Positions 1 to 64,000 of a DNA stretch of 64,000 bases are shown piece after piece. Below the pieces are notes generated by a model. It ran no database searches, was not told the DNA's origin, and saw nothing but the letters and a program-made list of their open reading frames with translations. Position numbers and translations under genes: made by a program. Source of the stretch: Morchella semilibera (lineage: Eukaryota; Ascomycota; Pezizomycetes; Pezizales; Morchellaceae). The stretch is from positions 1,079,804-1,143,803 of the forward strand of contig CM018603.1 in assembly GCA_009192285.1 (NCBI GenBank), written 5' to 3'. Within the stretch, counting starts at the first letter, position 1. Every line of letters starts with the position of its first letter.

Positions 1-3000
1 TATAGCAAAAGGTGGTAGGAGAGCCGACAGCCCCATATTCCAGTACCTAAGTACCGTGACGACTCTCTAGTAATTATTATGTAAAAAGACTTTATCCCTC
101 GATAAAGCTTAGAATACCCGGCATCTGTAAACATCTCCGGCATCTGAAATGCTACTATGTGTGTGTGGGATCCATCAGGACTACTTGGGTTACCTGAGAG
201 TGTCTTGCGTTTAGGGCCCCTTCTAAGTCATGTGATATCACTCGGAGAGCGCCATCATCTCACCCCGACGGGCCCAGCTATGTAGACTTGTTTACCCTCA
301 ACCCAACCCAGTGATGAACGTACTATCGAGTAATAGTGCCAAACTAATATTTAACTGACCACCGGATAGCTCGTCTACTACCTAGGTTGTGTATAAATAT
401 TTGGTCTATTCCCCTTCCCATAATACCCAGCCTCTATCAAGTATCGCGCGGCCATGAAAGCTACAGCTAAGAGACCGGTCGTTCCCAGTACTAGTTCCCA
501 GCACTACGAAAGCCTGCGAGATCGAATAAAGATCGATCTCGGCTGTACCTATAATCTCATAGTCTGATTCAAACTAAAGTAAGCAAAGATTTCGTGTTGA
601 AGTCTCGTTCGATGGTTGGGCCAAGCCTCCTGACATTCTTGCGGATCTTCCTGGAGCTAACGATAAACCCCACAAAGCCTCATGTTCCAGGTTCTGTGAA
701 CTAGGATAACGTCAATAAACGGCTAGAGCCCTTTAGGACCTTTTTATATTTCAAGGCTCTTGAAGGCGATGATATGGGTCTGCTTTCCAGTCTAAGGTTG
801 CCTAAACCTTCATTTTTTTCGAGCTTAGATTAGATTCAACTTCCCGGTCTCCGGCCTTAAATCTATTAGCATATCTTTATAGCTCAGCTAGTTCATAGCT
901 ATAGCTATGCTTAATATCATTTCCGGCGCTACTCGGCCCTATTCAAGTGGCCCGATCCTCCTTTTGAAACATACATGTAAGTTAGGTATTTATTAATATC
1001 CTAAGCCATGTTAGTAGCCAGCCATAGCCCGTACTAACGATCACTCAGTGATAGGACTCAGTTGAGAGCCTACAGCTCATGGGAGGTAACGACCTAGACC
1101 ACACCCGCCTATAGTATTGTATTATCAAGTTATGAGCATCCCTTGTATTTAACTAGGTTACCTCTTTCTTGTTCTCCATAATAGAGACCTATAACTAGAT
1201 TTTGGTGGAGTTCTGGGAACAGCTCATTTATCAGTGGCTCCCCAGGCACTATCACCCGGGAGAAAGCGTGGACCCTGAGACACCACGCCCCTACGCGACA
1301 GCGATGGCGGCAAATGAATGTCCCAGCACCGAAACAGATATTACCAACAAAACAAGATAGTATCACAATCTGGCCACTTGAAACTAGTCCAGATTGATAT
1401 GTGGGCCCTCTTTCTGCCTTTTACTGTTTGTTGGACGCAGTTAGATATGCAGGTTGTAAGTCAAGCAAGAAAGTGCCTCTTCTAACATCAAGGAGACGAA
1501 GAGGCAGGTTATTCGCCTGTCGGACCCTTATAGAAAGTGATGCGCAAGCTTCCCAGAAAGTGTCTTTGTTCGAAATAATCCAGATGGTGTTCTATTCCAA
1601 GGAAGGCCAGATCATCAGCCTTTCGGGAGGTTTGGCCAGAAAGGAGTATCCTTTAGGCTAACGTCGGCTCCCCAAACTTCTCTAAGCGCTGCGATAATTT
1701 GAAGCTCCGGGTGTATATTATCTAACTCGATGACACTTCTACGAGCTTTCTCCAATCGGTAATCGAGGAAGATGATCAGTCCTTGTAACTCGTTATGAGA
1801 CCGCCACTGGCCCGCCGCGGGGCTGCCTGTTGGAAAGAGTCTCTGCGTGGCCGTATAAATTGAGAGACTGAGTAAGTAACCTCAAGCTAATGGGGTCTCT
1901 TATGGGAGACTTCCGTCGATGAGGAATTCTTCTTGGCTTGTACTATCTATATATAAGCTATAAGAGCCTGGGTGAGCCGCATGGAGGAGAGCCCAGCTGG
2001 GTCACGGTTTGCTTTTGCAAGTATAGGTCTCTGAGATGACCATGTAGTGTAGCTGCTACTCGTATTCTGATACGGACGGCCGATTTAGCTATTGTATCCT
2101 AGTACTGACTAATTGACCGTTGTATCCATAGAGCAGAGGGTGACTTGGGACGACCTGGGTCAAATTCAGGTAGGACCCGTCCCAACCCACGAAAGTAATA
2201 GTTAAGGCCCGGCTCATTTAGACACGGCCTAGGCCACCGAGTTAATATATATAGGCTCGAGACGGGTTGTGATTGTGTATGCAAAAGTATGTATGTATGA
2301 TTCCAAGGGCCAAGAGCTGGTCCTCTAAGTTAAAGTCCTGGGCCACAATCGGCTATGGCCCTAAAAGAAACTGTCAGGCCCGGCCCAAGTCGCCCTCTGT
2401 CATAGAGAGCCTGCTAGCCCAGACGCAGCGGCTATTTGTGTAGACCCCTATCCCAGCGTATGGTCGAGGAAGTGGGGTGTCGTATTTGGCGGGATAAAAA
2501 CCTAAACCGCTTCATTTGGGATGGATGTGTGTGGATAGACTTGAACTGTGGTGTGGGGGATTGAAGGAAGCTAGAGAGCAAAGATGTAGGCTAAGATCTA
2601 CATGTAATCTTGAGCCTAACTCTGTTACCCGGTGGTTAAATCTTCATTACCTCTTTAGGACGGTATTTCCTACTCTTGAGTCTGCTTTCACTAGGCTCAA
2701 GTAGTTCATATTAGCTATATCGAGTAAGAAGCTGAGCTCACTAGTTTCGGTCTTCTCTAGCTAACGATCAGCTAAATACACATACAAGTATGTATATACT
2801 GATCCTCGTTGCTAACCAACCGGTACATGATCGGTATTGTGACCGCCCGTAACGTTTAGGCAATGTGGTTGAGCAAAGGCCATACCTACAACCCTAAACC
2901 TACGCTTGTAGTTACCTCTGGAAGAAGCTCAAGCCTCAAGGTCTAGGCCAACTAGTGACTTGGATGGCTACACAAATGACGTGTCTAGACAGATGCATTG

Positions 3001-4176
3001 GAGTTGAGTGACAGAGCTGCGCTGCTAGGTTCGATCCTAATAGCCTCTTTGACACTCCCCTACGTGCACCAAGACCCGGCCAGTCTTCAAGCTCTCCCAG
3101 AACCTCTCATACCAACGCCTTCAATACTCATTTATCAGCCAATTAATTGCTATCAAGAAGGCCGCTCTGAGGGACGTTCCAGGTACGTCATTCAACCTCC
3201 ACCTCTTGGTGGGCCTATGTTGCATGATTCGTTCAGCAGTAGCTCTTAGTAATTAACCCTGAGATTGGGAAGACGGCCAACCTTTGTGCATCGGTCTAGC
3301 GATTAAGAAAGACCCGGTCGACACAACCGCATTATCATCAGTATAAAAGCGTAAGTCGAGCCCAGCTGAACGGTTGAAGACAGGTACTATACTAGTAACA
3401 AGACTTTTACCGAAGAGAGTTTCCATCTAGCTATTTCATAGTCATCTCAAATCATTAATACCCTTCCCAGCCAGGCCAAGCACTCATTTTATAGGCCAGA
3501 CAAGACCAAGCCAATATTACCGGTCCTAGGGATCTACTGCGAGCATGTCATCCACCGATGACCTCACTGAGCCTCTATCTAGGTCTATCTACATAGCTTG
3601 GCTGTTTTAAGTCATGACCCTCCAAAGGGCAGAGCAGGGCGACGCTTCCGGATCCTACAACACTTCAAGTCACGCATATAGTAACTGTCTTTCAATATAT
3701 CTATCGGAAACTTTATACCAAGACTGCGAATTTCCATTGGTGCGATAATTTTCGTCACTTCCCCGCAATGATAAAGATGACATCCCCACAACCATGCCGG
3801 CGAATGGGAAAACTACCAGAGTCACCGTGCCTTCTAGAGATTTGGCGAGTTATAGTATGATAATTAGAGGGTGATGCTCTATGCCATATGGAATATAGTT
3901 GCCGAATCTGTCAGGATGAGGCCTGTTAAAGAGCGGGCCAAGCCCCGGGCAGACCCATCCCACTATCTGAATCTAGACCCTTATAAACGGATGAAGTTTA
4001 CAAGCTTCTCAGTACTGGGCTAGCCACTCAAGCTATTTAGGTGCACTAAACTCAATGTGTGCGTACTCGAGAGATGCTGAGATCCCGGCACTGATATGCT
4101 AGTAAGTCTAAACTAAAGAAGGAGTTTGCCGTGACTACTATCCGCATCCAACCTCAAGTCATGAAACATCACTCCT

Positions 4177-4208
<32 letters not shown>

Positions 4209-4221
4209 CGACGACGACGAC
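4177..4221. repeat. (AAC)n followed by (GAC)n microsatellite
   Basis: Roughly eleven AAC units pass directly into four GAC units. On the minus strand this would encode a poly-Cys run inside a 118-codon frame, which I take as a simple-repeat artefact rather than a gene. Confidence 0.9.
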
Positions 4222-4724
4222 TATCTACGAAGGACGGATTTTGGCGCGTCGGAAAACTTAGGGAGAATAAAAATATATTGATACTCCGAGTAATCTCACT
4301 CGTTTGATTCCAAAAAAGACTCTTCTGTCTTTCAATATGTGTTGTCCTGGACGGACGGAAAAAAAACAACAGTCTCACATCAAAGGCCTGCATTATCACA
4401 AAGTTATTAAAATCACTGTCACGTATGTACTTCTTTTTTATCCCCCTTCGCCACCGATCAAGGATAACGCGTGGATTGGATGGGTTTTTGATAAACTTAG
4501 CTATCTCGGGCGCTAAACTATTCCCAGCCAACTTTTACCCCTGGGGCACAAGCCGTCACCCTCGACTCTAGTGTAATTGTGCCCGTGTCACGATTCTTGA
4601 GAGCCAATGATTGCCTCCCGCGGGTGCTGGGAATTCAATCTGAAACCCCTTTGAGATCTCAAGGTGAGACCCTGGATGAAAATCGGATTAAATCGCGAGC
4701 CGTGTAGACGCTTGGCAACATCTA

Positions 4725-4735
4725 GGGGGGGGGGG
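4725..4735 (+). repeat. G11 homopolymer
   Basis: One of about a dozen G or C runs of ten or more bases in the window; this one lies about 320 bases upstream of the F-box gene. Confidence 0.9.
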
Positions 4736-5056
4736 TATCTCCGTAGGCGCACACAACTAAACGTATTTACCTACATGTTACCTGCTTGCCTACATATTCT
4801 GTAGGTAGGCCCCTTATTGAACCATTTCCTCCCCGCTTCACAGTCTCTCCATATTTACGCTTTTAAGATCACCAGACCCAACCACCAGATCAACGATTGA
4901 CGAGCGGCTGGATCATACCTTCTTTCTTCCCCTTACCTCATTCACTTTAAACAACCTGCCTGCCAGCCAGCGCCAATCCACGCTCTTTCTTCTTTAAACC
5001 ACCAACCTTCAAGCAAACACGTACTATCATATACTCATTACAATTCAAAAACAATC

Positions 5057-5530
5057 ATGACCACCGGACCATCCCACCTCCTCAACCTCCCCAACGAGCT
5101 CCTCTTCATCATCGCCGAGCACCTGCCCGTCCCCGACCTCAACTCCTTCCTCCAAACCAACCGCCACCTCTCCACCATGCTCACCCCACTCTTGCATCAA
5201 TCGGCCGTCACCGACCTCGACGGGTGCCCCGCGCTCCTGTGGGCGCTGGACACTGCCCACGAGCAGCTAGTGCGGCTACTCCTGGAGAAGGGCGTCGACG
5301 CCAACTCGCAGCTCAAGGGGGTGACGGCGCTGCTGTATGCGGTGATCAGACTGCGCGAGCCAATCATGAGGATGCTGATTGAGGACAGCAGCGACGGCAT
5401 ACGGGACGCGGTGGTTCGGCTCGGCGAGTCGATCTTTAGACTGCTGAGTAGGGGTGTGCCTGGCGGTTCGGGATTGGGGTGCATGAAGGGGATAGGGTTG
5501 GAGAATGTACAGGTCGCGCAATGCGCGTAA
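5057..5530 (+). CDS. short F-box protein with degenerate ankyrin-like segment
   Basis: The 157-residue product begins with a typical F-box (about residues 8-45: LLNLPNELLFIIAEHLPVPD, then LNSFLQTNRHLS), the module that docks onto Skp1 in SCF ubiquitin ligases. Residues about 57-100 (CPALLWALDTAHEQLVRLLLEKGVDANSQ, ..GVTALLYAVI) match one to two ankyrin repeats. Family members usually carry many ankyrin repeats and run to several hundred residues, so this copy looks truncated: the frame stops just before a 7-G and a 16-G run. The start is supported by an A-rich leader (ACAATCATGACC). GC content is clearly higher than in the flanks. The F-box call is firm and the ankyrin call good. Whether the gene is functional or the remnant of a longer one is open; an intron followed by further exons was looked for and not seen. 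Confidence 0.75.
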   Translation: MTTGPSHLLNLPNELLFIIAEHLPVPDLNSFLQTNRHLSTMLTPLLHQSAVTDLDGCPALLWALDTAHEQLVRLLLEKGVDANSQLKGVTALLYAVIRLREPIMRMLIEDSSDGIRDAVVRLGESIFRLLSRGVPGGSGLGCMKGIGLENVQVAQCA

Positions 5531-6477
5531 GGGGGGGTTGGGGGGGGGGGGGGGGTTGGTACTCTACTACTACATACCCCCCACCTGTGAGGGGCCGGAG
5601 ATTGTCGATAGAACGTACCCCTGGAGAACAGGTATATAACCGGATATAATTTGAGAGGAGGAGGGATATCTTAATGTTTAATCATAGTTTATGGAACGCA
5701 TGTAAATAAAAAAAAACGTGGGGGGGGGGGCATTGCATAGCCGGAGTTCTACATATTTTCTGTATGGGATGGTATTTTTTGTTTTACCGGGAAAAAAAAT
5801 CAAAATCGATCTGTGTTTGTGTTTGTGTGTGTGTGCATATTGCGAAAGCACGTGTAGGATCAACCGTATATTTCCCGGGGAAACGCGTTTGTTTACCAGA
5901 CCGTGACATTGATTGGCCCACGCACCTCCCTTTGAATTCGACGTGACAGACCAGGTAGAGTTCAAATTCGATCTCTATATGTACCTCCATACATGTAGGC
6001 AAGTATGGAGCTGTACCTTACCTACTCCATGTACCCACTGCCAAGGTCCGACCAAAAAAGCTTATCCTTACCAAGGGTCAATGATTACATTTGCACCCCG
6101 TCCCTCGCGGAACAGAGAAACGCATCGCGGGGCCCGATACGACGATACGGGCCCTACTACTACATAGATACAATACCGATAGATAGAAACCCCAACCAGA
6201 CGAACAGACGAACAGAAGAAGCGCTCCCACCATGCTTGCCCCTCCTGCTGCTGCACCCAGCGACCTCCGGGCCTGCATAGAAACCCACACCTTCGCCGCG
6301 TGGCGGACCCGCGGCTGAACCCGGCCGGATACGTTGGCTAGGCCCGCGGCGGACGGCGGCGCCCGTGAGGTTTGAGAGGGGGGAGTGTCAGTGTGGATGG
6401 TTTTTTATTTTTGTTATATATTTTATATCTATATTCTCCCAAGACCCCCGGTCACAGCGCCCTACCCTACACGCTAA
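5531..6477. other. intergenic, simple-sequence rich
   Basis: Contains G runs, a (TG)n tract near 5.82 kb and a TACATGTA near 5.99 kb. From about 6.23 kb GC content rises and an ATG at 6232 opens 28 codons before a stop; this may be leader sequence or an unrecognised first exon of the small gene that follows. Confidence 0.5.
5540..5555 (+). repeat. G16 homopolymer after F-box gene
   Basis: Longest G run in the window, ten bases after the stop codon of the F-box gene and next to a separate G7 run. A further G11 run lies at 5720-5730. Confidence 0.9.
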
Positions 6478-6805
6478 ATGCTAACGGCAGCGCGCACCCC
6501 CGCCGTCATCGTCACCTGCGGTACCAGCTTCCCCTCCCCTCCGGTCCCCCACACGACGCTCGCGCAATTGAAGGTGGCAAAGGATGTCGGCGGGGTGGTG
6601 GTGGTGCCCGGGGCGTTTAGCCCCCGTCACGTGGGTGGCCCGGAGACGGGTAAGAGTATCGCGGTGACGGGTAAGCCCGGGGTGCATTTGGTTCCCCTCT
6701 CCCCCGACATCTCGGGCCGCGCCCAAACCAGTCTACTCCGCCGGCGGCGCGGGATACACCCCTCCTCGTCGACCAGGCCAGGGCCGCTACATTGGCACCG
6801 GCTAG
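6478..6805 (+). CDS. possible small spliced gene, function unknown
   Basis: A GC-rich open frame begins at ATG 6478. A donor GTAAGA at 6650 and an acceptor ACCAG ending at 6731 would remove 82 bases and join exons 6478-6649 and 6732-6805 in frame (246 bases, 81 residues). The spliced product has a hydrophobic beta-like first part (PAVIVTCGTSFPSPPVP, then GGVVVVPGAFSP) and a Gly/Tyr/Pro-rich tail (YSAGGAGYTPPRRPGQGRYI). I do not recognise a family. The start is uncertain: the bases just before it (TGCTAACGGCAG) also read as a branch site plus acceptor, so a first exon may lie upstream near 6.23-6.37 kb. Without splicing the frame runs on to 6873 and ends in a (TG)n repeat, which is less convincing. 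Confidence 0.35.
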
Positions 6806-7569
6806 GACGTCAGGCTGGGGCAGTGGATGGCTCACGCCGCCTCAGGGCGTCCGGGGGTGGTGTGTGTGTGTAATTGTAGTTGTAAGTGTAAGTGGTGGTA
6901 ATAGTAACCGTCTATACCCACCCACGCTACCAATGACCAAGCCGCATCTTCTACTCCCCACCGAGTCCAAAGACCTAGCACGCATCTATGAAGTAAAATA
7001 AATAAATATATCCAGCATGCAACCCTAACCCATGAACCGAGGTGTCCGAGTGATAGTTCATGACTGCTTATATACGCCATGTGTGGGGGTATACCGTAGC
7101 CCGCCCTTCCCCCCCTAGTAAGGTCTGTATACTACCTAAATACCTACATAGTAGATCACCTCTAGAAAGGGGTGGTCTGGCCAGACCTCTGAACTGCGCG
7201 GGCCGATAAACCTATAAACCGATGGCTGGGCTTTTGAAGGTAGACTGTATATACTGCCGGCCCTGGCGTGTGCAGTGCAGATTTGGGGGAACAGGTGTCT
7301 ACGATACATGAGAGTACAGGTAAAAGTAGTTCGGGGGAGTAATGGTGAAGCTACGTATATACAACAAATAGCAAGATACGGCTACAAGAAGCCTTCGTAT
7401 ACGAAGTTCATAAGTAAGTAGACACATGTAGCTACGTGTATGTAGCCAGTACGTCGATTACTAAATAGGTAGGCCTACAAACCCGGGGCCAAAGATTGCA
7501 AAAGCACCACTTGTGGCCACGTCCTAATAGTTTTCAGTAAGTGTCTACATCTACAGGTCCCAGTCCTAC
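6806..7569. other. intergenic region upstream of the 613-residue gene
   Basis: No gene is seen. It holds a telomere-like AACCCTAACCC at 7021-7031 and many short TACCTA/GTAGGTA and ACATGTA-type words. The last 60 bases are rich in CATC/CACC and probably contain the transcription start of the next gene. Confidence 0.5.
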
Positions 7570-9411
7570 ATGCCTCTACATCACTCTACCATCAAGACCT
7601 CTTCACCCCCTCCACCATCCACCATAACCATCATGTACAGCGCCCCCACCCCCCACCCCCCGCCCAACCCCAGTCCCCAGATCGTGCATCTGAGCATGGA
7701 CTTCTTCGCGCCACCCATCGGCACGTACCACCCGCAGCGGGGCTTCCACGCTCTCATCCCCGCGCCGCTCGACAACAACGACGACGACGACGACGACGAC
7801 GACGCCGCCGCCGGGCCCTCCACCCCGCTGCGGCCGCTGCGCGCATTCTTCAGCGAGACAACATCGCACAGTATGATTACCTACGCGGCGTGCCAGAAGC
7901 TCTCGCCAAGCTTCAGCTGGATGGGCCAGACGGCCAGGATCCAGGCCGTCTGCACGGGTAGGAGCCGCGAGTACCTCTTCACGTCTGCCGTGGGGGACAC
8001 GCGGGAGGAGGATCGCGGGCAGAAGATGGTTATGCCGTTGACGCAGCAGTTGATGGTGCATGGGACGGTGGATCTTTGGTTTATGGTTAGGAATGGGGCG
8101 GAGTGCGAGGAGGAGGAGGAGGAAGGGGAGGAGAGGGAGGAGGGCGGGAGGTATCATTATTTCCGTATGAGCGAGGTGATATTGGTGACCGAGTTTTTCA
8201 GTCCGTGGGCAAAGCCGTCAATCATCACGGTGGAGGAGAAGGAGAAGAAGGATGAGAGGGAGAGGCGGAAGGCGGAAGGAGAGGCGGTGGAGACAGAGTC
8301 CTTTGCGGATCGCGAAGGATTCGAGCTTTGTCTGGGGCGTGATTTCTTCCAATCATACCCTCACCTTCTTTTTGACGTCACGCCTGACCCAGTCTCCGAG
8401 CTCCGCATCTCGTCAGCTCACTACCTGCACTGTGCACAAAAGCTTACCTACGACGGGGACGCGCTATCAATCCGCACCGCCGCGGCCTGTATCGCCCGAA
8501 GTGCTGACGATGCGGGCAGCCTTTCCCTGGAGTGCGGCTTTGCGGTCCATTTTGCTCCCCATTCGGTCTATAATTCCTTCTGCCGCCTGCCTGGTCTGAG
8601 GCAAAGGGGGAAGGTGGTGGGGCCAAACGATGAAAGGTATCTACCCAGTACCCTGGGGCGGGCCTTTATCGCCGGCATCGTCCTAGCACTCGAGATGGCC
8701 GTCTCTCTCGGGCGTCTGTGTATGGCCAGGAGATTCCGGGGAGTAAATATCTATCATTGCACCGACCTTTTCGAGGAGGAAGCCAGGGCGCAAAGGGCCC
8801 TATATCAGTCAAAGGGACTCCCATTCCCCAACATGGACTTGATACACAGGATGTTCCAACTGCAAGCCCTCATCGAGAACCCCAAATCACTCAATCTGGG
8901 CAAAGTGCGGTTCATCAACTGCAGAGGCGCAGATAGGCGCCTAGAAAGCGCCAGCATGCTCGCAACCCTGGGCACCGCCATGCGGCCCGTTGAATATCGC
9001 GCAAAGACGTTTGCCGGCTCACGCCTAGTCTCGGGCACCGAGCACCCCGTCCGCTGGGGGATCGAGGACACAACCCTGGACCCCAACACCTACTACATCT
9101 CCGCCGAAGACGACGACAACGACGACGACGAGAAAGGGAATGTTGATCCTCCCTACTTTCCCCTCTTCAGGGGACTCGGGGTCAACTCGCTCTTCGACAC
9201 GCAATTTGAAAAGGGCGAGGACGGGACATTTGCCGTGCCGCAGGAAATGGTTGTGAAGCGCGTGCCGATGTTTCTCAATTTCGGGAACACGAGCACCTAT
9301 GTCATCAAGGGGAAGCCGATCGCATACACGCCGAGGCAGTTGTATATGATTGAGAAGGAGGATGTCGTTAGCGGGCTAGCGCTGGTCAATGTCAACGACG
9401 ACGGCACTTGA
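7570..9411 (+). CDS. retropepsin-like plus RNase H-like protein, probably inactive
   Basis: The intronless frame gives 613 residues. In-frame ATGs at 7570 and 7633 are both possible; the second removes a Pro/Ser-rich leader. Residues about 88-112 (LRAFFSETTSHSMITYAACQ) line up with the active-site region of retropepsins, where D-T/S-G is expected but S-E-T (95-97) stands. The flap-like stretch GTVDLWFMVRNG (165-176) and the distal LGRDFFQSYPHLLFDV (255-270) match the typical (I/L)LGxDFL segment. Residues about 292-465 follow the order of fungal RNase H domains: LTYDGDALS, TLGRAFIAGIVLALEMA, VNIYHCTD, then VRFINCRGADRR. The conserved Glu expected after R-A in the second block is Phe (366). Acidic low-complexity inserts interrupt both parts, and the last 130 residues are unknown. 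Similarity was judged by eye. Inference: a retroelement-derived or convergent two-domain protein kept without catalytic activity. The intact frame of 613 codons argues for selection. Confidence 0.65.
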   Translation: MPLHHSTIKTSSPPPPSTITIMYSAPTPHPPPNPSPQIVHLSMDFFAPPIGTYHPQRGFHALIPAPLDNNDDDDDDDDAAAGPSTPLRPLRAFFSETTSHSMITYAACQKLSPSFSWMGQTARIQAVCTGRSREYLFTSAVGDTREEDRGQKMVMPLTQQLMVHGTVDLWFMVRNGAECEEEEEEGEEREEGGRYHYFRMSEVILVTEFFSPWAKPSIITVEEKEKKDERERRKAEGEAVETESFADREGFELCLGRDFFQSYPHLLFDVTPDPVSELRISSAHYLHCAQKLTYDGDALSIRTAAACIARSADDAGSLSLECGFAVHFAPHSVYNSFCRLPGLRQRGKVVGPNDERYLPSTLGRAFIAGIVLALEMAVSLGRLCMARRFRGVNIYHCTDLFEEEARAQRALYQSKGLPFPNMDLIHRMFQLQALIENPKSLNLGKVRFINCRGADRRLESASMLATLGTAMRPVEYRAKTFAGSRLVSGTEHPVRWGIEDTTLDPNTYYISAEDDDNDDDEKGNVDPPYFPLFRGLGVNSLFDTQFEKGEDGTFAVPQEMVVKRVPMFLNFGNTSTYVIKGKPIAYTPRQLYMIEKEDVVSGLALVNVNDDGT

Positions 9412-12390
9412 AGTGGTTATTGTGCCCGGTGCAGTTCAGTCCGGGTATGTGTTTTCCCGGAGGTCCTTCCTGAACGGAGTGTGTAAGCTAACTTGAAGGG
9501 TAGGGAGAGGGAAAAAAACGTCACTGTAGGGTTTTAAGTGCCCTGAGGTTTTTATTGTTTTTATTGTTATTATTATTATTATTATTATTTCCTATATTGG
9601 ACCTAGCCTTTGTGGATAAATTGGCTTGGGGGGCTAATTACTACACTTTTGTTTATTAATATGGAAGGAACGGGCGGAACCAAAGGGGGAAGAGAAGATG
9701 AGGATGATGAGAATATCTGCACTGTGATCAGGATCGATCTGATATAAAGTAGAGCAGGTACAATAGCGGTACAGTACTCCATGTATGTACTCTAGGCGGG
9801 AGCAGAGTATGAGGTACACCGTACATAACACCGCAGTACACACTTCATGCATGTATGCACCTCTGTAGACCCGACAAGCATCCGGGGAAAATACATGTAT
9901 ACCGGGGGACTGACCGGGGTGCCTAATTTCAATAACTTCAAGACGAGAACCACGCAATAGAAACGAAGCTATGGCCCAAAGAAGGGAGAGACAGAGAGAG
10001 AGAGAGAGGACACTCCATTCCAGTCTGCAGTCCATCTTCTTCGTCATTCTTCGTCCTTCGTCTTTCGTCTAGGGGGGGTAATCAATCGTTCCCCCTCGAT
10101 CCGTATGTTCTTGTTTGTCCCCTCCCACATCCACTCCCGAAACGTATGTACCTACATATACATATGTCAGTCGGTAGAGCACCTACTCTATTTCCAAGAC
10201 CAAGGTTTTAACAAAGCTGGTGGTGATGGTGGTGGTGGTGATGATGTCTCCAGAACCGGAGCAGAGTACGTAGAGTAACCTGGGCGCTTGCTATTTTTAG
10301 TCCGTTGCAGTGGCGAGTAAGCAAAAGCCCAAACCCGCAGAGTATGTATCTCGGCGGTCGCTCGGCACCCCCTCTCCGTCAATGCCCGCGTGTGGTGGTG
10401 GGGTTGGGTGTGTGCGAGTGTGAGCCCACACAACACGAGTGAGAGGGAATGACGTGAAGTCACGACATGAAGAGGTGATGTTTGTCCAGGTTTAATTCAC
10501 CCACCAGCCTAGCTCTCAGAAGGAATCGTGCCTGCCTTCATTACCTACTCATACATACCCGTCGCAGCATAACGTGCGTGCATGGAAGACTTTTGGCTTT
10601 TCAACCGTACACACACCAGAAGAGGCTCGAGTCATACATAACTCATTCACATGTTTGCATGTTTGCATATGTTCGCATCCCCCCTCTTTACCTACCTACA
10701 TGGAAGACTTTTTTTTTGGGTACATATGGGCGGGGGGTGTCCGACTGGTGTAGGTAGTGAAGTGAAGGAATGGAATGGATGGAACAGATGGATCAGCCTG
10801 AGACCGACAGAGCGACAGACCAGAAGGAGGGGAGCCTCAAAACGGTCGCGTGGGTTACCGGCTTTTGATGTGATGTCTCACTTCTCGCCCCCCCCTTGCC
10901 ACGGCCGGACTCTCGGCTTTTCTAAAGGGGGGAGGGGGGGGGATGGAAGGAATCGGAATGGCCACCACCCCCTCCGCCGCTCGCAGCCAGCGGGAATACC
11001 CGGTTCGGAGCGAGGGTTCCTACGGGGTGGGAACAGTACATGTATGTACCCCACGCTCTTGTAGGTATGTAGGTAGCTTAGTAGGTAGCTACACACATGT
11101 CGTGTAGCTAAACTCACACTCACGGTAACTAGACCTCCCCCCCCCCCCCACCATGGTTCCTCCACATGTACCCCGCAAACACGATCTTGTGCTATGCCCT
11201 ACGCCTATGCTATGCTATGCTATGCTACGCTACTCCTCCGGCTTTTTTTTTTCTTTTCTTCTTCTAACCCCCCCCCCCCCAGGGCTGGATGGAGCTCCTG
11301 GAATGTGCCCCCCCCCTCCCTCTCTCTTTAACTCTCTACAATCCAATATATATACAATCCACAAGGAAAAATAAAAAAAACATAAGAAAAAAAGGAACAA
11401 GTCAGGCAGGCAGGCAGGCAGTCAGGCAGGCAGGCGGGCAGGCAAGCAGATCGGAGAGAAGAAGAAAAGAAAAAAAAAAAGGAATGCAATGCAATGCACG
11501 AAAAAGCTGGGTAGGCTTTATCGACGATGGAATGATGCTGCTGCCGGGCCTGGTTGGGGCGTATGTAAGAAGGGAAGAAAAAGGAACACAAACGCAGAAG
11601 AGAGAGAGAGAGAGAGTATCGTCGATACCGATATCGATACATACACCCTCCCTCCCTCTCCCCCAAGAGGAGAAAGCAAAGAACAATCGATCAGATAGCT
11701 AGCTAGTTAGCAACGACCCCCCCCTTTCCTTCTCTTCGACCATACCCCTCCCTCTCCTACCCCAGAACCTTCCTTCTCAGAGAACCCCCTCCCTCTATCC
11801 TCCCCCCGTGGTTATTTGACAGGCAGTCAGACCCCGCTTGTTGGCCATGTAACTGAACCGAACCGAACTGACTGACCGAGGGGTCGGAAATTCAACTCAC
11901 ATGTACAGCCGCGTGTGATTGGATGGATGCTCAACAAGCAACATGTTGTGTTGTAGCAAATGCAAGAACAAGAAAAGAAAGGAAAAAAAAAAGAATTAGA
12001 GAATGAATGAGTCGCACCAGAAGAAAAGATAAGAACCCAAAAAAACCAACCGCCAAAATTTAAAAATGAAAGTGATAGATATACAGGGAAAAAAGACAAA
12101 TTGCAGAACGCCCTCTAAAAACATAAAAACACTTTTTTTTTTACCGCCTCTTCTTCAACTTGCCCCCTGGGCCCCCCCCGACTCTCTTTCTCCAAATCAA
12201 TAAATAAAAAACATAACTCACAATATACCATTGAAAAAACCCCAATATAGTTTACCCGTTGTGTTTAACTCTCACACTAAAAAAAAAGAAATAATAGTAA
12301 AAAAAAAGAAAGTAAAAAACTCCAACAATGTACTTTTTTTTATAGATCCCTCGTATCCTACAACCGCCTTACCCCCTCCTCCTTCCCAAA
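9412..12390. other. microsatellite-rich intergenic region
   Basis: No recognisable protein. It holds (TTA)n near 9.57 kb, (GA)n near 10.0 kb, two C13 runs (11137-11149 and 11268-11280), (CTATG)n near 11.21 kb, (GGCA)n at 11.4 kb, (GA)n near 11.6 kb and repeated TACATGTA/GTAGGTA words. Open frames here are translations of simple sequence. The left part should include the 3' UTR of the 613-residue gene and the right part the 3' end of the minus-strand gene at 12.4 kb. Confidence 0.6.
11401..11447. repeat. (GGCA)n tetranucleotide microsatellite
   Basis: About eleven imperfect GGCA/GTCA units in a row, followed by a purine-rich AAGAAA tract. Confidence 0.85.
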
Positions 12391-12906
12391 TTAGACAGCA
12401 GTGAACCACATACTTACGCCTCTCACCGGCGTGTACTGGCTCCTACACTGCTGACTCGTCTCTCTCCTCACACCACTCTTTCTCCTCTGTTGCTGCTGGA
12501 CCGGGGGTGGTGGCGGGGGAGCCTCATACGGCTCATCGTCGACCACCCAGCGCACGGTCCTGGCCGTTTTTGTTGGCTTTACCACAATGGGCTTTGGCGG
12601 CTCTAGCTCTGCGGCGGTATAGATGACCTCCTTCTTCAGCGGCGAGGGCTTTGTGGCCGTTGTACTTGATGTGGGGGAGGTGGTGCTAGTACTAGTAGAG
12701 GAGGTGGAGGTGGAGGATGATGAAGCGGTTGTGGTCGTGGTAGAGAGAGGGCTCTTGGACCGGTAGGACTTGAGATTGCGTTCAGGGCCCTTGTCGTTTC
12801 GGAGGACGTACTTGCTGTAGGGCATTGGGAAGGCATGGGCGACGAAGTCGGGGTTGGTGGTGGCGTGCTTGATAAGGGCCCAGCGGTAGGTGTCGCGTGC
12901 TACCAT
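12391..12906 (-). CDS. low-complexity protein of unknown function, 3' end uncertain
   Basis: The open frame reads 171 residues. The first 50 (MVARDTYRWALIKHATTNPD.., then YSKYVLRNDKGPERNLKSYR) look like genuine conserved coding sequence. Then come a Ser/Thr-rich linker (about 51-87), a short ordered stretch TARTVRWVVDDEPYEA (about 115-130), and proline and glutamine runs. I do not recognise the family. The end is doubtful: at 12417 on the minus strand there is a perfect donor (GGC|GTAAGT) in phase 0 after residue 163, so the last eight residues (VSMWFTAV) are probably intron and at least one more exon lies at lower coordinates. I could not place the acceptor with confidence. One terminal reading near 12.14-12.19 kb ends in KLKKRR before a stop but needs a different phase. 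The protein is likely nuclear or cytosolic; no signal peptide is seen. Confidence 0.55.
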   Translation of the reverse strand: MVARDTYRWALIKHATTNPDFVAHAFPMPYSKYVLRNDKGPERNLKSYRSKSPLSTTTTTASSSSTSTSSTSTSTTSPTSSTTATKPSPLKKEVIYTAAELEPPKPIVVKPTKTARTVRWVVDDEPYEAPPPPPPVQQQQRRKSGVRRETSQQCRSQYTPVRGVSMWFTAV

Positions 12907-14983
12907 TTTGAGTGTGGGGTGGTAGTAATAAGGGGGGGTAGGTTATAGATAGTAGTAGTGGGGAGGCAGATAACGAGAGGTAGGTGACGAGGTGTGTATT
13001 TATATAAGAGGTAAGGGAGAAGTTGTAATTGCGTTGATATGTGATAGTTGAAGGAGAACTAGCACACCTAGGAGTTTACTCGAGGCAAAACCTAACGCGT
13101 CTTCAATTCTTCTTGTTGGCTGTGGATTGTAAAGAAAAGAAGAGGGAGAAGAAGAATTCTTAAAGACGGGGGGGTGGTAGAGCCTGTAATTATAAATGGG
13201 ATGAATATGCCTAGGATGTGCTTGTCTGCTTTCCTTTGAAGGGGAAGCGTCCAAGGAGGGGGGTTAGGTTAAGTATTGTAGGGTTAGTCCGGATAAAAAA
13301 AAATAATCGAGCTAAGAAAAATGATCATCGCTCAATGCAGTTAGCGCATCCTATATTCCTGCTCCTGGCCGGCGGTGGTGGGTGGTGGTTGTGGTGCACT
13401 CACCTCACCCATTCACGAATGAGTAAATGAACGACCCTAAACTGAGTCCAAGCATGGTACAGGATGGTAGAAAAAATTTTTTTTTTTTTTTGCATTGCTT
13501 TGCTTTGCTTTGCTTTGCTTCTCTGCCCGCATTGAGAGGCTGCAGTAAAGAGCCGCCGCGCCCCCGCCTGCCCCATGAAGGGGAAGGGGATGGGAACAGA
13601 CACTGGCAGGCGGTTTTACCTACTGGTTTACCGTAACTTAACCCCCTCCCTCGCCTTCTCTCTCGTCCCAATGTAGCAATTAGGGCCGGGTGGCTGCCAT
13701 TATAACCGTCAGATTCAAAACAAAATGAACAAGGTGTGTGGGTTTTCTCCCTTACTCTTCTCCCTTGACGGTGAGTTATGTAACCCATTATCATTGTTAT
13801 TATTATTACCATTATTCTTTTTTTTTCTGTCTCTCTCTCTCTCGGTTGAAATGGGGACTGCAAATTGATGAGTAATTCACTCCTGTTGTGTGCATGAGCG
13901 GTGGTGGTGGGTGTGTGGGTGCGTGCGTGCGTGCAGATCATACTTAATATCACGTCACAGGGATTTTTTGTGCGGCGAGGCGAGTGAGAGGAGATGAACT
14001 TGTGACATGCACACTTTACAAGCACTTTACTCAGAGTACCCCCCTTCTCTCTCCTTCTCGGGAACCTTGCTCGTGCCTCGTTATTGCTCACCTGGATGGC
14101 TGAGCTGGGTAGTTTTGAAATAAAATCCAGGTTCAAGGGTTGTTCTACAGCATGAGCAAAAATGGATGGTGGGTCATGGTTGCGTTGCGGCGGTCATGGG
14201 CCTGTGGTGGAGGTTAGAGTAAGATGGGAAATGCTGACTGTACCACCTATTTTATTGTCATACCATGTACGTACAGGCGTACCTACATCTATGTCTTTCC
14301 TTTTGATCCTTTCTCTTCTTTTTTCTGTGCCTTTGTGTCTTGTGTCAAGACAGATAGATGGATGGATTGGATGGAAGGGGTGGATGGATGTTGGGGTTGG
14401 TTTGGGGTTCGGTTCTGTTTGGTTTGGGTTGGAATTGTTGGCCAGGATGGCGTTTCTGCCCACAATCGCGATCGTTGCCTAAATGCGGGAATTGTTTACA
14501 CCACCGAATTATTCAACGGCGGATATCCATTTTTTCCCCAAAACCAGTGAGTCCGGGTAACCAGCCCAAGACCCAGAAATCTTTGCCCAACCGCCCCCCG
14601 CCAAACTTTAATCCAACGTCATGGGCCTACAAGAGACTCCATGAATATCATTGGCCATTTATACGAGCTCTGAAAAATATTTTTTCGGTTGCGGGGGAGG
14701 GCTTGGCTAAGGTGTTTATCCGGCCTTCGCTTTTTTGATACATGTATGTAGTTATTGGTTGTTGTTTTTTATTTGGGGGGGGGGGATGAAGGGAAAAAAA
14801 AATGACACTCTCGGGAGAACGTGAACGTGCCTTCTCGGAACATTTTATCATACCATTCATACCTTCCTTGCCTAGGTTCTCAAGTTTCGGTTTGAGGCTC
14901 CGAAACACACCAGCTTGCCTCCCCCCCTCCCCCTCCCCGCCACACATAAGAATCTCCAGGTCCCCAATTGTGTCCCAGGAACA
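12907..14983. other. intergenic, promoter side of two divergent genes
   Basis: Contains a T run with (TTTGC)n at 13496-13520, (ATT)n and (CT)n near 13.8 kb, (GTGC)n near 13.92 kb, (GGATGGAT)-type repeats near 14.37 kb, a G11 run at 14775-14785 and a TACATGTA near 14.74 kb. A 243-codon minus-strand frame crosses these repeats and is not credible. The stretch 14.8-14.98 kb is C/T-rich and is the likely promoter of the dehydrogenase gene. Confidence 0.6.
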
Positions 14984-16476
14984 ATGTCTCTCCTACGCCA
15001 ACCCGCTCTACGTCTGGCGTCCGCTAAGTTGGCCAATAAGCCATTACAGCGTTTCTCTTCTACCGCTGCCAATCTCGCCCGCCCGGGGAACAAAATCCGC
15101 AATGGCCTGATTGGAACCACACTGGTGGGTACAGTAGCCTTCGGGTACTACTATCTTACAGACACCCGTTCAGCAATACACCAATACCCGGTGGTGCCAT
15201 TCCTGCGCTGGTTCTATAGTGGTGACGACATCCCGAAAGAAGCCGGAGGCAAGGGTGATGGTGCAGAAAAAGCACATGAGGTCGGCATCAAAGCCCTGAA
15301 AGCGCTTTACGATATTGGATTCCCACTCCGGGAGCGGGGGGACCACGAATATCTTGATTCTGACGGAATGGGGGTCGAGGTACATCCCCTCCGGCGAACC
15401 CCCCCACCATCATGTGTCTACCACTTGACTGATCAAGTAAAAAAAATAAAAAAAATCACTGCAAACAGCTATTCGGCCACCACCTCAAGACTCCACTTGC
15501 AATCTCTGCCGGCCTTGATAAGCATGCCACCTGCATTGATCCACTCTTTACGCTCTCCCCCGCAATCTCGCTCCTCGAGATCGGCTGCATCACTCCCCAA
15601 CCCCAGGTCGGGAACCCAAGACCTCGCATGTTTCGCCTGCCCACAAGTAACTCACTCATCAATCGTTACGGATTCAACTCTGTCGGTGCCGACGTCGCCG
15701 CAATTCGCCTTCGCGATCGTGTCCGCCGATATGCCCTCGCACACAATATCTCCGAAGACGATGTCTACAACTCGACCACAATACCCGCCTCGTTGTACCC
15801 TAACCGTCTTCTCGCCGTGCAGATCGGGAAGAACAAGACCACCTCCGAGACCGACATCGAGGCTGTGAAAAGGGACTACACGGAATGTGTTGGTAAGCTC
15901 GGCCGCTATGCGGACATCATTGTCGTTAATGTTTCCTCCCCTAACACCCCTGGCCTCCGTTCCTTGCAGAAGCGGGAGCTCCTGCAAGACCTTCTCAGCG
16001 CTGTTGTCAAGGCGACCGGAGACACACCACGCCAAGTTAAGCCAAAGGTCGTCGTAAAGGTGTCTCCAGACTCCTCATCACCAAGTGATATCAAGGATAT
16101 CTCTGCAGCCATCCTAGGCGCTGGTGTTGCGGGTGTGATTGTGGCCAACACGACAGTCTCCCGGCCGCCGGAGATCCTGGCGTCTCCACAGACCACCGAA
16201 GAGGAGAAGAGGATTGCAGCGAAGGAGATGGGCGGACTGTCAGGGCCGGCACTCTTGCCAAAGACATTGGATCTGGTCGAAAAGTTCAAGAAGGAGCTAG
16301 GTGATGGGGTGGTGGTGTTTGCTAGTGGCGGGATTACTAGCGGGAAAGACGCAGTAGAGGCTAAGAAGAGAGGTGCAAGCGTGGTGATGGGGTACACGGG
16401 GATGGTGTATGGCGGAGTGGGGTTCTGGGGAAGAGTTGCAGAAGAGATGGCAAGCATCATGGAGGAGAAAAAATAG
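14984..16476 (+). CDS. URA9: mitochondrial dihydroorotate dehydrogenase (class 2)
   Basis: Two exons, 14984-15379 and 15469-16476, split by an 89-base intron (GTACAT..ACAG, phase 0), give 467 residues. The enzyme oxidises dihydroorotate to orotate with quinone as acceptor, the fourth step of pyrimidine synthesis, on the mitochondrial inner membrane. The N-terminus is Arg/Ser/Ala-rich (import signal, about 1-30) and is followed by a membrane anchor (about 41-58, GLIGTTLVGTVAFGYYYL), as in class 2 enzymes. The FMN barrel starts after the splice (HHLKTPLAISAGLDKHA, LLEIGCITPQPQVGNPRPR). The catalytic-serine loop NVSSPNTPGLR is at about 286-296, the FMN lysine segment is VVVKVSPD, and the phosphate loops are GGLSGPAL and FASGGITSGKDA. 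Length and motif order are normal. The ATG at 14984 gives the shortest sensible presequence. AATAAA at 16539 may serve polyadenylation. Saccharomyces cerevisiae lacks this class; Schizosaccharomyces pombe ura3 is an equivalent. Confidence 0.95.
15380..15468 (+). other. intron of dihydroorotate dehydrogenase gene
   Basis: GT at 15380-15381, a CTTGACTGATC branch-like stretch near 15.43 kb, acceptor CAG at 15466-15468. Removing it joins ..GMGVE to LFGHHLK.. in frame and restores the conserved start of the FMN barrel. Confidence 0.9.
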
Positions 16477-16538
16477 ATACCTGTGATTTGTGCGATAGAC
16501 GATATATTATAACTGCGTTCCCTTTTCCATATAGTGTA

Positions 16539-16544
16539 AATAAA
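16539..16544 (+). terminator. AATAAA polyadenylation-like signal
   Basis: It lies 62 bases after the stop codon of the dihydroorotate dehydrogenase gene, in an AT-rich 3' UTR. Confidence 0.4.
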
Positions 16545-18756
16545 AATTGTGTGCCGTGCTTTGTCGTAGAGCGTTGATCGACTTTGTGCCAATTACTGCG
16601 CTTTCTTAAGATAGAGTTATTTTTTTTTTAATTTCTTGGTAAGCCATGGAAGATTGTCAAGCATTTTAAACGTGTCTTGGCTGAATCAGTGATCTCATTG
16701 ATATGATCCCAAAGCTTGACGTTGATAAACTATTGGCCAGTCATGGCCATCGTAAACCGCCTTATCAGATGCGTACGACATATCCACAGCCCAAAACAGT
16801 TAGACTGCTACTGCCACTAGCTAGCTGTAACCAGCGATGTTGGTAGTATCTGGCCACGACGGGCTGATGCTCAATTTACGGCAAGAAGTCCATAGTGTTC
16901 AATTCTGGCCAACGCGCAGATGATAGGTACACATCAAGTCACATCAAGTCACCGGGGGTCTGTCATATATGCAGCAATGCCTTTTGGTTCAGTACATCAG
17001 GCCAGGTTATAATAGCTGCTGGAATATGGTAATGTTCCCTCCCAATGGGTTGGTACGTATCCCCTTAATTAACCTCTAAGCAGTTACAAACCCCTCAAGA
17101 GCATCAATTGCAATTCATAACCGTGCAAGCATCCATTTAACATGCCGCCCAAACTGTGGCTAATGCTAGCTACATGTACAACGCGGGTAGGGGAAAGTCT
17201 CCAGAAACCATGGCCGCAGCCCCAGAGACTTTCCCCTACCCCCGTAGTACTTTAAAGTTGATGTGTTCCCTTTTCGCTCAATGTGTTTCAGCAGAATTTG
17301 AAACCCTTGCCTAACAATCTTCCAACAAACAGGGGGAAACGTGCCGTGTTGATTGGCTGTGAGGGGCCGATGGGAAAAGGAGACCAACCAGCTTGTAAGA
17401 ATGGGCGGTGCGGGGTCTTGATAGGGCGAGGTGTGATGTTTCGGGGGTCGATATGTGGAATTCCGGAGGGGGGAGGTCGAACGTACGCATGCGTCATCTA
17501 AATCGATATACGCCCAGTGGATACTGCATGGTGGCAGCTAGGGGAAGAGTTATGTCCATGGTGTCATAATCAATCCGTGAGCGTGCTAAACGACAATTAT
17601 ATGAATGATGACGCATTTCGGAAGCTCGGGGGAGGGGAGATACGTTTGCAACTCAGTGAGGAATGCTCCGAAGAGGATAGCTCCACGTTATGCAAGGGGG
17701 CTCCTGTCAAGCCTGATAGGAAGGGGGCTTGTTGTCGAGACAAGGCACTAACACGAGTGCTCAACTTAGAGGCCAGACAACCCATTACTATTAGCACTAT
17801 CATAACCAATAACCACTTCAAGGCCGTACCTACAAGGATGATGTCCCAATCACAAATTATCACTCGATGCACGTTTTTTTTTTCCCTTCTGCTTGCAAGG
17901 GAGGACGAGATCTAGCGGCGGTATCACGTGATATGTGCATATCGTTTCTCGGCTGATAGGCAGTTTGGGAGGCCTTGATGTTATGCGCGATGACGGCATG
18001 GGAGGAATGAAATGCAAGATAGGATGTCGTTGAGCAAAAAGGACAGATCGCAATTCTATAGAACAGTTTACTAAGAACAAACGTGCTGCCCCAAAAAGGG
18101 TATATTTGCATGTATTATTCGCCCATGCCTACGGTTCGTGTAACCACCTAAACAGCATATCAGTCTGACCTTTCCATTGGCTAGTCAGTTTGTGATACCA
18201 TTTATCAATGCTGCGGCCTGAAATGCTTTAATTGGTATTGAATTGTTACGCCTAACCAAGAGGACTTTCTCAAAATACACCAATTAGGGTCGCCTTTTGA
18301 GTTATGCTCAGCCAGTGAGTACTTTTACTCTGAGTCCGTCGCACAGTAGCAGAAATATCATCCTTAAAACACAAAGAGGTATCATGTCGTTTTCCAATCC
18401 TTTTTGTGAGCAGCGGAATTTCCTGTTACCCTGAAATATGATAATTTGTCCGCGGGATCCTCTTACAGCTAACGACCCATACCAGAGAAGGTTAAGCGTG
18501 CTTTTATAAAGCTCAGGTTCTGATAGGTCTGTACTAGATGAAAGTGGTAGCTAAGATCATAATATAAGCTGGCAATTGGTTACTTCTGTTTGGGGGGGGG
18601 GGGTGGCTAGGAACCCCGCTACCTAACTAACGATAAGCACAATGAGATGAGCCAAAGCTTTGCCCGAGGCCTTCTTTCTGGGGCTTAATGCTGATAGGCT
18701 AGATCAGGCATGATTGTTTACCCAAACATCTTTTAGTCGAGATCTAAATGAGGTAA

Positions 18757-18889
18757 GGGTCTGTTCGGTTGACACAGAAATCCATAGATTGGTTGCAATC
18801 TATGAATTGGGCCCAATAAAATAATCACCTCCATAGGTGTTTTTTTTTTTTATATTCGATCCATGGATCGCAACCAACCGAACAGAGTC
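18757..18889. mobile_element. Harbinger/Tourist-type MITE
   Basis: A 133-base element has terminal inverted repeats GGGTCTGTTCGGTTG (left) and GACTCTGTTCGGTTG (right, read inward), flanked on both sides by TAA (18754-18756 and 18890-18892). A 3-base TWA duplication and a GGGTCTGTT(T/C)GG terminus are known signatures of PIF/Harbinger MITEs. The inner repeat continues on the right as GGTTGCGATCCATGG and on the left, after an inserted ~19-base hairpin, as GGTTGCAATCTATG. A T13 tract is inside. No coding capacity. Confidence 0.8.
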
Positions 18890-19871
18890 TAAATTGAGAC
18901 TCTAGACTATATCCCGTCTCCATCGCATCAAACCTCCTTCATTCGCTGACCGGTTTCGGCATCACCAACCATTATATCCTCTTCGCTCTACTGTAATCTC
19001 GCAGCGTCTCCGAACACGACCAATATTGCATGACATACAAAAAGGTGGATCTGGCATGAATTTACGAGTAGCATTAATGCCTGCTTAGGCTACGTCACAT
19101 TGGCCAGCCAGTGAAGCATGCATTAGCGTGGCCTATATAAGTAGGGAATAATATATAAAACCAAAGTATGTAAAGCAAATATCTGCGAGGTTTATGGGCT
19201 CTCCAAGTGTTCTAGAAACCGATAATACAGCGGGCTGCTTGCCTGGGCGCTTTTGATAGTAGATAATTAAGATCATATAGCATTTTATGCAGGAGAGAGG
19301 TTTCAAATGCCTTGAGCATCTCCACGGAAGCACCCCTCTATTTGTTGTAAAGCAAATAGCTAGCTAGGCTGTTCGATGACTTTATTTTATACCCAGTGCA
19401 CCGCTGTATACAAAATTCAGAGGGGGCATAAGACATCTACCCCTCCGATAGATCTCTAGTATGCTAGTCATAAATGAGTCGGAATTGTAAAACATAGCTT
19501 TTCCAATTGTCTTAGCAACTACATCAATTTCAAACTTTCTAATTCACCAGAGGATCATGCCTCACTCCAGCCTAGTGCCATCCCAAATTGCCCCTAGGTA
19601 AGGTTCGCCCTGTTGTAGTGAGTCTGGTCTTTGTTTTAGATCGGGTTCTCTAAACTCTGTATCCTATCTCATTAAGGCCTATAGCGGTGGCCTAAAACTA
19701 TACAAATTTCATTGCGGAAGCGGTAATGTGCCGAATTGAAAGCTCAATAGTTTTGCTTGATAGATTTGGAGGTTTTATTGTGTTTAACTTTTCGAATATA
19801 GAAACAGAAGAGAAGAAAATGATTAATTCCACCTAACTAAGTAAAAGGGTAAACCCCCAAGCAAGCCCCAC

Positions 19872-21284
19872 CTACCACCTCTTACAAACTGTAATCATAC
19901 TCTGCTCCCCGACCATAACCATATACTCTCCGCCCACACTAAACGCGATGTGTCTAATGGGTGACCTGACCTTCGGGATATCTACACAGTGATGCGGCCT
20001 CACCAGTCCAAACGGGCTTGTCACATCATCAACAACCTTAATCTTGACACCCAATGGCATCTCCCCGCCCGCGCTCCCCACGCTTTCCTCCCGCCCCTCC
20101 CCGCTCTCCTTCCGGAACATCTCGGTCCTGCACAGATCCCACATGTTCACCCGCCCCATGGTGCTCCCCATGGCAAGGATTGGATGCAGTCCCTTGGCGC
20201 CAAAGAACCCAAAGCGCATGAAGAACGGCTCCGTGTCTTTGCACTCAAACATCACGAGCCTCTCGAAACCAGGGCCGAAGACGCTCCGCGTCTCGCGGAA
20301 CTCGTGGGTCGTTGGCGGAGACCCCCAGGCCTCTGGGTCCAACCGGCTGGTGAAGCCCTGGATCGACCAAAGGACAATGCGGTGCTCCTTCGCCGCCTTG
20401 CTCAGGATCACGTCGCCGTGCCATTCCAGACAGTCAATGTAGTTACTGTGGACCATGCTCGTGGCAAAGTGGGGGTAGTGCAGCACCACCGGCTTGTCGC
20501 TCCCGGCGGGCATCTCCTTGGGCAGTATCCACAGATTGACGATATGGTCCATTCCGCCCGAGAGCAGGTATCGCCCCGATGCGTGGAACGAGATGGATAG
20601 TATCGTTTCGCGGTGGCCCTCGCCCGCGCATATCAGCGCGCACGGCTGCGTGCTGTAGTCGGGGTGGACGTTCCATATCCGCACCGTCGAGTCGGCAGAG
20701 GCCGAAGCGAGCAGGTTCTGGTCGGAGGGGGACACGAGAATCTCCATTATCTCGTCGCCGTGGCCAGATAATGTCTGTTGGACTTTCCCCGTGTGTATAT
20801 TGATGATCTTGATTATCCCTGCCGCACCGCCGACGGCGAGGAGCGGCGCGCCCGTGCTTGTGCAGCGCGTCCAACAGGCTGAGCAGAGCGCCTCGGTGGG
20901 GAAGAAGAGGTCGTCATGGAAGTACTGGATTATCTCGATCCCACGAGAAGGGTGGGGACGGGCAATGATGACCTCACGGCCACCGACGACGGCAAAGACA
21001 GGGTCGACACCCGGAGGGGTATACGGGTAGAAGTAAGCGCCGTAGAAAGTGACACCTGGCGAGCCTTTGTTGGGCTAGGTGGGGCTTGTTTGTTAGTGAG
21101 TGGGCTGGAGAGAGAGAGGGGGGTCAGTATTGAACATGAGAGCAGTAGAGAAGGGACTTACGCCGATTGTGGATTTGACGGTGGGGAACTTCCATTGATC
21201 GAGAGGCTTGGTAGTTGGAGCTGTGTTAACGACTGGGGTAGTGGAGGAAGAGCCAGGGGTCTCCGTGTCCCGTTTTTTACTCAT
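19872..21284 (-). CDS. EED: Polycomb PRC2 subunit EED, WD40 protein
   Basis: Exon 1 (21284-21162) and exon 2 (21074-19872), joined across an 87-base intron with GTAAGT donor and CTAAC branch site, encode 441 residues. EED is the WD40 beta-propeller of PRC2, which places H3K27 methylation and in animals reads H3K27me3 to stimulate the enzyme. Sequence blocks parallel animal EED in order: FYGAYF (51-56), EALCSACW with APLLAVGGAAGIIKIIN (102-134), SGHGDEIMEILVSP, LLASASADSTVRIWNV, GHRETILSISFH, YLLSGGMDHIVNLW, SNYIDCLEWHGDVILSKAAKE, EPFFMRFGFF, ILAMGSTMGRVNMWDL, and SPIRHIAFSVGGEYMVMVGE at the end. A short disordered N-terminus (1-30) precedes DQWKFP. At positions matching the human aromatic cage (F97, Y148, W364/Y365) I read Y52, C105 and F325/F326, a notable change. 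Identification is firm; the cage comparison is by eye from memory. Confidence 0.93.
21075..21161 (-). other. intron of EED gene
   Basis: On the minus strand the donor is GGC|GTAAGT, the branch-like sequence is TCACTAACAAAC, and the acceptor is CCACCTAG. The phase is 0. An earlier CAG acceptor (TCTCCAG) exists but lies upstream of the branch site. Confidence 0.9.
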
Positions 21285-24109
21285 TGTGGTGAGAGAGTTG
21301 TCTGGTGAAATGAAATGATAACTCGTAGATAATATAGTAGCTGGCTGCTGGAACAATCTTGACAGGCGATTATAGAGGTCCACTGCGAGGAGATTGACTG
21401 GTTGATGATCCCTAGATAGATATGTAGCTTAATTAGTCAATTGAATTGTAAACAGGCTTCTGTTATCAGAACGAACTTGTGAAGTGTAACGCGTCTTGTG
21501 TAGCTGCTGCTTCACTTATCGCTCACCAGAAATGAATCCCTAAAGAAGTATGCAGACACAGTACCTACATGATGAATGATGTATTCAAAGAGACTATACC
21601 CTAAGCCCTCGGTTCATCTTTGCCTGTCTTGGCAACAACCGAGCACGAAAGAGCACTCGCTTTGAGAACCTCGAGATTCATCTAATACAGTATTAAAACC
21701 TGATAAACCCATAAAGACATCAATTTACCCCAATATAGCTTTTTAAACTGCTCTTACGTAATATTATATACATTATATACTCACATGTAGTCTAAATATT
21801 CGGGCCCAGTAATACGTTACCGCCAACTGGATTCAGGCTTAGTCGAAATGGAGCCTCTCAAAAGGTTAAACCCGGCATCCCCCCTTCTTTTTTTGAAAAC
21901 TTGAATTATAGTTAGATTCAGTTAGAAAACTTACTTTCTTTTGGAGTCTAATTTCGTGGAAGGGTCCGACTCCAGCCCGATCCTGCCTAGCCGGCCAGGC
22001 CCTTTTTTCTTAAAAAAAAAATAGGCGTAGGAACTGCGTCTGAAGCGGGGCTATATGAGGTTTTTATGGTGTTTGGCCGCTTATCGATACAAAAATCTCC
22101 GTATCCGGAGAGCAGATGGGGGGTTGTTGGCAGTTTTCTCAGGCTTTCGTGTCCGGCTGAGACCAGCAGAATTGTCGAGATCATGGTTGATCACTCGGTT
22201 TCTCAGTGCAGAACAATCTTTGATTTATTGACTCATTGATTGACCAATTGATAATTTGTACATGCGCGAAGCAGTGCTTTGATTCTGCCCGAGCCCGCCT
22301 CGAGATTGCCAATAACTGATAATCCCACTGTTATTCGGTAAAGTGTTTACAATTTTTTGGTGTAAAGATCTCACTAAGTATTTCCTAACAAGTTTAAAGT
22401 TTTGTTCTGTGGCCCTAATATTGACCGTTGTAGTAGCGGATTTCCCAATAGAGAAAGTAGATCCATTTCCATCATAGAATATCACTCATATAAGTGTTTA
22501 GGTAGGGCCTGGGGCCATGAAAATCGAGACAAGACAAGCCCACCAATACTTAAATGAGATGAGGCAAGACGGGTCAAGGACAGGCTCATGGTGAACACTA
22601 GCTAGGCCACGCCCAAGTTCGAGCCTGGACTACTCCACCGTCTACGTACCCCACTGTTAGCAACGGCAGAGGACATAGAGGCTTTTATTACCCCAACTCC
22701 TCGTATTCTTCTTAGTGTTGCGAATCGCAACCGCTCGTGATCTAAGCCTGGAGGCCTTGGGCGTTACACGTAATCCAAACGGATCTATTTGACTCATGAA
22801 GTCAGCGCCAAAATGACTATAACTGAAGCATTTTGACACCACGCGCACCAGCTTAGCTATGTAACTATATGTTGGAAGTAAATGCTAAGAAGGCCCTTTG
22901 ACAATGGCAGATGGAGGTACTACATGTAGTTAACCCTGCTCACATCCAACCCTCAAAACTAGCGCTCTAGCGCCCACTAGCAGTCGATCATAATCCAAGC
23001 AGTTGATATGATATTGCTTTTCAAGCCCAGCCCAGGACTCGAGCCTAATCGATCATTGTCTTCCCTACAACTAAGAGGAAAGTGTATGTGTCCTTCCTTG
23101 TAATGCTACCAATCGTTGCCCCAAGGGAAGGTCGGGCTGTTCCAGTCATATCAGGCAAAGCATAGTTGGCCCCCAGATCAGAAATGTTCCATTTTCACAT
23201 CCATATATGCTGAGTTTTGATAAGCCTCTAGCTAGTCTACGGCTTAGAAAGGGGGTGCATTTACTATATATAGCGATTGAACTCAACATATAACATAGGC
23301 CTAGCTAGGTCTATCCACACCTTTATCAGAAGCGCTGAGTGTTGTCTAGTTTGGAGATCAGGATGTACCTGGTATTGAGAACCATCATCAACCTATCGTG
23401 TATCTAGCCTTTAGCATGTAAGAGCACCTTACATACCAGGATAACTGTCCATGGTCTGTGAGATAATGCATCAGAGCAACATGAATCTATTCCGACGTTG
23501 TAACTCCTTAAAATTACTTATGGTTACTATCCGAATAGGGAATGTTAAGGCTCCCCTGACATATATATGCGCCTTTCTAATCCGTCGCTGACCGGGAAGA
23601 AACAGCATAACTGAATTCCGGCCGCCTACTTAGTGGTTAGGGCTCGAATCGGGTAGCATGAGCTTTTCTGGAGGTCTCATTAACAAGTTGGACCAGCTGG
23701 CTAACAAACCCAACGTACCATATATGGTGCTCTCGAACGATAAGGGACGATACGAACGAACCCTACTAGAATGTTCAGCATCTTAGCTCGTGAAAGATTC
23801 AACCGTTGCAATCCTATGAACTGGGGTTGGGCCGTGACATAGGTGGTTATCACTAAGTCTTGGGGCTTGGTTGGAGCGAAATGGGATAAAACTTAAAGTA
23901 TATTTTCCAAGCAAGATGCCAGTTCTATGTAGCTCCAGTAAGTTCTCCAATTGGCCACAGAGGTGTCGTGAAAGAGCCTTTCTGTTGTATATCATCTGGC
24001 GTTTCAGAGCCCCTCCCAACGCCCTCTCACGGACTCCACCTCCGTCTCAGGCCTGAAGCAAGAAGAAGCTGGAGATATACGGGCCTCGATCGAGCCTGAA
24101 GTAAAAAAC
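21285..24109. other. AT-rich desert upstream of EED
   Basis: The first few hundred bases are the EED promoter. The rest holds only short frames without domains. Around 22.5-22.65 kb degenerate GACAAGAC/GGCCA blocks resemble those near 2.4 and 3.5 kb. A TACATGTA lies near 22.92 kb. Confidence 0.5.
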
Positions 24110-24214
24110 TGGAGACGCGGGGAATCGAACCCCGGACCACCTCTACACAAGCCTCAAGTATCTCTACATGAGGTTCAATGCTAAAGAGGTATTATACCAC
24201 TAAACCACATCCCC
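24110..24214 (-). tRNA. tRNA-Ala (anticodon AGC) with intron
   Basis: On the minus strand GGGGATG pairs with CGTCTCC to form the acceptor stem, including the G3:U70 pair that identifies alanine tRNAs. The D arm carries GTTTAGTGGTATAATAC, the anticodon stem is CCTCT/AGAGG with loop TTAGCAT (anticodon AGC), and the T arm is CCGGGGTTCGATTCCCCG. A 33-base intron sits after position 37, the usual place. The discriminator is A. Confidence 0.93.
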
Positions 24215-24251
24215 TGCTCTCTTAGATACTTTTACTATGCATTAACAAAAT

Positions 24252-24344
24252 GGGACTATAGAAATACTCCTTTAGAATTAGGCCATCACATGGTATCCTG
24301 TACTTGATTGGAGGTAGTCTGGGGTTTGATTCCCCGAGTCTCCA
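24252..24344 (+). pseudogene. decayed tRNA copy next to tRNA-Ala
   Basis: The 3' part (CTGGGGTTTGATTCCCCGAGTCTCCA) is an almost perfect T arm and acceptor strand. The segment ATACTCCTTTAGAATT parallels ATACCTCTTTAGCATT of the neighbouring tRNA-Ala, and a 28-base intron-like gap ends in TTGGAG. The D arm is shortened and the anticodon stem is weak. Six of seven acceptor pairs still form. It lies head-to-head with the intact gene, only 37 bases away, so it reads as a local inverted, degenerate duplicate. Confidence 0.6.
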
Positions 24345-25730
24345 TAACTTCTTGTTTTGTACCGATATATAGCCGAGATTCTCCTTATCAAAATAGGGTA
24401 GTTATAACAAGCTACATGCATGTAGAGACTGTAATTTTACGTGCCAAGCCACTAACATGGAGTGAAGTTTTTTCTCCCCCTCACTAAAGCAAAACGGCAT
24501 AGCCTAGAACTAGCGGGCACGCAATTTAAAAGTTACCTGGTCCTACCTAGGTTTGGTGACGTCGTTGCCTGGAAGGAGGAAGGTTTGACTATTGTCATTA
24601 CTAAATTTCCTTGATCTCCATTGGCCGTTGGACTTTCCGAATCTGCAAATCTCAATAGTAGCTTTTCACCTGTAACAGAATTGACCTAGCCTGTTCCCTC
24701 GCTTTTCCTTTCCCTTTATTTTGGGAAAGACCTCTCGCCGACTCCAAGCAGTCAGGAGCACCTTTCAAAAAGTATAAAAGGAGCTTAGTGGAGCTACATA
24801 CAACGAACATGTGACGCAACTAACACGAAACATCAAGTAATGCTTCGGCACTTACTGATCCACTTCTACTAATAAAAATTCCGAGGGGAATTTTCAATTG
24901 CCAATCAATTGTACTAATTTGGCCTTCAGTTCTTCCGGCATAATGAAGGAACCATCAATAGACTGTGTTTCCTTATCCGTTAGTCTGTCAATGCTGGCCC
25001 TCCTCCTATCCCTTATAAAAGAGGGTTAGGGTTTGTATTTGAGATTAATTGATATGAGAGATAACAAGATCTGTTGGCAAAGCTACCAATATTTTCTTTG
25101 GGGGGATCAGCATATACTTACTGACAGCTCAAGGGGTAAGAGTTTCCCCATTAAATTCATTCATACCTTCAAAACCCGGACAAAATCATCTTCCACGTAG
25201 GATACTTCATCGGGCACCTCATCATATCTACTTAGTAACGTGCGATATTGATAGAGCTATGGGGCTGGATTCTAGTTGAATAATGAACGATTCCTTGTTT
25301 ATAATTAACGAATAGACGAAGCGTCTTGGTTACCTATTCTTAGGGGAAGGTGAGCCCTTCCCCGTTTTCTATTCTGGGTTGTTGCCACCTTATAGTTGCC
25401 ACATTGCGCTACTCGCTTGAGGGTATCTACATCACTTAGGTACATTTCCTAATTCGTGTGTTCTCACAACGGGGGCTGGTAGTAAACTTTTACTCGGTAG
25501 TAATCCTAACTCGCACTCCATGAACCTCCCTGCCTTTTGTGACACATCCTATGCTTACAAAGTATTTTAGTGTCTTACAGTTTGTAGAAAGTTTATGTAG
25601 ATATTACCACGCTGCCGGGGCCTAATATGTCTCAACCCTAAGCCCGTATACCTATTTTTAAGGGTTAGGGTTAAATGGAATGTTTGATGTTTTTATTTCA
25701 AGTAAGCGCTAAATCGAGCAACCATGCATG
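24345..25730. other. intergenic, AT-rich
   Basis: No open frame of note. Telomere-like motifs are at 25023-25033 (GGGTTAGGGTT) and 25661-25673 (AGGGTTAGGGTTA); the second is 57 bases upstream of the tRNA-Pro gene. Confidence 0.5.
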
Positions 25731-25829
25731 GCCCGGTTGGTCTAGAGGTATGATTGTCGCTTCGGGTTTCTCCCCGGGAATTTATTTCTCAAATGTGACA
25801 GGTCTCCGGTTCGATCCCGGAATCGGGCC
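25731..25829 (+). tRNA. tRNA-Pro (anticodon CGG) with intron
   Basis: The acceptor stem is GCCCGGT/ATCGGGC, the D arm GGTCTAGAGGTATGATT, the anticodon stem GTCGC/GTGAC with loop TTCGGGT (anticodon CGG), and the T arm TCCGGTTCGATCCCGGA. A 27-base intron is inserted after position 37. The discriminator is C, as in eukaryotic proline tRNAs. A T9 run follows at once (from 25835) and fits an RNA polymerase III terminator. Confidence 0.94.
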
Positions 25830-25926
25830 GAATATTTTTTTTTAATTTTGACTTTATTAATACAGGACGACTTTACCTAGCAGGGAAGGTGGTGGGCTTG
25901 ATTGAGTTAGTCAACAGATATGGTTA

Positions 25927-26370
25927 GTGTGGGCAGCGGCTAAATTAGCCAAATTTAGCCGGGACTATGATGCGATCATAGAATGTCACTCGGTTTACGC
26001 TGTGACTCAATACCACAACATACCTGCACCGTATGTAAATAAATACAAATACTTACTCTTGCAGAATGGCTGTGTATACCGTGCCACCAAATATAATCCA
26101 GGGCCATCATGGTGTGGGCTTTGGTTTCGTGCCTTTGCGTTGTGGATGTACTGCCATAATTCTCGGGTTTATATCAGTTTGCTTTTATATCAAAGAGACG
26201 GGTCTATTCCCAATTGGCTCAAGTTAAATATATCATTCCCCGACTATGGTAATTATGAAATGTCAATCCATGAGCGGGGCCAACTTATCCAAGCGTACCT
26301 AATAACTAGATGTCTGATAGCGGCCCAAGTAAGCTTTCATTCACTAGTCCGATATACTCAGTTAGGTTGA
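25927..26370 (+). CDS. orphan 147-codon open frame
   Basis: This is an unbroken frame in AT-rich DNA with ordered-looking composition (YDAIIECHSVYAVTQYHN, NWLKLNISFPDYGNYEMS, RGQLIQAYLITRCLIAAQ). No family is recognised. Codon use is AT-rich, unlike the GC-rich confirmed genes, so it may be a remnant of a transposon or chance. It starts 98 bases after tRNA-Pro. Confidence 0.2.
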   Translation: MWAAAKLAKFSRDYDAIIECHSVYAVTQYHNIPAPYVNKYKYLLLQNGCVYRATKYNPGPSWCGLWFRAFALWMYCHNSRVYISLLLYQRDGSIPNWLKLNISFPDYGNYEMSIHERGQLIQAYLITRCLIAAQVSFHSLVRYTQLG

Positions 26371-26769
26371 AGATCCCACTATTCTAGCTATTTAAAAGCT
26401 CGTATCATTTAGGAGAATTTAGTAAGGCACATATGCCTGCCTCATTAGAGTTATGCCTCAAGCTCGCAGTCCTCGAGTCGAGTACTATATAGGGGGAACT
26501 ATTTTCTTTCTATATATCAAGTTAATCAGAAGTTCAAAACTGAGTGTATCATGTACACCATATCGTGACACCTAGGGTGAGGCCTAGAGGCCCTAGTTAA
26601 TTGAAAACATTGCTGACGCCGAGTGATAAATTATGAATGAGTGCATTACATGCTGACATAATCCCCCCACTGATTGGCAACTACAACCGTCTTAGCCACC
26701 TCCCATCCCCGCCATCACCGTCATCACCCACCCTACATACCCGCACAATTGGCCGCTGCATCGCTCACC

Positions 26770-27474
26770 ATGCATCCGACTCTCCGTCTGCTGACCGCCC
26801 GCCTCTCCCCCTTCTCCCCTACTGGTCTCACTGGCCTCCTCACACACCCGAACCCGCGCTCGACGCTCATCGCGCTCTACAACCACACTCTCACACTCCT
26901 CTCCCGCCTCCCCGAGCACTCCGTATACCGTCAGTCCACCGAGAACCTCACCCGTCACCGCCTCAACATTATCTCCTCTGTCAAGCCTGAGGGTTACGAC
27001 GAATACAAGCAGCAGTTCGATGCCGTTAGGGCCGAGTTCAAACTCAAGCCCGCCAGCAACACCGCCGAGGAGCTCGACATCGTTGTCAAGCAGGCCCGTG
27101 TCCTACTCGACGAATTCGCCTCTGCGCACCTCAAGACCGACAAGAGCGTGCGCGAGTACCATGCCGCCGAGTGCCGCAGGTGGACCTATCCCCGCGCGCA
27201 GCCGCCGAAGCATGGCGAAACCGCGACGCCGGCAGTGGAGGGTCCTATCGTAGATTTAGAGGATACGCTATATTTGCCGATTGAGCCACCGCTCTCTGCG
27301 GAACAGGTGGCCGAATTGGAAGAGCAAATTGGCGCGGGGTTGATTGAAGAGGTGGTGGACCAAGGATGGGCGGAGATGAAGTTGGTGGGAGAGATGGAAG
27401 AGGCGAGAGTATGGGAGCCTTTGGAGGTTGAGCCGGAGGAGGGGCAGTGGGTGGGCTTTGAGAGGAAACCGTAG
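26770..27474 (+). CDS. NDUFA5: NADH:ubiquinone oxidoreductase 29.9 kDa subunit (NDUFA5 type)
   Basis: The 234-residue product is the accessory subunit of the peripheral arm of mitochondrial complex I, called the 29.9 kDa subunit in Neurospora and NDUFA5/B13 in mammals. The N-terminus (MHPTLRLLTARLSPFSPTGL) is basic and Ser/Thr-rich as an import signal. The core that marks the family follows: TGLTGLLTHPNPRSTLIALYNHTL, then LPEHSVYRQSTENLTRHRLNII and SVKPEGYDEYKQQ. The fungal C-terminal extension carries EQIGAGLIEEVVDQGWAEMKL and ends in VWEPLEVEPEEGQWVGFERKP, which is also characteristic. The start at 26770 was chosen because MHPTLRLL gives a normal presequence; the open frame begins 96 bases earlier at another ATG. 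There is no intron. GC-rich codon use contrasts with both flanks. AATAAA occurs about 60 bases after the stop. Confidence 0.93.
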   Translation: MHPTLRLLTARLSPFSPTGLTGLLTHPNPRSTLIALYNHTLTLLSRLPEHSVYRQSTENLTRHRLNIISSVKPEGYDEYKQQFDAVRAEFKLKPASNTAEELDIVVKQARVLLDEFASAHLKTDKSVREYHAAECRRWTYPRAQPPKHGETATPAVEGPIVDLEDTLYLPIEPPLSAEQVAELEEQIGAGLIEEVVDQGWAEMKLVGEMEEARVWEPLEVEPEEGQWVGFERKP

Positions 27475-27531
27475 GTGGTAGAGGTGATAGTTGCGCAACC
27501 TCCCCCTCACTTCCCCTTGAGAGGGGGATTA

Positions 27532-27537
27532 AATAAA
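27532..27537 (+). terminator. AATAAA polyadenylation-like signal
   Basis: It sits in the tandem AAATAAATAAACG, 58 bases after the stop codon of the complex I subunit gene, just after a short CCCCTTGAGAGGGGG palindrome. Confidence 0.4.
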
Positions 27538-30500
27538 TAAACGATTAGAGGTTCTGGGGGTAGTACGGGTGTTTTATGCTTGTAGTCAGCTCAAAAGATT
27601 GCATATATCAGTCGATCTAAGGCGTTCTCTCTTGAAGGCATCCCTAATTCATTACCGCGCGCCCAAATGGGAAAAGCCAGCCTGGATTATTCATAAATAA
27701 GGTTTAATTAAGCAAATAATATTATTTTTGTGATAGGCCTCATCTCCATCTATATATGGAGCGGTAAATTTGTCAAATAAGTAATTTACCAACGGTTGAT
27801 AAATTATTTACCACCGGGGGTAATGTACTGAATTTCGGTCTTTATACTGCGGTATACTTCATTAGTAGATTAATACCAACACTTATGAATGTTTCCCACT
27901 AGTGGGCAATAGGATTATATCGGTACTATATAGCTCATTTCGCCAAAAAGTCTGTGCTTTTACCCATTTAGAGTTATAAACGTCGGTATTATTTTCACCA
28001 CTGGTGGTAAAATCACGTTTACCGCACCAGACCCTCTAAGTATATCTATAAGCTTTTATGTGAAAAGCTTTTTGCTAAAAAAAAAAAAAAACCCCGGACT
28101 TGGCCTACCTAAGCCGTATTTCAGGCTTATTTTTTTCTTTTACCTGTTTGGGCGCCGGCGGTAGTGGTGTAACTCATGTATCATACTCATTGGTCCACTG
28201 TAACGTCTTAAATTATAAAGACAATCTTCTATATATTCTCTCGTCGCTACGAATGATTTTTCATAAATAAGTACTTGATCCAAGCTGCGGCGGTGTAATA
28301 GGTAACATATCTGTATATATAATATACAACGATCTATTTTTTTAGGAGTCCTGGATTTAAATCTTCCGCGCGGCGTTAAGAAAAATGTAGTTTTACCCGT
28401 TGAAGGACCGGGAATCACGTGCTTTTAAAAAAGTACGCATTGTAGTCGAAGTAAAAGTATCACATTAGCAGAGGTTTTGATCGAGTCTTGTTCACAACTA
28501 TTATTGCGGGGATTCTGGGATTCTGGGTAGTATTAGTGAGTGCAGATATGGTTGGAGGTATAAATGGCTGTAAATTTGCGGAGAGATACATGTAAGGGGT
28601 TGTAGATATAATGGTATTTCATTATTCGAGGCAGCTCTGCTACATAGCTATAGATATATATCCTTGCTATGTGTGAATATATTGAAGTGATATATCGACG
28701 ATCTCTATATACATAGTTGAGGGTCTAAGTTTATGAATTTCTAAAGTATAAACGAAACTATTCCTCTAACTGAGAGCTATACGACCCAAGGCTGCTATAG
28801 TGCTTCTCATGTAGCTTGTACTTCAGGAGATCGAGATATGCCCACACGAGGGAACAGGAATATCGTGATATGGGAGACCTAGAGCTATAATTAAATATAC
28901 CTATTACGGTTTATGGCGCTGATAATATTTAGGGGTAAACTATTTGGGGAATAAAATTTAAAGCTATTGTACGTGGGTTGGATGTAAGGGTTAAGATTTT
29001 TAGAGATTGGGATCCAGGTTCTAACTTAGTAGTTGTACCCTTCCACTTCATTGTTGGCCCTAATAGTATCTTTTTATCAGAGAATGGATCGAGGCTAATA
29101 AATTTATTGAGATACTATTATACCATCACACAGTCGAAGCTTAAACAGAAGTATAATGATATCTGCGTGTGGTTGTCTGGGCCTTGGCTGCCAGGGCCCT
29201 CGTCCAAGACTCATGCATGGTCTTAAAAGAAAACTAGGCTAAATATAAAACGTTGCATGCCGACCATCTTCACCTACATCCTATTGACCAAGCTAAGTTG
29301 ATATCCTCATGCTCTCGTACCGTGTCTTCATAGCCCATAATTCAACTAATCTAGCGGTGTATGAAGTATAAATAAGTGAAAACTAGTTTAGCGGGAGTGC
29401 ATCATCTTGTATCACTCGACTCGTTCCTTAAAATTGAATCATAATATATCACTCGGGTTAAATGCGAGACCAGCCCCGAAGAAACACCCCAACTCGTACA
29501 GTAAGCGGACTACCGAGTACATTTGATTGATACTTCATGCAGCCCGTAGGCTATGGCAAAACCTTTCTCCGGGGGCAGGGTAAACTCTTCCTCATCATGT
29601 AAAAGAAACAAAAGAAAACTAGAAAAAAACACAGAAGAAAAGATTCGTAAATCATAATTTCCTCGCCGTCTTTCATTTCCTTACTTTCCCCTTCTATTCT
29701 TCTTTCTCCAAGTCCCCCCATCGACTACCAGGTACTATATAGGATGATGTGCATGCGCTGAAAACCGTAATTTTAAAATTAATGTCTAGAACTAAAATGG
29801 GTAGCTAGGAATATCGATATCGGGCAAAGTACAAGTAACTATATCAAAGAGGTGCATACCAACATTGTCTCCGGCTAGTCAAGGCTAGATATCATCAAAG
29901 TTCGTCCGAACCATAAGAGGGATGAATTGGATGATAGCCACCCGAGGCCGGGAAGACAAGATTGCTTTGACCAATTGAGATCTTGAGCACACCAAGTCTT
30001 TCAGAATCGGTTTAGTTGTTTTTTTGAGACAGAGAATACCATTAAGGCAAGAAATCCCTACCAATAACGTTAGGGTTATTTTTAGCTTAGATATAGATTT
30101 GTGCATCAGTTTTCAGCGTGCTGGTAAATTTGATATAGGATTGCTCCACTTTTAATAATAGTGCACCGGCCTTATAGTTCGGAACCATGTTATATATAGG
30201 AGACTTGGCGCACGGAAACTCACTCGATAATGTCTCATCATTATGAAAGGCTGGCCTTGGCCTCGCAATTAGTGGGGAATTCCATTCAAACAGTGATCTA
30301 CATTATATTAATTGTAGGGTATAACAGATCCGACATATGACTTAGCTATAGTACATCCACCGTCGCATTACTTACTACTAAGCACAACTGGACTAGTACG
30401 GTCACTTCTCCAGCTACTCACCTCCATGTTGGGATCCAATGGATCTTTAGTTTGTTTCATGGGAGAAGTTCTGAGTTTTGCGGACTGCGTGCTCGCGTTA

Positions 30501-33500
30501 GGGCGTTTCGTGGCACACATCCCCGGACTAAGGGGGCGAGAGGCCTAGTGCCAGTACTCGCATTGCAGGAGTTTTATCCATACTAAATCACCCTTCGTCA
30601 GCCTATCTTACTACATCCCCATTGACTGATTTCTTGCTACACAAATCATTTGATTACCTGAATACTCAATTTACCCCTGCATGTGTTGGGCGGAGCGCTC
30701 CCAGACTATGGACCACTCTACCACGGTAAATATCTATCCCGAACGAAAACAAGATGAAAACTCGCTAAGCATTATGTACATGTATGGTTAATAGTCTGGC
30801 CACTATCCGGCTTAACCGCTTGCATGGGAAAAGGGGGGGTATCATTGACACTCTCGATCTCGCTTGAGTACAAAGCCTCGGGATCCCCGAGATTTCAAGA
30901 GCGGTTATGGAAAACCCCGCAAACCTTGAAGGCAATCTTTGGAGATCTAAGTCTTTTCTCTAGTCTAGGACAAATATATTCAAGTAAGCTGAAACAGATC
31001 ATTGGACCTGCAGCTGTCATGAAGCTGGTTCCACCCCTCACCGCAAGCGAAGTTTCAGGATCAGTGGCCTCCTAAAGAAAGTTATTTTTGGCCTATGGAG
31101 CACAACAGATGTGAAGGATTTGACTAAAGTTGATAGTCTGTTGTATTTCCTTAAGAAAATTTGGATGAACTTGCAAACCTTTGCCGTTCATTATTATCCA
31201 ATTCCGTAGCGGATCTAGAGGTGTTGATCTTCCATCCTTTGATCTCCATTGAAATCCTACTCCAGCAGTAGAATGCCTAGAAAGGAAAATAGAATAGAAG
31301 GTGGGGGCACATTGAGATTCGCACAAGGTTCCCCAGGTGGTCATTAATTCTGCTCGAGTTTCCTGTCAAAGATAGGAGAATAATAATTTCTTTATAACGG
31401 AACCCTGCAATATTGTACTTGTATACACATACTAAGGGGACAAGACTCACTTACTACGTCTCCACTAGCTCACAGTACTAGTAATCGCCGAGCTAACTTC
31501 CTAACACGAAAGGGGAAAAGAAAGAAAAGAAGAAAAGGGGACTTTGTGTGTTACCGAATGGCCTTATTCGTAGATCTGACGTTATTAAAAGATATATATG
31601 GAGATGCGGCTCTGTTGTTCATAATTCCTACTGCAATTAACCTCGCTAGCTAGCTTGTCGCGTTACCGGAACATTGGTTTAACGTCTCCGTCCAAATAAT
31701 GATTGCCTCGGTTGTTGGCTAAATTAAAGTTACGGCATTGGTACAATTTCGTAGTTCAATTTCCACCTTGATCAGTGCACTGCAGAAAAGCTCCAATAGG
31801 TAAATAATTCCACTTCATCCAGCTGCAGGCGGTGCTTGGTTTCCAATGTGAGGTAAAGGCCGGTGGGACGTTACTCGGCGAGCAATTACTCGGCGAGGTG
31901 GTTTGTTACTAGGGTTCACTGTGTGGTGGGAGGTGGGGGGGTATATCAGCCTCTCAGTCACAATATTAGAAGAGGCTATTTATGATCTGTGCGAACTAGC
32001 AAGACGATTATGCTTAGTTATTACCCCAGGGCGAGCCAATTTTTTGTTTATCTCGATCAAAAAAAAAAAAAAATTATCATGCCTTTTCTTTGGTGGTTCT
32101 GTCGCCACCCACGTGGAAAAGTGGGGACCTTTCGATCGCAAGGAGAAGAGGCCCCACAAAGGTGCGTCCTTCTCTCTGCCTTGTGCTCATTCGCTTGTGG
32201 GGTGGAAATCGTATGAGCCTCCGTCAGGGCATGTGGAGTAAATTCTTATTTCAACGACACGTTATCCACTACATGTACCCAAGCTGATGTAAGCTACAAA
32301 ACTGTGAAAACACAATATATATATAACTATATTTTTGCGAGAGAATTTTAAGAAAAAGATTAATCTCCCCGTGATTTTCCGGCCGTGCACGTTTTGGTCC
32401 CCCTTCGCCTTGACCCTGGCCGACGCATACATAACTACATACACTAGAGTTACGTATCCTGTCTTCGTCTCCAGCAAAAAGACCTCCAACCACTGTAGAG
32501 TATGTTATCCCCGTCCGGCTGTCACGCTTTATGCAGCGCAGTCTTCCTGCAGGTCTCAGCATAAGCGATGTAAGCTACATTACATGTATGTATGATCCAA
32601 GTTCCTAAAGCAAGCAACTATCATCCACCACCCTGCGGTGAGAGGAATGGGAGAGGATTCATATTGACATCAGAGTCGGCATTTTGATCCGTCTTCTTTT
32701 TCTTTTCTTTTGTCAGAAGTTACCCCGAGGTTCCCCCGGCAAGGGTAATGATAGTTGTATTTCTTTCTTTCTTGAGGCAAACCGTAGGCTTACTTAAGTG
32801 CTTATTTTATAGGCTGCAGTTTGCCTCAAACTCTTAAGCCAAGATCTTGAACAGAGAAGCAGAGAAGTCAACTCCGCGGCAATTTCTTGTTTGGCTACGA
32901 TACTGAAATGTGGTAGCTACTAAATATCACGTTGAGTATTGTCAACATGCTGTGCAAGGATTTAGTGCTGATCGATATATAGACGTCGGAGTTTCAAGGA
33001 TGTTGCCTGCGAAGCTGCAACTTGACTGCAACGGCAGGGGCATTTTGTACCTTTGGGAATGCCACCCATCTACTAAATGCTTCAAAAAAAGGGAAAGATC
33101 AGTTTCAAGTTTTGTAGGTACTACACTACATTCCGGCAAGTTCCAACATGGTACGAAATAGACATAGTACTTTCCTATAGAATTACCACAATGTATTCGA
33201 AACTTTCCTCCTGATGCACCAGGTCTGACAGTGACAGTATCATTTGATCAATACGGGCACATGTGGATTGCTGTCATCCTGAATCGAGACCTATGTATTA
33301 CAATATCATGCATGGATCAGTAAGGAAATATATTAAAAAGAGAACATCTCTGTAGAAAGTTCTGTCCGAATTGGGCCTCGAATTAATTACCTGTCGACCC
33401 TGCCCCCGGTTTAAGCTCAGTTTTTAGGGCTTCGTCTCCGGAATAGCCGATGACATCTAGGTACCTACAAGTGTATGTATTAGGTCTAGTACGTACATGT

Positions 33501-34214
33501 ACTTTAATATGGATGGGGAATGGGGGGGGGGGGGCGTAATATGGGTATGTAGTAGTTCCCCTTCCCCTTTGTTTCTACTGCTGCACAAGCTGTAGGGGGA
33601 AAAAAAAGGGATAAAGTTAAATGAGATTAAGCACAACGGAACGCGCGGCAGAATTTAGCTGGTTGAAAACATGCAGTAAAAGAATTAAATGATTTTGTCG
33701 ATTTTGTCAGAAGATTTTGTCCAATGTCTATTGGGTTGAAAGGACCCCCCCCCCAAACGATTAACCGAGACGGGTTTAACCGATGACGATAACTGTGTGG
33801 CTGCCACAACAACTAATAATGTGCGCCTTCTTCTGTAAACGTCCTCAACCCCGAGAATTTTTTTCCAATAAGCAGGATTACCCGGAATTATGTTAAGCCG
33901 TTAAGGAGGCGAGTGAGTGACGTGATATGATCAGATCATGTTAAGGGAAAGGGTAGATTGCGTATTTTCACATTATCAACGGGGAGATAAGGAAACTGTC
34001 CGCGGCGCATTATCAAAAAAAGTTTCTGGGATAACCAGTAAGATAGATGCTAACGACAACAGTACAGTAATTGGTACAGATAGCTGCGAGAAAGAATGGT
34101 TAACAACAAATAGAGCATTAGTATTGTTCTACTAGATTATTTGCGGTGTCAAAATGTGCTCACTCAGATTAGTTCTTCTCACGCAGTATATTCTCATTCT
34201 GTGGTACATAAGTA
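27538..34214. other. AT-rich desert, left half
   Basis: Nearly 7 kb without a supported gene. Short frames (up to about 112 codons) lack domains. It contains the weak foldback candidate, TACATGTA at about 28.59, 30.78, 32.27, 32.58 and 33.49 kb, a G13 run at 33522-33534, and a small inverted repeat at 32772-32829. The direct repeat ACTCGGCGAG occurs twice near 31.88 kb. Confidence 0.55.
27757..28033. mobile_element. possible foldback element (weak)
   Basis: The left end TGGAGCGGTAAATTTG and the right end, read inward, TGGTGCGGTAAACGTG agree at 12 of 16 bases. Both arms also contain a second inverted motif (TTTACCACCGGGGGTAA on the left, TTTTCACCACTGGTGGTAAAA on the right). No clear target duplication was found and there is no coding capacity, so this is only a candidate. 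Confidence 0.35.
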
Positions 34215-34348
34215 CTCGGGGCAGGTAAATAGTACCGGACAATGCAAGTTTTGTCTCTGGGCTTTTTTTGCAGTGGTTCTCGCCTAGTACGCGCACCCAT
34301 TGGTGAACCAAAAACCTCCATTGTCCGGTACTTTTTACCTGCCCCGAG
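34215..34348. mobile_element. Tc1/mariner-type MITE, 134 bases
   Basis: The terminal inverted repeats are about 30 bases each: the left begins CTCGGGGCAGGTAAATAGT and continues to ACCGGACAATG; the right mirrors it with one mismatch. TA dinucleotides flank both ends (34213-34214 and 34349-34350), the target duplication of the Tc1/mariner superfamily. The inner ~70 bases are non-coding. Two TACATGTA words follow within 30 bases of the right end. Confidence 0.85.
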
Positions 34349-34379
34349 TAGGTAACTACATGTACTTACATGTACGTGT

Positions 34380-34928
34380 ATGTACGCCCTAGGGCAGTTC
34401 CCGGATCAAGAGAAGTCTCCGTTCCGAGATGTTGAAAGGCAGGCCGCTTGGTTACACTTACCGAATCGACAAAACTTGTGGGTTTGTTATAGAAGCCGTG
34501 TTGCCTTTCCGGTGCATATTTTTTTTGACGTTCCGGGCTTCTGGCTGCCATCCAAGCGAACGCGGGGAACCATCTGCTCGTTGGGTAGGTGTGAGATTCA
34601 CGCCATGCGGCCCGGATGCATTGGAAAACCACCACTCACAACCAACTCACCTACTTTCAACGGCCGTGCGCGAGCCCCGGGGAATGGAATCTACACTACT
34701 ACTTCAACTTACCGATTGATGCCGTGGTTGTCTCACTTGTGTTCTACCCCTCACGAGACAGCTGTGCATTCCGTAAAGAACCTTCGATATGTCGGGTTTG
34801 AAACGCGATGTGCGTCAGCCATAGAAGTATGTGTGAGGCTGGGTTGCTTATTCGTTTTTTTTTCTTCCTTTCTTTTCCCATGGTTCCTTTGTGGTGGGTT
34901 CCTCCTCTTTCTTGTATGGGATCAGTGA
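34380..34928 (+). CDS. orphan 182-codon open frame with C-terminal hydrophobic stretch
   Basis: It starts 30 bases after the MITE. The frame shows no known domain; residues about 152-178 (LGCLFVFFSSFLFPWFLC..) are strongly hydrophobic but derive from a T-rich tract. Other frames of the same DNA are also open for 60-96 codons, so this may be chance. I list it as the longest frame of the 27-37 kb desert. Confidence 0.15.
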   Translation: MYALGQFPDQEKSPFRDVERQAAWLHLPNRQNLWVCYRSRVAFPVHIFFDVPGFWLPSKRTRGTICSLGRCEIHAMRPGCIGKPPLTTNSPTFNGRARAPGNGIYTTTSTYRLMPWLSHLCSTPHETAVHSVKNLRYVGFETRCASAIEVCVRLGCLFVFFSSFLFPWFLCGGFLLFLVWDQ

Positions 34929-35196
34929 TCAGTTGAACGAGAAAACCTTAGCTTCGGAGAAAAGAGCGGGAACATCTTGCATAAGTACGCTTCACGGTGT
35001 AATTAACTGACTGGGCCCGTACATGGTGGAGCGCAGGGCAAGGACCTGTCCTAGAAGATGCTTGCACTATCTACCACAGAGTACAGCGATAGGAATGATC
35101 AATGGAGAATTTACAGGGGTGTCAAAATTGTATGGAGAAATATCTGTGCACCACACATAACTGCTTTTTCCATAGATCATTCCTGTTGCTATGATA

Positions 35197-35278
35197 GACT
35201 CACTTATGGGGGTATGCCGAACATGAGGGAATGCCGAATTACACTCCCCCATGTTCGGTATACCCCCATAAGTGAGTC
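35197..35278. mobile_element. 82-base palindromic MITE with TA duplication
   Basis: The inverted repeats begin GACTCACTTATGGGGGTAT and extend over about 29 bases to CGAACATG on each arm, with one mismatch. TA flanks both ends (35195-35196 and 35279-35280). Only about 24 bases separate the arms, so nearly the whole element is a hairpin. The left arm and spacer contain ATGCCGAA twice. Confidence 0.8.
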
Positions 35279-37474
35279 TACTAGTTAGCTGACGGTAGCC
35301 GAATTGGGCTTCTGCTTGAAAACAGGGAGTAGTGGCGTATGCGGTGTTGTTTACCTAGAGTAGAGTCGAGTGCACTAGAGTGAAGAAAAATACTGAGTGA
35401 AAAAGTAAGCATGAACGTCGGGTACATACATACATGGAGGGTGGTACAGCGAATGAATGATTCATTAGTAACCTATCTCAGTCCAACCTCTTTTTTTTGC
35501 ATGCATGATATTCCAACCACCATCGAATGAGTGTCTACTCTAGGTATTTGCGCTATTAACTAGAGCATACAGCTCAGACATCAACACTCTTACCGAACTG
35601 TAGGTACCTCTACATGACCTCGTACCATATCCCTGGTACTCTCAATATAAAATAGTAGTGTAAATACTTAAGCATTAATATTTAATTGCGAAGAGGCTCT
35701 GCTGATACCGAACTACCCGACCTGAGAAACAATTAAGACCGGTGGCAATATATGCAACTCAATTATGAGGAGAGACATGTATCATCAAGAGCTCATTGCA
35801 TTGTCTTTGCCCCCAAGTAGTTGGCGGCGAATATCATAATGTTCTAGAACTATAAGAACTAGTTAGACCGGAATTTCGAACTGACCCGTACGTATAGCTC
35901 AGGGTGTGGCGATTATTCCAAGAGGCGATAGAATATCGGTATGAATAACGAATGGCCAGAACTAACTGTCATCTGGTAATCATGAACATGAATAAGAGTC
36001 TAAGGCCCTGCTGATCTATGGTTAACCCGACGTTTATTCTGACACCGGCAGCTAAACACTGATCCGAGATCGCCCCCATTTTTACCTGCACCATCTCTAG
36101 TGGCCTGGTGTCTTCCTCTTCTCGGCCCTGCTTTGTCCCTTCCAAAATTTTATTATTCACCGCTGTGTGTGACAACAACCAGGTTCTTGGTGTTACGGCG
36201 TTTACCGAAGTAAAGGTGGTTTTCCATATCTCCTCACAAGGTGCACCACATACATCACTTGTTAGGCTACTGTGGTGCAAAAACTCTAAACGCTTTACCC
36301 GGTTCACGCGCACCACCATTGCCTCCTACTTGCTTTCGAATTTGTAGCATCAATTGAACCTAATCCTGCCCATCAGATCGTATCTCGCTCACACGACCCC
36401 CTTTGTGAGCGAGTTGTCGAGTTTAGGGCTACCGGCACCCTCATTATCTGGCCATATGCATTCAAGCTTGAGCTAAAAGTGCTGCTCTGAACTAGGAGCC
36501 GATCTTCCCAGAAGCAGAGTCTAGACCTAGACAGGTTATTCGCGTTTTTATTCAGGCATAGTTCGCCGGGAAGTAACAAATTCCATCCCGCTGCAGAGGG
36601 AGACATCATCGACTTCTGAGTGTTGCAGGGAGAAGAAGAGAAACTGTGTAGGTGTGGTAAAAGCACCTCGTAGAGGGGGCAGGTTGGTATCGTCTACTGA
36701 GGAAAACGGGGTTGAGTTTTGGTGAAAACCAGTGTGTGTGAGAGAGCTCATCTACAGGCATTCTCACTGGCAGTCGTCATAAACGGACCTTCTCCGTGGT
36801 AGGGAAGGGAGGAAGGGGTGCACGATTCTCTCTTGCTGGCCAGCGCGCGCGTTACCATCGGAAATCTCCTAGGGCCTTTCGAACTTCCTCTTCTATATTT
36901 TTTTTTAACCCACTTGTTCGCTCCGGGAAATCCTCGATCTCTCAAAAAGCTACCAAAGTTACACTAGGAGTTCGGACTCTGGAGGCGAAAAGGAGAAGTG
37001 TGAGCCCTTTGGACTGGGTTGGTGGGCGAGAGTTGTGCATATTGTCATATCCCGTAAGACAGGCATCGCGGTCGACATCGCAATTGTCTTGACTACTAGC
37101 GGCAGATACACGTCCGAATATCGAATTTTGCAGCGTAAATCAATTGAGACAAGGGGATCAAACAGCGGTGAAGGGAGAGAGGATTGAGGAAAAAAAAAAA
37201 GAAGATCTGAACTAGAGAGTTTATAGAGGGAGCATTTTGGTTTAGTGTAAGTAGTGGGGGTGGGTTTGCGTTTCTTTTCCATTCATTCATCCACACATCC
37301 ACACTGTTGAAAACTTTCCCTCACGAAGTGGAGTGTGTGTGAACGAGTGCGAATTCAGAGTGCCCATCATTAATCTTTGCGTCATTGGCGAAACCAATAG
37401 GTCTCATCCACAACTTTCCTTACACAAACCCTTCCAGACAGCGGTGCTGCTGTGCTGCTGCTACCCGTTCAATC
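35279..37474. other. desert, then promoter and leader of the transcription-factor gene
   Basis: Up to about 36.9 kb no gene is seen; a perfect 10-base-stem hairpin lies at 36384-36413. From about 36.9 kb to the start codon the DNA is probably promoter and 5' UTR: T-rich and A-rich blocks, then a CA/CT-rich stretch. An in-frame ATG at 37385 could lengthen the next protein by 30 residues. Confidence 0.5.
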
Positions 37475-40400
37475 ATGGACAGACACCATCGCCACCCGCA
37501 ACAAAACCAAAATCCCCATCACCAACCTCTACATCCCCATCAGCTTCAGCATCAACAGCAGCAACATCAACATCAACATCATCAGCATCAGCAGCAACAG
37601 CAACAGCAACACCAGCAGCAACAGCAACACCAATATCAGCAACAGCAGCACCAGCAGCTCACTCCACAACAGCAACAACACCAGCACCAGCAACAGCAAC
37701 AACCTCTACAGCCTCTACAGCATCAGCAGCATCAGCAGCATCAGCAGCAGCAGCAACAGGCGCCTCTCCAGCAGCTAGGCCTCCAAATAGACCCCAGACT
37801 TCACCATCAGCAACAACCGGAGGTGCCTTCCCCACATCATCCTCATGCTCTTCGCCCGTTACAGTCGGCGTCACCAGCCTCATCGACCCCATCGCCTGCT
37901 GCTGGCTACCATCCTAACGTAGCCCTACCGAATCTGCACGGTGTGAATCCGGGTGGGCCTTTAGGTCAGAATACCAATAGCCAACCCCAACCGCAGAGTG
38001 GGCCTTCTCCACATATGCAGCAGTATCATCACCCACTTGCCCCTCATCCCCACCCCCACCCGCAGTCAAATCCATCATTACAGCAGCACCAGCACCAGCA
38101 CCAGCCACAGTCCCACCCACCCCTCCAGTCGCTACAGTCCCTGCCTCCGCAGCAGCGCCCTCAAAATGTTGTACCTCAACGGCAAAACCCTGTACCTTTG
38201 CGCCCAATGCCGCCGCCACCTCTCTCTGCGGCCCCGTCTTCAGGCATGCAGGTGGCAGCCTCACCCACCCTATCGTCTTCACCGTCTTCTTCATCAAACC
38301 CGCAACCAGTAATACCAGTAAATACAAACCAACCTGGTGTTATACGTCAAGTCTTGCCCAATGTAGCGAGCTCAGGACCATCGCCCACAGTGACATTGCC
38401 AGGAACTGCAGCCCCACCCCCGCCCAATACCCGCCCCGCAAATGCGAGAGCATCAACCAACAGTGGAATCACCCCAGGCGCTACTAGCCAAATTACTCCG
38501 GTCAAAGACCAAGACGGCAAATTCCCATGCCCCCACTGCCCTAAGACATACCTGCACGCCAAGCATCTGAAAAGGCATCTTTTGCGGCATACCGGTGATC
38601 GCCCTTACCAGTGTGTTTTATGCAAGGATACTTTTTCTAGATCGGATATTTTGAAGAGGCATTTCCAAAAGTGTTCCATCAGAAGGGGAAACCCTACAGG
38701 TGCAACTCATTTAAGCCACGCACATGCTCATCAACAGGGGAAACAAGCAAATAATCAGAATAACAACAACGATGCCACAGCAACCACCTCAACGACCACA
38801 GTCACGGGTGGATTATCACCGAGTACAACATCACCCGGGGGTAAGAAAAAGTCCACAAGGGCATGCGATCAATGTGTAAGGCTAAAAGTCCGTTGTGATC
38901 TTGCTAGCCCTTGCGAGAGATGCCGAACCAAAGGCGGCGAATGCACATATTCGAGATCTTTAAAAAGACGGGATTCGAGAGATGAGGGTGGTCTATTACC
39001 TACGAGTTTTGCGGAGCAAGTTGGAGGGGTCGGCCAGACAGTTGGCTATCCGCAAGAGTTTAATTTCCCCCCGCCTGCGCATCCCCAGGCACACATGGCA
39101 CAGCAGGGGCATCAGCAACAGCAAGCAATTATAGCATCACAACCGCGACAGACTCCATCATCAGGCTCTCAACAACCCCCTCGTCAGGTAACAAGTGTTT
39201 CACAACCCCCAACAAGCGCCAGTTACTACTCGAACTCCCACACGCAACCTTCGAATGGGGAGGTGGATTGGTCCTCATTTATGCAGGTAGCAGATACGGG
39301 GTTTATGGACCCTTTCTATATTCCGCAAACCGGAGGCCCCTCAACCGATAGTGGGACACCGACAACAACTGCAAGTATTGAGCACCCGGCTGGGGGCGGG
39401 GCAGGAAGTGTATTTGGCACATTATACAATGGTGGGAGTGATCCCTCTGCGATAAATGGAATTCTAGGCGGCTTCAATGGGTGGACACACCTAGCCATGC
39501 ATCAGATTGATCCTTTACAAGCTAAATGTGATCAGCTGATTATGGTCTGCTTTCCCGAAAGTTTGGAGCGGAGTAGTCCTGGCAGTGGCTCGCCAAATCA
39601 GCAAATTAAGCAAGAGCATGGAAACGACGCAGATTTGAAAAGTTGGCTAACTCCTGATAATGTTAAGCATTTCGTCAACCTGTTCTTTCTCAACTTCCAA
39701 GGACATTTCCCGATGATCCACCTCCCGACGTTCAACATCACCCACATCTATGACGGACTGTTGATGGCGATAATTTGCATCGGCGCTGTCTACTCAGAGA
39801 GGGGGATTACGGTCGAGCAGGTGCGAACATTGATTGATAGGTCATTTGAAGCGATGGATAGGAACGAAGCACCGGGGCTGCTAGAGATCGAAGAAATACA
39901 GGCAAGATATTTTCTTCATGTCTTGGCAACCTGGCATGGTCATCTTTATCAGCGAGAAAATTCACGAAAATTATACGGAAAGGTCATTCAGAAGGCCAGG
40001 CGCGCGGGTCTTTTCCAGCCCTTGTCGCCGAGTAATCCTGGCTTTGGCACGACGAACTACAGCATATATCACCAACTTGATGATCAACCGCCTATTAGAG
40101 GGAATTGGAATTGGGATGCATGGCTCGAGCAGGAAAAGAGAAATAGGGTCATGTTTGGTATATTCCTTTTGAATTCGGCGTTTGTCATCTTTTTCAATTC
40201 ACCACCCCAAATCCAGCCCAATGAAATCCGACTACCATTACCAGCAGACGATGCGGCCTGGGAGGCCCATGATGCAAATGAATGCGCCAATGCTTTAGGG
40301 TTGAACGGCGAGGATGGTATTAGCCGGAACGTTGCCGGGTCACGGCAGGTAAGGCAGCCAGAGTTCATCACTGCCCTCAAGTCATTGCTGCAGATGCACC

Positions 40401-41017
40401 TGGACTTTAAACCAGGCACAACGAACGCTTACTCGAAGTTTATCCTTATCCACGCCTTACATGTGCATATCTGGACAACGCAAAAGATGATGGCAAACGC
40501 TTCAGAAATGGGTATTGGTAAACATATAGGCAGTATAGGAGGGGTCGGAGTAGTTGAACGGAAGATGGAAGGCCAGAGCAGGAATGGCCGTGGCACACCT
40601 GAGGGCTTTGGAGATAGCGACGTTGCAGTGTCTGATGCAACAAAGGCAGTCAGGATCACCCAGTATGCGCTGGAAAAGTGGAAAAGGGCTTGGGATACAG
40701 ATCTTTTAGCACAATACCCTTCTCCGACATCAAGAATAGGGTTTGGAAGAGATGGTGTGCCATTCTATCTACTGGGAAAGTTATACCTGGCCCGGAATAG
40801 AACTCTGGATTGGAGACATGGAGTTGATGATGATAAGACGGTGTCTAAGGTGAAAAATATGTTGAAGCATGTCCAGGGATTCATTACGGACGGGACTGGA
40901 AGGCTGGACTTGCAGGGTTCTGTTTCCGCAATTGACGAGGATTTCGCAATGGATGAGTTGACGTACGATATGAAGCTATTGTTCAGGCCAATCGAGGAGA
41001 TTGACCGATCACCATAA
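37475..41017 (+). CDS. transcription factor with C2H2 and Zn2Cys6 domains
   Basis: An intronless frame of 1180 residues. Residues 1 to about 130 are an extreme Gln/His tract coded by mixed CAG, CAA and CAC; Pro/Ser/Gln-rich disorder continues to about 345. Two C2H2 fingers follow (about 349-403: FPCPHCPKTYLHAKHLKRHL, then YQCVLCKDTFSRSDILKRHF). Next comes a fungal Zn2Cys6 cluster (about 462-500: RACDQCVRLKVRCDLASPCE, then RCRTKGGECTYS). From about 730 the fungal-specific regulatory domain starts (HFVNLFFLNFQGHFPMIHLP; later RNRVMFGIFLLNSAFVIFFN). C2H2 plus Zn2Cys6 in one chain is a known but minority fungal class, which includes S. pombe Klf1. The protein is nuclear; its target genes cannot be told from sequence. 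ATG 37475 is preferred over 37385 because the extra 30 residues are atypical. Confidence 0.92.
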   Translation: MDRHHRHPQQNQNPHHQPLHPHQLQHQQQQHQHQHHQHQQQQQQQHQQQQQHQYQQQQHQQLTPQQQQHQHQQQQQPLQPLQHQQHQQHQQQQQQAPLQQLGLQIDPRLHHQQQPEVPSPHHPHALRPLQSASPASSTPSPAAGYHPNVALPNLHGVNPGGPLGQNTNSQPQPQSGPSPHMQQYHHPLAPHPHPHPQSNPSLQQHQHQHQPQSHPPLQSLQSLPPQQRPQNVVPQRQNPVPLRPMPPPPLSAAPSSGMQVAASPTLSSSPSSSSNPQPVIPVNTNQPGVIRQVLPNVASSGPSPTVTLPGTAAPPPPNTRPANARASTNSGITPGATSQITPVKDQDGKFPCPHCPKTYLHAKHLKRHLLRHTGDRPYQCVLCKDTFSRSDILKRHFQKCSIRRGNPTGATHLSHAHAHQQGKQANNQNNNNDATATTSTTTVTGGLSPSTTSPGGKKKSTRACDQCVRLKVRCDLASPCERCRTKGGECTYSRSLKRRDSRDEGGLLPTSFAEQVGGVGQTVGYPQEFNFPPPAHPQAHMAQQGHQQQQAIIASQPRQTPSSGSQQPPRQVTSVSQPPTSASYYSNSHTQPSNGEVDWSSFMQVADTGFMDPFYIPQTGGPSTDSGTPTTTASIEHPAGGGAGSVFGTLYNGGSDPSAINGILGGFNGWTHLAMHQIDPLQAKCDQLIMVCFPESLERSSPGSGSPNQQIKQEHGNDADLKSWLTPDNVKHFVNLFFLNFQGHFPMIHLPTFNITHIYDGLLMAIICIGAVYSERGITVEQVRTLIDRSFEAMDRNEAPGLLEIEEIQARYFLHVLATWHGHLYQRENSRKLYGKVIQKARRAGLFQPLSPSNPGFGTTNYSIYHQLDDQPPIRGNWNWDAWLEQEKRNRVMFGIFLLNSAFVIFFNSPPQIQPNEIRLPLPADDAAWEAHDANECANALGLNGEDGISRNVAGSRQVRQPEFITALKSLLQMHLDFKPGTTNAYSKFILIHALHVHIWTTQKMMANASEMGIGKHIGSIGGVGVVERKMEGQSRNGRGTPEGFGDSDVAVSDATKAVRITQYALEKWKRAWDTDLLAQYPSPTSRIGFGRDGVPFYLLGKLYLARNRTLDWRHGVDDDKTVSKVKNMLKHVQGFITDGTGRLDLQGSVSAIDEDFAMDELTYDMKLLFRPIEEIDRSP
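37500..37790 (+). repeat. CAG/CAA/CAC array coding the Gln/His tract
   Basis: About 290 bases of imperfect trinucleotide repeat at the start of the transcription-factor gene. Interruption by CAA and CAC codons should limit slippage. Two other frames stay open across it and give artefactual Ala/Thr-rich or Ser/Asn-rich frames. Confidence 0.85.
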
Positions 41018-44000
41018 CCACAGCCAAGGGACTGGTTCCGACCTGGAAATAACGACATGAGTACCTTTCTCTGGGAAGGCTATGGTGCGGGTATATCGCT
41101 TTTCACGTTATTGCTTTATGGTTTTTGGGTTTTGTTACTGCCTTTTCCTTTATTCTATGAGTATATTTTCTTTCTCCCGGTACGATATATTTGGTCCTCT
41201 CCGCTTGATTCCTCAAGACGTGTCTTAAGATGGACGACGGCGGAGCGGGGAGTCGGCAGCAAGTAGTTTTGCTGCTTGTGGCTTTTTTATGATGGCATTA
41301 CACTTTTTTTTCTTTTTCTGGGCTGGGATTAATTTTCTCGATAGTCAATTTACTATCGTAGTTTTGTAATTCTTCGTTGCTTTTGAGCTTCTAAGTGAAT
41401 AATTTGTTGCTCATTCTCTCCTTATACCACATCTCGCTAGCTCTTCATTCTTTTTTTTTCTTTCTGGGCGCATATTATATCCCTTACGTTCGTTATCCGT
41501 GCTTGTTGTTACTTTAGGCGGGGTGGGGGTCTGTCTGCCGTTATATCGTTTTTATACATATTGTTAAAAGATGACGGCGGGGGTGGGTCTGACGTATTTT
41601 AATTCCTGATTGATTTTATCCTACTCATTGTCAGCGTCTTTACCCCGCGCACTCATTCGTTCGCCCGTCCGTTAAACGGCTATACCACAATCATTTTGTT
41701 CATTCATTATACCACCGCCTCCTTTATTTTTATGTTTATTTTTTGTTTTTATTGGTTGGTGATTTTGTCATCATGGCTCGCTGGGTTTTTTTTTTTTTTA
41801 TTCAGAATCTTGGTATTCTTCAGGGTTGGTTAGAGTTTTATGAAATGACGATGGTGTGGCCGCTTGAGGCAGGGCAGGGAAACAAAAGTGCTGGACGTTT
41901 CAATACTTGGTTGGTGTAAGATAAACAAAAAGACCAATGGTGAGGTCGGGTAACATAAAACTACTGATGCGTCTAGTGACGAACTTAACATGACATAACA
42001 TAGTACAGGGTTAGCGAACCGGAGGTGGTCCTAATAATGCCTGCAGCTGATATCCATGGATAGCACTTAATGAACCAACCCACGCTCTTGGATATGAGAG
42101 CTTGTATATGTGGTCACGATGCCGAGGTTGCGGAACTCCGGCCGGCTATGGGTGCGGCACTGTGGTGCCAATAACCACTAATACTGCTTACTACAGATCT
42201 TGGTACTGCAATTCTAGATCGCATCTCCTCGTTAATTTATTACATTTTGGGACGAAATGTCCTTACGGGTCGCCTGATCTTGGTGACATAAATCCCATGA
42301 TGAGTAAAGAAAAATAGGTTATATCGGCCGTTCCGCCGGATGCAGATACCGCAATACTTACCCAGGCACTATTATACATATACATATATTCTGCAAATAT
42401 CACTCTTAATATTGATTTTTTTTCTTCTTATTTCCACGTGGGACGTCGGCCACTCCTACCTACTCTACAAAAACACCTGATCAATTACTAACATCAGGCT
42501 AAACGGCACCCCTGGTGCGCATCATCTTCGCGGGATCGGACAAGATTCCGGGCTCGATCTCTGGGGGGGTACAAGGGAGAGAGGGGGGGGAATTTATTAG
42601 AGTGGCCGGCCGGGGAAACGTGGATTATATTGTTGTATATAGTACGCTCGGAGCTTGCAGATAATATAGATAAGATTATTAGAACAAAATACCCTTGCTG
42701 CTTTGGTAACACGTTCCTGGGTATTCGGACCAACCACAGTAATAGTTCCTACTTTCGGGAGTGACGGTCATTGGCAGAGAGAGGTCTGGCCATCCGGAGG
42801 TGGAAGCCGGCTCGGTGGCCGGCCGGAGTAGTCGCCATATCTATCCTTCGGAGGACACCTACTAAGTTGGCTCTGGGGTGGTGTGGGGGAGGGCTAGATT
42901 ACATGTGTAATCTTTCGGATGTGTTGAATAGTGGTTCGATATCAAAAAGGAGAGATATGGCCAGTTACTACATGTGGTGTCAAGAGATCTAGAACTTCAT
43001 GTATACACTGTATTAAGTATATATCTGGGCCTAGGTCACGAGAAAATGCTTGATTCGTAGCTGTGAGGTAATAACTACTACATTCATAAGTATGGTACAT
43101 GTACTACTTAAGTATTTCTGAATTAGTAAGCAGATGGGCTGCATGGACTTAACGAATACATATAATATCAGGGACAAATTACTTACTTAGGTGAGATAGG
43201 CCATTTGAACTAGCCCCTGCGGAATAGTAAGATGTACGTTCCGGCTCGTTCATCGATATGTACTCAACATTACCCAACAAACAATCTCCACGGCCTGCTG
43301 AGATATGTACGTCTTTTCTGTCGGAGAACCGGCATTCGGTTGGGAAGGCGGGGCGGGGACCAGAATTTGGAAGAACATGGAATGTATTACCGTATCGAGA
43401 AATATTGTGCTTGGCGTGTTTTAAATGTTGTCGGTTGTTTGATATTGGGGCGGCATGCCGTTTGGTGATTGCATAGCAACACCCGAACTAAATACCATCA
43501 GAACACCCCGCGACGCATTCCCTCTTGGTTGAGTAAGGTTGGGTATCTTGAGTTAACCCCACAAACAATCGTCAACGGTCATTGCTTGATTCCTCCATTC
43601 AATATATGCGGCCATCCGTCTACTTATCTAGGCGAAATAAAATTTAAGTTTACCACAACAGATCACGAGCACAAAAATGAGACAGGTACAACCTCTTCCT
43701 GATTCACGGGTTCTTATTTAATTATGCTTAAGGTTTTATCTTGCCTTTTCTGTTCCCGTGAGGTGACCACGCCAGCGAGTGATTTCTTATGATCCAGGTA
43801 GTTTCTTCAGATGAAACGGGGCAAATTTATTCTGCTTGTTCCTAGTACCACATCAATGGTGGACTTGAAAGGAGCGCCTGATTTCAGCGGGGATCTGTCC
43901 CTTTTGTAATGTAGTCCTCTTGAGTTGGGCACTGGGGTTGGTGCTTTCATCTCGTCACCAGGAGAACCGTCTCTATCTAAATAAAATCTTTCACGTGTAC

Positions 44001-46223
44001 AAACAATATGAGGCGGTTTGAATCTAGCTTCCTTGTAATCGTCAGTAAGAGGGTGTGTTTGAAAAGCTTCCTGTCAGGTGTTTATAATCTAGCAAACCAC
44101 CACAAAGCGAAAACAAACACAGCATCAACAACCCCGAACCCTCTTCCCAGTACTCCTACTCCTCAAACAATCCCCATCCCAAAAAGTCACCCTCTCCGTC
44201 TCCTCCCTTTTCCTCTTTCTGAGTCCATCCCCCCTCTCCATCTCGATCGGGACCTCTTTCTTCTTCCCCTTCCCCTTCTCCTTCTCGATGCCCCTCCCCC
44301 TTTCAACATCTCCGCCTCTCCCGGGAGGAAAAAGCAGGCGAACAGTCCGGGGAAACATCTGGTCGATCTCGCGGTCCGAGAACGGGTTCCCCAGCTGTCC
44401 GTTGCGGTGGCGAAGAATGATCATTTTGGGCACATAGAGCTGGCGTGGTTTGGTGTGGGGGCGGGGCATTGTATGGCTGTGCGTAACGTTGGTTTTTTTG
44501 GGGGGGCGCTGATAAAGTAGTGCTAATCCACTGGCGGATATTGTTTAGGAGTAATAACTGGTCTGGCCCACCCGGAGTATATATATATACCGTCTCTATC
44601 TTTCAACCCGCAATCGGCGTGGAGAGATATTCATGACGAATTCTAATTCAAGGTTGGGTTTGACACTCATGTAACGACTAATTATCAAGTGTACAATTTT
44701 TGACCCTTCACACACTATCACTCGGCCGCCTCCCCGCCCCGCCCCGTCCTCATCCGCAGCGAGATCCGATGGAGAAGCCACACGGAGGGGTGTAAGTAAG
44801 TAATTACATGTCTAGCAGGGTGTACCATCGATCCAAGTCTTCGGATCGTGATGGCTTGCGCTGCAGAAATCTGGACCCAATCATGGGATTTATTCACAGG
44901 CTAATAAGGAGACACATAGATTATATACTTTGCATACATGCAGTTACCTTCCTCCCCAGCCTCTAGCTGTCAAAAAGAAAGATATACATATATGTAGGGC
45001 ATCAACCAGGCCACTTCCCTGCATGAAGTTACCGTACTTTAAACTGCGCGCTTTGTGCATATCCTCTAACAGTCGCACCCCCAACAAAACACCGTCTACG
45101 TCTACCCCGCCGAGTCCAAGTCAACCCTAACCCATACAATCAAGCTACATAGCCCCAGCACCCCACACGCCACCCCCACCCCCCCCCAGAGACTCCCGTA
45201 CCAATAGATATCTGTGGAGTATAAGCACAAGTCTAATTCAAAATCACCTCCACAGCCCACCCCACCGATCTCACTTCCCAAAAGGGTACACACCCCTGAC
45301 AACTCCGGGGTAAGACGATGAGTGTATCAGAACTTTTTCTAAACTCAGTGAGAACATGATGTGCATACATAAATTGACGTATTACTAGTGCGCGTCTATG
45401 CTTAAGAGGATCACCGAATATTCGCAGGGCCTACGTATAGCTGCGCACTTGCGGCAACCAGTGGTTCGTGAAAATAATTTTATTCGTTATTTAACCGTAC
45501 ACGTTCGTGTTCTTAAGTGAAGGATCTGTAACCCTAACCCTCATCGGTACCTTTTTTTGCTTTTTTTTTTTTTTTTTCTGTGTGGATATGTATACCTACC
45601 GCGGTAAAGACCGGTAAAATAAGACTTGAAGAGGAAGAGGGTGTCCGTTCTGAAACAAGACAGGAGGTAGTTGAAAGGTACCAAGGCTCCAATCAACAGC
45701 AGTTGGGAGGAACGTACACGAAAGTATGAGATGGAAGGAAAGGTACCAAGGCTCCAATCAACAGCAGTTGGGAGGGACGTACGCAAAAGTAAGAGATGGA
45801 AGGAAAGGCGGGGTATCGAAGGGGGAAAAAAAGTGATAGAGGTATGGGAGAAAGGAAGGAAGTGCCAGATAGGCGTGAGACGTGCTTGGACACAAGCACT
45901 GAAGGAATCGAACTAAAAACCACACCATGACGTCGTTGACCCGGCATCGACAATCACCAAATATCACTCACAATCACACGAATTGCCAAGATCTGCAGCT
46001 TGTGACCCCAAATTCCATTATCAGGCGGTACTTCTATTCACGTCCGTCCTGCGGCGTGATCCATACCGATTATCCAATCCCGGCCACAGAATTTTATCGC
46101 AAAGGGAAAGCGGAAGGGAAGGGAAAGAAACAACAACGATCCCTTCCCCACAATTGCACGCCAAGTGCTCGCGTTGAAGCAAACAAGAGTCAAGCAAATC
46201 CGTCCACACATCCTTATTATCCA
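41018..46223. other. intergenic, no supported gene
   Basis: The first 700 bases are T-rich and probably 3' UTR and terminator of the transcription-factor gene. Later parts hold only short frames; a GC-richer island at 44.1-44.5 kb has competing frames on both strands (170 codons plus, 114 codons minus) without domains. It also contains telomere-like motifs at 45123-45133 and 45529-45541, a T18-type tract near 45.55 kb and the 65-base tandem repeat. Confidence 0.55.
45673..45808. repeat. 65-base tandem duplication
   Basis: The unit beginning GAAAGGTACCAAGGCTCCAA occurs twice with a 65-base period (GGTACC at 45677 and 45742), followed by the start of a third copy. The copies differ at only a few positions, so the event is recent. 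The repeat makes frames open on both strands; none is a convincing gene. Confidence 0.85.
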
Positions 46224-48818
46224 TTATTTTTTGGCTGCCGTCCCTTCGCTCTCTATTCTTTCGTCGTCGCTGTCCTCGTCTTGTTTATCCGCATTACAAG
46301 CCAAAAGTCCGTTGCTGTTGAGAAATCTCACGCTGACCGGGCTCCTTGCAGGTCCTCCAGGACTTGTCTGACTCGCCGCTGGCGTCTCGGGAAAGCTTCG
46401 AGATACAGTGCTCGGGCTCCTGGTGACAGGGCTTGAACTACTTTGCGGCGTAATCTTGACATATGTTCCTGAAGAAAGTTCCTGCAACACAAGTAGATAA
46501 GGTCTCTTCGAGCTCAACAACATCTGGTACTGGCAAGGAGGAATATTAGGAGGGGAGACAGAAGAAGAAGCAGAAGGGTTCGTGCTGCTAGCGGTGGTGG
46601 TGTGTATAGTTGTGGCAGTGGAGGCGATAGTGGTTGGGGCGGCCCGCATGCGCTTCGATGCTAGCCGAGAAAACGTTGGCGTTGAGCCGGATGGCTGTTC
46701 TGTTGAGCTCGACGAAGCTGTACAGGGACTCGCGTCCGGCTCGTTAGATGATGGTGATGGCTCTGCTAGCATACTAAAGCGGAAACTCGGGAGTGGAAAA
46801 TCATAGTCACACTCGGGCACACTCACATCATCCAAATTTGGATCACCATCATGAGAGGGACGTTTAAGGACTCTATCTAGCCCTGCGATTTCACGTATCG
46901 CAGAAGCATAGGTCAACTCACCGTCTTCATCATATTCTCTAGATCCTGAGCCTGATGGGGCATCACTTCGGGGGTTCACTTCCGGCCCGAGACCCATGAT
47001 ACCAGTATCCCTACTCTTTCTCCTTTTCTCCTCCTCCCAAACCTCTATTGACTTTCCACTGGTGTCTAAATAGTAATGGCTGTTCTCCGGGGGCTCCAAG
47101 TGGTCAGTACTGCTCATTATAGCCTTTCCTTTTCCTTTGTTGATAGCCTGCCCTTCGTCAATTCTGTTCGTATCCGAGTCATGTTCTACCTTCCAGTAGA
47201 TATCCGGTAGATTCCTCCCGCCACTAGAGCGTTTCAAGGCAGTGGCAGTATCATACTCCTGATCCATCATTTCCCCGACTGTAAATGGGGCTACAGAATC
47301 AATTTGTGGTAGGGTGGGAGGCTCAGTCAACTTCAACCATTTCTTTGTTTCCTCCGAGGACAAATTTTTCCATGGAGAGATCGGCGGTAATTCTTCCATT
47401 CCTAGAGGAGACAAAGCGGGATGGGACTGTATCATGGGAACCTGTTCGACCCAACCCCCTTTAGATTCTTCCGGTGCAGTATTTTCGGTAACCTTTGGCG
47501 GTGTAGCGTGGTTGCGCACCGCGTTCGAGACTTGGGACGGGAGCAAATCGGGCCCCGGTTTGTCACTAATTGCGAACTCGGATCCGTCGGGGTTATTCCA
47601 CGGCCCGCCATGTTCATCCCGCCTCTCTAGAGGGACAGTCTGTGGCCTTTCCGGGGGTTCGGTTTCAATAGCCCCTGTACCAGACACATCATTAGAAGCT
47701 AGAGGTATTGATAAAAATGGCACCGATACCCTTCTACACGCTGAAGCAACTCCTCTTCGTACAGCTTCCCTAAATCCTGATCCATGGCTGGATCCTCGAA
47801 TTGTGGATGACTGACCCGAGGAAAAATAAGGGGGGGTGTGAGCCGGAGTGCGAGCAGACAGTGATTCCAAGTGGCCAGGTTCGGAGGAGGCTGCGGCGGC
47901 AGCGCTCGACGCGGGTGATTCTGTTGAGCTTGAAGAGTGCTTCCCGGACCGCAGAAATCGGTTGACTCGGGTCCGGAACTTCTGAGCAGGGGGTGAGGAG
48001 GATGACCTAAGTTGTTCGCCTGGTGCCGAGACATCGACTCCTTCATGCTCCTCTTCTAATGAATCTCTACCTCGCCCTTTTCTGTGGTGATGATGTCTCC
48101 ACGATGCCAGTTTGTTCGAGAAGCTCGAGGGGCTGGAGTGCTTGTGTGCATTTCTAGAGGGTACATCTTTGGCATGAAGTGGGACCGTACTTGCTAAGGA
48201 TGTTGCAGCAGTTGGATGTGGAGGGTGTGGGGATTGGTGACCCGTATCTTGGTGTGGGGACCCATTTAGATTGTTTCTAGATGAAGCCTCCTTTGAGTTA
48301 AGTTCATTCATCAGATGATCGACCTTTGGGGCAGTGTTATTCTGTCTGCCCCTTGATGAAAGAGTTTCCCGAATGTTATGTCTGGCCGACAACACATTAC
48401 CAAGCTTAGATCGAGCGGTGTTCCATCGATGCCTCGTCCTCCCTTCCCCCTCCCTATACCTTTCGTCCGGATGATCACTTTCTTGGGTTGGCAGTGAATA
48501 TTGCTGGGCGTCCTCCGAAAAGCGAGCAGCCTCCCCACGTGGTTGCTGCTGCTGTAGCAAATTCCCAACAGAATCTCTGACAGGTGACATGCCCAAATAA
48601 GCGCCAACATTAGGACTGCGTTCATCTGGTTTGGCCTGGCTAGGTAAATCTGTAGTACTGGAAAGCTGTGATGTCGGTGTTCCAAGAACCATCTTTCGGT
48701 CTGAGGATTTTCTAGTCCTGAGCGGTGAACCAGCACCATTCTCTGAGGGTTTGGCATTGGAAATGCTTTCCTCTCCACCATCACTAGATCCCACAGGAGG
48801 GAGAAGAGAGTGCGACAT
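46224..48818 (-). CDS. large Ser/Pro-rich disordered protein, function unknown
   Basis: The frame gives 864 residues from MSHSLLPPVGSS; an upstream in-frame ATG at 48869 would add 17 residues (MMFSNNRLVL..), less typical for a disordered protein. Most of the chain is low-complexity Ser, Pro, Thr and charged residues, with His-rich WRHHHHRKGRGR and many SP/TP sites suggesting phosphorylation. Shorter ordered-looking stretches are EAVRRGVASACRRVSVPFLS, LPPISPWKNLSSEETKKWLK, ELTYASAIREIAGLDRVLKR and, near the C-terminus, CQYQMLLSSKRPYLLVLQEL followed by SSGTYVKI. No signal peptide, membrane span or catalytic motif is seen. I do not recognise a named family; a fungal-specific regulatory or scaffold protein is the likeliest type. 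The unbroken length and GC content make it a real gene. No intron was needed. Confidence 0.8.
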   Translation of the reverse strand: MSHSLLPPVGSSDGGEESISNAKPSENGAGSPLRTRKSSDRKMVLGTPTSQLSSTTDLPSQAKPDERSPNVGAYLGMSPVRDSVGNLLQQQQPRGEAARFSEDAQQYSLPTQESDHPDERYREGEGRTRHRWNTARSKLGNVLSARHNIRETLSSRGRQNNTAPKVDHLMNELNSKEASSRNNLNGSPHQDTGHQSPHPPHPTAATSLASTVPLHAKDVPSRNAHKHSSPSSFSNKLASWRHHHHRKGRGRDSLEEEHEGVDVSAPGEQLRSSSSPPAQKFRTRVNRFLRSGKHSSSSTESPASSAAAAASSEPGHLESLSARTPAHTPPYFSSGQSSTIRGSSHGSGFREAVRRGVASACRRVSVPFLSIPLASNDVSGTGAIETEPPERPQTVPLERRDEHGGPWNNPDGSEFAISDKPGPDLLPSQVSNAVRNHATPPKVTENTAPEESKGGWVEQVPMIQSHPALSPLGMEELPPISPWKNLSSEETKKWLKLTEPPTLPQIDSVAPFTVGEMMDQEYDTATALKRSSGGRNLPDIYWKVEHDSDTNRIDEGQAINKGKGKAIMSSTDHLEPPENSHYYLDTSGKSIEVWEEEKRRKSRDTGIMGLGPEVNPRSDAPSGSGSREYDEDGELTYASAIREIAGLDRVLKRPSHDGDPNLDDVSVPECDYDFPLPSFRFSMLAEPSPSSNEPDASPCTASSSSTEQPSGSTPTFSRLASKRMRAAPTTIASTATTIHTTTASSTNPSASSSVSPPNIPPCQYQMLLSSKRPYLLVLQELSSGTYVKITPQSSSSPVTRSPSTVSRSFPETPAASQTSPGGPARSPVSVRFLNSNGLLACNADKQDEDSDDERIESEGTAAKK

Positions 48819-50552
48819 TTTCGATTTCAAAAGGGATAATAATACTAAGCGGTTGTTAGAAAACATCACTAGCTAGCACCAATGGCGATAAGATAAGATT
48901 AGTAGAGGGTACATACTGTAGCAGCAACAAACAGAAGAGAGTTAATGAGCAAAGTGTGTGTCCCTTGGATAACCAGTATCAATGGATAAAAAGTTGATGA
49001 GATAAGGATGATGAGGATGAGGATTAGAGGGAAGAGGACAAGAGAAGAGGGAAGATAAGCGAGATTCCCGGTGTCTTTTAACGTTTAATATTCAAAGCGT
49101 GATTCGATGATGTGTCCAGGGTTAGGTGTTCCAGCTGAGCCTCTCTGTGCTGGGACTTGGCGTTCGCTGTTCGACAGTACTTTACAGAGCTTTAACACTG
49201 CCACTGTCTTGCTGTCAATTAGATGCGTTGAGAAGACAAACAATACCATTTGTTTCCCAGAGGATGAGTTGTCTTTCGCTAAGCTTGCCGAGTGTGAAAA
49301 ATTTTCCGAAACCTATCGGCAGTTCACATCACATTAAGAGAACCCCGGGTTTTTTACACTATTATTAGACAAATCATGACGTGTCACTCGGCACGTTCAA
49401 TGATTTCCCTGAAGCGAAATAAAACAAGATTTTGAATAGTTATAGCCTCATAAGCCACTCTTCCTCTCCCCAACCGGATATCTACCTTTGTTCCTCAGCG
49501 ATAGAGCAAACGATAAGAGAAATCTCGACTTGTTACAGCCGCTCTCTTGCAGTGCCCATCAATGCCCATCACGGCTTTTTTTCCCTTCTGCCTGGCCTAC
49601 TCGGCTCCAACTTCAAAATTCGACCAACTGTGGTCTGTGTGCGCACCATACCAGCTGGTGGCTGAAGCGCAAGGCCCCTCCTAAACATGGCCGTGTGTAG
49701 TCTCGAACGAAATTCCTGGGTTTGTGCCAGGGGGGGGGGGGGCGGGGGACGGAGGTTTACTTGTGGTTGCTTGCGTGCAGCGGGCGATTAGTCGTTCCCA
49801 GATCTTGGTGATCTAACTGGTGGTGAGATCTGCCACACCAAGTGCGGAGTCGGCGTGGTCCGTGCGCATCATGATATGTCACTCTCGGGCGGAGGCTGAC
49901 GTATACGGAATTAACAGTGCCCAATCAGTATAGTCCAGCCACTCGGATCCCGACTTCCAGGTTTGACCTGGATGGCATCACTATTTGACACCATGTCCAT
50001 TCCGCTCCGAATTTTGGCGGAAGCAGCGGTTGAGATGATGTGTGCAAGGATGGCCTGCTCATCAGGGGAGGGGGATGCAAGTTACCAAAGTGGTTAAAGG
50101 AAGAGATCTTATATGCAGAGTACTTTATTTAACAGAATAAGTAACGAGCAGTACAGTCAGGGAGGAAAAAAAAAAGATATATATCTCTTGGGTATCTCCC
50201 CCCACGCTGTTTAGGAGGATATCTTGATAATAAAAAGGTTTTTGGCCGGTCTCCAAATTTGTTCACGGCCAATAGAAAACGAAACAAAGACAAATGTCTC
50301 TAAGCGTCCCCCCCCGACAGTATGCACCAAGGTCAAAGAGCGAATGCCACACCAAAGACCAGTTTTTCCGGCGAAGTTCGAAACAAAGAACGAATGTCTC
50401 AAATGAACAACCCTTCTACCGAATATCTGGATTTACAATACTTGAACCGAAACTAGCTTATTCCGGATAAAGCGTCACGAAAAATATACGTGTCAAGATT
50501 GAACACGTCAAAATTTTTGGTGAAAAACGTTTCTTGACCGTGGGGGACTCAA
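48819..50552. other. promoter of the Ser/Pro-rich gene, then desert
   Basis: 48.8-49.1 kb is purine-rich and probably leader and promoter of the minus-strand gene. Beyond it only short frames occur. A G13 run is at 49730-49742. Between 50.27 and 50.40 kb the words GAAACAAAGA..AATGTCTC appear twice about 100 bases apart. Confidence 0.5.
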
Positions 50553-50653
50553 GGCAGGATGGCCGAGTTGGTTATGGCGCCAGGTTAAGGTATTAAACTT
50601 AACATCAATTCCTGGTTCGGAAACGAGCGTGGGTTCAAGTCCCACTCCTGTCA
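50553..50653 (+). tRNA. tRNA-Leu (anticodon AAG) with intron
   Basis: The acceptor stem is GGCAGGA/TCCTGTC and the D arm starts TGGCCGAG as in leucine tRNAs. The anticodon stem is CCAGG/CCTGG with loop TTAAGGT (anticodon AAG), interrupted after position 37 by a 19-base intron. A long variable arm (TTCGGAAACGAGC) marks a class II tRNA, and the T arm is GTGGGTTCAAGTCCCAC. The discriminator is A. Confidence 0.93.
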
Positions 50654-53600
50654 TTAACTTTTGGTACCCTATCGACTGGGCTGCTATGTTTTCACCATGG
50701 ACAGGTCCTGAGATAAGGTGTAAATGAGGGGTATACTTCCTCTATCGTTTTTTTCCCGATGATGTGGGGGGCTGCCAAATCAACAAAAGCCCACCCCAAT
50801 TATTAGCTCTGCCAAGACAAATTACTACTTTCCAGGGTATCTCAGAGCTCGGCGACTCTAGTATCAATAATGCTTTTTCTGTATCATCCGCTGTACTTCC
50901 TTCGCCCCCAAGCCAGCCATAAATATCAGCTAATCAACAGTACGCATCATGAATCCGTTATTATACTGAGTAGCTGAACGAAGGGAACTCTAATCGGAAC
51001 GTGCAAAAGAGCCAGAAAGCAACAAAAAGGCAATAAACCAGGTTCTCTACTGGAGACAACTCGAACCCCTGTGAATAAGTGAAAAAAATTCCAGATCTTG
51101 CTTAAAGATGTCAACTGTTTCATCCCTATAATTATTTCTTCCTCCCCCACCTTTATTCTACCCCGTATTTACTTTGAATTTAGGATTCGCTGATGTACCC
51201 CCCCCCCTCCTGAGACCCGCGTGTATCACGTTAAGTCTGTGCCAGTCGGGGATAGATCACACTCTAAACGATACTCAATGACTGGCCTCGATCAGCGTAT
51301 CACCCAATGGTTCTCTACACCGAGGGCCCCCTAGCGGGATCTTGCAGCGTCTGAGACCGACCTGGTTGTACGAGCTGTCGGTATTGACACCCAGACTTTC
51401 AAACTTGCTCTGATTAGTTTTTTTGACCACCAGGATCATCCTGGCTCTTTGACTGCCAGTCAATCCTGGAACGTGGAAAGGCAGGAATATTGTCGTGGGT
51501 GAGATAGCTGCATGCATACCCACTTATCGCCAATCTGGTTGGAGGATGTAGAGGCGGGTGCTTGAAAGTGTCCTCCTAGCAAAGACCAGAAGAGGCCTAT
51601 TCGATCCAACCCCCCGAATCTGAGGATTCAAGGGCCGAAATTGCTGTCGCCAAGCACCTCAATACGACCAGAACATCGTGTTAATTTGGGAAGTTCGCCG
51701 CGAAGGTGTATTATCTTATTTATTGGGAAGGTTTTCCCATTGAGTACACTTTGGGCTGTGGACATGTACTCTCTCACCCAAGGCAACCAAGGTGATAGGA
51801 GCGTTTCAAGCCGTGTCTCTGTAAAAAGTAGTGCAATGTTTCTCCTAATCGATGTCGGATCTCCCGTGTGACCATCTTGTGAAATGCAAAACATGTCTCT
51901 TGTATGCCGAATCTTTTGTGCGACATGTGTCGAAATAAGAATTATGTGCCAAGCCGGGAAACTCCGCAAATAATGAATGATGGATAAATCATGTAGCCCA
52001 TAGAAGATATTCTATCGCTGTTTCAAAGATTGTGTATGAAACTCGTCTCTGGGTCATGGATTATCACTGTAACCTCTTATGATGGTCGCCACTGACAAGT
52101 CTTACTAACGGTTGTATATGCCTCGTCAGGTTGACTACGGGGTAACTTCGGCCTCTTGTGTGGATGTCCGCTGGTTATTACTATGATAATCGATCCGCTC
52201 AATATAGTTTTTATTGGGTTAGTATGTAATCTATGCGGATATCCGTCACCCATCTTCACCGTTGACAACCCCTGATGGACTGGAGAGTGTAAAGGGATGT
52301 AGGGTGCCAGATCGAGACATCAATTCGATCGTAAGTAAGGCTTTGCACTGGTACGGGAAGCCATAGATTTCTGTGTTCTGCCTCCTGGTTCATTCTCGGC
52401 TGCCCGCAAATTATTCCTTCAGGATACCATTGGGCTTCGTGCAGGACGCAACCGTCTTTGGAATGGGTACCAGCAAGACGACAAATCCAGTGTAACAATA
52501 TTTGTCACCTTTCGCTGAACTTGGGATTGGCATGATCTACGGGGGCTTTGAGGTTGAGCAGCTATCACAAAAATGACGAAATTGATAAGTCGTAAAGGAC
52601 TCTTAGTGAATAGGCCAATAGAGATGGGTGGGAAAAGCATCAACTCTAGCTATAGGCCAGTGTCCTACACTGATTGGGGCGCGGAGATGCGTGTTTTCCG
52701 GACTGGCGGATTAATCGAACAGGCGATCGAACAAATCCAGATCTAGTAGTATTCAGCATCCAAACAGACGATTTCTCTGCGGGTCTCTTTCACTTACTTT
52801 GCCCCCACAATCTAGTTTGAGTGAAGCATCGAGCATCCTCTATCCGTTTATTCCACTTGTACATAAGTGTAAGTCGGCATCGGAGATCAGGGACTGAAGC
52901 TCTCTAGGATTATGATTTGAGAGAATAGGTAATAGAGATGGCACCATCCTAGGTTGTGAGTGGAGAGATGGAAAGGTGATTGGAGATGACATGTGGAGGT
53001 GTAGGTGGTCTTTACAGGATGATTTGACGTTGCTGCAGCAACGACTTTCCACCGCAGTGTTCTCAACCTTAATTTACAGGCACCAACTTGCGTCAAATGT
53101 GTCTGGCCCTGACAGTTGCAAGCACCCCTCCAGGCACGCAATGCCCATCTGAGACTTGGACAGTCGCAGCCCAGCATGGCGAAGTCTATCGCGCCGGGTC
53201 CAAACCTCCGCCCAGTACGTAAGGCCTATTCTCAACATATCGCTTTTCTTGCTGAAGAAGCAAAACTCTACCTAGGACTTCCTAATGTCCCCGAGTACTG
53301 CTATCCTGGGTGTAATTCACCAATTGTTGCTTCCCGGGAGAGCGGGGCTATGTTTAAATGGCTAGATGAACGTGTAATACGGCGGTGAGGTGGTTGTAGC
53401 CCTTCATTGAGGTACAGAAGTTCCGAATTCCCCGTAAGTATTCATGCAGAGAGTATAATAGATCCCTGGGAATCCCTACCAAAACGCTGATATGTATAGA
53501 AATGTTGATGTTACGCTTTTCTGAAAGAATACGTGGACTAATTGACTTAAGCAGGCAATAAGTTCCTCTGCGCGTTGCGAATGAAAACATGTCCACTCTT

Positions 53601-55041
53601 CCTGTGGCCTGATAGTGACGGAAACTCGCCCTGATCTCAATTAAGATACATTCGCAGGAGGTACAGAGATATTTTGAACATAAAACCTCCTTTGAAAGGA
53701 ATGATATGATTACTGACAATACACGTGGCATAGCTTTGGGAGGGGGAGGGAGGCGATGTCGAGCCTCGTATCGAACGTTTGAAACCGAAGATCCAGCCTT
53801 GAGGAGCGGGGAAAATCTCGCGTACCTTTGACCCTACACAAAGGCCCTATTGGTTTGTCCGTCTGATACTCCAGGCGTATCTGGGGGATTGAATGATCCG
53901 GTTCATCCGACATAAATATTCATCATGACTGGAAAACAGGAGAGGATCCGATCTAGACTCCCGAAAACTTCCTAAATACAAGGATTATCCACCCTTTAGG
54001 CCTTAATTGATACTTGGTCAATAAAAACCTTGATAGGCGACATCTTTTAATCTCATCAACAGGCCTTGTCTATGAATAAACGCCGGCCCTTTCTCGTGGG
54101 GGCAAAGATATGGAAATCTAGAAAATCTGCCGAAATCTGCCGTAATGCTTGTCCTAGTACCAGAGATAAACAAAGATGGCTTATGAGACAACATCTATGC
54201 AAGAGTTCTATCCCGCACATCTCAATTTTGAATTCGGCCTAGTCCAGCCCATTTGTTGATGGCGTGCCCTTGTAGTATCTCACGATAGTCATCCAGTACT
54301 GCGAGGAGCAATACCTTGGCTTCAGATAAGAATTTTAGCGATAGGTCCCTGGTTCCTCGGCATCACGGCTCACGGATAGGCTTATGTTGGGGATGAGACT
54401 GAAATGTCTCGGGACTTTTGTGAGACTTATTGTCTTGAAGGATTCTAGGTACTAAAACAAGTTTGGGGGTACCATAATCAAGGTGGCATAATCGAGTGGC
54501 CCATCGTCCGAAGGCGGTCAAGAATTGGTATGCGGTAAATAACCACCGGAAATGAGTAAATATCATCTTAGCTGTCCCATGCACTCGGCAAGATGACATA
54601 TGTTCAGGGACGTCTCACTCAGCCGCTGCCACCAAGGAATCTCGCCTATGTGGTTTGGGAGTGGTAGAAATCCGGGAAAATGCCGTTGTTACTTGGCCGG
54701 GGGAGGGGATAACGGGCGAATCAGGGTTAAGTGGCGTTGCTATGGGAATCACACGATATCACTCGAATAACAAGACTTAAAGCCCTAACCCTGAATTTCT
54801 GGACTTTGTCGCATTTAGTCTCGCAGTGAGTTATTATGAGGGATTTAAACGAATATTCCCCGAAGACTGCCATTAGTTAATAGATTGTCACCTTAACGGA
54901 CGAATGCGAGCAAACTTCCCACTCGAACACGAAACCCGGGAGTTCGTTCCTAGCACAGTGTGATGGCCGGAGTCAAGACGGGGGGTTAGATAGGATTTTT
55001 AATATTGTGTAACGTTGATGGGGCGTTTAGTTATGGGTGTG
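50654..55041. other. desert with decayed coding-like fragments
   Basis: No gene is supported. Several frames between 51.2 and 53.4 kb have ordered-looking stretches (minus strand 52256-52498: HWICRLAGTHSKDGCVLHEA; plus strand 53116-53388: AFLAEEAKLYLGLPNVPEYC) but are short, on different strands and without a known domain. They may be remnants of genes or transposons. A telomere-like CCCTAACCCT is at 54783-54792. Confidence 0.4.
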
Positions 55042-55411
55042 TAGTGGTCCACAAGCCGGCTGGGGTCGATTCGACCTATAGGCTCGGGCTGGCTCGGCTC
55101 ATGGGAATCAGCGGCTCATAGAGGTCGAGCCGGTGGTCAATGATCAAAAACAGGTTATCCTCTCACCTAACTTAGCAAGACGGCAGATAGAGGCTTAATT
55201 TCGGCATGGTAGAATACTCTAGGAGGAGTAAACTATTGAGCATTAAGTCAGGTAAAACCGCCCTTTTGGCCTATTTCATGGCTTTTGGGGCCTAGCAGAA
55301 CACATGTAATTAGGCTCAAGCCTAAGCTCGAGCCCGAGAGAAAAGGACTCAAGCCGGCTCAGGCTCGCTGAAGGACGAGGCTCGAGCCGGCTCGGCTCAT
55401 GGACCACGCTA
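55042..55411. mobile_element. hAT-like non-autonomous element
   Basis: The right end reads inward as TAGCGTGGTCCATGAGCCG and the left as TAGTGGTCCACAAGCCG, two bases shorter. TAG..GTGGTCC termini and sub-terminal GGCTCGAGCC/GGCTCGGCTC repeats are typical of hAT MITEs. The interior of the 370 bases has no transposase frame. I found no clean 8-base target duplication, so the borders may be worn. Confidence 0.55.
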
Positions 55412-56498
55412 GTAGAGGTCCAAGGTACACAACCAAGGTGGAGACGGGAACCGAGACTATTAGGACAAGGACAACAGTTACTGCAGGTGTAAAAGGTGGA
55501 GGGGCAGGGGAAGACGGGATTGGCTCAACTGGTATGTGCACCCCAGATAGAATAACTATGCTAGGAGAGGCGGATAAAATCCTAGAAATATATTAGGATT
55601 ACCTTTTATAGTTCCGGCCACTTTGTGTTCCCCGTTTACATCCACTTTCTTTATTCTGGAAAAACGGAGCAAGAGGAAGGGGGAAAAGCGGTATTCAGCT
55701 TGCTGCCTGAGATAGAGTTACGTGTCTCAAGGAAATAAAATGGGTGAGATGGGGGTGGGTTTATATAGAGTGCTAGGGCGAAGGTTTTAGTAGGTGAACG
55801 AAATATAGGTGCGTTAACAAACTCCAAAGCCAAAGAATAGAAGTGCGTGTTCAATCGGTGCCTCAAGTTGGTGAGGGAAGTGATTGGTTGGTGTGCATAG
55901 TTGGGGTTGAGTGTTAGTTAGGTGTTACTTTAGTCTCGTTCCCAGCCCATACGGTGATGTTAGTGGTCGTGGTGGTTGTGACCGATAGATAATCTAGGTT
56001 CATCACAGTCGGTATTAAACCATACAACCAAGAAGATACCGCTGGGGTCTGGGAACGAGACTTGTGTTACTACTGTTGAAACCCGTACCCAACACTCCCG
56101 CAAGGAGCTATAGGGATTAGGTCTTGCTGTATCGAATTCAAGCATTATCTCGAGCAAAGGCTGGACCACTGCCAGCAATTATTGTCTGTATTGCTGTATG
56201 AACAGGTGTTTGATGTGCGTGTAGGGGGGGGGGTTTGTCTATAGTTTTGACGATTATAGAAATGGCCCTTTTTCCAGAGACGTTGTTTTTACGGGTTTAT
56301 CATGGCATTAAGGCTTTAAATGTCTCCCGTGCTGGATATATGCTAGGATGGACGCTTGGTGTGTCACGTAGATGTTGGGGGTATGCGTCAGACATTCCCT
56401 GTAACCCTTTACTCGATGCTGGTGGAGCTGTTAGTAGGTGTGGATTTTGGACAACAATGCATGCCGATGACTTATAGGTATATATACATTTAGTATTA
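55412..56498. other. AT-rich intergenic DNA
   Basis: Only short frames without domains; a G10 run at 56224-56233. The sequence TCTGGGAACGAGACT near 56.05 kb repeats, inverted, the CTCGTTCCCAG near 55.94 kb, so a small inverted repeat of about 11 bases spans 110 bases here. Confidence 0.4.
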
Positions 56499-56500
56499 TA

Positions 56501-56645
56501 GGGTGACAAAGTTCCCGTAATTTTGTAAAAGGGTGGGGGTCATGAACCAACTTGGCGACAGAGCTCAAGGTCGGTAGAACATAGTATCTAGGCTGAAGTC
56601 CCTACTGCTGTTGCTATGCAGAAATCGCGGGAACTTTTGTCACCC
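56501..56645. mobile_element. Tc1/mariner-type MITE, 145 bases
   Basis: The termini are GGGTGACAAAGTTCCCG on the left and GGGTGACAAAAGTTCCCG, read inward, on the right, continuing loosely to AATTT/GATTT. TA flanks both sides (56499-56500 and 56646-56647). No coding capacity. A different family from the MITEs at 34.2 and 35.2 kb. Confidence 0.85.
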
Positions 56646-56679
56646 TACCATAGAATAGTATTTCAGAGATCACTTATAT

Positions 56680-56989
56680 ATAAAGCCTACCAACCAGAAA
56701 ACAGCAGTAGAAAGCAAGCCTGATCAATAACCACAACGACATCAATCCTGCAACCAGTTCAATCACGATACCGGTGTCCAAAGCCGAAACTAGCGCGTGC
56801 CCTGTAGCCCATCCTACATCAATTCCATCTGCCAACATTGTCACCACCAACCAGGTTTGCCTCTCCGCGCAAACCGTCGTCGGGTCAACGAGCTCGTGGG
56901 TATCCGGAAGATTTTATCTCTCGTTGACGCCGGCCCCGGGACGCCAAGCCAAACGAGTGACCGCGCATGACTTACCGCCGGTGCACTAG
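56680..56989 (+). pseudogene. possible relic of a small gene lacking ATG
   Basis: TATATAAAGCC at about 56.68 kb is followed by a CA-rich leader (AACCACAACGACATCAATCC) typical of fungal 5' UTRs, then an open frame to a stop at 56989. The frame (VSKAETSACPVAHPTSIPSA..) has no ATG: only GTG at 56774 or ATA/ACG codons precede it. No family is recognised. It may be a gene whose start was lost, or chance. Confidence 0.2.
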
Positions 56990-57268
56990 AGTGGCTGTAG
57001 GGATATAACACCGTACAAATGGTCTAGCAGGCCCGGTGCTCTTTGCTGCAGACGGCGGGGGCGGGGGTGGGGTCAGGAGGTGGTGGGTTGGTGGTTTCAT
57101 GTCACGGGAGGAGAAGAGGTCTACACAGTGGGCCGCGCAAGAATAAGTGCCTGTTGCCAACTTTTTATATCTACATACAGGAGCGGGAAGCACACAAAGC
57201 AAACAGACTAACAAACAAAAAAAAGGACGCCCAAACACCACCACCAACCCAGCAAAGACTCTCCGGAA

Positions 57269-58879
<1,611 letters not shown>

Positions 58880-59803
58880 TCACGCATTGTCCGCAGCGCC
58901 ACTCTGGCCCTCACCGTCAGTAACGGCACGCAACACCTCCAGCACACACATCTCCGGCACCGGCTCCGCAGCCCTCCCCCCCAGCGCCCCCTCCCCAGCA
59001 TCCGGAATAACATCGCCACACTCCCTCCACACCTCCCGCCCCTGCCCCCCCTCCTCAACACAGCCACTCACACCCCGCTCCCCGTCTTCATCTTCCCCCT
59101 CGCTCTCCGTGCGCCCCGCAGCGTCCTCCGCCTCCTCCATCATAATCAACATACGCAGATAGTCCTCGGTGACGGGCGCCACCCCGTCCGTCAGCGTATG
59201 CCGCGGCTCGCGCCGCACCGCCACCGGCACCGCACCGGCGATGATGAGTCGCTGGGCGTCGCGCGTCAGCAGCGCGATGGTCCCTGGCTGCGGGCGCCAG
59301 AAGCCCAGGAGTTGGGGCGCGGCGTAGACGTGTTGCGGGAGCGGGCGCAGCGCCCGCACTGCCGTGTATAGGCGGAGCGTGAGGTGGTGGGTGGGGTCGC
59401 GCGCGGTGTGCCCGACGCCGAGGTAGGTGCAGGCTGCTTCGAGGCGGGCGCGGGGGGTGGTGGCGGGGATGGTGAAGTGGGGGTGGGGGCTTGGGGGGGT
59501 GGTGCTTGGGTGCTGCTGTAGGCGGGCGGGGCGGAGGAGGGCCGGGGGAGGGGGGGTGTGGCGGGTTTGAAGGGGGTGGTGGACATGGTGTTTAGGGGAT
59601 ATGGTAGTTAATGGGGTTAAATAGGTATATAGGATGTAGAGCTTGAACGTGAGGAGGAGGAGGAGGAGGAGGAGGAGGAGGGAGGGAGTATGAGGGAGGA
59701 GATGAGTAGCAGTAGAGGAGGAGGAGACATGTTTTAAAAGGTTGTGTACTTTCCAATCGCGGAGGAAGGGCGACGGTATGCCTCTTCTCCTCCCTCTTTC
59801 CAC
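58880..59803 (-). CDS. protein of unknown function, N-terminus uncertain
   Basis: The frame gives 307 residues. Residues about 112-225 look well ordered (HFTIPATTPRARLEAACTYL, LRLYTAVRALRPLPQHVYAA, GFWRPQPGTIALLTRDAQRL, GVAPVTEDYLRMLIMMEEAE) and carry the evidence for a real gene; the rest is acidic, Gly-rich tail (226-307). I do not recognise the domain. The predicted N-terminus contains ten leucines in a row (LLLLLLLLLLTFKLYILYTYL, about 43-63) coded by a CTC microsatellite; it looks like a membrane anchor but may be an artefact. No other in-frame ATG lies before the ordered part, so either the anchor is real or a first exon is spliced in from the overlapping frame that begins MSTTPFKPATPPLPRPSSAP at 59586. 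GC content is high. It is transcribed in the same direction as DIM1, about 450 bases upstream of it. Confidence 0.55.
   Translation of the reverse strand: MERGRRRGIPSPFLRDWKVHNLLKHVSSSSTATHLLPHTPSLLLLLLLLLLTFKLYILYTYLTPLTTISPKHHVHHPLQTRHTPPPPALLRPARLQQHPSTTPPSPHPHFTIPATTPRARLEAACTYLGVGHTARDPTHHLTLRLYTAVRALRPLPQHVYAAPQLLGFWRPQPGTIALLTRDAQRLIIAGAVPVAVRREPRHTLTDGVAPVTEDYLRMLIMMEEAEDAAGRTESEGEDEDGERGVSGCVEEGGQGREVWRECGDVIPDAGEGALGGRAAEPVPEMCVLEVLRAVTDGEGQSGAADNA
59651..59687. repeat. (GAG)n microsatellite
   Basis: About ten GAG/GGA units then GGGAGGGAG; on the minus strand it codes the ten-leucine run of the neighbouring frame. Confidence 0.9.
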
Positions 59804-60390
59804 CTAAACTCTGGCCTCTAATACCCTTCAGTAGCCAAATTAAATGCTACAAATCTTCTACGTCGTGGTCTTATATATGCCCCTCTGGCCACCGTGGAGA
59901 GACACATGTAAGTAATGACTTCCGCCATGCACGCCTTTTAAGCTCCGTGTCAGCAGATATCAGACATCTGGAAAACAGGTAGCCATACATCGAAACATGG
60001 AATTACCAGTTGTGGCCGCTATCGGCGGTGTAATATATAGATCACAGCTACATGTACACACACAACATACGCAGCAGTGTCCCCCAACCCGCCCAGACAG
60101 CAGCCCTGGGTCTCCTCTTTGCTCGACAGCCAGGCATCAACTAAACCGTATCATGTAGCTATACTCCGCCAACAGGAACCGGGCTATAGCCCCGGGCCCC
60201 CAGCTAGTAATATGCAAAGCCAAGGAGGATGGAGTACAAACATTGTCGCCTTATTGGGCTGGTTTTATTTCCTCCCTTCGGCGGAGAGGCGAGGGGGACT
60301 GGCTGGGTAGTGTTATATATGGGCTGTATAGGATCTGCATATATGTAATCGTCATGTCGTACTCCATCTTAGGGTTAGGGTTTGTTCTGG

Positions 60391-60438
60391 CACACACACA
60401 CACGCACACACACACACTCTCTCTCTCTACACCCTCTC
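60391..60438. repeat. (CA)n(CT)n microsatellite
   Basis: About fourteen CA units, one interrupted, pass into about six CT units; the motif TCTCTCTCTACACC is then repeated. Confidence 0.9.
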
Positions 60439-60969
60439 TCTCTACACCCAGCAGTAGCCGCGGTCTCTAGAGCATGGAGCAACAGAGTATCCGCGACGGC
60501 CCGGGCAAAGGCCACGCAGGGCAGAGCTATGTAGCTGACCAGCGACACAACCCACCACCAGGAGGGAGCAAAGACCACACACCCCGGTGTCCAGACAGAC
60601 ACCGGAGAGTGCCGGCGGGTGAGGAGATGGTCCAGACAGAACCGCAGCAGTGCACAGCGACGGGGAGGAAACAAAAGTATGGGTACAGTACGTTAGACCA
60701 GCAACTACGGTTAGGGCAGCCCCCCACCCCCCCCCCCTTTGTCCTCAAACCAAGGTCCAGGGGCTTGAGGAGCTAACAGCGATTGGAGCGCGCGCCATTA
60801 GGGATTCAGTTACTTTGCAGACAGACAGAGGTAGAAGCTAAGATTAACATGGTTACTTAACCTTCCAAGCCTGCAGACGGCCTGCATGGGGCTCTAGAAA
60901 GGAGAGGTAGGTGCTAGAAAGATGATCTGTGTGCCCCGGGTCAAGTTCGGGGGTCAGAACAACGGGTTG

Positions 60970-61278
60970 GGATCAGCACCGTGTGTCCTACCAGGTTAAA
61001 GGACTTGGACAAGGCTTTGGTAGTTATTTGGGGTGGATACCTCGGGGCCAGGGAATCATGAATGTTCCACTGCCAGATCTGCGACTCTTGCAACGGGAAT
61101 AAGATGGCTAACCGGGAAGCGCTGTCAACAATGCACAGACTACAAACACAGTTCCGCTCGGAAGTCTGTAGGCCACGCCAACTTGTGGACCAAGCCCTCT
61201 AGCGTTACCTCCACAAAGACCGCAGGAGGAAACAGCAAACCGTAGACAGAGGGTTCTATTTCGACCGACAGCCCAAGT
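60970..61278 (+). pseudogene. decayed open frame, stop-interrupted
   Basis: One plus-strand frame reads TVCPTRLKDLDKALVVIWGG, a stop, then MFHCQICDSCNGNKMANREA.., QTQFRSEVCRPRQLVDQAL, a TAG, and RYLHKDRRRKQQTVDRGFYF before a final stop. The CxxCxxC start and the basic amphipathic tail look protein-like, and the internal TAG is one C-to-T step from CAG, the kind of change made by repeat-induced point mutation. I cannot name the family; a transposon-encoded or zinc-knuckle protein is possible. Confidence 0.25.
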
Positions 61279-62301
61279 AAACCACCGTCGACGAGTCATG
61301 CCAGGATAGCCGTACCCAACTCAAGCCGTACCGGCGGTGTCGACTGCAATAGTCCAGACCGATCCGCACATTTCTTAAGCATGTGCCGCATTCTGCAGCC
61401 CCGGTCAAGTACGCGACCTAAGGGTTTGTACAAACCAAACCGCGCGGATGTGTCCGTAAAGGTAACAACAATCGATGGACCTCTCGAGGCAGACCTTCAA
61501 AATGTGGCGATGGACCGCCTTTTCAGGAGATTCAGAACCTGTAGTTCTAGCCCATCCTGCTATGCCCATTTCTGTATCCAGGGGTTCAATCACTATTGGC
61601 GCGGATTGTGGCTATCAACCGGCGGGGCCATGTGTACATTACCTGTACCTCTTAAAACAGTAGTATAGCTTATGGGATGGAAGGTAGGCACATAGACTGC
61701 ATAGATACTAATAGTAAGTAGCAATCATGTGCTGCATTCGGCGTGTCATTCTGTGACTCAATGCGTAAATACTCATTAGAGGACTGTACTTGGAGACCTT
61801 TTGAGATTCCAGGTTCAAACCCTACAGGCTACAAGCGGGCAGGCAAGTAGATCAGCAGACAGGCAGGCACCAGTGCACACCAGCGCAGCACAAACCAGGC
61901 GGTTACTAGCGGGCATGCAGGCGCTTCATTAGTAATTATGTATTTTATACCTGGCCTTCTGCAGTCTTGGATGTAAATATGTCACTGGAGTCTATATGCA
62001 AAATGGAGTAGTAAGAACTCGTAGATCGTGTCGGCGGAGGGGTCTGGTATGGCGGTCTTTACCATTCGGCCAAAAAGAGCTATCTTAACCTCACATGGCT
62101 CTATAAGCCAAAAACATGCCTGTTTTTTTTACCCGTTGGGGCGGTAATGTATCATATACTCATCATAAGTAGAAGCCCGGCTACAAAATCAAGCACGCAG
62201 TCCCAGTATCCTAGTTATAGTTTCAGTGAGCGGGAACACGCATAGAGGTGTTCCGCCCCCTGGGGGTCAAATGATAGTTCTCGGAAGAGAGCACCGTGAG
62301 G

Positions 62302-62376
62302 TCCGGTCTCATAACGGTTAAAGCGTCAACCTTCCACGCTGGACGACACCCGTTCGACTCCTGTTTGGGGCCGGGA
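62302..62376 (+). pseudogene. tRNA-Gly(TCC)-like pseudogene
   Basis: The D-arm-like TCATAACGGTTA, an anticodon loop CTTCCAC (TCC would read GGA), and a T arm CCGTTCGACTCC are in the right order and spacing for a glycine tRNA. Pairing is damaged: the acceptor strands TCCGGTC and GGCCGGGA pair only with a bulge, and the anticodon and T stems have mismatches. Probably a relic or a tRNA-derived short repeat. Confidence 0.45.
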
Positions 62377-64000
62377 TTCGCCCCGGGGTCGAGATAGCTA
62401 GACTACTCGCTGTTGCGGTTACGGGAGAATGAATTAATACCGTAGCAGTGAGGAACTGCTTTTTGCATCTTTCTTTTTGGAGGCGGTTCGTATGGGCCAC
62501 TTTGGCGCGCTCAAGTTTGGATATATATACTCTTAAAATGTTTCGGGTTTTGGCTGTTAGTTGTAAGTGGCAGTTTGGGGTGCTAGCTAGCGTACGGTTC
62601 TACATCCATTTGCAATACTAAATCTCACGACATGACCAACCCACACAGAAGAACGGAGCCGAAAGATACAGGAAGGAAGAGATGTATCTTAGCTCCACGA
62701 CTTAGTAGATGATCTCAACTACACCATGACACCCACAATGACCTCAAGCCACGTTCCCATCCTCACGACGACCCCCCCACGGTTCTGCACGCCAAACCTG
62801 ATCCTACCCGCGACGCTTCCGTCCCTGCCGCACTCGGTCCTGACGCGGTTAGTCACATCCATGCAGTCGTAGCGGCCGCCGGCGGGCACACCTTGGTGCC
62901 GACGGGTGCTTTTGTTTGTCCAGTGTCGTGTGCAGGCGGTGCCGCGCTGCGTAGCAGACGTCGTGTTGCGAGAGGGAGGGCTGGGGATGGTGTGCTAGTT
63001 GGAGTAGGTCGATTGTTGGGTGGTGGTGGGGAAGGGGAGGAGTAGGAGGAGGGCGTGGGTGGGGGTGGGGCGTGCATTGTGGTGGGGGGCGGGTGTTTGG
63101 GTGGTGGTGGGTATGCGGGTTAAGGTGTGGGTGCGGGGGGGGGGGGTGGGGAGGTGCAAATTTATGGCCTGGGTTGGCTGGCTGGCTTTTGTGGGGCTGA
63201 GGCGGTTCTATACTATCGCTTTCCAGCTTGTTTTTGGTTGTTCTCGTTTACACAGGTATATACAGGTCCCATGGTGAAATAAACATAATATTAATTATAT
63301 ACTACCGCAGGATCTTGCGGTTCTGCAGGCGGACAGAAACGGCAAGGACTCCTCCAAGAGAGATATCTATACGTACCGCATGCGCAGCTGTGCCCATAAT
63401 ATAGGCCTCTCTCGCGAACCCCACCCTACATACCGCCGGGTATTTACCAGCTCGCTGGCAGTGCTGGTCAGTCCCGCCCCAGCATGTCCGCGGGCGATAA
63501 ACACCACCGCCCACACCAGGGTGGTTGTGATCACCTCCGCCGTTTCGTTGAATGCCAAGAGGATCGAGTGATGGACCATGACGCTAATTCTTGGTGCCCA
63601 TGGTTTACTATCAGATGTGAGTCTGTGTGTGCGTGTGTAGCCTGGCCTGTTCCGGGCAGGGCATCGGCAGAGGGACATTGGAAGGACTGTCAGTGCGTCG
63701 ACCCTAGATTAGCTCGACCCAACCCTAACCTGGATTGTTATTCTTCAGTACCATCTAGTACGAGTTAGACTGGACTGAGGGAGAGGGGGCCTGCGGCTCT
63801 ATCAAGTAGGACCGTGTCACTACCGCCCACGCCCCGGAGTATCCAGATCACTAAAAGGTCACTGGCTCTTTCAGGGAGGAGGTCGGGCTGGTGGGTGGGG
63901 ACCTGTTGCGGCCTGGGCTATGGGTTCTCCCTGCGGTACACGAGTCGAAAAGATAACTTATTGTCTATAGAGGATGAAATTTCGGGTCCTGTTCCCATAC
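62377..64000. other. right end of window, no supported gene
   Basis: A GC-rich island at 62.73-63.15 kb has open frames on both strands (48 codons from ATG 62727; 74 codons minus) rich in Pro, Ala or Gly, with a G12 run at 63135-63146. None is convincing. A telomere-like AACCCTAACC occurs at 63721-63730. Confidence 0.45.

Follow-up and report, generated by a model that had tools for sequence, protein, structure and literature searches.

A 64-kb window of DNA (64,000 nucleotides, the whole stretch analysed here) contains an open frame whose 613-residue product was read in an initial annotation as a retropepsin-like segment followed by an RNase H-like segment, with the active sites of both changed. 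The locus raises the question of whether this frame is a gene and, if so, whether a protein that resembles two nucleic acid- and protein-cutting enzymes, seemingly without the means to cut, is what the sequence implies. We find the frame open over its full length of 613 aa, as the annotation had it, with the nearest in-frame stop on the 5' side at 7528. The frame was also described as GC-rich in the manner of real genes, and this is borne out by a GC content per codon position of.585/.441/.743 and by codon usage. With five other window genes as the training set, the codon score over the whole ORF is 0.174 per codon in the frame itself, within the 0.118-0.214 per codon that these five genes reach when scored on themselves, and it drops below zero in each of the five remaining frames. 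The score is lowest in the 100-codon block after codon 300, at 0.011 in frame and 0.07 in one reverse frame, and this block of weak codon bias lies inside the RNase H-like half. Simulated sequences of 64 kb contain open frames of at most 282 codons when drawn with the composition of the window and of at most 588 codons when drawn with that of the ORF itself (40 trials each), and a loose intron pattern finds a single candidate on the ORF, which is out of frame. By these signs, frame openness and codon bias, we predict that 7570-9411 is a real gene.

The surroundings of this gene look fungal, with a dihydroorotate dehydrogenase, a transcription factor and a complex I NDUFA5-type subunit as neighbours by Pfam, the transcription factor carrying a fungal-specific domain together with Zn2Cys6 and C2H2 fingers. 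About 2 kb upstream of the gene, a short open stretch on the plus strand (4901-5530) encodes an F-box and then ankyrin repeats (PF00646, PF12796). Elsewhere in the window, the minus strand at 19872-20747 encodes a piece of an EED-like WD40 protein, the best solved relative of which is the (putative) polycomb protein Eed (5bjs, E 3.7e-55); this similarity suggests that the fungus has an EED-like PRC2 component. An open frame of 881 codons on the minus strand (46224-48869) matches zero Pfam families at E 10, and a tandem repeat with a 65-base unit, 2.1 copies and 94% matches is found at 45673-45808. Rfam matches tRNAs at 24110-24214 (minus strand) and 50553-50653 (plus strand), each about 100 bases and thus of enough length for introns, and ARAGORN, run with the bacterial code, misses both and reports another at 25730-25830. 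Close to the 613-aa gene, Rfam returns two rows at E 0.07-0.08, far under the gathering scores, and bacterial promoter and terminator patterns are within the shuffle spread, with no excess.

The protein is acidic overall (pI 5.21), and the RNase H-like region at aa 298-470 stands out as a basic stretch (pI 9.58) within it. Two triplet-repeat tracts in the gene, 7755-7790 and 9096-9131, code for Asp runs; they are 78% alike over 36 nt and 1341 nt apart, perhaps as a result of slippage. The features of the gene are collected in Table 1.

Table 1. Features of the 613-aa gene, with positions in the window and the basis of each assignment
Feature	Position	Strand	Details
Open reading frame	7570..9411	+	613 aa, read as one exon
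Run of eight Asp (aa 71-78)	7780..7803	+	encoded within triplet-repeat array 7770-7804
Clan AA catalytic-loop-like stretch, aa 88-112, RPLRAFFSETTSHSMITYAACQKLS	7831..7905	+	hhalign against 14 clan AA sequences
S95-E96-T97 at catalytic D-T-G position (putative)	7852..7860	+	glocal and hhalign alignments
CLGRDFF (aa 254-260), like second clan AA motif ILG.DFL	8329..8349	+	pattern match
RNase H-like region, aa 298-470	8461..8979	+	K+R 22, D+E 14, pI 9.58; profile, MAFFT, hhalign, guided model
A304 at catalytic D10 position (putative)	8479..8481	+	three of four gap settings, MAFFT, guided-model strand 298-311
F366 at catalytic E48 position (putative)	8665..8667	+	all four gap settings, MAFFT, hhalign
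aa 397-403 (CTDLFEE), candidate catalytic D70 region	8758..8778	+	register differs among methods
FPNMDL (aa 419-424), matches PVKNxDLW block of RNase HI	8824..8841	+	hmmsearch, MAFFT, hhalign
S462 at catalytic D134 position (putative)	8953..8955	+	three of four gap settings, MAFFT, hhalign
Acidic C-terminal part, aa 471-613	8980..9408	+	pI 4.46, without family match

Direct searches place this protein in no family. At E 10, Pfam returns zero families for the protein and for the parts of it that were queried, the RNase H-like segment included, and NCBIfam likewise returns zero for the full length. In particular, PF00075 matches neither the protein nor the segment at E 10, none of the clan AA families PF13650, PF13975 and PF00077 matches the protein, and no reverse transcriptase (RT) or integrase family of Pfam is found within the ORF; a typed clan AA consensus does recover clan AA families in the Pfam library used. 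A PDB sequence search with the RNase H-like segment alone yields zero rows. The sole PDB row, a match to chorismate mutase (E 6.8 and 0.69), was rejected as an acidic low-complexity match. PHROGs gives no usable match, just two short and weak rows (E 0.37 and 6.3), four queries made from the protein detect no relatives in viral contigs, and prokaryotic genomes, phages and plasmids contain no usable relatives, the collections searched being all non-fungal. Two Rhizobium rows from the plasmid search, at E 8-9 and one of them annotated as an oxidoreductase, were taken as chance.

We turn to profile comparisons judged against shuffled and natural controls, and at the sequence level the support for RNase H is firmer than that for retropepsin. 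An RNase HI profile of E. coli rnhA and viral relatives (thinned at 80% identity to 79 sequences) was compared with aa 280-490, taken as the RNase H segment that the initial annotation had named beforehand; the shuffle counts for both halves concern folds chosen by that annotation after sight of the sequence. In glocal alignment the score of the segment is -10.3, whereas shuffles average -50.0 (sd 10.9); this corresponds to z 3.66, and 3 of 1500 shuffles do as well. Along the 613-aa protein z peaks at 281-491 (12 windows), and the highest z of the same profile on six neighbouring proteins is 2.24 (25 windows). With four gap settings z ranges from 3.5 to 4.05, with 2, 1, 0 and 0 of 400 shuffles as high, and when residues are shuffled within 20-residue blocks instead, 0, 1 and 3 of 600 are as high. 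hmmsearch without filters gives the segment 1.7 bits, a score matched by 4 of 2000 shuffles, the top one at 5.6 bits, and gives the whole protein only -0.1. Profile-profile comparison, which the annotation had proposed as a check, bears out the segment against shuffles, none of 200 being as high, at a pair E of 0.0029 and an hhalign probability of only 10.5 percent; for the whole protein these values are E 0.0093 and probability 4.4. Unrelated natural ORF pieces provide a further background: 80 such decoys were left from 99 natural pieces after removal of 19 RNase H members by blastp, and z >= 3.3 was attained by one of them, or by two when this set was first run. The profile similarity of the annotated RNase H-like segment exceeds its shuffled controls with each of the three methods, and we regard the RNase H assignment as moderately backed above chance.

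The same alignments suggest what has become of the catalytic residues. In place of the D-E-D-D set of RNase HI, the preferred register finds A304, F366 and S462 at the positions of D10, E48 and D134. The stretch IRTAAACI (aa 301-308) is aligned on IFTDGSCL by three of four glocal gap settings and by MAFFT, the fourth glocal setting puts N335 on D10, and the hhalign match begins downstream of D10 and leaves it uncovered. YDGDAL, which had been annotated as the first catalytic block, is probably not that block; we rejected it in favour of IRTAAACI, which occupies the corresponding strand in three of the four settings and in MAFFT, one setting choosing neither. The replacement of the conserved Glu by Phe is upheld, with F366 on E48 by every method that aligns this position. 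The register is least certain at D70, where all four glocal settings open a gap, hhalign selects C397, MAFFT selects E403 and the helix start in the guided model described below suggests D399; two of these candidates, D399 and E403, are acidic. At D134 the fourth glocal setting prefers D455, and the H124 position of RNase HI is A454 in three of four settings. The NxDL block is placed alike by MAFFT, hhalign and the glocal method, and N421 and L424 of FPNMDL are the only invariant columns among the 26 rows aligned by MAFFT. Where RNase HI has its basic protrusion, the MAFFT and hhalign alignments show a shortened stretch. On this register three of the four RNase H metal ligands look lost, and the fourth, D70, may or may not be.

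Structure prediction, also proposed in the annotation, gives an RNase H fold in one of two forms. From the single sequence of aa 280-490, AlphaFold produces no usable fold (pLDDT 36.3, pTM 0.26), and Foldseek with this model gives a best E of 0.53, with RNase H absent among the 50 matches listed. When aa 280-490 is instead supplied with 24 viral RNase HI sequences as the alignment, the guided model reaches a pLDDT of 71.1 and a pTM of 0.69, with 44 residues under 50, and has the RNase H order of elements; its best Foldseek matches are RNases H, with human RNase H1 (6vrd) at E 1.3e-6 and TM 0.70 by target. The guided model indicates that aa 280-490 can be fitted to the RNase H fold, a fold that comes from the supplied relatives and is to that extent biased rather than independent evidence. 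The check yields an RNase H fold only with RNase HI relatives supplied, and not from the sequence by itself.

For aa 40-285 a retropepsin fold is a more tentative proposal, which comes from similarity to a clan AA profile of 15 plasmid and phage sequences, of which hhalign used 14. As sources of clan AA sequences, PF13975 contributed 0 of 2 (two Rhizobium plasmids) and PF13650 0 of 10 (two Rhizobium plasmids and 8 viral records), and viral contigs searched with one plasmid protease gave no clan AA relatives. In glocal alignment with three gap settings, aa 40-285 reaches z 2.1, 2.5 and 3.0; 20, 9 and 2 of 600 full shuffles, and 19, 4 and 5 of 600 block shuffles, reach these scores. Among unrelated natural pieces, 4 of 91 come to z 2.5; the 91 are what is left of 99 once 8 rows had been excluded whose scores, at z >= 13.7, marked them as members. 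hhalign aligns aa 88-112 on the D-T-G loop (pair E 0.021, probability 2.2 percent, 25 columns), a score that 1 of 200 shuffles reaches. The catalytic D-T/S-G triad of clan AA is replaced here by S95-E96-T97 in the favoured glocal and hhalign alignments, as the annotation had stated for S-E-T. What stands of its retropepsin-like segment is a weak clan AA signal that is tentatively above chance; the other sign that it had named, LGRDFF, is left off the ILG motif of the profile in the glocal alignments. The pattern for CLGRDFF, written after sight of the sequence and with C allowed first, occurs in 30 of 20000 shuffles of aa 105-285.

Crossing the two profiles, with RNase H on the N-terminal half and clan AA on the C-terminal half, gives chance scores in both glocal alignment and hhalign. 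The annotated order, clan AA-like and then RNase H-like, is upheld to the extent that each half exceeds its shuffled controls with its own profile and the cross-controls are at chance. That both active sites are changed is probably right as well, and they would be more changed than the annotation stated if the register holds (A304, F366 and S462, in addition to S-E-T). It is quite possible, if still short of probable, that this fungal gene encodes a two-module pseudoenzyme, made of clan AA-derived and RNase HI-derived domains that have lost catalysis and would bind or pair. The N-terminal domain would derive from the clan AA (retropepsin) fold without its catalytic D-T-G, and the C-terminal domain from an RNase HI-type fold that has lost three or all four of its metal-binding residues, with both modules embedded in acidic low-complexity stretches. 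Such a protein most likely cuts nothing, because the metal ligands would be gone. Active retropepsins work as dimers, from which we infer that the protease-like module would serve pairing. Our guess for the basic RNase H-like module (pI 9.58) is that it would bind RNA or an RNA:DNA hybrid, much as the inactive Prp8 RNase H-like domain is said to bind RNA, or else a protein partner; hybrid binding of the E. coli type is disfavoured because the basic-protrusion stretch is shortened. It would be a long shot to see here a new kind of protein, one that joins dead protease-like and dead RNase H-like modules with no RT and acts as an RNA:DNA hybrid binder or pairs with retroelement Pol products in a dominant-negative manner.

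The reading as two modules is favoured by the gene-like frame, by an RNase HI signal obtained with three methods, by a clan AA signal that falls on the D-T-G loop, by a register on which the methods agree (at E48 and in the NxDL block, with D134 also alike except in one glocal setting), by the guided model and by the basic character of aa 298-470. It is weakened by the lack of a usable match in Pfam, NCBIfam, PHROGs or PDB, by the low hhalign probabilities (10.5 and 2.2 percent) and by the failed single-sequence model, as it is by natural decoys that at times score alike, by the weak codon bias after codon 300, by a D70 position that varies with the method and by the offset of LGRDFF from the ILG motif in glocal alignments. 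Stand-alone fungal RNase H-like proteins exist, and a rather unlikely alternative is that the C-terminal half only is a degenerate RNase HI-like domain, that of a diverged protein of this sort, with an N-terminal half that is lineage-specific and looks like a protease by chance. The clearly weaker clan AA signal fits this, both in its shuffle counts (20, 9 and 2 of 600) and in its natural decoys (4 of 91 at z 2.5), as does an hhalign match that spans only 25 columns, but this match lies on the catalytic loop and is followed by an ILG-like motif, and just 1 of 200 shuffles reaches its score. If both resemblances were due to chance, the gene would encode an orphan protein of another fold, consistent with decoy rates that are small but non-zero, with a single-sequence model that shows no fold and with the lack of a usable family match in the libraries tried; we consider this improbable, given that two separate profiles each select their own half over shuffles and not the other half.

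Protease and RNase H in one frame also recall a retroelement, and the initial annotation had pointed to Pol. A domesticated LTR-retroelement Pol that has lost its integrase, and the RT between protease and RNase H, would account for the order of the two segments, and a precedent is mammalian RTL1, which combines a protease with RT and RNase H domains that are likely inactive (PMC11011659). The DNA around the gene speaks against such descent. The flanks at 4500-7569 and 9411-13000 contain no integrase-type zinc motif and a single match to Y/F-x-D-D, FIDD, which lies in an open stretch of 144 aa for which Pfam lists just an F-box beta-propeller family (E 0.11); there is no LTR-like repeat pair between 4500 and 12500, and no retroelement Pfam family in eight flanking open stretches from 4178 to 14193. 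Within the protein, LGRDFF and the first RNase H-like strand are separated by only 37 residues, so that an RT would have needed to be excised cleanly, and the NxDL block is of the RNase HI type; to our knowledge, Ty3/Gypsy RNases H lack this block. Pol descent is thus not supported in the flanks examined and in our view quite improbable, and a retroelement origin of the gene is unproven, the RNase H signal having come from an RNase HI profile.

If orthologues confirm the two-module pseudoenzyme that we favour, two enzyme folds typical of retroelement polyproteins would have been kept together with catalysis lost in both and the RT between them gone, and a fungus would then offer a way to test what dead RNase H and dead retropepsin folds are good for. 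Should the RNase H half alone stand, the gene would add one more diverged RNase H-like pseudoenzyme. In the titles and abstract openings covered by our literature search there is no fungal protein that combines protease and RNase H without RT, and a prior description in print is still possible; papers on these topics treat the RNase H-like superfamily (PMC3985635), clan AA (PMC2642776) and Ty3/Gypsy elements (PMC2577118).

Compared with known systems, the C-terminal half is like RNase HI and RNase H1 (PF00075) in how strands and helices follow one another in the guided model and in the succession of the blocks IRTAAACI, STLGRAFIAGIVLALE, FPNMDL, VRFINCRG and ESASMLA in the MAFFT alignment. It differs from them in the putative replacement of residues at the D10, E48 and D134 positions, in A454 at the H124 position (three of four settings), in the shortened basic-protrusion stretch and in having no PF00075 match at E 10. 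The N-terminal half resembles the clan AA proteases (PF13650, PF13975, PF00077) in RPLRAFFSETTSHSMITYAACQKLS, which compares with QPARLIFDTGASRTLLRQAAAQRLQ in those enzymes, and in CLGRDFF further on, whereas S-E-T in place of D-T-G, acidic insertions and the lack of a Pfam match set it apart. The RNase H-like domain of Prp8 is inactive and said to retain RNA binding (PMC5603734); compared by this description, it is a model of how a dead RNase H-like domain may stay useful, in what is, unlike the protein described here, a spliceosome protein with an RT-like domain (PMC5603734). RTL1, a domesticated metaviral gene of mammals, is described as joining a protease to an RNase H domain that is likely inactive, with a capsid-like region and RT in addition (PMC11011659). 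The fungal protein, in which no RT family is found, would share with it the pairing of protease and inactive RNase H in one domesticated product. RTL1 is the nearest precedent known to us for a protease kept together with a likely inactive RNase H, one in which the RT has been retained.
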